From IMG/VR virus record IMGVR_UViG_3300030103_003310, positions 1 through 33,958 of that record: a stretch of 33,958 nt of DNA. One strand, given 5' to 3'. The notes under the pieces are model-generated. The model saw only the letters and a list, made by a program, of their open reading frames with translations. It made no database searches and was not told where the DNA came from. Source of the stretch: a virus. This document shows positions 1 through 33,958 of the stretch, piece after piece. The translations under genes were made by a program, and so were the position numbers. Position 1 is the stretch's first letter; the number at the start of each line of letters is the position of its first letter.

Positions 1-395
1 CAGTGCTTTCCAAGATATCTTAAAAAATAACGCTGCGTAGTATAGTCATTGCCTTGCTGTCTGCCTCTATCATATTGCGCTAAGTATTCAAATCCTTCAA
101 CTGCGCCAACCGTAGCAAACAAAGATGTCGTTGATTGGTTATGACCGTCATAAAATGGGTTTTGGCGGTTTTCGTAATCATATCTAGCAACGCGACGAAT
201 ACCAAAAGTATAACGATAATCAAAAGGGTTTTCAATTGTAATGTCTTGCAGGTCGCCGCCTTGTGTTACATAATATTGTGTCTGCGCCTCCATTGGCGAA
301 CCACCATAAGCGCTAGTATATATTGTACTATATTTTAATAACCCTTGCCCAAATGCTGAGGTGGATATAAAAAATGTTATAAGTAAATGTTTCAT
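1..395 (-). CDS. Exported beta-rich protein, N-terminal part
   Basis: This is the first 131 codons of a gene that runs off the left edge. The N-terminus is a signal peptide: a Lys-His start, a hydrophobic core of about 10 residues and a likely cleavage after Ala-Phe-Gly before Gln-Gly, a pattern common in Flavobacteriia. The mature part is rich in Tyr, Phe, Gln and Arg with alternating hydrophobic residues (for example ITIENPFDYRYTFGIRRVAR), as expected of beta strands. The ATG lies two bases after the stop of the upstream thioredoxin-like gene, so the two are probably co-translated. An outer-membrane or envelope protein made late in infection is a reasonable guess, but no family is recognised. 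The predicted export is what can be supported; the role cannot be seen. Confidence 0.7.
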   Translation of the reverse strand, partial: MKHLLITFFISTSAFGQGLLKYSTIYTSAYGGSPMEAQTQYYVTQGGDLQDITIENPFDYRYTFGIRRVARYDYENRQNPFYDGHNQSTTSLFATVGAVEGFEYLAQYDRGRQQGNDYTTQRYFLRYLGKH

Positions 396-397
396 TC

Positions 398-748
398 TTA
401 AAACTTGTTAGCGCCTGTTAACTGATCAATTTCTTTTTGAATTTCTCTATAATCTACATTTTGAAGAGAAAGGCTAAGGCCTGCTTCCCATCTTTTAATT
501 TCTTTACCGTTCTTGTAAAGCACTAAAGTAGGCACAGATCGTATTGCTTCCGATGCTTGTAATTCAGCGTTGCCGTCTATAGATGCCTCGTATATTTTAG
601 CATCTTTAATTTTAACAATGTCCGTATAATTATTAGACGCATTGAACTCGGCGTTATAATGTACCAAAACAATACCTCTTTTGTTTATTGGTTTCGACGC
701 AAAAGAAAGTAAAGAAGCGGTAATTAATAGCAATAACAGTTTTTTCAT
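398..748 (-). CDS. Secreted thioredoxin-fold protein lacking the CxxC motif
   Basis: The 116-residue product starts with a clear signal peptide (Met-Lys-Lys, then a Leu-rich core, residues 1-18). The rest follows the thioredoxin order: a strand (GIVLVHYNAEF), a helix, a second strand (AKIYEASIDGN) and the hallmark SVPTLVLYKNGKEIKRWEAG, whose proline corresponds to the conserved cis-Pro. Where thioredoxins carry WCxxC after the first strand, this protein reads NAEFNASNNY, and the chain has no cysteine at all. It therefore cannot be a disulfide oxidoreductase. It could be a non-catalytic partner or chaperone-like protein in the periplasm. It starts two bases beyond the stop of the membrane protein gene and is followed closely by another exported protein. 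The fold call is fairly secure; the function is unknown. Confidence 0.72.
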   Translation of the reverse strand: MKKLLLLLITASLLSFASKPINKRGIVLVHYNAEFNASNNYTDIVKIKDAKIYEASIDGNAELQASEAIRSVPTLVLYKNGKEIKRWEAGLSLSLQNVDYREIQKEIDQLTGANKF

Positions 749-749
749 A

Positions 750-1028
750 TCACTTCATTTCAAATAATCTTTCTTCTATCTTATCTAGCTGTTCTTTAAT
801 ATCATTAACATCATTTTGAGTGTTCATGATTGTTTCTCTAACCAGCTGATCTTTTAAGTCGTATTCCATTCTACCAACCTCAGCGGGCGGCAATAACTTA
901 GCTTCTTCTATGCCTGCTTGCAAATCAAAGTAGCCAATTGTAACTACCCCAACTGCCGCCACAATTGCGCCTATTGATTTAAGCGATAAACCTACTATAG
1001 TGTTTTCTGATACCTCTTTGATATTCAT
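750..1028 (-). CDS. Small one-TM coiled-coil protein, holin candidate
   Basis: The 92-residue product has one hydrophobic segment at about residues 11-34 (GLSLKSIGAIVAAVGVVTIG). This is followed by a charged heptad-like helix at the C-terminus (about residues 55-92, ending DIKEQLDKIEERLFEMK). There is no signal peptidase site, so it is probably anchored in the inner membrane with the coiled coil on one side. It lies immediately downstream of the DUF5675-like putative lysis enzyme, and small TM proteins in this position are often holins or spanin-like factors. The role is inferred from position and topology only, since holins share little sequence. The start follows an A-rich leader containing a run of nine A residues. 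Confidence 0.55.
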   Translation of the reverse strand: MNIKEVSENTIVGLSLKSIGAIVAAVGVVTIGYFDLQAGIEEAKLLPPAEVGRMEYDLKDQLVRETIMNTQNDVNDIKEQLDKIEERLFEMK

Positions 1029-1114
1029 TTTTTGGAAAATCTTTTTTTTTATTGATTTTGGTTTATGCGGTATTTTTAAATAATTACGCGTTAACTGTTG
1101 TGTTTTAAGTGTAA

Positions 1115-1585
1115 TTACGCAATGTCAAAGTCTATATAAGTTATTGTTACTTCTTCGCCGGACTCTAAAACTTCCGCGATTGGCGGATATACTCTTTTGT
1201 AAGCATTTACAGAAGATCCAACAAACCCATCGCTACTGCCAAAATTTGCCTTTTGCGTATCACCTAAAAGTAAGCAACCCGCTGTATGTTCATCTGTATT
1301 ACCTGTGTGAATAAGAATGTATTCAAAATTAGGAACATTCCTTACCCAAAGCATGCCTTTATGCATTTCCCCGTACTTACTTATATATCTTCCATGAAAT
1401 CCTCCAACCTTCCGGAGAGTAACGTTATATGTTCCAGCAGGCACTCTTGTTTCACCGTACTTTTTAACGTCTCTGTGTTCGTCTTCGAGTGTATAGCATA
1501 AAAATCTTCGGCCATGTGTAACGTCAAATAATATTCCATTTGTAGAATCTTTTTGGCTGCTAAAACGCAATACTTCTAATTTCAT
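1115..1585 (-). CDS. DUF5675-like protein, putative peptidoglycan-active lysis protein
   Basis: The 156-residue protein resembles the DUF5675 family found in many phages. Visible marks are a TRVPAGTYNVTLRKVGGF segment (residues 46-63), then HKGMLWVRNVPNFEYILIHTGNTDEHTAGCLLLG-type features (residues 75-108) with a His-Thr-Gly-Asn and a downstream Ala-Gly-Cys. The spacing of His and Cys recalls YkuD-type L,D-transpeptidases, where such residues form the active site. A cell-wall role is therefore plausible, and the one-TM protein that follows would fit a lysis pair. The ATG overlaps the stop of the 2741-residue gene as TAATG, suggesting coupled translation. No catalytic activity has been shown in this entry; the family call is fairly confident and the enzymatic role is inference. 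Confidence 0.65.
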   Translation of the reverse strand: MKLEVLRFSSQKDSTNGILFDVTHGRRFLCYTLEDEHRDVKKYGETRVPAGTYNVTLRKVGGFHGRYISKYGEMHKGMLWVRNVPNFEYILIHTGNTDEHTAGCLLLGDTQKANFGSSDGFVGSSVNAYKRVYPPIAEVLESGEEVTITYIDFDIA

Positions 1586-4500
1586 TATTTATTCTTTTTC
1601 TTTCTTAATTGTATGATTTTATCAACCCTCATTTTTTCAGAAGTAAGCCCTTTTATATCGCCCGAGAATAATCCAAGTGAAACTAAAACTTGCTCTTGTT
1701 GTGTTTTAGTTAAATCATATATAGATTCCTCATCTATTATAGAATTGTCATCTATAATTTTTAACCTATTGGCTTCTTTTTCTTTCTTTTTAGCTGCTTT
1801 TTTAGCTTCTCTTTCTGCTTTTTCTGCGGCTTTTTGCTCTGGAGTTTTAGCAGCTTTTGCAGCTTTTTTCTCTTCAGCTTTTTGTTTTCTTTTTTCTGCT
1901 GCTTTTTTCTTACTTTCCTCCTTGCGCTTAACTTTTGCTTCCTCTTTTATAGATTCTCCTAATTCATCTTTTGCCCCAACATCCCATGTTTTCCAGCCTA
2001 ATGCTAAAGCAATTCGCTGGTAAGCTGTATTGCGGGCATCAAATGCTTCGGAAATAGAGGCTAATTCATCTACAACACGATCTAGCGGCAAATTAAATGC
2101 AGCAGAAGTAACTTTACCTAATATTGACCAGTTTGGCCCTAAGTCTAGTCTACCTTCACCGGTAACAGCCCACCCTCTGGCTTCTATTTCGTCTTTTTCA
2201 AACTTACGCGTTTTAATAGCTGAGTTTATTTTACGCGCTTTCGAACCAATAGGAGGAGATATATCAAATAAAGCTAATATAGTATAAGCATCGTCGCCTA
2301 AGAAACCTTTAGCGTCTTGTTTAATATATTCTCTTATTACGTTTTTAGTTGTAGCAAATACAGCGCCGTATAGACCAGAGCCTCTCAGTATAGTATCTAC
2401 CATGCTATTTACCACGCGAGTTACCCTTGCTTCGTCTTGTTTGTTTCTTTTTTCTGCTTCCTTTTGAGTTATATCTTCGTTTTCATCGTCGTCAAACCCT
2501 GGTATAAGCGAAAATAGTGCACTTTGCAATGAAGAGAATATCAAGTTTTGTATTGCGCCGTAATAAGCTATCTTGCTTACGTTTTCTTTCCAATCCCCTC
2601 TTTTATTTTTAAGGTCTAATGCAGCTTTTTTCATTAAACGAGCGTACTGCATAGGTGTGTTTTGGAAAGCGAACACTATACGTCCTAAAACACTTCTTTG
2701 TATCTGCGAAACCAATGCCGGATCAGAAGACTGCTGTGCTTCGTCAGACTTTTTAGAAAAATCAACAAACGCTTGTTCTTCCGCTTCTTTTTGGCTTTTC
2801 CCTTCTTTTAAATAACTGTTTACTCTATTTCTATAAAACGTAGCGCCGCCTGTTGCAATTGCAAAACTATCAGCTAACTGCGTAGGTTTAAAACCAATTT
2901 TTAATAGATAAGCAATTATTGCTTGAGGGCTATTTTTACTTTGGTTTGCCGCGCTAGCAATTTCGTTAGAGCTTACATCTTGTCTTAACCCTCCTCTACG
3001 CTCTTTAAGCTTAGCCGAGTTAAATATCATTGTCCAGTCTGACCAGTATTGCTTTTGATTAGCAAACGCGGCCGCAGCCTTAACTGGATTATTATCAGAC
3101 CAGTTAATAAAGTTAGTAGTCGAAAGCATCTGTAGCAACGCTGAACGACGGTTGAAGAACATGATAGCACCTGTAGATCCATTAATCCAATTCAACCATC
3201 TCCCTACGGTTTTATTTTGTCCTTGTTGACGGTTAGTACCGCTTTTCATTGAATATAAAGAATCTTCAATAGCCTCTCTATGCGATTTGCCGAATAGAGC
3301 TTCTATCTTATTTAAATTTTCTTTACTAAATATTATATCAGCGTTTTCTATAAATTCACTTAAGTATTCTTTACGTCCTACTTTTTCAGTTAATACGCTT
3401 AAATCAGATAGAACCGTACCACCTAGCCAATATTCTCCCGGCTGAATCCACTCTTTTCTTCGCCCTACTACCAACATAGCGTCGGCAAATTGCGTTAACT
3501 GCGGATTTTCTTGAACAGCATCTTGAAGAATTTTTAAATCTTTTTTAGAAACCCCTGGAATGTCAAATCCTGATTTTTGCCATAGATAAACACGAACGGC
3601 ATGGTCATAAGTAAACCCTGTATCGCCGATTTCTTTATTCAAAAGCTTGTATTGGGGGTAATAACTTTTTACAGCCGCTTTAAAATCACTTTTAATTTGC
3701 TGTCTAACCCCATCAATAGCTGCAATGCCTTTAGCATAAGGAGTCATAAGCTTTCCTTCCAGCCAAGCCATGTCTGCCTCACCCTGTTTCCCTCTTCCTG
3801 CAAAAGCATAATTTACAAGACCTCTAAAGTCGTCAACCGCCGGAGCTACAAAGAATTTAAATTTACCTTTACGCTGACCACGCATTTCTGCCTGAACATC
3901 GGAAAAACTTTTAAAAGACTCAACGCCTGTTTTGCGCTCTAATATTTCATTAAACTCTTCGCTTATTTGCGATCTAACAGCTTTAGAAGATTTAGTAACA
4001 GGCTTTGATTCTATTTCTTTTACTCTTTCAGCCGCTTCTTGATACGCTTTATTGTTTATTCTAAATTCTTCTAGTTTTTTATACGCGTCAGCCCACTCTT
4101 GTCCTTCAACACTACCGTCTTTAAAAGATTCAACAGCAAACTGTACTTTACCCTTCGTTAATACATTATAGTATCGGCCCCACGGAGATTTTTTGCCAGG
4201 AATATATCCATGCATCTGCACGCTGCCAAGACCAACATCACCAATAACCTTATCCATTGATTTAGGTATAATAGCAACAGCATAGTCTTTCTTTAATGCC
4301 GCCATGTCTAAAGAGTTGTCTCCTTGAACATAATGCTTATACATTAGACTCAGCACAACCCGCGCAGGAACTAAATGCTCGTATCTATAATCGCTAGCTT
4401 TTTTACTGTTAAAGTTTTTAGCGATGTGAGTAACAGGAGCTGCTAATCTTAAAACTGTATTTGTGCCAGAGTTCATAGCGGCCATAATCATAGCCTGCAT

Positions 4501-7500
4501 TTCTGGGCTTTTACCTTTTAAATCTTTAACTATTTCAGTAGTTAAGTTCCAAGCCTCGTTTGCTGCTTTTGCGTCTTGATCTTGTAGCTCTTTAGATGCT
4601 TTAAATTTATTATTTAAATATTTAGCTTGAACTGAAGCACTTGTTGCTATAGTTTCCGCGCTATTCCATTGTTCTTGAGTATACAATTTTCCTTCTCCAA
4701 CAAGCGCGCTTACAACATCAGCGGTATTGTAAAATAAATCGGCTCTGCTAGTGCCGCTAATTTCTCCGCTAGGTTTATACGGCCCTGTTTTTCCAGAATT
4801 AGCAAAAGTACTATTTATAAATGTTTTAGCGGTACCAACAGGTACTTTAGCTTTAGTAATAATATCTATTATTATATTTTTAGCCTCTAGTATATTATTT
4901 TTATTTCTAAATAATTCCGCTACAGAAGTAGCCGCTTTCGTAAGAGCGTGCACTTTTTCCCCAAAGTCTGCCTGGTTACTCATACCCTGCAGTATCTCCA
5001 TAAAGTCGCCGGTAACCGCCGCCACAGCTTCTACTTGTACGGCATTAACATTTTCAAATATTTTAGCTAGCTCTTTAGAAATCTGAGTGTATTGGCCACG
5101 CGTAAACAATTTATCTCCGTAAACAGCTTCTAGTTCTGTTCTTAAGTTTTTTGCAGTAATTCCTTCGCTAATACCTGCTAATCTATTACTTAGCTCTTCT
5201 TTTCCAGCTTCCCATGCCAACAGCTTTTCTTGGTCTATAACATTATCTTTAGTAAACGCTTTTCTTACCGCTGCTGATCTTTTAACATTACCTCTTTCAA
5301 TATCTCTGGCTACTTCTGTTACAAAATTTTCAGTAAGTACAACACCTTTTAATTCTTGATTTTGTTTAAAAGCCTGAGATATTTCGCTATTAGGATCTTG
5401 TAATGTCTCGTTAACTATTTCAAAAGAAATTTCTTCCGCCATAGCCTTAGCTAAAGACTCTTTTCTACCTCTAATTAATTTACCATCTGCCGTAAAAAAA
5501 TTTGACAAGAAATCAGCGTCAGGTAATCTGGTGCCAGCGTTGGGCAATCTCCTAACTATTTCCGCGCCCGATGTTCTACCAGCTTGGTCTGTTGTTACTT
5601 TTTCACGGTCAATTTTTTTGCCTTTCCAATTACTTGTAAATACGCCGTCAACTTGTTTTTGTATTGCGTTAGGTATAGCTGTCATCAAATATGTTGTGGT
5701 CATATTTTCTAAAATAGCAGCTTTATGTTTCAAAAGATATTTGCGCAATTGGCCGTCTTTAAGACCTCCCATTTCTTTTTTAAACTCAATGTCCGCTTGC
5801 TTACCCATCGTCTTCTTAATTTCAGCGATATAAGGTTTTACGGTAACATTTTTAGAAACAGCCTGGTCCATACGGGTTTTCATTACACGTACAGTTGACT
5901 TTACTTTATTTTTAACAGCTTCGACTCTATCTTTACTAAGTACATTTCTTTTTTGCAAAGACTTATACGTAGGCGCTTCTTTGACTGGAGCTGTTGTTTC
6001 CGCCTCTGTAGCAATTTGTTTAGCTTCTTTGCCGGTAATGTCTTCTACTGCAACTCCTCCAAAGTCTTCAACCCATATTGGATTTGCCTTAAATGCATCT
6101 TTTATACGGAAACTAATTCTACCATTTAAATACCCGTATAACGTGCCTCTGCCGTCGAACTTGCTTACATCTCTTTGAGTATATAGTCGCCCTACAACAT
6201 CAGCAACAGCTTCTTGCATGTCATTAATCTGAAGCCCTTTGTTGGTAAATTTAGAAAGCTGTGCCTGCGTCATGCCTTGCACTGTTTCGTATATTTCTAA
6301 ATCATTACCCTCGAGTCCTTCTTCTTGTACCTTGGCTAACGTAGCACGCGCTCTATCCGCGGCTTTTGACGCCTTGCTTTTCTTAGAAACCTTTGTTTCT
6401 TCCGCGGTAGCTTCGTTTTCTTGTATAAATTTAGTAACCGCAGCTTCAGCCTTTTCGTTGCTGCTGTTTTTAGAATATTGCGTAATAAACTCGAATGTTT
6501 CCTTGCCGCTATCTAAATTTAACTTTTTAGTTTTCCCAGGTATTGGAATACTATTAAAGAAATTTGTTATTTTTGCAACAACCCCTAAGTCAACGCTATT
6601 GCCTTCGTTAATATAATCTGAAAGCGCAGTTATTGCTTCTTCATAATATGCAGCATCTTTTACATCACCCTCTGTATAAAATACGTCAAGCTTATTCTTA
6701 ATATAAGCATAAGTTTCAGAAGAATTTTTTTCTAAATACTGCAGCAATTGTTCGCCGGCTTTATTCGCTTTGCCGTCTCCAATGCTCTGCTTTGTAATAG
6801 CATGAAACATCTCGTGCGTATAAACACCTGTTTGCGAGTTCTCAGCGGCTAGTTCTTTGTTTATATATATTATGTTTTCATCAGGATTAAATTCTCCTGT
6901 TGTATTAGCATCTCTAAATTTATCTTTATATTCTTTGTTAGTTAATTCAACAAATTCGGGTGCATTCTCCCCAAACGCAGATTTTAAAGCCACCGCTTTA
7001 GCCTTATTCTGTTCTAGCTTTTTATTATTATTTTCTAAATAAAAATTATTTTTTGCAGCAGACTCGTTGTTATTAGCTTCTTTTAATCTTCTAGCGCGCT
7101 CTTTGCCACTTAGTTTATCAAATGCCTGGTTAGAAGTGTTTTCTTTAAGCTGAACTTCATTTGCAAATACTATATTAGAGGCTTCTTTAAAAGCAAGCTC
7201 ACCCTGCACCTCGCTAACCTCCGCATCAGTAGCAACCTTAGAAAGCAGTTCGTTTCTTTGATTATTAAGTTTATCAAACTTACCCTGCAATTGATCCTTA
7301 GCCGCAGATATTTGGGATTGGCTAGCGGTGCCCTTAGCGATAGTTATCAACTGCTGATTAACCTGGCGCATTTTTAAATTAATTTCACCAAGCTCAAACC
7401 TTTGATCAGCCGTCATTCTATTGGTTAATCTTTCTATAGCAGCGTCATGTATTAGCTCACCTTCTTGCTGTATTTCTTTAATTAGATCAACAGTAGATGG

Positions 7501-9810
7501 GTCTAAGCCTTCCGGCAAAGGTAGTCTGGAATTTAATAGATTACTTAAATCTTTGTAGCCCGTTAAATCCCGAAGCTTTTTAATTTTATTTTGATATTCA
7601 GCAATTTCCTCTTTAGTCATTGCTTCGTGTGCAAGATGAGCATAAACCGCCGGCACCGCATGCTTAAGCTCTAAAGGGCCTCCTATTAAAGCACCTCCGA
7701 AATAACTTTCAGCAACACCATCAAAAACGTTTACATCTTCTCCTAAAATTCCAATTTTAGCAAAATTATTTGTAAGCTCAGTTCCCGCTTCGCTAAGACC
7801 CTCGCGATTAGCTGATTTAAGTACAGAAGCAGCGATTGCTCGTTTAGTTGGAACCGCTGATGTTACTTTATTAACACCCTTAAGTATAGCTAGCGTACCA
7901 AGCCTTTCAAAAATTACTTCCGCGGCGCCCCCAATAGCAGAAACGCTAAGCTGTTTCCAAGAAGGTAAGTCCAACGTTTCCTGAGCGGCGTCTGCTATTT
8001 CATTTAGCCTGTTAAAATCTTCTAGAGTAATTCCTTTACCTTCTTCAAATAAATATTCACCATTTTCGCCTTGTGCAAAGCCTGCTTGTTCAAAAGTGTT
8101 TTTAACACCAAGCAAACTATCGGCAGCCTCATATTCTTTTACAGCAAATTCACTAGCTTTACTACCAAAGCCGCTTAAAAAGAATAACGGCATAGCGGCA
8201 GATCCAGTAAAAGCCATGGTAAGAGAAGGAATGGCCTGCACGGTAGTATTTGCTGACCAGCTAATTATGTTGTCTAATACATTACCTTTATCTATTTCGC
8301 CTGTATATACATCTCCTTCAGTAAAAATATCTCCGAACGCGGTGCCTTGAGCAAAACTTTGCGATTCTAGCGCGTCTTCTTCCAACACATCTTTAAAATC
8401 AGCTTTACTTTTTGCAAGTCCTGCATCAAATCCTTGAAACCTAGAGGCTGACAATGTTGTAAGCAACTGATAAGCGCCATACCCAATCTTAATTGCTGTA
8501 GATTCAAATCCGCTAGAAAGCTTTGACATTAAACCATAGTCTAGCGAAAGTTGCTTAGCAATAGCCTCCAGCTCTTCAGCTTTAAAATCTTGCTGCAAAC
8601 TTCTTATTGCTGTTTCGTTTTTTTCTAGCTCCAGCAAAGCTGCATCGTATTTTGCTTTTTCCGCTTTTAGCGATTTAAACTCTTCTTCGCTAATTTTACT
8701 GCTATCTATTTTGCCGTTAATCAAAGGTAGTTTATTAACTTCACCTTCTAATTTACGCCCAAAATTTTCAATTTTTTGTTTAGCAACATTATAGCTTTCG
8801 TATTTATTAACGAGTTCTTGCGTTTGATAAGAGGCTACGGTTTCTAAAATCTCTCTATCTGCACTCGATAAATTTTGAGCTATTTGTTTTGATAATTTAT
8901 TTTTATTTTCATTATAGCCTTGATTTTTTAAAAACGACCGTCTTTCATCATCAATAACTAAATTGTTTTTTAAATAACCCAGGTATTCTTGATATTCTTT
9001 ATCAACATTCACCCCGAGGCCAACCTGATCACCTAACTTTTGAAAATCTTCCTTAGTAAGATTATCTCCTACTTCTTTTTTTATTGAAGCAAAATATTTT
9101 TTCTTATAGGCAAGTAAATCTTCAAACTTCCCGGTTAAATAATTTTCTTCGTTAAAGTCCTCTTTTAGCCCGGTTCGCGCATCTATAAGGTCTTTTTGAA
9201 CAGATAATAAGTTAGAAGCTTTTACTGTTTTAGCGCCGCCGAATGTAGACTGCAACCCTGTAGGAACTGCAACCATTTTATCACCTGCAATTTTACCGTA
9301 ATCTTCTGTTTTATTTTCTTCAATATGCTGGTTTATTTGAGCAATTCTTTTAGCAAAATCTTCTTTATTTAAATCTTTTAAATCGCTAACCTTAAATTGC
9401 TTAAAGCTTTCCATACCCGACCCATCAACTTTGTCGATGTTTATAAAATTGCCTAAAGCACCAAACAATGCGTCAACTTGGTTTACTTTTAAACCAACAG
9501 TTCTAAGCTTAGTTCGAATATTGTTCTCAATTTGCTGATTGCTGATTAATTTGTCTTCGTTATCTAAAAAATCATTTGCATTAAGTAGATAAGGTTTGTT
9601 ATTCTGCTCTTGTAAGTCCAAGGAAGTATTTTCCAAGCTGGACTCCGTATCGGACTGTACGGAGCCTGTGCTCTTTCCCGTTTTCTTCGGCTCTCCCTCG
9701 GAATAAGTATAGCCGTATTTTGTTGCCCACTCATTTACGCTTAACTCGTTAGCTGAAGCTGATTGAGCCGCATCTTCGTCAGTAATAGTGATGTCACCGT
9801 ATGTATACAT
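1585..9810 (-). CDS. Giant internal virion (polyvalent, DNA-ejection) protein with HExxH metallopeptidase motif
   Basis: At 2741 residues this is by far the largest gene, filling a quarter of the window. The N-terminal third is helical and charged. Hydrophobic, Gly/Ala-rich stretches lie at about residues 522-548 and 704-731, possibly membrane-inserting. A zincin motif HEMFH is at 999-1003, with a plausible third ligand in EEA at 1057-1059. A segment around 1218 (FDGRGTLYGYLNGRISFRIK) is reminiscent of sigma-70 region 2 helices. Another hydrophobic segment lies near 2411-2436. The C-terminus is a Lys/Ala/Glu coiled coil (about 2620-2680) followed by a short helical tail that could be SAP-like. 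By position after two smaller internal proteins it corresponds to T7 gp16, the ejected protein that spans the envelope. Multi-domain architecture with a protease matches phage polyvalent proteins, which enter the cell with the genome. No lytic transglycosylase domain was recognised. Confidence 0.7.
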   Translation of the reverse strand: MYTYGDITITDEDAAQSASANELSVNEWATKYGYTYSEGEPKKTGKSTGSVQSDTESSLENTSLDLQEQNNKPYLLNANDFLDNEDKLISNQQIENNIRTKLRTVGLKVNQVDALFGALGNFINIDKVDGSGMESFKQFKVSDLKDLNKEDFAKRIAQINQHIEENKTEDYGKIAGDKMVAVPTGLQSTFGGAKTVKASNLLSVQKDLIDARTGLKEDFNEENYLTGKFEDLLAYKKKYFASIKKEVGDNLTKEDFQKLGDQVGLGVNVDKEYQEYLGYLKNNLVIDDERRSFLKNQGYNENKNKLSKQIAQNLSSADREILETVASYQTQELVNKYESYNVAKQKIENFGRKLEGEVNKLPLINGKIDSSKISEEEFKSLKAEKAKYDAALLELEKNETAIRSLQQDFKAEELEAIAKQLSLDYGLMSKLSSGFESTAIKIGYGAYQLLTTLSASRFQGFDAGLAKSKADFKDVLEEDALESQSFAQGTAFGDIFTEGDVYTGEIDKGNVLDNIISWSANTTVQAIPSLTMAFTGSAAMPLFFLSGFGSKASEFAVKEYEAADSLLGVKNTFEQAGFAQGENGEYLFEEGKGITLEDFNRLNEIADAAQETLDLPSWKQLSVSAIGGAAEVIFERLGTLAILKGVNKVTSAVPTKRAIAASVLKSANREGLSEAGTELTNNFAKIGILGEDVNVFDGVAESYFGGALIGGPLELKHAVPAVYAHLAHEAMTKEEIAEYQNKIKKLRDLTGYKDLSNLLNSRLPLPEGLDPSTVDLIKEIQQEGELIHDAAIERLTNRMTADQRFELGEINLKMRQVNQQLITIAKGTASQSQISAAKDQLQGKFDKLNNQRNELLSKVATDAEVSEVQGELAFKEASNIVFANEVQLKENTSNQAFDKLSGKERARRLKEANNNESAAKNNFYLENNNKKLEQNKAKAVALKSAFGENAPEFVELTNKEYKDKFRDANTTGEFNPDENIIYINKELAAENSQTGVYTHEMFHAITKQSIGDGKANKAGEQLLQYLEKNSSETYAYIKNKLDVFYTEGDVKDAAYYEEAITALSDYINEGNSVDLGVVAKITNFFNSIPIPGKTKKLNLDSGKETFEFITQYSKNSSNEKAEAAVTKFIQENEATAEETKVSKKSKASKAADRARATLAKVQEEGLEGNDLEIYETVQGMTQAQLSKFTNKGLQINDMQEAVADVVGRLYTQRDVSKFDGRGTLYGYLNGRISFRIKDAFKANPIWVEDFGGVAVEDITGKEAKQIATEAETTAPVKEAPTYKSLQKRNVLSKDRVEAVKNKVKSTVRVMKTRMDQAVSKNVTVKPYIAEIKKTMGKQADIEFKKEMGGLKDGQLRKYLLKHKAAILENMTTTYLMTAIPNAIQKQVDGVFTSNWKGKKIDREKVTTDQAGRTSGAEIVRRLPNAGTRLPDADFLSNFFTADGKLIRGRKESLAKAMAEEISFEIVNETLQDPNSEISQAFKQNQELKGVVLTENFVTEVARDIERGNVKRSAAVRKAFTKDNVIDQEKLLAWEAGKEELSNRLAGISEGITAKNLRTELEAVYGDKLFTRGQYTQISKELAKIFENVNAVQVEAVAAVTGDFMEILQGMSNQADFGEKVHALTKAATSVAELFRNKNNILEAKNIIIDIITKAKVPVGTAKTFINSTFANSGKTGPYKPSGEISGTSRADLFYNTADVVSALVGEGKLYTQEQWNSAETIATSASVQAKYLNNKFKASKELQDQDAKAANEAWNLTTEIVKDLKGKSPEMQAMIMAAMNSGTNTVLRLAAPVTHIAKNFNSKKASDYRYEHLVPARVVLSLMYKHYVQGDNSLDMAALKKDYAVAIIPKSMDKVIGDVGLGSVQMHGYIPGKKSPWGRYYNVLTKGKVQFAVESFKDGSVEGQEWADAYKKLEEFRINNKAYQEAAERVKEIESKPVTKSSKAVRSQISEEFNEILERKTGVESFKSFSDVQAEMRGQRKGKFKFFVAPAVDDFRGLVNYAFAGRGKQGEADMAWLEGKLMTPYAKGIAAIDGVRQQIKSDFKAAVKSYYPQYKLLNKEIGDTGFTYDHAVRVYLWQKSGFDIPGVSKKDLKILQDAVQENPQLTQFADAMLVVGRRKEWIQPGEYWLGGTVLSDLSVLTEKVGRKEYLSEFIENADIIFSKENLNKIEALFGKSHREAIEDSLYSMKSGTNRQQGQNKTVGRWLNWINGSTGAIMFFNRRSALLQMLSTTNFINWSDNNPVKAAAAFANQKQYWSDWTMIFNSAKLKERRGGLRQDVSSNEIASAANQSKNSPQAIIAYLLKIGFKPTQLADSFAIATGGATFYRNRVNSYLKEGKSQKEAEEQAFVDFSKKSDEAQQSSDPALVSQIQRSVLGRIVFAFQNTPMQYARLMKKAALDLKNKRGDWKENVSKIAYYGAIQNLIFSSLQSALFSLIPGFDDDENEDITQKEAEKRNKQDEARVTRVVNSMVDTILRGSGLYGAVFATTKNVIREYIKQDAKGFLGDDAYTILALFDISPPIGSKARKINSAIKTRKFEKDEIEARGWAVTGEGRLDLGPNWSILGKVTSAAFNLPLDRVVDELASISEAFDARNTAYQRIALALGWKTWDVGAKDELGESIKEEAKVKRKEESKKKAAEKRKQKAEEKKAAKAAKTPEQKAAEKAEREAKKAAKKKEKEANRLKIIDDNSIIDEESIYDLTKTQQEQVLVSLGLFSGDIKGLTSEKMRVDKIIQLRKKKNK

Positions 9811-9832
9811 GTGCTGTTGTATTTTATTTTAT

Positions 9833-11050
9833 TTATTTAAGCTGCGTAGCTATTTTAGGTAATGCTTTTTTAACATCAGATATGCTATCATAAATCCCCA
9901 TTGGAAGTCCATTCTCATTAATGACATATTTGCCATCACTACGTTTTTTAAACTCATAGGTACCGACTCTAAAAGTTTTTCCCTCGTTTTCTAAAGCGTT
10001 GTAGCTTTCGGAATATCTTAAGCTACCTTGGTATTGTTCCATTGATTTTGCCTGCAGGTCCTTAGCCATTAACTCAGCAGTTTTTTTAGCAGCTTTTTTC
10101 AGTGCTCCCGGAGTGTATTCACCATTGTTCTTTACCTTACTGCTTTCTAACTCTTGGTAAATATCATCATACGCTTGCTCGGTAGCGGTGCGTTGTTGAG
10201 TAGGATCTTCTACTTCAATCGTAGCGCCAGCCATAGGCGCCGCGCCGTCAGCATCTGCAGAAACAACAGGTATATCTCCTCTTCTTTCTTTTAATATACC
10301 AACAACACTAGACCTTGTTTCTAGCATTTTTGCATACCCAGCCGTTGCCGCAACAACTTGACCTTCAGTCATAGCTCTACCTGAATTAAGCACGTTAGTC
10401 GTTTGCTTTTGATCAAATTCTAAAACCTGCGGGAGGTCGTCTGTAGGAAATTTATATGTATCTAAATCAATTGGTTCTTCACCGGCAACCTTAAAAGAAA
10501 TCTTTCCGGTTTTTGGATCGATTTTCATATCCGCACCACCTTGAAATATAGCGGTTGCAATCTTTCTTTCTGAATCACTAAGGCCTTCTGGCAACTTCCC
10601 GTTTTTTCGTATTTCCGCGTCAAAGGTATTACGCATTTGATCAAACCTTGCTATTTGCTTTACTGCTACAGCTGTATGGTCGTTAACGCCCTGCATTAAA
10701 TTCTTACCTTCGGTATAGCCTTCTCCAAAAGGATCTTCACTATTTGCTACCGCTAAATTTGCGCCTTCAGCGTATGTTTTTTTACCTTCTGTTAAAAAAT
10801 TTGTAATTGCACCCCTATATTGAGGATCTGTTACAGCGCTCATGTCAATGTTAGTACGCTGGTCGGCAAACTCTAATATCTTTTGATCTTCTTCTTTCTT
10901 TTTTTGAATATTTTGTTCAACAAGAGAAGCAATTTTTTCAGCGCTTTTAGAAAAGCCTTTTGTAAATCCCTCTGCAGCTGATTTAGCTCTCAGGCTTTTT
11001 GCTGCTGCTAAATTTTGTGCGCTTTGTACTAATGTTACGTCTGCTGCCAT
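9833..11050 (-). CDS. Internal virion protein (T7 gp15-like position)
   Basis: The 405-residue product is predicted to be mostly helical and hydrophilic, rich in Ala, Lys, Glu and Gln. The N-terminal 60 residues look like an amphipathic, coiled-coil-prone helix (EKIASLVEQNIQKKKEEDQK). A more beta-like patch is at the C-terminus (KTFRVGTYEFKKRSDGKYVI). There is no signal peptide or TM segment. It sits between a 197-residue Ala/Gln-rich protein and the 2741-residue giant, the small-medium-giant order of the T7 gp14-gp15-gp16 ejection proteins. A structural role inside the capsid or in the ejection conduit is inferred from this order. No enzymatic motif is seen. It is separated by 22 A/T-rich bases from the giant gene. 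Confidence 0.6.
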   Translation of the reverse strand: MAADVTLVQSAQNLAAAKSLRAKSAAEGFTKGFSKSAEKIASLVEQNIQKKKEEDQKILEFADQRTNIDMSAVTDPQYRGAITNFLTEGKKTYAEGANLAVANSEDPFGEGYTEGKNLMQGVNDHTAVAVKQIARFDQMRNTFDAEIRKNGKLPEGLSDSERKIATAIFQGGADMKIDPKTGKISFKVAGEEPIDLDTYKFPTDDLPQVLEFDQKQTTNVLNSGRAMTEGQVVAATAGYAKMLETRSSVVGILKERRGDIPVVSADADGAAPMAGATIEVEDPTQQRTATEQAYDDIYQELESSKVKNNGEYTPGALKKAAKKTAELMAKDLQAKSMEQYQGSLRYSESYNALENEGKTFRVGTYEFKKRSDGKYVINENGLPMGIYDSISDVKKALPKIATQLK

Positions 11051-11054
11051 GCTT

Positions 11055-11648
11055 TTATTCTTTTTCGTATTGGTCGGCTAAATAAGTGGCGCCACCCAAG
11101 GCAACACCACCTGCAATTGAACCAATTCCTTGAGCTATTGCCTGTTGATTTGCTTGCCTTGCCGCTATTGCCTGTGCCGCTTCCGCCTGATCCATGCCTA
11201 AAACAGTAGCTGTTCTATCCATCTCTCTTTTTTGACGATTCTCTTCGCCGGTTGCTATGCGAACTTGGTTAGTAGCCTCTTGTTGGCCTATATTAGCTGA
11301 AATTTGTCTTGCCGTATCTGCTTGCGCGCCGATGGCTGCTTGAGCTAATGCCGCAATTCCGCTGCCGCCTGCTGCACCTCGTAGTGCCTGTAGCGTGTTT
11401 GCTGTAGATTGTTGTGATTGTGCGGCCTGGAAATCAGCCTGCTGCGTATTAACCTTAAGATCTTCAAATGGATTGCTAATATCTTGGCTAAGATAATTTT
11501 CCTTACTTCTTTCCATAGCAGCGAGTGCTCTAGCTTCACGCTCTTTAACTTCTCTTTGCTGTTGTAATCCACCTATAAGAGAGCCGGCACCTTCTATAAT
11601 TGCTGGAGCAGCTTGAATTGCCGCCATCGCTAAAATTGGAATTCCCAT
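11055..11648 (-). CDS. Small Ala/Gln-rich internal virion protein (T7 gp14-like position)
   Basis: The 197-residue product has hydrophobic, Gly/Ala-rich ends (ILAMAAIQAAPAIIEGAGSLIGG near the start; GIGSIAGGVALGGATYLADQ near the end). These flank a long Ala/Gln/Arg-rich amphipathic helical core. The architecture, a short protein with membrane-active termini and a helical middle, is typical of phage internal core proteins such as T7 gp14, which forms an outer-membrane pore during ejection. It lies directly after the tail-nozzle gene and before the two larger internal proteins. The leader contains a 17-base motif also found before the scaffold gene. Function is inferred from composition and order; no specific family is named. 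Confidence 0.6.
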   Translation of the reverse strand: MGIPILAMAAIQAAPAIIEGAGSLIGGLQQQREVKEREARALAAMERSKENYLSQDISNPFEDLKVNTQQADFQAAQSQQSTANTLQALRGAAGGSGIAALAQAAIGAQADTARQISANIGQQEATNQVRIATGEENRQKREMDRTATVLGMDQAEAAQAIAARQANQQAIAQGIGSIAGGVALGGATYLADQYEKE

Positions 11649-11661
11649 ATTTAATTAATTT

Positions 11662-11678
11662 TATACTGTTATTATTAC
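11662..11678 (-). repeat. 17-bp intergenic motif, copy 1
   Basis: On the minus strand this reads GTAATAATAACAGTATA and sits 13 bases before the ATG of the 197-residue internal protein gene. An exact copy lies at 21551-21567 before the scaffold gene. Both are followed by an A/T-rich stretch containing AATTA. It could be a promoter element, a processing site or a translation leader; the sequence alone does not decide. Confidence 0.7.
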
Positions 11679-11684
11679 GTGGTA

Positions 11685-14600
11685 TTAGCTGCTTATAAAC
11701 ACTTCTGTACCAACTGCAAATAATTCATTTTTACCTGTTCCTGTATTTGTAAACTTAGCTTTGTTAAAATATCCTGATATTCCAGATGTATTAGCTATAG
11801 TGTCTTTTGCAAAAAACGCAAAGTCCCCACCACCTGAGTTTGGTAAAACTGCCGGCACGTCAGACCCTTGTTTTACAACTCTAACACTAGGCACTGATTG
11901 ATCTACGCCTGTTATTTTTCCTAGTTTGTATATTTTAGAGTTAGAATTGCTTACATAAAAGAACTGATCGTTAACCTGTAAGGAATTTGGCAATATAACG
12001 TCCGATGCAAAAGCTATGTTAACCGTAGCAAGCGAATAATCTCCGGCAATCATAGTCCCTATACCCTGTATTGCAAATTCTGCTGTGTCTAAATTACCGG
12101 TTTGCGTGCCTCCGGAATGCGATAACGCGTTGCTCCACGTTAAAGCATCTCCTGTAATAAAGTTGTAGTACTTGCCCTCTTTTTCTTTAAAAGTATTACT
12201 ACCTAAAGATGCTGTTAGCCCTGGGTCTAAAGTACCCGACGTAATACCGTTTTGAACATCTGTTTCTAAATCTACAGTCCAACCAGAATCACCTTCATAA
12301 AATACAGTCTTATAATGCTTTATTGAAGAAGGAGCATCGTTAAAAATTACAGTAACATCCGTGCTTCCCTGTACGCCGTAAAAATTAGCCCTAGTTGTGT
12401 TATCATGTTTCCACATGCTGCCACTTTTAAAGCTATAGTAATTGTTATTTAATGATATCGCAAATTCAGGCTGGTAGCTTAGCTTCGTACACCATCCTTG
12501 GTTCCCTTCGTCGTATGATACTTGTTCGCTATCAACTCTTAAATTATAAGAACCAGCAGATTCGTCATATGAGCCGTTTAGAGGATTTGTAGTGGCTTTA
12601 AATTTATCTTCAAAGTAATCAGATAAACCCTGCTCAGATATTTCTGTAAGGCCGTTTCTAGACAGTCTTAATACTGCGCCTCTAGATTTATCGGTAAAAT
12701 ATGCTCTAAAGCCATAGCTTACAAAAGATTCTGGATTTTTAGATATACCAAACTCTCCAACGAATGGTATAACCTGGCCTAATACATTGTTACTTGCAGT
12801 AAGCTGAGGGCTGCCATCAGCATTAAACAGGGCGTCCTTATCTGCTAATATTTGGAAACACTTGTCTTCACATAACGTTAATAGGTCGCCATCTCTTGCG
12901 TATAACTTCTGTATAGAACCGTTTCTAGGGTTAATATCCTTAGTTATGTTTTCCGCAATTATAAATTGATTAGAATTATTAACGCCCGCTCTAGAGTTAA
13001 CAATTCCACTAAAAATCATGCTCGAGCCTTTTAATTCTTCTTTAAAATCTGTTTTAAGTACAGAGCTAACCTTTACTCCTTTGCCTATGCTAGGCGCGTT
13101 GAAGTCGTCCGCAATTCGCGTAGATTCCACCCCGTTCCCAAAAGCTATACAATTAGAATAGTCTAAAAATTTAGTATCGTTTAAATCTGCTATTTCAAAC
13201 GCAGAAGACGCCTCAAAATAAATATCTAAGTCTATATTTTTTTCAGGTTTAATTTCAAAAACAGCTGGATTAGAAGTTAGTAATTGAGCTGAAGAGCTTC
13301 CTAATATTTCTAAACCGTCTATTCTTGTAGCAGCAATGTCGCTACCACCGTAATTTCTGTCTAAAGTTATTGTTTTAGTATCGTACTTGTTTTGCCCGCC
13401 TGAATATGTTTTTTCAGCTTCGCTTCCAATAGCCGTTATGGTATATACATCACTGCGATTATCACCATCTTTAAACCTTATGCTTGCGCCCACCACCGCT
13501 CTGTCGTAAATATCTTTAACGCTGTTTACATCAGCGCTCTTTGGCCCGTGTACCAACGTAAAATCAGTGCTACTGCTTCCCGGGTTAGTCCCGCCAAACG
13601 AACCACCGCTTGTATCCGTGTCGGTTCCTAAACCAAAACTTAATTGCGCTACTTTCTTTTTTTGGTAAACATCGGTAAACGATCTACGCAGGCGCTGCGC
13701 GCTAAGCAAGGCGTCAAACTTTCTTTTTACAAAAATACTAACTTCTAGAGGGTTGTCCGCGCTTATATCTTCAACGAAAGAAGGATAAACTACATTTGGT
13801 GGTCTTGACTGAGCGCCTCCAATAGCTGAAATGGGGGTGCCTGCAATTACCTGAACATTTGATTCGTCACTTTTTGACGGAATAATAATGTCCTGTGTAA
13901 AGCTAGCTCTTTTTTCAACTTTTACAAAAAATCTACCTAAATACTCATTTTTAGTTATATTGTCTTCGCCGTGAAAAATAATTTCTAATCGATCGGCGGT
14001 CGCGGATAAAGCATTTAAATAAGATTGGTCTGCTGTGTTGACAGCTTCCTCTAATAAAAAATGATATTCTTCATGAGGCGACGATGCGCTAAAATCATAT
14101 CCAACACCACCGCTTTTTATTTTATAAATTTTACTTAGTATATTTACTTCGCTGGACCCACCGTCATTAGGCTTTGAAAACTGTATTCCCCTAGCTTTAT
14201 TTGCTGCGTTAAAAAAAGCTTCGTTAGCATCACGATCTGGCCCTAAAAACCTAACTTGTTTTGGAGTAGCCGCCTGTACAACACCTATACTGCTGACAGG
14301 TTTAACCAAAGCCTTCGCTAATACATCTAGGTTTGTTAGTTTTAAAGATTCTGGCGGCGAGTTTTGAATATCTATAACCTTGTACTCGTTATCTAAGGTA
14401 ACAGGTATAGATTCGCCGTGTTGCTTTTTTAATACAAGTATATCTTTTTCAGTTATTTTATTTCTTTCCGCCGACGGAAAACTTAGCCAGTAGTTACCGT
14501 CTTCCGCATCGTAAAATCTATCTAACAATAAATTATATTCTGTAGAATAGTTATCTTTAATATAATATTTGTAAAACTTAGCCCAAGAAGGGGCCGCGCT

Positions 14601-16316
14601 TTTTACAGACACAGCAATTTGATTAGCCAGGGCACTTTTATCTTTGCCAATTGCTAATGTTGCGCTATTGTTTGTTATTACAGGCGACTCTCTGTTAAAA
14701 TCATCTAAAAACGCAACGCCCACCTGGTATGTTTTATCAGACTTTACAGACGGCAAACCCGCACTTTTTTCAGCACCTCCCGTGTCAGTTGGGAAAGAAT
14801 CATCCCCAACAATGTTTAAATCAAACGTAGGCTTATCAGACGGTTCGTCATACCCTTCTGTATAGTTGCCATAAACAATTCTATTTGCGATTATTTCTTG
14901 AGCCAATGCTTTTTTAGGCACTGCGTCAAATAATCGAAGCAATTGAGAACTATCCAATAAAGGCCCATCAAGCTCTTTATTTATAATAAATTTATCAAAC
15001 TCTCCGTCGCTAGCAATCGCAGCAAAAGGAGGGTTTTCGCCGATTACATTTGTTGACGCCGCTTTTAATTGCGCTGTTTTAATAACGTATATGTTATTGC
15101 TTTTAGTAGATTTATATAGAACCTCTACAAATTCTACATCTCTCGGGGGTCCAAATGTAGTTAGCCTTTTAGGAAAAGTAAGCTCGATGCGGCGAAGATG
15201 ATTAATCATAGCTTCGTTTTCGGCTTCCATACTTTCGTATTCATAAACCCCGGGTATAAATGCAGGCTCAGTGAAAGGTGCTATGGCTGAATATTCACCG
15301 TCGGTATATTTCCATCTATAAGAAAATCTAGGAAATTCTCTTTTATATATAAACTCAGGCTCTATTATAACGATGCTCCAAGGCACTGCGCTATTAGGAA
15401 TATCGGTAGGAATTGTTATAGGCGTTACTGTTAAAGAACTAGAAGTAACGGCTGTTACATTCGCGGTTACAATATATTTTTCATTTACTCCCTTGTCGTT
15501 CCGTATGGTAGCTCTTAATTCAATATTTTTGTTTTTAAAAACAGGATGTAAAATAGTATCTGTGAAGTTAAGAGTTTGCGATCCGGTTACGGGAAATACT
15601 CCGCCGCTGAAATTGAATGCATTACAAATTATAGGGTCTATTCCCGTGCCGCTAAGTGTGCCGGTAAGTATATCACTGGCATACAATTGCATAAAAGCCG
15701 CCTGCATAGGCGCTTTTTTAATAACATTTATATCTTCTGCTGTAAAAACTATTTGTGCATTAGTTTTTTTACTTAATAAAGTTGTTGTAGCAGTTATGGT
15801 TGCGCTGCTGCCTGTGTTAGTAGGTGACGCTTTAAATGTAGATATATTTATTTTTCTAGGCTCATTGAGGTTGTCGGTAAAAAACAACATGTCATCAATA
15901 ATATTAATACCAGTAATTAAATTATTAGCATTAAAACCTAAAACTTGATCATCACCTGTTCTTATATCAGCAATTATAACAGATATAATAGATGTTGCTT
16001 CGTCGTATTCTAAAATAGCACTCTTGCTGTTGCTGTCTACAACAAACCAATATATTTTGTTATTTTGAGTATCTCTAGTGCCTCCGATGCATTGCGGAGA
16101 GCTTAATCCAAATCCGGCTGTCCATAAATCGCCGTCGGTATTTCTTTTTAACTGCTGAGTATTACCCAAAATAGTTTCAATAGCTCCAACGTCCGAACCT
16201 TCCGATGTTGCAACCTGTATATTGGTAGCATCGAAATATTCGCCGATAGGCAATAGTCTTTCGTCAAGGTCTTGATTCATTCGACCCTTTAAGAACGTGC
16301 GTTTTAATTCAGGCAT
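11685..16316 (-). CDS. Tail nozzle (muzzle/stabilisation) protein
   Basis: The 1543-residue protein opens with the motif LKGRMNQDLDERLLPIGEY (residues 9-27), followed by DATNIQVATSEGSDVGAIE. This N-terminal signature is shared by a widespread family of long podovirus tail-tube end proteins, including crAss-like muzzle or stabilisation proteins. The rest is predicted to be beta-rich, with many Thr/Ser/Gly turns and repeated strand patterns, consistent with a propeller-like or multi-barrel tail component. There is no signal peptide, TM segment or enzymatic motif. It comes three bases after the neck protein of 303 residues and before the internal virion proteins, the usual place of a tail nozzle. 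Family recognition is from the N-terminal motif; the exact position in the virion is inferred. Confidence 0.75.
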   Translation of the reverse strand: MPELKRTFLKGRMNQDLDERLLPIGEYFDATNIQVATSEGSDVGAIETILGNTQQLKRNTDGDLWTAGFGLSSPQCIGGTRDTQNNKIYWFVVDSNSKSAILEYDEATSIISVIIADIRTGDDQVLGFNANNLITGINIIDDMLFFTDNLNEPRKINISTFKASPTNTGSSATITATTTLLSKKTNAQIVFTAEDINVIKKAPMQAAFMQLYASDILTGTLSGTGIDPIICNAFNFSGGVFPVTGSQTLNFTDTILHPVFKNKNIELRATIRNDKGVNEKYIVTANVTAVTSSSLTVTPITIPTDIPNSAVPWSIVIIEPEFIYKREFPRFSYRWKYTDGEYSAIAPFTEPAFIPGVYEYESMEAENEAMINHLRRIELTFPKRLTTFGPPRDVEFVEVLYKSTKSNNIYVIKTAQLKAASTNVIGENPPFAAIASDGEFDKFIINKELDGPLLDSSQLLRLFDAVPKKALAQEIIANRIVYGNYTEGYDEPSDKPTFDLNIVGDDSFPTDTGGAEKSAGLPSVKSDKTYQVGVAFLDDFNRESPVITNNSATLAIGKDKSALANQIAVSVKSAAPSWAKFYKYYIKDNYSTEYNLLLDRFYDAEDGNYWLSFPSAERNKITEKDILVLKKQHGESIPVTLDNEYKVIDIQNSPPESLKLTNLDVLAKALVKPVSSIGVVQAATPKQVRFLGPDRDANEAFFNAANKARGIQFSKPNDGGSSEVNILSKIYKIKSGGVGYDFSASSPHEEYHFLLEEAVNTADQSYLNALSATADRLEIIFHGEDNITKNEYLGRFFVKVEKRASFTQDIIIPSKSDESNVQVIAGTPISAIGGAQSRPPNVVYPSFVEDISADNPLEVSIFVKRKFDALLSAQRLRRSFTDVYQKKKVAQLSFGLGTDTDTSGGSFGGTNPGSSSTDFTLVHGPKSADVNSVKDIYDRAVVGASIRFKDGDNRSDVYTITAIGSEAEKTYSGGQNKYDTKTITLDRNYGGSDIAATRIDGLEILGSSSAQLLTSNPAVFEIKPEKNIDLDIYFEASSAFEIADLNDTKFLDYSNCIAFGNGVESTRIADDFNAPSIGKGVKVSSVLKTDFKEELKGSSMIFSGIVNSRAGVNNSNQFIIAENITKDINPRNGSIQKLYARDGDLLTLCEDKCFQILADKDALFNADGSPQLTASNNVLGQVIPFVGEFGISKNPESFVSYGFRAYFTDKSRGAVLRLSRNGLTEISEQGLSDYFEDKFKATTNPLNGSYDESAGSYNLRVDSEQVSYDEGNQGWCTKLSYQPEFAISLNNNYYSFKSGSMWKHDNTTRANFYGVQGSTDVTVIFNDAPSSIKHYKTVFYEGDSGWTVDLETDVQNGITSGTLDPGLTASLGSNTFKEKEGKYYNFITGDALTWSNALSHSGGTQTGNLDTAEFAIQGIGTMIAGDYSLATVNIAFASDVILPNSLQVNDQFFYVSNSNSKIYKLGKITGVDQSVPSVRVVKQGSDVPAVLPNSGGGDFAFFAKDTIANTSGISGYFNKAKFTNTGTGKNELFAVGTEVFISS

Positions 16317-16319
16317 ATT

Positions 16320-17231
16320 TTAGTGTTTAATCCACTTAGATTGATTTCTTAATACTTGAGCTAGCTCTTGAATTTTAAGATTAGATAAACGAATTTTAGC
16401 ATTATGCTTTGCTGCTTTTAATTCTTTCTTAAAACGAGCTATTTGATATTCTGGAACGTTTGAGCGTGTATTTAATATAGCGTGCGCAACATATTTATAT
16501 ATAGCCTCCTCCGCAAATTTATGCACTTTCATTTGGCCGTCTGTTGCAAGCCCGTCGCTAATGTATTCTAGTAATATTAGTTTGCCCGAAAGATCTGAGC
16601 TAAATCTAATAACACCTGTAATTTCATCAATGTAAAAAACGCCGTTTGCTTGAGTATGCTCCGGCGTAGAGCCATAGCGGTTACCGTATCTAAACAAATC
16701 AAAAAGATCAGCATCTGTTAAATCAGTGCTTTCGTTATCATTGCTTGTAGGCGCAGCTTTAAATCTAGAAAGAATAGCCGCTTCCGCGTTAAGATCATTT
16801 GGGTCAAATACACCCACGTCTGTTCCTGCTGTATCTGAGTTTGCGTCTGTTGGGTCATCAGCAGTTCCTTTTAAAGAAATAGCATTTCCCGTCGCTCTTG
16901 TTGGATAGATTATTCTTTTAACACCGTTGTCATCAACAAACGAAATGTTAACATAGTTTACATAGTCTTGCGGTAATGTGAAAGATAAAGCCGCTCCCAG
17001 TGTAGCCTCTATGGCTTTTGTTGACGGCAAAGTATCAAAGCTTAACTCTTGAATACCTCGCTTAGTATGAAAAAGCACATCAGTCTTTTTGATTTTGCTT
17101 ATAATCTTATTTTCACCCACATAAGCAATCATAAAGTTATTTACAATATCTGATAATGTAATAAATTGATAGCTGCCGTAATTAGCGCTATCATCATAAT
17201 ACCCCTTTGTGGTTTGTGTTAATAATCCCAT
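16320..17231 (-). CDS. Neck/tail adaptor protein
   Basis: The 303-residue protein begins GLLTQTTKGYYDDSANYGSYQFITLSDIVNNFMIAYVGE-like and carries TDVLFHTKRGIQELSFDTLPS and LPQDYVNYVNISFVDDNG segments. These are recurrent in structural proteins of marine podovirus-like phages placed between capsid and tail-nozzle genes. The N-terminal half looks helical with a DUF-type adaptor pattern, the middle beta-rich, and the C-terminus a basic helix (KKELKAAKHNAKIRLSNLKIQ). It is separated by three bases from both neighbours, so the neck and tail genes are tightly linked. A ring or adaptor role below the portal is the likely job; the family is recognised by resemblance only. Confidence 0.6.
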   Translation of the reverse strand: MGLLTQTTKGYYDDSANYGSYQFITLSDIVNNFMIAYVGENKIISKIKKTDVLFHTKRGIQELSFDTLPSTKAIEATLGAALSFTLPQDYVNYVNISFVDDNGVKRIIYPTRATGNAISLKGTADDPTDANSDTAGTDVGVFDPNDLNAEAAILSRFKAAPTSNDNESTDLTDADLFDLFRYGNRYGSTPEHTQANGVFYIDEITGVIRFSSDLSGKLILLEYISDGLATDGQMKVHKFAEEAIYKYVAHAILNTRSNVPEYQIARFKKELKAAKHNAKIRLSNLKIQELAQVLRNQSKWIKH

Positions 17232-17234
17232 TTA

Positions 17235-17942
17235 TTATGCTTTTTCTAATTGAACTTTCTTAATTTCTTCAGAGCCCGCAAAATTAGCTATATCAATTTG
17301 CTTAATAGCAATACCAGCTAATTCTAAAATTTTCATTATTATTTCAGTTTCTTCCGAATCGTGAAGTTCAAAATGAATTGAATTGGTTGAATTATAAAGC
17401 AAGCTGCCGCTAACCTCGGTGCCTGACCAGCTCACGGCTGCGGGTCTTTTAATATATTCTATGTTTACTTTAGGATCTCCGCTTTGGTCTGAGCCGGTAA
17501 ATTCATCGTCTCCCTGTACATCGTATCCGTTAGCTAGCTCTGTATATACTGGAAAGCTATCACTAGGTTTTGTAAGCGGCGATTTATTTACTTGCAAATA
17601 TTCTTTTCTAGTTAGTCTATCTGCGATAACACCATTATATTCTATAGCTGTTAGTCTATAAATATCTGTAGGTTTGTTAAAAGAGCTACTACCGTAAACC
17701 AGCGCTGCAGTTTTTGTAAATATACCAATCTTTTCATTTAAAAGATCAACCATATCTGCATGACCGGTGCTATTGCCGGGCAAACGCAAAAACTGATTAA
17801 GATCATAAAAGTATTGCTCAAATATATCCATTTGGGCCTGGTTAGCATATATGTTAAATTCTTGCGGGGTAACATAACCTCGCTGTTCTTTATTCATTAT
17901 TGCTAATACTCTGGAATAAACAGTGTTTACATCTACACTCAT
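17235..17942 (-). CDS. Neck ring/adaptor protein
   Basis: The 235-residue protein starts MSVDVNTVYSRVLAIMNKEQ and continues with RGYVTPQEFNIYANQAQMDI, FEQYFYDLNQFLR. This is a helical N-terminal pattern common to small structural proteins placed after the capsid gene in Bacteroidota and marine phages. The middle is beta-rich (VYGSSSFNKPTDIYRLTAIE; KVNIEYIKRPAAVSW), followed by a C-terminal helical region (EETEIIMKILELAGIAIKQID), which matches gp4/gp6-like head-tail connector proteins. It is preceded by a 61-base intergenic hairpin and followed three bases later by the second neck protein. Assigned as a connector or ring component by position and secondary-structure pattern. Confidence 0.58.
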   Translation of the reverse strand: MSVDVNTVYSRVLAIMNKEQRGYVTPQEFNIYANQAQMDIFEQYFYDLNQFLRLPGNSTGHADMVDLLNEKIGIFTKTAALVYGSSSFNKPTDIYRLTAIEYNGVIADRLTRKEYLQVNKSPLTKPSDSFPVYTELANGYDVQGDDEFTGSDQSGDPKVNIEYIKRPAAVSWSGTEVSGSLLYNSTNSIHFELHDSEETEIIMKILELAGIAIKQIDIANFAGSEEIKKVQLEKA

Positions 17943-17960
17943 AGTTATTTTTTATTATAT

Positions 17961-17995
17961 AGTAATTAGGCCCCTAAATAAGGAGCCTAACTACT
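17961..17995 (-). other. Long intergenic hairpin without U-tract
   Basis: Read on the minus strand, AGTAGTTAGGCTCC pairs with GGGGCCTAATTACT across a seven-base A/T loop, giving up to 14 pairs including G-T wobbles. It lies between the 283-residue structural gene and the neck ring gene. The bases that follow are A-rich rather than T-rich, so it is not a standard intrinsic terminator. It may stabilise an mRNA 3' end or serve as a processing site. Confidence 0.55.
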
Positions 17996-18003
17996 AATTT
18001 GAC

Positions 18004-18855
18004 TTATAGTCGTTTTTCAATAGTACTCAGTACTTCCATGCCTTCATCTGTTTTAAAGTATGCGGCGAGTGCTGAATACGGATGTTCATCAAATGGCACA
18101 GTCATAAGTTTACGACCTGTAGCACCGTAAGAGAACGTTCGATTATCACTTGATAATTTAATGATACCCGTTTCTGTTGCTCGAATACCTATATTACGTA
18201 AATGTACGTTTTCATCATTCGCTAGTTCTAAGAACAAATAAGGGTTGTTGTTAGCAAATACAAGCAAATCGCGTTTAAGCTCCTTAGAACTCATCTTAGA
18301 TACCTGTGATCCTAGTTCTACGCGCATAATTGCTTCGGCTTGATCAATGTCCATGCTTGCGGCTACATTCATAGCCTCTAAAGCGTCTTCAATGCCTGCA
18401 ACTTCTTGTTCTGCTATAGCAGTTGGGTTATATTCTTTAATTCTACCGTCAAGTGTATATGGATGATAAAGAGATAGTAGCTTTTGCAAAGCAACATTTT
18501 CTTTAGGCACATCTAATACCCCGTCTCTAAATATAATTCTACCCATTGTAACCGGACCTTCTTGCTCGTCTACAAACGGCGATTTTTGATTTGTAGCGTA
18601 TCGCAATTCTCGGTTATATCCTTTTTCTTCATCAAAATAAAGTAAAGGTACTTTTTGGGAATGACGCGTTGGAATAGAATATACCAGCGGTCTTCGTTTT
18701 TTGTTAATTTCGTATAAACGATTACGGAATTCCCATTTTGGCTTGTTAGGCATCGGTGGAGTTTCTTCTGTAAAAGTTACCTTCGGTGCCTCTACTGTAG
18801 GCGTTTCTTTTTTAGCCGGTGCCTTCTTAGCCGGCGTTTTTTTAGCTTGTGCCAT
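18004..18855 (-). CDS. Conserved phage structural protein following the capsid
   Basis: The 283-residue product has a basic, Lys/Ala/Pro-rich N-terminal tail (KKTPAKKAPAKKETP, residues 5-19), reminiscent of histone H1-like tails. A globular region follows, with RPLVYSIPTRHSQKVPLLYF, ATNQKSPFVDEQEGPVTMG and IIFRDGVLDVPKENVALQKL. These conserved blocks occur in proteins next to the capsid gene of several marine phages. The C-terminal half is helical (SKELKRDLLVFANNNPYLFLELAND). The tail suggests contact with DNA or an acidic partner. It is the first gene after the UUCG hairpin terminator that closes the capsid gene, so it is probably expressed at a lower level than the capsid. Role uncertain: head completion or internal head protein. 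Confidence 0.55.
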   Translation of the reverse strand: MAQAKKTPAKKAPAKKETPTVEAPKVTFTEETPPMPNKPKWEFRNRLYEINKKRRPLVYSIPTRHSQKVPLLYFDEEKGYNRELRYATNQKSPFVDEQEGPVTMGRIIFRDGVLDVPKENVALQKLLSLYHPYTLDGRIKEYNPTAIAEQEVAGIEDALEAMNVAASMDIDQAEAIMRVELGSQVSKMSSKELKRDLLVFANNNPYLFLELANDENVHLRNIGIRATETGIIKLSSDNRTFSYGATGRKLMTVPFDEHPYSALAAYFKTDEGMEVLSTIEKRL

Positions 18856-18880
18856 GATATAATATAATTAAATAGAAAAG

Positions 18881-18909
18881 AAATAATGCCCCCGGCCGAA
18901 GCCGAGGAC
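18881..18909 (-). terminator. Intrinsic terminator after the capsid gene, UUCG loop
   Basis: On the minus strand GTCCTCGGC and GCCGGGGGC form a nine-pair stem (two G-T wobbles) closed by the stable tetraloop UUCG at 18888-18909. A T-rich stretch (ATTATTTCTTTTC) follows. It begins 13 bases after the capsid stop codon. Only about 32 bases separate the hairpin from the next ATG, too few for a separate promoter and leader, so some read-through must feed the downstream genes. Confidence 0.8.
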
Positions 18910-18922
18910 AATATTATAAAGC

Positions 18923-20344
18923 TTACTTGAACAATACGAAATTGTTAGCAGCCAATGTACAAAGAGTACGCTCAGACAAGTAATGAACACGCATTACATC
19001 TTCAGCGCTCGTGAAGTTGCCACCAGCAGAACCAGTAACCCAAGACTTCATACGACGATCTTCGTTAGCATTTGCGCGGTAACGCACGTGCAAGAATGGA
19101 CGAGAAATGTTCTGACCCAATGTTTCGTCATATACAGAAGAAGTACCGGCAGGAACCAATACACCTTCGATACCACCAACGAATCCACGAGTTGTAGAAT
19201 CATTCAAGTATTTCCAGTCAGTTTTGTAGAAGTCGTAAGAACCACGACGGAAACCAGAGAAACCTAAGTTCAATGCCATGTTTTCGTCATTTTCAAACAC
19301 ACCGTAAGAAGTACCACCAGCACCGTAAGAGTTCTGAGCAGCTAGCATGTTGTCAATTTCCAAAGACTTAGCGCGATCTAAGAAAAGCATGTTTTCTTCG
19401 ATAGAACCTTGCTTGTCTAATTCAGCCAATAGGTCGTCGAATTGAGAAAGACCACCAGCGCCGTCGAAGTCAGTACCAGAGTACTGGATACCGCGAGACT
19501 CGATAGCAGCAAATAAACCTTCCATACCTTCGAAACCTGCAGCACCTGCAGAACCTGCACCTGAACCACCAGCTTCAGCTTCAATCATAGCCATTTCAAT
19601 GTGATCCATGAAACGTAGACGAGCTTCGCTTTCAGCCTTCATGTACCACAAGTAACCAGAAGCACCAGCTTCAGTAGTAACTTCGATCCAGCCAATCTGA
19701 GCTAGGTTAGAAGCATCAACGTTGTAGTGGTCACGTAGAATGATCGGCTTGTTGCTGAATGTTTTTACATCCGGCTCAACAGCTTGACCAGGAGCAGAAG
19801 ATGCACCAGAGCCTTTAGCGTACTCAGAACCGAAGATAAACATTTTACAACCAGCTACATCACCTGTTCCAAGAGCAGATGCATCAGTAGCACCGTAAAC
19901 TTCGAAACCGAATGTACCAGCAGAAGTATCAACAGACTTAATGCGTCCTTTTACTTCAGCAGTACCTTTAGTAATGATAATTGTTTGACCAACAGCCAAT
20001 AGGCCAGACTGAGTAGCACCACTTACCGCGCCGTCAGCAGCGATTGTAGCACCGTCAGTAGCGTCTTGATCGTCAACGTCTACAGTTACTGTAAACGCAG
20101 CGTGCAAGCGACCTTGCTCAGACCATACAACGCGGTCAGATTGCAAAGGCATTTCTGCACCTACCATAGATAGGAAACCAGAGATAGTACGCTTACCGAA
20201 GCGCTCTACTTCTTTTTCAAGAACTTCCGGTAACTCGAATGAGTTATCAAAGTTCATAGCGCTAAGGGCGATATAGTTTTCGCCAGTAGCTTGCTTGATA
20301 GGACGTGGAGTTACACCACTAGTCCCAATTGTTAATGTTGCCAT
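18923..20344 (-). CDS. Major capsid protein (HK97-type fold predicted)
   Basis: The 473-residue protein follows the acidic scaffold gene and is closed by a strong terminator, the expected position of the major capsid protein. The N-terminus (ALSAMNFDNSFELPEVLEKE, then VERFGKRTISGFLSMVGAEM) fits an N-arm. A beta-rich block (about residues 85-190) may be an inserted accessory domain. It is followed by a long helix region (GYLWYMKAESEARLRFMDHI, spine-helix-like) and a C-terminal beta-rich P-loop-like portion (RPFLHVRYRANANEDRRMKS). The codons are visibly more GC-rich and more uniform than those of neighbouring genes, consistent with very high expression. It has no protease partner next to it, and cleavage is not evident. 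The HK97 fold is inferred from role and pattern rather than from a matched motif. Confidence 0.82.
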   Translation of the reverse strand: MATLTIGTSGVTPRPIKQATGENYIALSAMNFDNSFELPEVLEKEVERFGKRTISGFLSMVGAEMPLQSDRVVWSEQGRLHAAFTVTVDVDDQDATDGATIAADGAVSGATQSGLLAVGQTIIITKGTAEVKGRIKSVDTSAGTFGFEVYGATDASALGTGDVAGCKMFIFGSEYAKGSGASSAPGQAVEPDVKTFSNKPIILRDHYNVDASNLAQIGWIEVTTEAGASGYLWYMKAESEARLRFMDHIEMAMIEAEAGGSGAGSAGAAGFEGMEGLFAAIESRGIQYSGTDFDGAGGLSQFDDLLAELDKQGSIEENMLFLDRAKSLEIDNMLAAQNSYGAGGTSYGVFENDENMALNLGFSGFRRGSYDFYKTDWKYLNDSTTRGFVGGIEGVLVPAGTSSVYDETLGQNISRPFLHVRYRANANEDRRMKSWVTGSAGGNFTSAEDVMRVHYLSERTLCTLAANNFVLFK

Positions 20345-20366
20345 TTTTAATTAAGTTTTAAATGGA

Positions 20367-21530
20367 TTATTTTCTAGTTTTAATCTTAAGCCTAGATCCT
20401 CCTTCACTCGGATTTAATACACGGTATGTGACACCATTCGAAGCTTTGACTTTTTCGTGAACCCCTCTCGGGCCCATATCAACATTCTTCGCTTTAGCTA
20501 CACTATCTTTAAGAGCGTCTGTACGACCTTGCTCATAAAAATGTTGTGCAATTTGGTCCGGGTTCATAGCTGTAAACAAAGATTTGTGGTAACCCTTGGC
20601 ATCAGACATCTCACCGTTTTTATCTAAGAACTTCCCGATAAAGTTATTGATGTCGCCCTGAGTTTCACTAACCTCCTTAGCGTTCTTAACATTAAAGCGA
20701 TACTTTTTTTCACCTACATTAAAATCGAAACCTTCGAATTTATCGGAGAAAACTTTCGCGCTCTCTTGCTGAAAACGTTCAGATTGTCTTTTAGCTACTT
20801 TAGCAGACTCTTGACTTTCCTTATTATAGCGATCAAAAAAATCAATCGCTTTTTGCTGTTCTGGATTTAAGCGTGTATTCGCTTTAATCTCATCATAGTA
20901 TTTATTTTTAAGACCTTCTAAATGGCTCTTAGCTTTTGAAAGCTCTTGTTTTCTTTCAACTTTTTTACGACGTATCTCTTTTTCGTCGTCAATGTCTTCG
21001 TCGTAAGAAAACTTATCATCCATTAAAAAGTTTATATCTTCCGCGTCTAAATCTGGATTAGCCGCTTGATAGTACTCGCGCAATAATGCGTTTTCATTTA
21101 AAGAAGAATAATCTGTATTAAGGCGCACATAATCTTCTAGCGAACCACCTGTTTCATTCATAAAGTCTACAACTTTTTGAATATTTTCAGGTAATTGCTT
21201 TCCCGCTTCTGCTGCTTCAGCAATAGCCTCTTCAACTTCTTCGTGAAGTTCTTCGGCTACTTCTTCAACTTCTTCTTCTGTAATTTCTCTTAGTACAGGC
21301 GCTTCTTCTACCTCTTGCTCTTCAACAACATCTTCAGTGCTGTTACTTTCTCCGGTAGATTCTTCAACTGTTTCTTCGATGTTTTGTTCTTGTACCTCTC
21401 CGCTAGTTTCGGATTCGTCGCGTACAGAAACCTCATCTGTGCTTTGCTCTTGAACGGCATCTTGACTAAAATCTAATTTAACGTCGCCGTCTTCATTATA
21501 ACCAACGACTGGTTTAACTTCTTCACTCAT
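20367..21530 (-). CDS. Capsid scaffolding protein
   Basis: The 387-residue product has an extremely acidic first 110 residues with Glu-Val-Glu-Glu runs. A charged coiled-coil middle (EIRRKKVERKQELSKAKSHL, about residues 180-250) and a basic C-terminus (SEGGSRLKIKTRK) follow. This acid-coil-basic plan, with the gene lying between portal and major capsid genes, is typical of podovirus scaffolds, whose basic C-terminus binds capsid protein and whose acidic parts keep DNA out. There is no hydrophobic core or enzymatic motif. It starts after a 33-base A/T-rich leader that contains the second copy of the 17-base intergenic motif. Role assigned from composition and order. Confidence 0.78.
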   Translation of the reverse strand: MSEEVKPVVGYNEDGDVKLDFSQDAVQEQSTDEVSVRDESETSGEVQEQNIEETVEESTGESNSTEDVVEEQEVEEAPVLREITEEEVEEVAEELHEEVEEAIAEAAEAGKQLPENIQKVVDFMNETGGSLEDYVRLNTDYSSLNENALLREYYQAANPDLDAEDINFLMDDKFSYDEDIDDEKEIRRKKVERKQELSKAKSHLEGLKNKYYDEIKANTRLNPEQQKAIDFFDRYNKESQESAKVAKRQSERFQQESAKVFSDKFEGFDFNVGEKKYRFNVKNAKEVSETQGDINNFIGKFLDKNGEMSDAKGYHKSLFTAMNPDQIAQHFYEQGRTDALKDSVAKAKNVDMGPRGVHEKVKASNGVTYRVLNPSEGGSRLKIKTRK

Positions 21531-21550
21531 GATAAAATATTATATAATTA

Positions 21551-21567
21551 TATACTGTTATTATTAC
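21551..21567 (-). repeat. 17-bp intergenic motif, copy 2
   Basis: This is the exact minus-strand GTAATAATAACAGTATA also present at 11662-11678. Here it overlaps the TAA stop of the portal gene and ends 20 bases before the scaffold ATG. A TATAAT-like string follows it. The placement just upstream of two late genes makes a promoter or processing element possible. Confidence 0.7.
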
Positions 21568-23987
21568 TTAGGATCAAAGGTTCCTAAACCGAAACCACCG
21601 CCTAGTATATCGTTGCCTCCAGACTCGAATTGTTTAGGAGATCCGCCGCTCTGGCGTTGCTCTATTAATTCGCTTTGCTGAGAAGCTTGTATTTTTGTTC
21701 TTTCGTCTTTACGATCTTCTTTTTCTGTATCTCTTTTCTTTAACCCTTCAGCTTCAGCACCCTTAAGCTGCATGTTGTAATTAAACTCAAGCTCCATAAG
21801 TTGTTTCTTAAGTTCAACCTCTCCTTGCATTTTTCTTGTTTGTAAATCAGCTTTAAGCTGCTCGAGCTGCGCTTTTGTTTGGAACAGTGCTTGATCTTTC
21901 TGAACCTCGGCCTGTGCTGCAACCTGCTGCGCTTGTGCGTTTGCCTGTGCCTGTGCTTGAATATTTTGCTGTTGCATTTTTTGGTCGCGCTCTAATTTTT
22001 TCTTGCGACGCAACTTTAGTAGCTGGTTTGCTAGCTTAAGATTTTTAACTTCTCTAATATCAATAGCGTCTTCAAGATCAACGAGGCCAGCAGATAATGC
22101 TGTTTGAATATTGTTTTCTAATCTTGCTTTTTCTTCGTCATCTGGCGATAACTCTAAGAAAATGCCAAAATCGTGCATGTGTAAATCCGCTAGCTCTGCT
22201 AATGTCATGGTGTTAAAGCCGCCAATTTTCTGCATGAAAGCGCTTGCAGCACCGCCGTATTCTAAAACATCGGAAACACGCAATGATAAACATTCTGCTA
22301 TTTCTTTAGTTAAGAACAAACCTGAATCTAATATATGCCTTGTAGCCGTATTTGAATTAGCAGCCGCTAATTTCTGTACACCCACTAATGCTCTAGAATC
22401 TGGCGTAGAGCCGTCTCTTGCCTCATTTAGTCCGGTTACATCGCGAATCATTTGCATATAATAGTTATATGTTGTAATAAGCGTTTGTAGTTTATTTCCG
22501 CCCGAACCAGTAGCAATTGGCTGAATAGGCACTTTGCCTGGGTTCATATCCCCTTCTTGCGTAAACGAGCGCCCAATAACAGAACCCGTTTGGAAGAACA
22601 TATTAAGCGCTTCCTGCGGACTATAATTTGTTCCATTGCCCAAATCAATTTCAGCGAGGCCGTCTGCATCTAAATAAACGCCGTCCGGCATCATTTTTTG
22701 CATTACCTGTTGTAATTTTAAATGGGTAATTTGGATCATGTCCGCAAAGCCAATACAACGACTAACTAGAGATTCAATTCTGCCTTTATACATTCTAGGC
22801 GCCACAATGCTATAGTTCATTTTAACTTTAGCGCTATCGCTTTTTGGGCGCATCATATTTTTGCAAAGCTCCCACTTAAGCATTATGTCCGTCCCCAATA
22901 TCATAACACCGTCATATAAAACTTCTAATGATCTAGAAATTTTGCCAAAGTCTTCGCTTTCTACCGGAGGATTGTATTGATCGTCGCGTTCAATAGATTT
23001 ATTAGCGCCTGTAGCAGTTACCTTAGTTTTATAAACTTCGTTCATGTATGTTTTATAATTAAAGTATAAAACTTGAACTAAGTTGTTGTCTTTTCTTCGG
23101 TCGTCTGTGTAAATTTTATTACCCGTACCGTGGTATTGCTTGCCGCCTTGATCTTGTATGTTTTTAAGATCTTCGTTAGTTAAATAAGGAAACTGCTTAG
23201 CAAGCTCGTTAATTGGTATAGTTTTTATTTCTCCCACATAATATAAGTCTTCAAAATAAGGAGACTCAGTATGAGAATAAACTATATCCGCGGGGTCTAC
23301 ATAATCAACCGTAATACCCTGAGAGTTAGAATAAGAATTCTTTATAGCACCAATACCAATTGTTGCAATATCATAATATGTTCTTTTCTTAATAAGATCA
23401 TAATTATTTTCGTCTAAAATAGTATTGATAGCCGTTTCCTCTGCTATCTCTATACTTTGTTTGTAGCTTAGCTGCATATGAAGCTCAAGCTCTTCTTTAG
23501 ACTCAGGCAATGTGGTAGGATCGTTTTCGTACATGTTTACCCCAAAGGTTTCTTGCACAAAATCGTTATAATCCTTAGTCTGCATATCTCTAATAACAGA
23601 CTCCATATATTTGGTGCGCTTTTCTACACCATAAGGATCCTGAGAATACGCTTTAATATCAAAAGACCTATCTGAAATGCCGTTTACAACAATATCTACA
23701 AATTTAGATAAAACCGGTACCGGCTTCCAATCTAAATTAAGATAAGATAAATCACCATTAATAGATAATTCGTCTTTATATTTTTGTATACTTTGTTCAC
23801 CTCTGGCGTATAAACGTAAATTATGGTAGGAGTTTTGATTGCTTCTATATCGTGATGTACCATTATCGTTATTAAACCATTCTTGCTGAATAGCTTGGCC
23901 AACTTTAAGGCCATATTCCACCGAAGCTTTTTCCTGATCGCTAGCCACTTGGCTTGGAAAGTAATTACCAAAGCTTGTATAAGCCAT
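21564..23987 (-). CDS. Portal protein
   Basis: The 807-residue protein lies directly after the large terminase (one base gap), and is the dodecameric ring through which DNA enters and leaves the capsid. The N-terminal region (RYRSNQNSYHNLRLYARGEQ, then LNLDWKPVPVLSKFVDIVVN) and the central VTGLNEARDGSTPDSRALVG with ANSNTATRHILDSG fit the wing, stem and clip regions of podovirus portals. The size matches podovirus portals with a C-terminal barrel. Residues 667-777 are a long Gln/Ala-rich, then charged coiled coil (QAQAQANAQAQQVAAQAE), consistent with the helical barrel projecting into the capsid. The last 30 residues are Gly-rich and end FGLGTFDPK. Strong call from context, length and internal motifs. 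Confidence 0.85.
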   Translation of the reverse strand: MAYTSFGNYFPSQVASDQEKASVEYGLKVGQAIQQEWFNNDNGTSRYRSNQNSYHNLRLYARGEQSIQKYKDELSINGDLSYLNLDWKPVPVLSKFVDIVVNGISDRSFDIKAYSQDPYGVEKRTKYMESVIRDMQTKDYNDFVQETFGVNMYENDPTTLPESKEELELHMQLSYKQSIEIAEETAINTILDENNYDLIKKRTYYDIATIGIGAIKNSYSNSQGITVDYVDPADIVYSHTESPYFEDLYYVGEIKTIPINELAKQFPYLTNEDLKNIQDQGGKQYHGTGNKIYTDDRRKDNNLVQVLYFNYKTYMNEVYKTKVTATGANKSIERDDQYNPPVESEDFGKISRSLEVLYDGVMILGTDIMLKWELCKNMMRPKSDSAKVKMNYSIVAPRMYKGRIESLVSRCIGFADMIQITHLKLQQVMQKMMPDGVYLDADGLAEIDLGNGTNYSPQEALNMFFQTGSVIGRSFTQEGDMNPGKVPIQPIATGSGGNKLQTLITTYNYYMQMIRDVTGLNEARDGSTPDSRALVGVQKLAAANSNTATRHILDSGLFLTKEIAECLSLRVSDVLEYGGAASAFMQKIGGFNTMTLAELADLHMHDFGIFLELSPDDEEKARLENNIQTALSAGLVDLEDAIDIREVKNLKLANQLLKLRRKKKLERDQKMQQQNIQAQAQANAQAQQVAAQAEVQKDQALFQTKAQLEQLKADLQTRKMQGEVELKKQLMELEFNYNMQLKGAEAEGLKKRDTEKEDRKDERTKIQASQQSELIEQRQSGGSPKQFESGGNDILGGGFGLGTFDPK

Positions 23988-23988
23988 A

Positions 23989-26199
23989 TTATTTTATTAT
24001 TTTTGAAGTGAACCCCTCTTGCTTATAGCGAGCAATATTGAGGTTTAATTTTTGTCTCTGCGTTTTAGCTACTGGTCTATATAAATCTTTATGGCAAGCC
24101 ATAATTGCTAGCCCAGAGCTTATAGCGGCATCAAACTTAGTTCTATTATTTATATCAAACTTAGACCAATCGTTTAGTGTGTCGCTAAAATACATGTTAC
24201 CATAAACTCCTTCAGCAATTTGCCCAACGTGATCGTTAATATACATTTCAATTGCTGCAGCGTGCGCTTGCTTCATATCCATGCTGGAGTTTGGTATACC
24301 ACCAATTTCTTTTTCAGTTACGGAAAGCTTGTTCCATAATCTGTCAGGCCGGTTCATCGAATAACCTCTGTATCCTCTTCTTTTAAAGTGATACAATAAT
24401 CTTGGTTTGTTATTCTCAGCAAGTATTGGCATTCCGTAAAAAACGCACGCCATAAGCACGTCTTCGAAAAATATCTCTGCTGTTTGAGGCCTAGCTATAT
24501 ACTCTAAAAAGAATGAGCTAGGTGGTGCATCTTCCATTGTAAACTTAGTAAGTCCGTGCAATGCACCTTTAGAGCCCCTGCCGTCAGTCGTACCCGATAT
24601 GTCGTAGCTATCACAGCCAAACGCGCCTATATGCTCGTTTGCTGGGTATTTAACTCCGTTTTTAATAATCCACTTGTTTTGTAAGTGAGATCCCGGAATC
24701 CAAGATACTTTAAATCTTCCCTGCGGGCTGGGCATAAAGACTATTTTTGTGTCTTTTACACCGTTTACCCATTGAAAATTACCCTGTGATATAATATTAC
24801 TATTACGCAGATCTTCGTTATAATCAATCTGTTCGTAAATTTTTGCTAAGTTAAATATACTATTTTTTGTTTCATCGCGAAATGCGTGTTCTTCAGTGCG
24901 CGGAAACTGTCTATAGTATTCGTTTAATGCGTCTTGATCTTTTCTTAATCCTTCAACTTCGTTTTCCCAATAATCTATAACGCCCTGTTCAATAACATCG
25001 CCAAAAGGATCCAAAATACTTTCGCTAGGATTGTTAAACACAGGCTGCCCGTATTCATCTATAAATCCTTCGTAGTTCCACTCCATAGGAATAAATAAAG
25101 AATATAAACCAGACTTTGTTTGGCCGTTAGAGTTTCTTTTTGTTACGTCAGAATCAGAATATAGCTTTTTAAAATTATCACCGCCTTTATCTAAAGCATT
25201 TGATGTTGAACCCATCATGCACTTTCCAATAATACGAGAACCAAGTCTTAACGTTGTTTTGGTAACTCTCCAGTTATTGAGGATGTTATCCGGCTTTTCC
25301 CATTTACCGCTTTCGTCATGGACAAGCAGTTTAAGCTTTTCGCCATCGTAAGAGTTGTCACCAGTGTTTTTCCAGTCAATTGTTGTATCAAGTCCTTCAA
25401 GTTCTATTTGTTTTTCTTGTGATTGTATTGACTTTCTAGTAAGCTTTGATGCTGGAACCCTATATGCCAGTTCAGTTTTGGGTCTATCCATACCATCTTG
25501 TATAGGCTTGAAGAAAAAAGGATAGTTAACTGATATTGGCACAACCTTATCGGTAAACATCTTTTTAGCGTCGGAGCCTGTTTTTGATAAGATACCAAAT
25601 CTGGCGTCACTTGATATTGTTGCCATATTGACGGTTTCACCTGATGCCATAAATGAGAATCCACTCCGTCTGTTCTTAAGATAGCACATTCCGTAAGATC
25701 TTCGATCAGCCTTGCACGCTTCCCAAAATATGTAAAACAGCCTATTGGCTTCGCGATAATCGGGGTGTCCGACGTCAATCTTTGACCATTGCAAATACAT
25801 GTAATGAGTACCAGTGATATAAGTAGGTATTCCCTTATTGTAAAACCAATAACCCTGCTCGCGTCTGTTGAATTCTTCATCAATATATGCTTCCCATTTG
25901 CTTTTAAATTCATCAGGATAACTTTGCCAGTCAAATATACTTTTAATATTTTTAAGCTCCTTAGGGTAGTCTGAAACAGTCCACTTGTTTGCGCCTTTGC
26001 TAAGGTTTTTAGGCTGAGGAGGTAAAGCTATGCGTAAATTTTGTATTTCAATAACTTGCCCTATCTGGCCAGTACTGCTAATTACAATAATATCATGCTC
26101 TTTGTTGTACCCATACTCCCAAGACTTAGATCTGTTTAGCCTGTTTATAGTTGTAAGCTTTATTGGCTCTACTACTTTTACTAGATCAGCTTCGTACAT
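23989..26199 (-). CDS. terL: Terminase large subunit
   Basis: The 736-residue protein is the ATP-driven DNA packaging motor and nuclease. An atypical Walker A-like segment, KNRRSGFSF, is at 175-183. Walker B is LLVHDE at 291-296, and a coupling-type motif MGSTSNALDKGG is at 329-340. The C-terminal RNase H-like nuclease is marked by GAFGCDSYDISG (D530, D533), PILAENN (E595) and SSMDMKQAHAA (D641). Linker helices and a roughly 170-residue N-terminal extension make it longer than most terminases of 450-600 residues. The ATG overlaps the stop of the preceding small gene as TAATG, and the portal gene follows after one base. No intein or frameshift. The call is firm; the Walker A variant deserves notice. 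Confidence 0.9.
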   Translation of the reverse strand: MYEADLVKVVEPIKLTTINRLNRSKSWEYGYNKEHDIIVISSTGQIGQVIEIQNLRIALPPQPKNLSKGANKWTVSDYPKELKNIKSIFDWQSYPDEFKSKWEAYIDEEFNRREQGYWFYNKGIPTYITGTHYMYLQWSKIDVGHPDYREANRLFYIFWEACKADRRSYGMCYLKNRRSGFSFMASGETVNMATISSDARFGILSKTGSDAKKMFTDKVVPISVNYPFFFKPIQDGMDRPKTELAYRVPASKLTRKSIQSQEKQIELEGLDTTIDWKNTGDNSYDGEKLKLLVHDESGKWEKPDNILNNWRVTKTTLRLGSRIIGKCMMGSTSNALDKGGDNFKKLYSDSDVTKRNSNGQTKSGLYSLFIPMEWNYEGFIDEYGQPVFNNPSESILDPFGDVIEQGVIDYWENEVEGLRKDQDALNEYYRQFPRTEEHAFRDETKNSIFNLAKIYEQIDYNEDLRNSNIISQGNFQWVNGVKDTKIVFMPSPQGRFKVSWIPGSHLQNKWIIKNGVKYPANEHIGAFGCDSYDISGTTDGRGSKGALHGLTKFTMEDAPPSSFFLEYIARPQTAEIFFEDVLMACVFYGMPILAENNKPRLLYHFKRRGYRGYSMNRPDRLWNKLSVTEKEIGGIPNSSMDMKQAHAAAIEMYINDHVGQIAEGVYGNMYFSDTLNDWSKFDINNRTKFDAAISSGLAIMACHKDLYRPVAKTQRQKLNLNIARYKQEGFTSKIIK

Positions 26200-26477
26200 T
26201 ACCTAGATCTTTTTTCAGCAAACCCAGAAAAGGTTTTCTTTTTTTCCTCTTCTTTTGGTTTGTTTTCTAGAATACGCTCTTCTTCTTCAATACGTGTAAG
26301 TATTTCAAAAGCGTCGAAGATTGCTAGCTTTTTAGTCGCCGCTGCGTTTTTTAATCTATCGGCAGACACATCATCTTCTGTATTAGTTATGATTTTTTCT
26401 TCTGCTACTTTAATTAATTCGTCAACTGCTTTGCGACCAGCTAGGATTATATTCTTCTTCGTCTCCTTGGTATTCAT
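26199..26477 (-). CDS. Small helical protein before terminase, possible small terminase subunit
   Basis: The ATG at 26477 gives 92 residues beginning MNTKETKKNIILAGRKAVDE. A longer reading from 26558 would add 27 residues and overlap the previous gene by 137 bases, so the shorter form is preferred; it still overlaps by 56 bases. The protein is mostly helical and charged, with a conserved-looking block (DRLKNAAATKKLAIFDAFEI) and a Lys/Glu-rich tail. It is translationally coupled to the large terminase by TAATG. Position suggests a small terminase subunit or another DNA-recognition factor, but no helix-turn-helix is clear and the length is short for that role. Confidence 0.55.
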   Translation of the reverse strand: MNTKETKKNIILAGRKAVDELIKVAEEKIITNTEDDVSADRLKNAAATKKLAIFDAFEILTRIEEEERILENKPKEEEKKKTFSGFAEKRSR

Positions 26478-27012
26478 ATTTAATTGTAATTCTTTTAAGA
26501 GGAACTCTATACAGCCTTTCCCCTTCAATATTAAATTCGTATTCACTGCTAGGTGCAAAACCTATAAGGTTTCCTTCATAGCTTTTATCTGAAGAATATT
26601 TAACAATACCTTTCAGAGGCTCTTCGTTTTCTATAGAAAGCTTGCTTTTACTTTTAATAGGCTTTACAAAACAAAACCCGTTAACACACATCCACTCCCC
26701 ACCGCGCTTATAAGCATATACTTGATCAGGTTGTACGAAAAATTGTTTTTCATTATAATATGCTTTACTATTTTTTTCGTTGCCTTTTATATCTCTAAAC
26801 CTTCTAAAAACATTGTGATGAATAATAACTTCATCCCCAACATTTATATCTGTTGGTTCAGCAATAGGTAACGCGGTTACGATACCATGTCTACTAGTGT
26901 ACTGGTGGTTTTGAACTTCTGTATTTAAAAGTAGCTCTTTGCCGTCTATTTCTTTTTTAGATGATGATCTCGAATGTTTCGGAGTCACCATAAAGTTAAA
27001 GACGCTTTTCAT
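26422..27012 (-). CDS. Beta-rich protein with GroES-like segments
   Basis: The 196-residue protein carries two segments that resemble Cpn10 (GroES) strands. One is HGIVTALPIAEPTDINVGDE then VIIHHNVFRR (residues 42-71), reading like the GroES string of a turn, a valine strand, then GD-x-V-I-x-H. The other is KGIVKYSSDKSYEGNLIGFA (residues 134-153), with an ending ERLYRVPLKRITIKYE like the GroES C-terminal strand pair. The middle contains a conserved run (YYNEKQFFVQPDQVYAYKRG) and two Trp-Met-Cys/Phe-Cys cysteines. It starts by a TAATG overlap after a small unknown gene and overlaps the pre-terminase gene by 56 bases. A GroES-fold co-chaperone or a head-assembly beta barrel are both possible. 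The resemblance is by eye and not proven. Confidence 0.5.
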   Translation of the reverse strand: MKSVFNFMVTPKHSRSSSKKEIDGKELLLNTEVQNHQYTSRHGIVTALPIAEPTDINVGDEVIIHHNVFRRFRDIKGNEKNSKAYYNEKQFFVQPDQVYAYKRGGEWMCVNGFCFVKPIKSKSKLSIENEEPLKGIVKYSSDKSYEGNLIGFAPSSEYEFNIEGERLYRVPLKRITIKYEYQGDEEEYNPSWSQSS

Positions 27013-27230
27013 TAGTACTTTAAATCGTATTCAACAGAAACAGCCATGTTTTTATTAAAATCTTTCCAAGGCATAATCTCGTCTGCTTTTTGAATATAGA
27101 TAGAATACTTATCTTCTTCTTCTATAATGTTAACTATAGTATGTCCGCCATATACTTCCTGCCCAACAGAATAGTGCATAGCGTCATTTTTATAGTCCTT
27201 CCCTACGCTTATTTTTCTAATTACTTGCAT
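27012..27230 (-). CDS. Small conserved phage protein of unknown function
   Basis: The ATG at 27230 gives 72 residues (MQVIRKISVGKDYKNDAMHY). An upstream TTG at 27242 would add four residues and is less likely. The chain is predicted to be beta-rich: YSVGQEVYGGHTIVNIIEEE is followed by YSIYIQKADEIMPWKDFNKN, and it ends MAVSVEYDLKY. This ending, with Trp-Lys-x-Phe-Asn before a Val-Ser-Val-Glu-Tyr strand, recurs in small genes upstream of terminase in other marine phages. It overlaps its upstream gene by 14 bases and its stop overlaps the next start as TAATG. No function can be assigned. Confidence 0.6.
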   Translation of the reverse strand: MQVIRKISVGKDYKNDAMHYSVGQEVYGGHTIVNIIEEEDKYSIYIQKADEIMPWKDFNKNMAVSVEYDLKY

Positions 27231-27453
27231 TGGGTAAGTCAACGAGCTCGCCCGTCATTACGTTAATTTCTTTATTACCGTATTTTTTAGATAAGATAGC
27301 TCTTTGCTCTTGCATATCATTAATTAACGATTGTACTTCGTTAATTACATTTTTCTTTTGAATTTCAATGCTGCCTATATTAAATTGGCCTTGGTTAATT
27401 TTATTAACAAGCACCTGCAGGATATCTAATTCTTTTTTTGTTATTTTTTTCAT
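27217..27453 (-). CDS. Small coiled-coil protein of unknown function
   Basis: The 78-residue product is a highly charged helix. KELDILQVLVNKINQGQFNI is followed by GSIEIQKKNVINEVQSLIND and a loop ending in EINVMTGELVDLPNASN. The spacing of Leu, Ile and Val suggests a dimeric coiled coil over residues 5-58. Similar short proteins occur in small-gene clusters upstream of terminase in phages of Bacteroidota. It overlaps the following gene by 14 bases. The preceding 40 bases hold only an A/T-rich leader. No catalytic or DNA-binding motif is visible. Confidence 0.6.
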   Translation of the reverse strand: MKKITKKELDILQVLVNKINQGQFNIGSIEIQKKNVINEVQSLINDMQEQRAILSKKYGNKEINVMTGELVDLPNASN

Positions 27454-27493
27454 TTAATTTTATTTAATTGTTTATGTTAATTATATTTATGCG

Positions 27494-27727
27494 TTATAAT
27501 TGCTCACTCCATTCTTCGCCGTTTAATATAGCAACCATTTCACTTTTACTATATTGTGTTTTTCCATCTAAAAAACTTGGTGTATTACCTTCAAATTTTA
27601 CAAATGTTTTTGAATTATCTAAAGAATATCTTAAAGTGTTTGCTGATGTTTCCTGAACTTGCGCAAAGTCTACATTACCAACTTCCGAAGCTTCTATTAT
27701 TACGTATTTTCTATTTTCGTACGCCAT
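27494..27727 (-). CDS. Small conserved phage protein of unknown function
   Basis: The 77-residue protein opens MAYENRKYVIIEASEVGNVD and continues FAQVQETSANTLRYSLDNSK, TFVKFEGNTPSFLDGKTQYS, then a helical end (KSEMVAILNGEEW). This ordered pattern, with a strand then FxQVxETSxxTLRxSxDxxKTFVK, recurs in short proteins among structural genes of marine phages. It is likely a small structural or accessory protein. The following gap of 40 bases before the next gene is A/T-rich with no clear hairpin. Neighbours on the upstream side are attachment-type proteins. Confidence 0.62.
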   Translation of the reverse strand: MAYENRKYVIIEASEVGNVDFAQVQETSANTLRYSLDNSKTFVKFEGNTPSFLDGKTQYSKSEMVAILNGEEWSEQL

Positions 27728-27738
27728 TATTTTTTATT

Positions 27739-28518
27739 TTAAGATGGCACATTCGTGCTGAAAGCAGGGCCATTAGTTAGAGTAGCTGTGTTTGAATTTG
27801 CAGAGCTGTCTGCCACTGTTGAACCCGAGCCTTCTTCCATTCTCCAATATGCAATTAATCCACTTTCTTCTGTTAAATCTGTTGGAACACCGCTGTTGTA
27901 AAAGTTTTGTATTTCGCTTTGAGTTTTTGTTGAGTTAAATACAGCAATTTCGTCCATCAATCCATCATGAGCATTGCTGCCCAAGTTAGAGCCTATTGAT
28001 AACTTATCAGAATTATTAGCTATTGTAACCCCGCTTCCTTGATCTTCGCTGCTAAATCTAACGCCGTTCATGTACATATTGAACCCGCTAGAAGACATGG
28101 TTACGCCTACGTGAACCCATTGCCCCGTTGGTATTGGACTGGAGCTGTGATTAGCATGCATAAAATTTCCAGGCACTTGAACCTGCAGCCTTGGCCCGTT
28201 GCCGCTGCCGCCGTCTCCAGCGATAGCTATTCCGAAGCCGGAGCTAAAAAGATTAGATCCTTTTCTAAATAAGTCTCTAGCTGTATTAAAAGTTCCAGGT
28301 AGCGTATCAAAGTTAACCCACATACTTACAGTAAGATTTGTTAACCCATCTAAGATAGTAATATCGCCGCAATCTAAAAAATCATTAGTACCGTCAAAGC
28401 TCATAGAAAACGCATTTTCAAATCCGCTTTTTTGGCGATGAAAAATTATTCGGCGAAGCGCGATTCGTTCGTCAAGCCCAATTCCGTGAGTGCTAATTCC
28501 GTCGTGAACATTTGCCAT
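27739..28518 (-). CDS. LamG/concanavalin A-like domain protein, putative receptor-binding or decoration protein
   Basis: In this 259-residue protein, residues about 37-215 form a LamG (LamG_3-like) jelly-roll domain. FSMSFDGTNDFLDCGD and LTNLTVSMWVNFDT mark the first strands, followed by GQWVHVGVTMSSSGFNMYMN, and HDGLMDEIAVFNSTKTQSEI with NFYNSG close the domain. A further YWRMEEGSGSTVADSS block (about residues 226-241) resembles the start of another LamG unit. The N-terminal 35 residues are probably an attachment segment. LamG domains bind carbohydrates or proteins, and phages often carry them on fibers or capsid decoration. No signal peptide. The domain call is strong; its location on the virion is inferred from neighbouring small structural genes. 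Confidence 0.8.
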   Translation of the reverse strand: MANVHDGISTHGIGLDERIALRRIIFHRQKSGFENAFSMSFDGTNDFLDCGDITILDGLTNLTVSMWVNFDTLPGTFNTARDLFRKGSNLFSSGFGIAIAGDGGSGNGPRLQVQVPGNFMHANHSSSPIPTGQWVHVGVTMSSSGFNMYMNGVRFSSEDQGSGVTIANNSDKLSIGSNLGSNAHDGLMDEIAVFNSTKTQSEIQNFYNSGVPTDLTEESGLIAYWRMEEGSGSTVADSSANSNTATLTNGPAFSTNVPS

Positions 28519-28523
28519 ATTAG

Positions 28524-28832
28524 TTATAATGTTTTGATAGAGGTATTGAGATATTCGCTAAGAGCATTCTCCGCCTCCTGGTTAATTGCAGCTACGCCAT
28601 TATCACCTAAACCAGCAGTTACCCATCCGAGTACTACCTCTTTTGTAAGATCTGCAAATGGCACAAAATCAGTGATGCTCGATGTATCTACGGTTGCCTC
28701 TTTAGGCAATGCATATGCACCGCCATTGCTATCAGTAGCAACCACTACATAGTTTACTAAATAAATAACATCACTATTTCCTTCTAGTGTGTTATATACT
28801 TTTACTTTATCTAAATTCCAGGTTGTTGCCAT
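28524..28832 (-). CDS. Short conserved structural-type phage protein
   Basis: The 102-residue protein begins ATTWNLDKVKVYNTLEGNSD with a beta-rich N-terminal half (VIYLVNYVVVATDSNGGAYA). A helical end follows, bearing ITDFVPFADLTKEVVLGWVT and AGLGDNGVAAINQEAENALS. The pattern of a strand pair, then F-x-P-[FY]-x-x-L-T-x-x-x-V-x-x-W-V, recurs in short proteins among tail-fiber genes of cyanophages and other marine phages. It lies between an attachment-like protein and the LamG protein, five bases before the latter. A virion role is inferred, and the biochemical function is unknown. Confidence 0.6.
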   Translation of the reverse strand: MATTWNLDKVKVYNTLEGNSDVIYLVNYVVVATDSNGGAYALPKEATVDTSSITDFVPFADLTKEVVLGWVTAGLGDNGVAAINQEAENALSEYLNTSIKTL

Positions 28833-28861
28833 TATATTTTAATTTTTAAATATACAATATT

Positions 28862-29398
28862 TTAGGTATATGTGTGTTCTGTCATTGCATTAGTACGATA
28901 CCACAAACCGTCCGCTTGAAACCTTACTGAAACCTGTTGTCCCTCGTTAAAAGGAGCATCCGTTGCGGAAAAGTTAAACTCTATAGAATCGTGTAGCGAA
29001 AGTGTACCGTGATTGTTGTACGCAGTTGTATGCACGGTAGATCCGTTCACTTGAATTATTAGTCTCGTTTGTGTTGCGAAGAGACTAGACGAGATGCCCG
29101 ATGTATCCACGACTTGCATTCTGACCTTAGATACATACCCATTATTTAAGCCAACTATACCAGAAGTTTCATTAGTTGCAGCTCCTGAGGATTCAGCCGT
29201 AGAGTTGCAAGGAAGGTAATAAGATAATGAAGGACTGTTGCTACCGTGACTAAAATTGTGATTAAATCTTGCTGTATCTGCACCGCCTATATTACTAGGC
29301 GCTATCTTTACATTATCGCTATCCTTAATGCCAACCAAAAAGTCCACGTTTCCGGAATCTGTTTTTGTAGTGAAATCACTAAATTTTTTATTTGCCAT
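28862..29398 (-). CDS. Fiber- or spike-associated protein with attachment-type N-terminus
   Basis: The 178-residue protein begins MANKKFSDFTTKTDSGNVDF then LVGIKDSDNVKIAPSNIGG. This N-terminal signature is found on phage tail-fiber and head-fiber proteins, where it appears to mark virion attachment. The rest is beta-rich, with SNSPSLSYYLPCNSTAESS and RMQVVDTSGISSSLFATQTR, and ends AMTEHTYT. It is too short to be a complete long fiber, so it is probably a small head decoration, spike or fiber tip. It is surrounded by other short beta-rich genes and the LamG protein, suggesting a surface-decoration cluster. The N-terminal recognition is fair; receptor or surface function is inferred. Confidence 0.65.
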   Translation of the reverse strand: MANKKFSDFTTKTDSGNVDFLVGIKDSDNVKIAPSNIGGADTARFNHNFSHGSNSPSLSYYLPCNSTAESSGAATNETSGIVGLNNGYVSKVRMQVVDTSGISSSLFATQTRLIIQVNGSTVHTTAYNNHGTLSLHDSIEFNFSATDAPFNEGQQVSVRFQADGLWYRTNAMTEHTYT

Positions 29399-29406
29399 AA
29401 TTTATA

Positions 29407-29541
29407 TTATTCTATAATTAGAAAATCACCATTTTCCGCTATTAAATAATCGTCATCTTCCGACAATAGTTCAAAGAACGGAGTGGGATCAGTATTTACA
29501 GGCTTAAAAAAGTTTATAGCCACTTTAGTACCTATACGCAT
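29407..29541 (-). CDS. 44-residue protein with repeated acidic strand motif
   Basis: A 45-codon open frame with ATG at 29541 and TAA at 29407-29409 fills the gap between two structural-type genes. The product begins MRIGTKVAINFFKPVNTDPT and ends with two similar units, EDDDYLIAENGDFLIIE, in which [ED]-x-D-[YF]-L-I is repeated. Such short repeat-ending peptides occur next to fiber genes in other phages. The ATG is one base after the stop of the upstream gene. It may be a small virion component or an assembly accessory. No experimental function is known to me. Confidence 0.6.
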   Translation of the reverse strand: MRIGTKVAINFFKPVNTDPTPFFELLSEDDDYLIAENGDFLIIE

Positions 29542-29542
29542 A

Positions 29543-29836
29543 CTATCCTATTTTTAAAATATCAGTCGCGGTTGTTCCTGTGCTTACCAGGTAGTCTACA
29601 GCAATAGGTAAAAAAGTTCCAGCCGGCACTCCTTTAAATATTACGTCAACATCATTAGCACCTAAGTTTGTAGCGCCACCGCTTATATCTAGTACGCCCG
29701 CCATTACAACAGCTACATCGCCGGCGCCTCCCACATATAGAGAAGAACCCGCTAAATTTGTAGCAGCTGAAAAAGTATCGCTTTTAGTTATAGCAACCGC
29801 ATCTGTTGCAAAACCTGTAGTTGTTATATTCGCCAT
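29543..29836 (-). CDS. Small beta-rich virion protein
   Basis: The 97-residue protein reads AVAITKSDTFSAATNLAGSS then LYVGGAGDVAVVMAG and ends VIFKGVPAGTFLPIAVDYLV and STGTTATDILKIG. The combination LYVGGAGDVAV, G-V-P-A-G-T-x-L-P-I and S-T-G-T-T-A-T-x-I is a recognisable signature of short structural proteins in tailed phages, often near fiber or spike genes. Secondary structure is all beta. It is probably a decoration or spike-base protein exposed on the virion. The following 44-residue gene starts immediately after its stop. Confidence 0.68.
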   Translation of the reverse strand: MANITTTGFATDAVAITKSDTFSAATNLAGSSLYVGGAGDVAVVMAGVLDISGGATNLGANDVDVIFKGVPAGTFLPIAVDYLVSTGTTATDILKIG

Positions 29837-29857
29837 TTTATATTTTTATTTTTTTAA

Positions 29858-30214
29858 TTAACAGTTCCATCTGCGGCGTGCCGCACGGCCTCGCTCGCTT
29901 GTCCAGCTTTTAGAACGCGCACAAAAAGCTTTGCGGCGCTTAGCAGCTTTACCACCCGGTTTTAACTTTTTAGGGTCTTTAGTAACAGCGGTTTTTAATT
30001 TACTACCAGGATTGTCTTTTCTATATTTTTCTACTCCCGCTTTCGTCATACCTCCCCCGGCTGCGGCACCCGTACCTGTTGGGTTTGCTTTATTATAATA
30101 GCCTAAAGATTTTTTACGTGACGGAGCATCGCCTTTCTTTTTAGCCGGTGAATCTGGGCACGGGCAATCTTTTGCTCTTCCCGATGCTTTTTTAGTTATA
30201 GGTGCGCCGTACAT
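29858..30214 (-). CDS. Basic cysteine-containing protein, DUF6321-like
   Basis: The 118-residue product is strongly basic (many Lys and Arg). It carries a Cys-Pro-Cys-Pro motif near residues 17-20, a GYYNKANPTGTGAAAGGGMT then KAGVEKYRKDNPGSKLKTAV core, and ends in FCARSKSWTSERGRAARRRW followed by Asn-Cys. This core and Cys-terminated tail match small phage proteins of the DUF6321 type that are common in marine phages. Four cysteines in pairs near the two ends could bind metal or form disulfides. High positive charge suggests DNA contact inside the head. It precedes a group of virion proteins. The family is recognised from memory of its motif, and function is unknown. Confidence 0.62.
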   Translation of the reverse strand: MYGAPITKKASGRAKDCPCPDSPAKKKGDAPSRKKSLGYYNKANPTGTGAAAGGGMTKAGVEKYRKDNPGSKLKTAVTKDPKKLKPGGKAAKRRKAFCARSKSWTSERGRAARRRWNC

Positions 30215-30217
30215 AAT

Positions 30218-30574
30218 TTATTTTTTAGTTTTATTATACGCTTCTTTTTCCCAGGGTAAGTTTTTAGCCCCCTCCATCATATCAGCTCTTTTATAAACTC
30301 TAGCCGGTGATTTAGTGTTAGGCTTCCATGTAACAGTTTCGTTATTATAATCCAAACGCCCCTGCTTCATTTGATCTAAATGCACTTTTTCGTGTTCTAC
30401 CGCTGAATTTATTTCTTTTTGCGATAAACTTTTATCCACGAATATAGTTCCATCTCTGTTAGCTTCTCCCATCACACCTGGCTCTAAGTCTTTTTCAAAT
30501 ACCGGTGTTCCATATTCTGAAGCTTCTTCGTTTATACCAAATACCTCCGCTATTTTTTTAAGCTTAAATGCCAT
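30218..30574 (-). CDS. Small zincin-like protein with HEKVH motif
   Basis: The 118-residue protein contains INSAVEHEKVHLDQMKQGRL (about residues 56-75), with an HExxH zinc-binding motif. About 40 residues later comes LPWEKEAYNKT, a likely third ligand (Glu). This is the minimal gluzincin-type layout. The N-terminal part carries AEVFGINEEASEYGTPVFEK and a hairpin (GTIFVDKSLSQ) before the active-site helix. The short length suggests a bare catalytic core. Substrates are unknown; head-maturation or host targets are both possible. It overlaps the upstream winged-helix gene as TAATG and is followed three bases later by the basic Cys-containing protein. Zinc binding is likely; proteolysis is inferred. 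Confidence 0.6.
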   Translation of the reverse strand: MAFKLKKIAEVFGINEEASEYGTPVFEKDLEPGVMGEANRDGTIFVDKSLSQKEINSAVEHEKVHLDQMKQGRLDYNNETVTWKPNTKSPARVYKRADMMEGAKNLPWEKEAYNKTKK

Positions 30575-31014
30575 TATCTATCTTTGTCTTTAATCATATC
30601 GTCTATAGCTTTATTATAAACTTTATCACTATATGATTTATTTTTGTAAAATTTACTTGACGGCCCAATTGGCAAATCTTCATGCCCTAGCATTACATTG
30701 TACATACGGGTGATCAACCGCTTCCCCTTAGGCGACACTTTAAAAACACTATATTTAATTGTAGTTCTATTTCTATGCCTCCAAGTATCTATCCAGCCGT
30801 TTCTTCTTAAGCGTTCCCAGCGGTTTTTATCCCAAGCGTATGTGTACGTGCCGTTAATAAAATCATCACGTGTAAAACGGCCTTTACAATCTAAATATAT
30901 AAGCAACTCTAGGTCTGCGTCTAAAATATCATAGGTTTTGCTAGCCCACTTGCGAACAAGCCTATAATACTTGAATAAATTTATATCTCGTAGATCGTCG
31001 GGCGTTAGCCTCAT
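30574..31014 (-). CDS. Winged-helix (MarR-like) DNA-binding protein
   Basis: From the ATG at 31014, which overlaps the stop of the co-chaperonin gene as ATGA, the product has 146 residues. A longer start at 31068 would add 18 Arg-rich residues inside the previous gene and is less likely. A helical array (TYDILDADLELLIYLDCKGR then FTRDDFINGTYTYAWDKNRW) leads to RLRRNGWIDTWRHRNRTTIK and YSVFKVSPKGKRLITRMYN. That is a recognition helix, a beta hairpin wing and a final helix, as in MarR-type winged helices. It is basic overall. It may be a late transcription regulator or a DNA-binding structural factor. The fold is fairly confident; target sites are unknown. Confidence 0.65.
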   Translation of the reverse strand: MRLTPDDLRDINLFKYYRLVRKWASKTYDILDADLELLIYLDCKGRFTRDDFINGTYTYAWDKNRWERLRRNGWIDTWRHRNRTTIKYSVFKVSPKGKRLITRMYNVMLGHEDLPIGPSSKFYKNKSYSDKVYNKAIDDMIKDKDR

Positions 31015-31268
31015 TCTACAATAACAACGTCGCCGAGATTGATAACGTGATACAACTCGTCGTTCCATTCGATACCGTGGCCAGCGTGTCTATCATAGCG
31101 AATAATATTTCCAGCCTCTATGCCTTCTACTTTATCGCCAACAGTAACAACCTCTGCCTTTAGGTACCTAACGTCTTTATTTTGTTCTTCAGTGAGCTCT
31201 AAACCGCCTACTTTCTTCGGCGCTTCTTTTATCTTGCGGATGACTATAAAATAATTAATTGCCTTCAT
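31011..31268 (-). CDS. groES-like: GroES-like co-chaperonin (Cpn10)
   Basis: The 85-residue protein has the GroES layout. An N-terminal strand (INYFIVIRKIKEAPKKV, residues 4-20) leads into a mobile-loop-like GGLEL at 21-25. The core AEVVTVGDKVEGIEAGNIIR follows, then YDRHAGHGIEWNDELYHVIN and the final strand LGDVVIVE. In E. coli GroES the loop tripeptide that docks on GroEL is Ile-Val-Leu after Gly-Gly; here it is Leu-Glu-Leu, with a charged middle residue. It lies one gene downstream of the GroEL-type gene, the reverse of the bacterial groES-groEL order. It overlaps the preceding gene by 14 bases and the winged-helix gene by four. It probably caps the phage GroEL or modifies the host one. 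Strong fold call. Confidence 0.85.
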   Translation of the reverse strand: MKAINYFIVIRKIKEAPKKVGGLELTEEQNKDVRYLKAEVVTVGDKVEGIEAGNIIRYDRHAGHGIEWNDELYHVINLGDVVIVE

Positions 31269-31536
31269 GCTGCTTCTTTAATTGTTGTTTAGCCATTTTC
31301 GCAAGTCTAGCCTGCTCCATCTTACCCATAACCTTAGCTCTTTGTTCTAGAACAGTTAATATCTGTATCTTACGGGCATAAGGCTTATTTATCTTTTTTA
31401 CTTTGGCTATTGTTCTTTTAGCATCCGCAACTGTAGCAAATTTAATGCTTACAGTATCTTTAGGGTTCTCGTCTGTATATAAACGTCTACCGCTTCCTTT
31501 AGGCTTTTTGCCTGTGCCTTCTTTAGGATCCGCCAT
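31255..31536 (-). CDS. Small basic helical protein between chaperonin genes
   Basis: The ATG at 31536 gives 93 residues (MADPKEGTGKKPKGSGRRLY). A TTG six bases upstream is a less likely start. A conserved-looking segment, TDENPKDTVSIKFATVADAK followed by RTIAKVKKINKPYARKIQIL, recurs in small proteins of marine phages. The C-terminus is Lys/Gln-rich helix (ARLAKMAKQQLKKQHEGN). It overlaps the chaperonin gene by 14 bases and the GroES-like gene by 14 bases, so all three are probably co-translated. There is no enzymatic motif. The high charge fits nucleic-acid or acidic-protein binding. A link to the chaperone module is suggested only by position. Confidence 0.6.
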   Translation of the reverse strand: MADPKEGTGKKPKGSGRRLYTDENPKDTVSIKFATVADAKRTIAKVKKINKPYARKIQILTVLEQRAKVMGKMEQARLAKMAKQQLKKQHEGN

Positions 31537-33091
31537 TTTCAATACGCTTATTAGAAATTATACAATCTGCAGACATAATAGTTGTGGCTACGCTTACCGC
31601 ATTTTTAAGCGCCGTTTTGGTTACAAGCACTGGATCTATAATACCAGCATCTACCATATTAACGCGCTCACCTGTTTTTGCATCTATACCATCGCCCACT
31701 TTCGCAATAGGGCTTGTAATTAAAATACCAGCGTTTTCCATAATGGTATTAAAAGGCGCACGAATTGCTGAAAGCAATATGTTCCATCCAAGGCCTTCGG
31801 ATTTTATATTTTGAGATGCATGAAGTAAAGCAGCACCGCCGCCTGAAACAATACCTTCTTTTAGCGCTGCCTGCACAGCGTAGATAGCATCTTCAACTCG
31901 GTCTTTCTTTTCTTTTAACTCTACCTGCGAGTCGGCCCCTACATATACAATTCCGACACTGCCGGATAACATAGATAATCTTTGCTCAAGCTTTGCTTTA
32001 AAGAAACCGTTTGTTTCTTCTCCAATTCTTTTACGCACGTCTTCGATGCGGTCTTGCAACGCTTCACGATTAACATCTGTTTGCAAAACTGTATTTTTAT
32101 TGTTGGTTACTGCTTTTATAGCGGAGCCTAAAACGGAGGGGTCGATCAGGTCTAAATCATCGCCCAGCTGCTCATTAATAATTGTAGCCCCTGTTAGTAG
32201 AGCTAAATCTTCTATGGTGTCCTGTTTCGTAGGCCCAAACCCAGGCAAGTCAATAATATTAACCTTAATGTTGCCTTTTACTTTATTAGCAATTAATGTT
32301 TGATATGGTTGTTGCTCCATATCCGCTATAATAAGCAGAGATCTATTGTATTTAATAGCGTACTCTAATATCGACTGTATGCGTCTAATATTAGGTATTG
32401 GCGAAGTTACAATTAATACTAATGGATTTTCTAACTCTGCAATGTCTTTATCTTTGTTTGTTAAAAGATGTGTAGACTTTATGCCAGAATCAAATTGTGT
32501 GCCCTCAACAAAATCAACATAAGTTTCATTCGTATCGGACTCCTCCATTAAAACGATACCATCTTGTCCAGCCTTACTGAAAGCTTCACTAATCCTGTCT
32601 CCAAGCTCTTTGTCGTTGTTGCAGCTAATGTATGCAACTTGCTGCAACATTTGATCAGCAACCGGAATACTGGAATCAGTAAGATATACGCTGATTTTCT
32701 TAGCACAATTCTCAATGCCTTCTTTAATGCTTCTAACTTCTGCTTCATTTTCTACTTTGTTATACTCTGTTAAAATAGCATGAGCAAGCACGGTAGCCGT
32801 TGTGGTACCGTCGCCTGCTTCACGCACTGTATTAGCTGCCGCCTCTTTTATAAGAGTTGCACCTATATTCTCGACCGGATCATATAAGACTACGCTTTCC
32901 GCTACGGTTACACCATCTTTTGTGATGACCGGCCGGCCCAAGGCGTCTTCGTAGATTACGCATTTACCAGAAGCCCCCAATGTGGACTTCACTGCGTCTG
33001 TCAACTTATTGACGCCGGACATAATTTTCGTATTGGCTGTATTGCCAAACGTAAGATCTTTAACGATCTCGCTGGGATTATTATATTGCAT
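31523..33091 (-). CDS. groEL-like: GroEL-type chaperonin (Hsp60), phage-encoded
   Basis: A full-length 522-residue group I chaperonin, the ATP-driven folding cage. The equatorial domain shows DLTFGNTANTKIMSGVNKLT, TLGASGK (38-43), DGVTV, the ATP-site aspartate equivalents D71 and D94 (GDGTTTATVL, 93-102), and D401 in VEDAIYAVQ, equivalent to GroEL D398. LPGFGPTKQDTIEDLALLTG (282-301) lies in the apical domain, and EGIVSGGGAALL and DAGIIDPVLVTKTALKNAVS return to the equatorial domain. The GGM-repeat tail of bacterial GroEL is absent, as it ends RIENGGS. Several apical substrate and GroES-binding residues differ (see findings). It is preceded by a 94-residue unknown and followed by a GroES-like gene one position on. 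Not a host gene in its context, since all neighbours are phage genes. The family call is certain by eye. Confidence 0.95.
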   Translation of the reverse strand: MQYNNPSEIVKDLTFGNTANTKIMSGVNKLTDAVKSTLGASGKCVIYEDALGRPVITKDGVTVAESVVLYDPVENIGATLIKEAAANTVREAGDGTTTATVLAHAILTEYNKVENEAEVRSIKEGIENCAKKISVYLTDSSIPVADQMLQQVAYISCNNDKELGDRISEAFSKAGQDGIVLMEESDTNETYVDFVEGTQFDSGIKSTHLLTNKDKDIAELENPLVLIVTSPIPNIRRIQSILEYAIKYNRSLLIIADMEQQPYQTLIANKVKGNIKVNIIDLPGFGPTKQDTIEDLALLTGATIINEQLGDDLDLIDPSVLGSAIKAVTNNKNTVLQTDVNREALQDRIEDVRKRIGEETNGFFKAKLEQRLSMLSGSVGIVYVGADSQVELKEKKDRVEDAIYAVQAALKEGIVSGGGAALLHASQNIKSEGLGWNILLSAIRAPFNTIMENAGILITSPIAKVGDGIDAKTGERVNMVDAGIIDPVLVTKTALKNAVSVATTIMSADCIISNKRIENGGS

Positions 33092-33116
33092 TTGATTAAA
33101 TTAAATTAGTTTTGAT

Positions 33117-33401
33117 TTACTCGAAGGTTTTAATAACTTTAGGTCCTTTAATAAATTCGAGTTTCTTTTCGTAGTGCTCAACTGACTTATCAATTGCCAG
33201 CTCAGCTCCTTCGACCGTTTCCCGGCGAGTTACGTCTTTCCAGGAATCTTCCCAATTTAGCTCTGTTTGATAGTAGCCATTAGGAAGTTGAACAATTCTC
33301 CAGTTTTTCTTTGCCGAAGCGTGTTCCCAAAAAGATTTGGTTTCTTCGGATACTTGTTGGTTACCACTTGACGTAGTGGTAGTACGGTAATAAAAAGTCA
33401 T
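33117..33401 (-). CDS. Unknown 94-residue protein upstream of chaperonin
   Basis: The product is beta-then-helix in pattern. It begins FYYRTTTTSSGNQQVSEETK, continues SFWEHASAKKNWRIVQLPNG, YYQTELNWEDSWKDVTRRET and ends with a Lys/Glu helix (AIDKSVEHYEKKLEFIKGPK). It is rich in Trp for its size (four residues). No family is recognised. It starts about 27 bases downstream of the intrinsic terminator behind the 107-residue gene, too near for a complete promoter, so its transcription probably depends on read-through. It is 25 bases upstream of the chaperonin gene. No signal peptide or TM segment. Confidence 0.55.
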   Translation of the reverse strand: MTFYYRTTTTSSGNQQVSEETKSFWEHASAKKNWRIVQLPNGYYQTELNWEDSWKDVTRRETVEGAELAIDKSVEHYEKKLEFIKGPKVIKTFE

Positions 33402-33427
33402 ATGGTTTTAATTTAGTTACTTGGTTT

Positions 33428-33454
33428 AAAAACAGGCGAGCCGAAACCCGCCTG
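33428..33454 (-). terminator. Intrinsic terminator after the 107-residue gene
   Basis: On the minus strand CAGGCGGG and CTCGCCTG form an eight-pair stem around the six-base loop TTTCGG, followed at once by five T residues. It lies 22 bases after the stop codon of the beta-rich gene at 33477-33800. With only 26 bases to the next ATG, partial termination with read-through is more likely than complete termination. Confidence 0.82.
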
Positions 33455-33476
33455 CTAATTGTTAGGCTATCTAAGA

Positions 33477-33800
33477 TTATGAATCTTGAGTAGCTGCAAC
33501 GTCTGTAATATCAGAAGTAATGTAGTCTTGGTTTACATTATCCGCAACAGTAATAAACCCGCCTGTTTGAATAGCAGGTTGATTAACCGCTGATACGATT
33601 GCTTTCATAACTCTTTTTTCGCTGTTAGCAGTAACAGTAAGAGTGATAGTGTCAATCTCGGTAGTAGCACCAGGACCAGTTACAACAGATACAAATCTAA
33701 GCTTCATAGTAGTGTTGCTGTCATGCTCTGCTCCTAGAAAGCTAGAAACAGGATACATGTAAGCATCGTTGTCTCCGTCTTGAAAATACAAATAGTTCAT
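33477..33800 (-). CDS. Small beta-rich protein, probably abundant structural or accessory
   Basis: The 107-residue protein begins NYLYFQDGDNDAYMYPVSSF with two strands, continues KLRFVSVVTGPGATTEIDTI then TLTVTANSEKRVMKAIVSAV and ends with polar ITSDITDVAATQDS. The alternation of hydrophobic and polar residues indicates an all-beta fold. It is monocistronic in appearance, being closed by its own terminator. Its codons look more GC-rich and even than those of neighbouring small genes, resembling the capsid gene in that respect. I recognise a recurrent family in marine phages but no function. Confidence 0.6.
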   Translation of the reverse strand: MNYLYFQDGDNDAYMYPVSSFLGAEHDSNTTMKLRFVSVVTGPGATTEIDTITLTVTANSEKRVMKAIVSAVNQPAIQTGGFITVADNVNQDYITSDITDVAATQDS

Positions 33801-33845
33801 TTTGTTTTCTTTTTAGTTAATGAATAATTTTATATATATCTATAA

Positions 33846-33958
33846 TTACTTGCGCATCATCTTAGTTAAGTCTTTAGTCTTGCCCTCAGAACCCATAGAG
33901 GATCCGAACCAATAACCGTAGACATCTCCAAGTGTTCTAAGGAAGAAACCACTAAACG
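33846..33958 (-). CDS. C-terminal fragment of an unidentified protein
   Basis: The last 36 codons of a gene entering from the right edge. The fragment ends TLGDVYGYWFGSSMGSEGKT followed by KDLTKMMRK and TAA. Its Gly/aromatic-rich stretch and basic helix could belong to a structural or membrane-associated protein, but nothing can be identified from this length. About 45 A/T-rich bases separate its stop from the next gene. No terminator was seen after it, so it probably belongs to the same transcription unit. Confidence 0.55.
   Translation of the reverse strand, partial: FSGFFLRTLGDVYGYWFGSSMGSEGKTKDLTKMMRK

Follow-up and report, generated by a model that had tools for sequence, protein, structure and literature searches.

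What does the largest gene of an uncultivated virus encode, and why does its product carry the signature of a zinc peptidase? The window analyzed here is the whole of IMG/VR virus record IMGVR_UViG_3300030103_003310 (33,958 nucleotides), and its largest gene starts with ATG and encodes a protein of 2741 residues (P0001). The initial annotation described P0001 as an ejection protein with a metallopeptidase motif, delivered with the DNA and perhaps serving to disarm defense or remodel the envelope. The extent and length of this open reading frame were confirmed, and its strand, which had not been given, is minus.

Genome context and a probable ejection cassette

The gene order is terminase, portal, scaffold-like protein, capsid, tail proteins, a 1543-aa tail protein, a 197-aa protein, a 405-aa protein and the giant (Table 1), and it resembles that of Manatee Spring podovirus, Elemovirus and Cellulophaga phage phi38:1. 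The portal is 55%, 42% and 36% identical to the portals of these three phages, respectively. Its sequence puts the phage close to Elemovirus, Pervagoviridae and Pachyviridae, and these identities make a Bacteroidota bacterium the probable host.

The position of T7 gp16, proposed earlier for the giant gene, holds by synteny, as the 197-aa, 405-aa and giant genes follow the head and tail genes. The 197-aa protein has a hydrophobic, Gly-rich N-terminus, and no family match was found for the 405-aa protein. The order and sizes of the cassette are kept at 126 loci, with a protein of median 241 aa whose start is usually hydrophobic and Gly-rich, a protein of median 482 aa, and then the giant. The two upstream proteins are P22-like in size (P22 gp7 and gp20 have 229 and 471 aa; PMC8954989), and the cassette as a whole resembles P22 gp7/20/16 or N4 gp52/51/50. 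P0001 shares with T7 gp16 and P22 gp16 its position after gp14/gp15-like genes and a helical C-terminal part (PMC8954989), but no sequence similarity to them was found and the structural similarity, at Z of about 3.5, is within noise.

Proteins in the same slot of phages phi40:1 (gp101) and phi18:3 (gp123) are virion proteins by MS/MS according to their record annotation; they have the slot in common with P0001, without detectable sequence similarity. The same-slot proteins of phi38:1 and phi13:2 are near-identical or close relatives of these two, that of phi38:1 being near-identical to the MS/MS-verified phi40:1 protein, and neither contains HExxH. Phage phi18:1, which the phi38:1 note names as the MS/MS source, is a different phage and was set aside; the MS/MS notes are found in phi40:1 and phi18:3. 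It is quite likely that P0001 is an ejected virion protein.

Several other minus-strand genes of the window were observed. A DUF5675 protein (1115-1585) directly follows the giant gene, a thioredoxin-like protein (398-748) has a signal-like hydrophobic start, and a Laminin_G_3 (concanavalin A-like lectin) protein (27739-28518) is a possible adhesin. The phage encodes a GroEL (31523-33091), and related phages carry GroEL/GroES too. Another HExxH (HEKVH) occurs near the structural genes in a 118-aa protein (30218-30574) with no Pfam or NCBIfam match.

Table 1. Features of the giant gene, its protein and the neighboring structural genes (window coordinates)
Feature	Position	Strand	Basis
Giant probable ejection protein, 2741 aa (P0001)	1585..9810	minus	ORF and translation; end of structural operon
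Variable N-terminal region, aa 1-900, possible payload	7111..9810	minus	homology maps between pairs of relatives
Zincin-like metallopeptidase module, aa about 940-1125	6436..6993	minus	alignment, AF2 model, PDB matches, phrog_4415
HEMFH, predicted zinc-binding and catalytic motif, aa 999-1003	6802..6816	minus	invariant in 58 relatives
E1058, predicted third zinc ligand	6637..6639	minus	invariant in 58 relatives; 58/60 in independently collected set
Central conserved region, aa 1196-1512	5275..6225	minus	conservation vs nearest relatives
Conserved helical C-terminal domain, aa 1931-2621	1948..4020	minus	conservation in relatives, AF2 model
Lys/Glu/Ala-rich tail, aa 2622-2741	1588..1947	minus	sequence
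405-aa second ejection-cassette protein (position of T7 gp15, P22 gp20)	9833..11050	minus	position, size
197-aa first ejection-cassette protein (position of T7 gp14, P22 gp7)	11055..11648	minus	sequence, cassette conservation
1543-aa tail/virion structural protein upstream of cassette	11685..16316	minus	phrog_14478 E 3e-139
Probable major capsid protein (family annotated virion structural protein)	18923..20344	minus	phrog_13704 E 1e-92, synteny
Portal protein	21564..23987	minus	phrog_6547, tblastn

A predicted gluzincin domain in P0001

Searches of P0001 against Pfam, NCBIfam and PDB sequences returned nothing significant, Pfam matches to PMI1 and BRCA2 being under the cut-off and taken as noise, and tblastn found no relatives of the whole protein in cultured phages. 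No Pfam domain was found in aa 1-900. The main part of the central region is 46-71% identical to the nearest relatives. A second enzymatic domain besides the zincin was not found; no match to a single-subunit RNA polymerase domain was obtained in Pfam, PHROGs, NCBIfam or PDB sequences, and no transglycosylase domain was detected. Among the features noted initially, the Lys/Ala coiled-coil tail corresponds to a real Lys/Ala/Glu-rich segment at about aa 2622-2741. The hydrophobic patches are weak, with no clear transmembrane helix and no 19-residue window reaching a Kyte-Doolittle mean of 1.5.

HEMFH lies at aa 999-1003, as annotated. P0001 contains no second HExxH and has only 15 histidines, and HExxH arises in 0.6% of its composition-preserving shuffles. 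A first zincin family was collected by a scan for the HExxH pattern (69 loci), in which complete ORFs bearing the module each encode about 2,000-3,000 aa. The first alignment with IMG/VR relatives had the H, E, H and a downstream Glu all invariant, and in an alignment of 58 sequences the invariant columns were H999, E1000, H1003, I1005 and E1058. The last of these lies outside the pattern used for the search; by alignment it is the second E of YYEE, and it corresponds to the third ligand previously placed near residue 1057. Among profiles, phrog_4415 ("peptidase") matches P0001 precisely across the motif (E 0.002). The P0001 zincin has no matching Pfam or NCBIfam model, and the Pfam profile of Peptidase_M78/IrrE (PF06114) matches 4 of the 59 zincin members weakly, at best with E 0.015.

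The AF2 model of the zincin, with a core pLDDT of about 90, consists of a strand (55-59), a helix (62-72), two strands (84-87 and 92-96), a helix (108-122) holding HExxH at 111-115, and a helix (169-180) holding Glu 170, all in model positions. The motif thus lies within a predicted zincin fold, since the three-stranded sheet, the HExxH helix and the Glu helix are all present, and the core topology, strand-helix-strand-strand-helix(HExxH)-helix(Glu), is that published for the MPTases of polyvalent proteins (PMC5512222). When the model was compared with the PDB by VIA-align, M34 ranked first (Z 6.2, about 154 aligned residues); M34-type folds fill the 23 best rows (Z 4.0-6.2) and other zincins come next, with M9 collagenases after M34 and ERAP1, IrrE/PprI (Z 2.9) and ArdC lower. 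A Z of about 6 for the best rows is modest, and Foldseek alone gave no match to the PDB below E 0.1. Matches among viral models (BFVD) include giant phage proteins of the polyvalent type, an Elemovirus structural protein and a vRNAP. A chance HExxH was ruled out by shuffles and by the rarity of control motifs. The zincin-type assignment of the metallopeptidase motif is thus backed by the conserved tetrad, the predicted fold and the structural matches, and P0001 very likely holds a real zincin domain. Judged from alignment and model, it is most likely of the gluzincin type, with H999, H1003 and E1058 as predicted ligands and E1000 as predicted general base.

Retention and exchange of the zincin

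The best conserved part of P0001 is the C-terminal domain, with about 50% column identity. It has no Pfam family, and PHROGs gives only stray matches. Its AF2 model is all-helical (pLDDT 82, pTM 0.80), and weak rows only were obtained in searches for PDB structure or sequence relatives. Two T7-like gp16 cores, 7eyb_I and 8vb2_A, align to the model at Z 3.5 and 3.4; these rows are within noise and serve as a lead only. Transporter rows were rejected as helical-bundle noise. A profile search did not find homology between this domain and the giants of Elemovirus, Callevirus and Pachyviridae.

Since the first family had been found by its HExxH pattern, and was hence biased toward the motif, retention was retested by scanning IMG/VR for the C-terminal domain with patterns that lack HExxH. 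At least 575 loci were confirmed, and the best 80 of these (L091-L170) were kept; remoter relatives may differ. Exactly one HExxH is present in 69 of the 71 proteins of this best-80 set with a complete 5' end. Shuffles of the 71 gave on average 0.35 proteins with exactly one HExxH, and at most 3. Of the control motifs, HxExH is present in one of the 71 and HQxxH, HKxxH and EHxxH in none. The distance from HExxH to the C-terminus has a median of 1859 aa (IQR 1813-1957) in the same best-80 set. About half of its proteins match the zincin profile and the rest are divergent, nearly all of them with the downstream Glu. Across 60 non-redundant zincin regions with a mean identity of 19%, only the H, E, H and Glu (58/60) exceed 90% conservation, and in an unanchored alignment of 16 giants from the C-terminal set no column ahead of about aa 2100 is invariant except those of the tetrad. 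The C-terminal domain was also detected in genome collections, mostly in Bacteroidota MAGs; some matches fall in other MAGs, for which binning errors are possible.

L140 lacks HExxH in its giant ORF, and the motif sits in the adjacent overlapping upstream ORF, which makes it the 70th protein; here the giant gene (L140:3585-12106) is present as two overlapping ORFs, 3585-7895 and 7880-12106, by a real split or a frameshift. L163 is an intact relative truly without the module, and in L008 (3707-12022) HDILH replaces HExxH at aa 940-944 of an otherwise intact giant. The zincin is thus not absolutely required. Other enzyme modules are patchy among the 71: a HAD phosphatase motif (DFDDTL), absent from P0001, occurs in 33 and a P-loop kinase in 6. 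Cargo in relatives includes P-loop kinase/Zeta toxin, ART-PolyVal, LPD23, LPD14 and DUF3293 domains. Examples are a Zeta-toxin-like kinase (L019:7415-15781, aa 1880-2035), ART-PolyVal (L083:6317-15241, aa 1827-1987) and LPD23 with SprT-like domains (L072:6146-15112, aa 1798-1930). The 3859-aa giant of MW202828 (L013:741-12320, minus strand) has two HEFGH motifs, at aa 1615 and 2500.

Zincin distances are uncorrelated with C-terminal distances (Mantel rho 0.04, permutation maximum 0.14). L091 and L099 have C-terminal domains that are 93% identical and zincins that cannot be aligned, with homology back at 79% about 65 residues past HExxH, and L111 and L117 are similar. Residues 1-98 of L149 and L153 are 95% identical, the next several hundred are unrelated, and 82% identity is back from 137 residues before HExxH. 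Among 63 close backbone pairs, the zincins are unalignable in 23, the zincin is kept and the N-terminal region is not in 15, and both are kept in 25. In pairwise maps, homology breakpoints flank the zincin on either side. Between close relatives the zincin has a dN/dS of 0.03-0.2, i.e., purifying selection, which argues for replacement rather than relaxed drift. Taken together, the homology maps suggest that the zincin has been replaced repeatedly between backbones, and the protease looks indispensable yet replaceable in this family of giant proteins.

An N-terminal leader of about 50-100 aa is shared by several relatives that then diverge or are replaced; it is conserved ahead of the replaced region (aa 1 to about 50-100) in L149/L153, L113/L120, L111/L117 and L165/L169, and is possibly a packaging or ejection signal.

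Proposed self-processing and its alternatives

P0001 can be compared with known giant proteins. Polyvalent proteins with an MPTase (Iyer et al. 2017, PMC5512222) are likewise very large, lie in a late structural neighborhood and combine HExxH with a helical Glu, and their ART-PolyVal, LPD23 and LPD14 domains (Pfam polyvalent domains) recur in relatives of P0001. The initial label "polyvalent" fits P0001 as a giant with an MPTase in such a neighborhood; the strict sense, with several disparate enzymes per chain, was observed only for relatives, the zincin being the one enzyme found in P0001. The near-universal, single-copy zincin of this family also differs from the polyvalent proteins surveyed, about 36% of which carry one (PMC5512222). 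The N4 vRNAP, gp50, is a giant that comes last in an ejection set of three proteins (with gp51 and gp52); as in P0001, a large and mostly helical part (C2) comes after its HExxH domain (C1) (PMC12633501). HExxH is preceded by 998 residues in P0001 versus more than 2100 in N4 vRNAP, no RNA polymerase was detected in P0001, and its C-terminal domain has no detected similarity to that of N4. The annotated structural protein elemoF of Elemovirus (3694 aa) occupies the same operon slot as P0001, and its zincin belongs to the same subfamily (HEIFH, profile E 8e-28), but its C-terminal region differs and it has an extra DUF3293 (record note).

We infer for P0001 its presence in the virion, its ejection, its protease activity and a target in cis. 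In this view a podophage-like Bacteroidota virus would have three internal ejection proteins, of which P0001 would be the largest; its one intact gluzincin would sit between an N-terminal half that varies and a helical C-terminal half that is conserved. It would be packaged whole, leave through the tail together with the DNA or ahead of it, and refold in the cell. There the zincin would cut mainly in cis, next to itself, so that the variable payload at the N-terminus comes free and the C-terminal part stays at the DNA-entry apparatus. We give this account as a whole, an ejected giant with a gluzincin cutting mainly in cis, about an even chance, and it is the best explanation we have; that self-processing after ejection is the main role of the zincin has, by itself, a little less than that. 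Self-processing of the giant is equally or more likely than the disarming of defense or remodeling of the envelope suggested in the initial annotation, and cis-processing of the giant protein has already been proposed for such domains (PMC5512222). Its near-universal, single-copy retention suggests a role needed in every infection, and retention amid patchy other cargo marks the zincin as a housekeeping part, as cis-processing predicts. Given the free exchange and the breakpoints at its edges, the module would bring its own substrate site or meet a variable one. No cleavage site could be identified in the giant protein.

Alternatively, the zincin could be injected as an effector and cleave proteins of the host in trans, acting on defense or on envelope proteins that obstruct entry, and different hosts would then select different versions and cause frequent replacement. 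We hold this to be a tentative possibility. Iyer et al. allow such a role (PMC5512222), the adjoining cargo in relatives is effector-like (ART-PolyVal, Zeta-toxin-like kinase, HAD phosphatase), and the independence of zincin from backbone divergence (Mantel rho 0.04), with unalignable zincins on backbones 93% and 89% identical, would follow from it. A dispensable part in an arms race should be patchy, however, yet one copy is present in 69 of 71 proteins among the best 80 of at least 575 relatives, and close pairs are under purifying, not diversifying, selection. It is improbable that the zincin is an assembly enzyme that processes head or ejection proteins no later than packaging and is itself merely packaged along. 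The giant gene does lie in the late structural operon, and PMC5512222 cites the precedent of P1 DdrB, cleaved to about 76 kDa ahead of packaging, but an assembly protease should track the conserved structural parts, whereas this one is exchanged independently of the C-terminal domain, and N4 vRNAP, with its HExxH domain, is packaged unprocessed (PMC5512222).

The N4 result bears on cis-cleavage as well, which is not seen in N4 vRNAP, at least before ejection. Early self-cleavage meets its main objection here: besides being packaged unprocessed, N4 vRNAP is stable as a recombinant full-length protein, which stays intact to a degree that allowed cryo-EM of residues 1007-3500 (PMC12633501). Relatives L163 and L008, and the same-slot proteins of phi38:1 and phi13:2 that have no HExxH, also speak against the favored account. 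Little probability is likewise left for a metal-binding structural or non-proteolytic HExxH domain. HExxH is found in non-proteolytic enzymes too (N4 preprint, PMC12633501) and HDILH in L008 is a natural variant, but E1000 and E1058 are as invariant as the His ligands where the rest is down to 19% pairwise identity, which is more than a purely structural role would require. We therefore favor cis-processing over host-directed, assembly and non-proteolytic roles, the four being not strictly exclusive.

Metallopeptidase domains in ejected giant phage proteins are of an already known kind (polyvalent MPTase, N4 vRNAP). The obligatory but swapped zincin slot and the Pfam-less C-terminal domain look new, being undescribed in the openly licensed papers searched. 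A zincin that is almost always present, single-copy and exchanged suggests a function under strong selection with a sequence that is free to change. A bolder reading, which we consider rather unlikely, is that every virion of a large uncultured phage lineage injects a giant combining a conserved helical delivery or DNA-entry domain with a variable N-terminal payload freed by a co-delivered, interchangeable zincin in an obligatory, polymorphic slot; if true, this would be the phage counterpart of polymorphic toxins with a releasing peptidase. The C-terminal domain, at no fewer than 575 loci and with genome-collection matches mostly in Bacteroidota MAGs, marks a large unannotated phage group. 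The family provides a sharper handle on the role of metallopeptidases in ejected giant phage proteins such as N4 vRNAP and P1 DdrB, and because the same zincin subfamily occurs in Elemovirus, for which Flavobacterium sp. BAL314 serves as the culture host, cutting of self versus host is directly testable.

Follow-up and report, generated by a model that had tools for sequence, protein, structure and literature searches.

Does a phage that encodes a GroEL and a GroES-like protein of its own carry an exceptional chaperonin system, and what would such a system be for? The question is raised by an IMG/VR virus record of 33,958 bases, which was analysed over its full length (hereafter the window) and in which every gene discussed below lies on the minus strand. 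Its terminase shares 65.8% identity with that of the spring-water record ctfjg026 and 46.8% with that of elemo phages, and its portal protein 55.0% and 41.9%, respectively, which places the phage with podoviruses of Flavobacteriaceae; to judge from its relatives, it is probably marine. The terminase large subunit gene (23989..26199) groups it with elemo, ctfjg026 and phi38:1. As relatives we took the 80 best-matching IMG/VR stretches out of at least 599, and 50 of them were searched as whole records.

Both chaperonin genes are real and intact. The groEL gene (31523..33091; 522 aa) encodes a phage-type group I chaperonin that matches Pfam Cpn60_TCP1 as a full-length Cpn60 (E 1.4e-55, 189 bits with a cut-off of 34.3, profile positions 1-489 of 490), phrog_5725 ‘chaperonin groEL’ (4.5e-136) and NCBIfam NF000592 (465, cut-off 397). 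Its score of 456.5 against TIGR02348 lies below the cut-off of 582.1 and, because this equivalog cut-off is not reached, we regard the phage GroEL as divergent. Compared with three near relatives it has a dN/dS of 0.06-0.08 at a dS of 1.4-1.8, which is near saturation, indicating that groEL is under constraint and not a chance open reading frame. The groES gene (31011..31268; 85 aa) encodes a single domain with a short roof segment. Its match to Pfam Cpn10 (2.3e-6, 28 bits with a cut-off of 21.1), a predicted fold that superimposes on Cpn10 structures (best Z 11.8, rmsd 1.2-1.3 over 64-75 residues) and the loop GGLEL together identify a beta-barrel with a mobile loop; phrog_3188 ‘co-chaperonin GroES’ is matched at 2e-10, and the curated cut-offs of the NCBIfam models are not reached. 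Pfam and PHROG thus confirm, at their positions, the two open reading frames that the sequence-only reading of this DNA had taken for a phage-encoded chaperonin and co-chaperonin, and their placement inside the structural-gene region is supported as well.

That reading had further considered the pair, and the order in which groEL precedes groES, to be unusual, and this did not hold. In all 80 relatives, the best matches among at least 599, groES directly follows groEL on the same strand, the gap ranging from -28 to 0 nt with no gene between. HMM searches gave a single GroEL and a single GroES for every one of these relatives, for the window and for three named phages. The GenBank records of ctfjg026 (MW202828) and elemo show and name the same groEL-then-groES pair, and in phi38:1, Calle and immuto groES comes before groEL. 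Pair and order are therefore ordinary in this phage group, of which the pair is a known trait. In the portions of the papers available, GroEL was detected in 36 genomes of ‘group 2’ of Nishimura et al. 2017, a marine, phi38:1-related group of putative Flavobacteriaceae phages with 78 environmental genomes (PMC5332604), neither GroES nor a tandem co-chaperonin being discussed there, GroEL and GroES are reported for Maribacter phage Panino (PMC11590407) and for Southern Ocean viruses (PMC8407431), and ‘Chaperonin cpn10’ is listed among the core proteins of Pervagoviridae (PMC8776804). The terms chaperon, GroEL, GroES and elemo are absent from PMC7077304, on Baltic Flavobacterium phages. Among known systems, the elemo phages (Elemovirus) and ctfjg026 come closest: they share with the window the terminase family, an overlapping groEL-groES pair and a second GroES-like gene near the terminase gene, although elemo GroEL is 37% identical to that of the window and, unlike in the window, no gene separates the pair. 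A GroEL, a Cpn10 and a long GroES-like protein are likewise encoded by phi38:1 and Calle (Callevirus, Pervagoviridae), where the order is groES, small gene, groEL; the gene for the long GroES-like protein precedes the terminase gene in phi38:1.

Compared with the 80 relatives, the arrangement groEL, small gene, groES occurs in the window contig only. The small gene encodes a basic protein of 93 aa (pI 10.4) from its plausible start, the ATG at 31536 and not the TTG at 31542, to a stop at 31255 (31255..31536). Its ATG falls within the final 14 bases of groEL, just as the ATG of groES falls within the final 14 bases of the small gene, so that the short overlaps through a small basic gene that had been proposed can be read directly from the sequence as 14 nt and 14 nt; groES in turn overlaps by 4 nt (ATGA at 31014-31011) with the following gene (30574..31014), which starts inside the groES stop and matches phrog_17028 (3.6e-6). 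Scans for promoters and terminators gave results at chance level. The idea that the small gene is a component of the chaperonin system was not borne out, as it is not found between groEL and groES in the 80 relatives and turns up as an accessory gene of unrelated marine phages. Relatives of the protein at 74-93% identity occur widely among viral contigs (best 80 of at least 598) and include Pelagibacter phage HTVC033P and, more weakly, cyanophages. Only two of these 80 loci have groEL and groES within 6 kb, and there the small gene lies upstream of groEL; conversely, among the 50 groEL relatives searched as whole records, one contains the small gene, outside the groEL/groES junction. Against Pfam, PHROGs and NCBIfam the small protein gave no family above the curated cut-off or better than chance.

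From this wide spread in viral contigs and its rarity beside groEL and groES, the small gene most likely is a mobile accessory gene of many marine phages rather than part of the chaperonin system, and its place in the window probably results from a recent mobile insertion by which the coupling was preserved. The insertion retained an ATG...TAA overlap of 14 nt, similar to the one that joins groEL and groES in three of the relatives (L002, L003 and L009), and since this overlap is kept, translational coupling may persist across the insertion. It is possible that the insertion is an assembly chimera, but the reading frames and overlaps are intact at this site. Exact matching found neither of the two junction patterns in other viral contigs, a search in which records very near the window may have been left out. 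One contig (L233), 99% identical over 24338-27506 and seemingly from the same phage, ends short of the small-gene junction. We also considered the 90-aa gene between groES and groEL of phi38:1 as a homologue of the small gene and rejected it, as phmmer gave no match at E up to 10; this phi38:1 gene has no PHROG match.

As to the origin of the GroEL, an LG+C20 tree was calculated from 44 of 62 rows, leaving out L188, a MAG row that fell among the phages in a quick tree, and 17 further rows. In this tree a branch with a support of 100/97.9 separates 25 phage-type GroELs, including those of MAG contigs, elemo, ctfjg026 and phi38:1, from the GroELs of 14 bacteria and 5 other phages, so that the phylogenetic check proposed earlier speaks for a phage lineage and gives no sign of recent capture from the sampled bacteria. 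Elemo, ctfjg026 and phi38:1 sit on long branches and their branching order is unsure. This split bears on the view that the phage recently captured a host chaperonin, which would act as an auxiliary gene raising the folding capacity of the host in the cold and not as a morphogenesis factor. Cold adaptation has indeed been proposed for the GroEL/GroES of Southern Ocean viruses (PMC8407431, in the available part), but apart from the tree, the identity of ordinary Bacteroidota GroELs does not exceed 44% in the matches listed, and we consider such a capture improbable. Seven MAG contigs with a phage-type GroEL are scattered over unrelated taxa, groES adjoining groEL in six of them. Given this scatter, and given that five of the six MAG genomes examined carry a further GroEL at 37-43% identity, the contigs most likely consist of phage DNA that was binned into the MAGs.

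Residue conservation was counted in 81 sequences, the window GroEL and those of the 80 relatives, with 20 bacteria as comparators; for the functions of the positions named here, the R197-E386 pair excepted, we assume that those known from E. coli GroEL apply. T30, G32, K51, D52, D87, T89-91, D398, G415 and D495 are identical in 81/81 phage-clade GroELs, so that the ATPase residues D52, D87 and D398 and the nucleotide-site residues are kept throughout. Around this core the phage proteins depart from the bacterial ones: P33 in the nucleotide loop is replaced by A and R197 by S, A or C in all 81, and Y203 by H in 77 of the 81. The GGM tail is found in none of the 81, the window protein included, and in 20/20 bacteria; a Gly-Met-rich C-terminal tail is common in bacterial GroEL but does not strictly define it. 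The inter-ring positions 109, 452, 461 and 464 vary in the phage clade, while they are conserved, or nearly so, in the 20 bacteria.

The last of these changes, together with the loss of R197, could mean that the phage GroEL resembles the chaperonins of phages EL, OBP and AR9, which are phage-encoded GroEL-like rings as well, and forms open or single rings that keep proteins from aggregating and are not closed by a lid. OBP would, by implication of the part of PMC9598537 available, lack the R197-E386 pair, and there the EL, OBP and AR9 chaperonins are described as working without a co-chaperonin; the available part of PMC7185714, on the EL chaperonin and E. coli GroES, likewise has the EL chaperonin work without one. 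Here, however, groES adjoins groEL in 80/80 relatives, and this conserved neighbour speaks against placing the window GroEL with the co-chaperonin-free rings. The matched GroEL/GroES interface described below points in the same direction, and we judge a lidless ring rather unlikely.

This interface has changed on both sides. GroEL L234 is replaced by Q in 81/81 phage-clade sequences, and E is the middle residue of the GroES loop tripeptide in 81/81, turning the bacterial I-V-L of the lid loop into a phage L-E-L, whereas 21/21 comparators (the 20 bacteria and phage immuto) combine a hydrophobic tripeptide with L or I at position 234. Elemo, ctfjg026 and phi38:1 have other loop tripeptides and lack Q234. 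As all 81 sequences belong to one clade, these changes count as a single event. The joint occurrence of L-E-L and Q234 suggests, as far as sequences go, a private pair whose parts would not exchange freely with those of the host. The roof of the lid was compared in 84 phage GroES and in 37 of 38 comparator loci that yielded a GroES, one of them from phage immuto. The roof segment has 8 residues in 77 of the phage proteins, 9 in five and is unmatched in two; in the comparators it has 12 residues in 24, 16-17 in eight and is unmatched in five. A ‘roofless GroES’ as a clean phage trait was nevertheless rejected, since short roofs occur in many comparator GroES too, and part of the shortness in the phage may be inherited. 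T4 gp31, which lacks roof loops and replaces GroES to fold the capsid protein gp23 (PMC6318259, in the available part), matches the predicted fold of the window GroES with a Z of 9.6-10.2; it has a longer loop and uses host GroEL, whereas the window phage has its own ring.

Next to the terminase gene, at 26422..27012, lies a second co-chaperonin gene, which the sequence-only reading had omitted. Its product (196 aa) matches phrog_13932 ‘co-chaperonin GroES’ (5.7e-15) and is predicted to consist of two GroES-like domains (about 1-105 and 106-180). An AlphaFold2 model of the family (29 sequences; pLDDT 81.2, pTM 0.72) has as its best PDB match chloroplast Cpn20 (7ekq_R; Foldseek E 8.7e-5 over 200 columns, TM 0.54; Z 9.8, rmsd 3.7 over 151 residues), and residues 1-103 and 106-180, taken separately, superimpose on individual GroES chains with Z values of up to 8.0 and 7.6. 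Half-domain Z scores near 8 are modest and might reflect a common arrangement, unrelated oxidoreductases reaching 5.6. The best named match among predicted viral proteins is ‘Chaperonin cpn10’ of phi18:3 (196 columns). A phage GroES profile matches the N-terminal half (hhalign probability 77, E 2e-5), and hhalign found no significant link of the C-terminal half to phage GroES or between the two halves. Only one of the 29 family members matched Pfam Cpn10, at E 0.083; the sequence of the window protein by itself thus does not reveal the two domains. A search of PDB chain sequences at E up to 10 gave no match to Cpn20, which is a plastid and not a phage protein. A bridge is provided by gp096 of phi13:2, whose N-terminal half matches the window family (7.7e-9) and whose C-terminal half is a Pfam Cpn10 domain above cut-off (1.4e-7). 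On the predicted structure and this bridge, the 26422..27012 product is a tandem two-GroES protein whose fold is closest to chloroplast Cpn20, and the duplication in phage and plastid may be independent. The titles and abstract openings returned by our literature search report no tandem or Cpn20-like phage co-chaperonin.

Of the 50 whole records of relatives that were searched, 45 contain the tandem gene. Its product has relatives in 77 phage records; 20 of these were listed, 19 bearing the annotation cpn10 or GroES and one being hypothetical. In comparison with relatives, dS was saturated for this gene and for groES alike. Among the best 80 of 594 viral contigs found with the tandem protein, 25 extend for 5 kb or more upstream; GroEL is in the locus in 21 of these and farther along the contig in one more (L257). 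Nine of 18 tandem-gene contigs searched whole have a GroEL; of the other nine, six end less than 5 kb upstream of the tandem gene and three have 5.3-8.9 kb there without GroEL. Of 296 Bacteroidota genomes one matched the tandem protein, the seed MAG G004, which also carries phage-type groEL copies.

The position of this gene allows for another reading, in which GroEL and GroES are a working cage and the tandem protein is a GroES-fold factor for virion assembly or packaging that has lost the ability to bind chaperonins. The gene indeed lies, in the window as in ctfjg026, elemo and phi38:1, by the terminase gene and away from groEL, its C-terminal half has, by eye, no clear GG-hydrophobic mobile loop, and phi13:2 has a tandem homologue, and so both co-chaperonin types, with no GroEL by HMM, so that its co-chaperonins must use the host ring or serve otherwise. 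The co-occurrence of the tandem gene with GroEL in those 45 of 50 records, the whole-length fold closest to Cpn20 and a loop-like segment kept in the N-terminal half (consensus ELILNTE/ELLLNTE) argue against it, leaving it a possible but doubtful alternative.

We therefore favour, with a probability of about 0.6, a three-part module that gives the phage a private folding cage, evolved in phages and serving virion proteins. The analysis shows conserved genes, intact ATPase residues, fold predictions and a changed interface; co-expression, folding activity, clients, ring number, a mixed lid and orthogonality are inferred. The module would comprise the phage-evolved GroEL ring, the single-domain GroES coupled to it by overlaps and the tandem co-chaperonin encoded with the packaging genes. 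GroEL would bind ATP and phage virion proteins, and the cage would be closed by a seven-domain lid of GroES alone or mixed with the tandem protein; the absence of Gly-Met tails inside and the short roof would adapt it to phage clients. By analogy with T4 gp31 and gp23 it most likely folds virion proteins, and the natural client would be the candidate major capsid protein (18923..20344; 473 aa, 50.4 kDa), which matches phrog_13704 (1.3e-92). The phrog_13704 label says ‘virion structural protein’ only, and capsid identity and client role are our interpretation. The 2741- and 1543-aa proteins, for which such a cage had been suggested earlier, would be too large to be enclosed.

In chloroplasts, Cpn20, with two GroES-like domains head to tail, stands beside a single-domain Cpn10, and the two form mixed lids (PMC5780408, in the available part); a mixed lid of this type could exist in the phage. 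A more specific version of the folding cage, which we put forward as speculative, is that it is a viral counterpart of the chloroplast system, with a mixed seven-domain GroES/tandem lid, orthogonal to the host through the E/Q interface, in which the packaging-linked tandem subunit would change the lid for capsid clients late in infection. If true, tandem GroES proteins exist outside plastids. The group brings a ring, a lid and a two-domain lid-like protein, while the bench-studied EL, OBP and AR9 chaperonins are described as lidless and T4 has the lid only. A functional module would be a small system in which to study how cage size and lid pairing are fitted by a virus to its capsid protein, and to ask whether a tandem and a single-domain GroES can share a seven-fold ring. 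The isolated relatives elemo, phi38:1, Calle and Panino make it testable. For phi38:1, the part of a mass-spectrometry study available (PMC13288928) lists GroEL in a table of methylated phage proteins during infection and in a second table, seemingly that for free virions, and its presence in infected cells indicates that the GroEL of this relative is expressed.

The small basic gene that separates groEL and groES in the window also occurs in a longer version of 154-155 aa, which carries an added N-terminal part in comparison to the window protein. Two contigs (L085, 5824-6291; L089, 2052-2516) have this version, in each case upstream of groEL-groES at a distance of about 1.5 kb. Two genes downstream of groES in the window is a gene that weakly resembles metalloproteases (30218-30574, minus strand; phrog_87 at 2.6e-5, DUF6782 at 0.016), and a DUF6321 protein (29858-30214, minus strand; Pfam DUF6321 at 5.2e-9) is also encoded there, whose C-terminus is basic and cysteine-bearing and which matches the C-terminal end of phrog_10346.

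The window also encodes a 259-aa protein (27739-28518, minus strand) matching several phage PHROGs, including phrog_347 (4.5e-13) and phrog_8510 (3e-11), which may be a LamG-type surface module. Another viral contig, L233, is about 99% identical to the window over two blocks, 24338-27506 and 29543-30008, between which about 1.1 kb of L233 and about 2.0 kb of the window do not match; on this sequence comparison, the intervening stretch is a variable region.

Short and long co-chaperonins are both present in Cellulophaga phage phi13:2 (L228, 30087-30335 and 40708-41310), and no GroEL was found in this phage by HMM.

Seven contigs with phage-type groEL (L167-L173) had been assigned to MAGs that bear the labels Maricaulis, Alphaproteobacteria, Sphingobacteriales, Euryarchaeota, Flavobacteriaceae, Rickettsiales and Aliivibrio, and are likely to stem from phage contamination of these species genomes.
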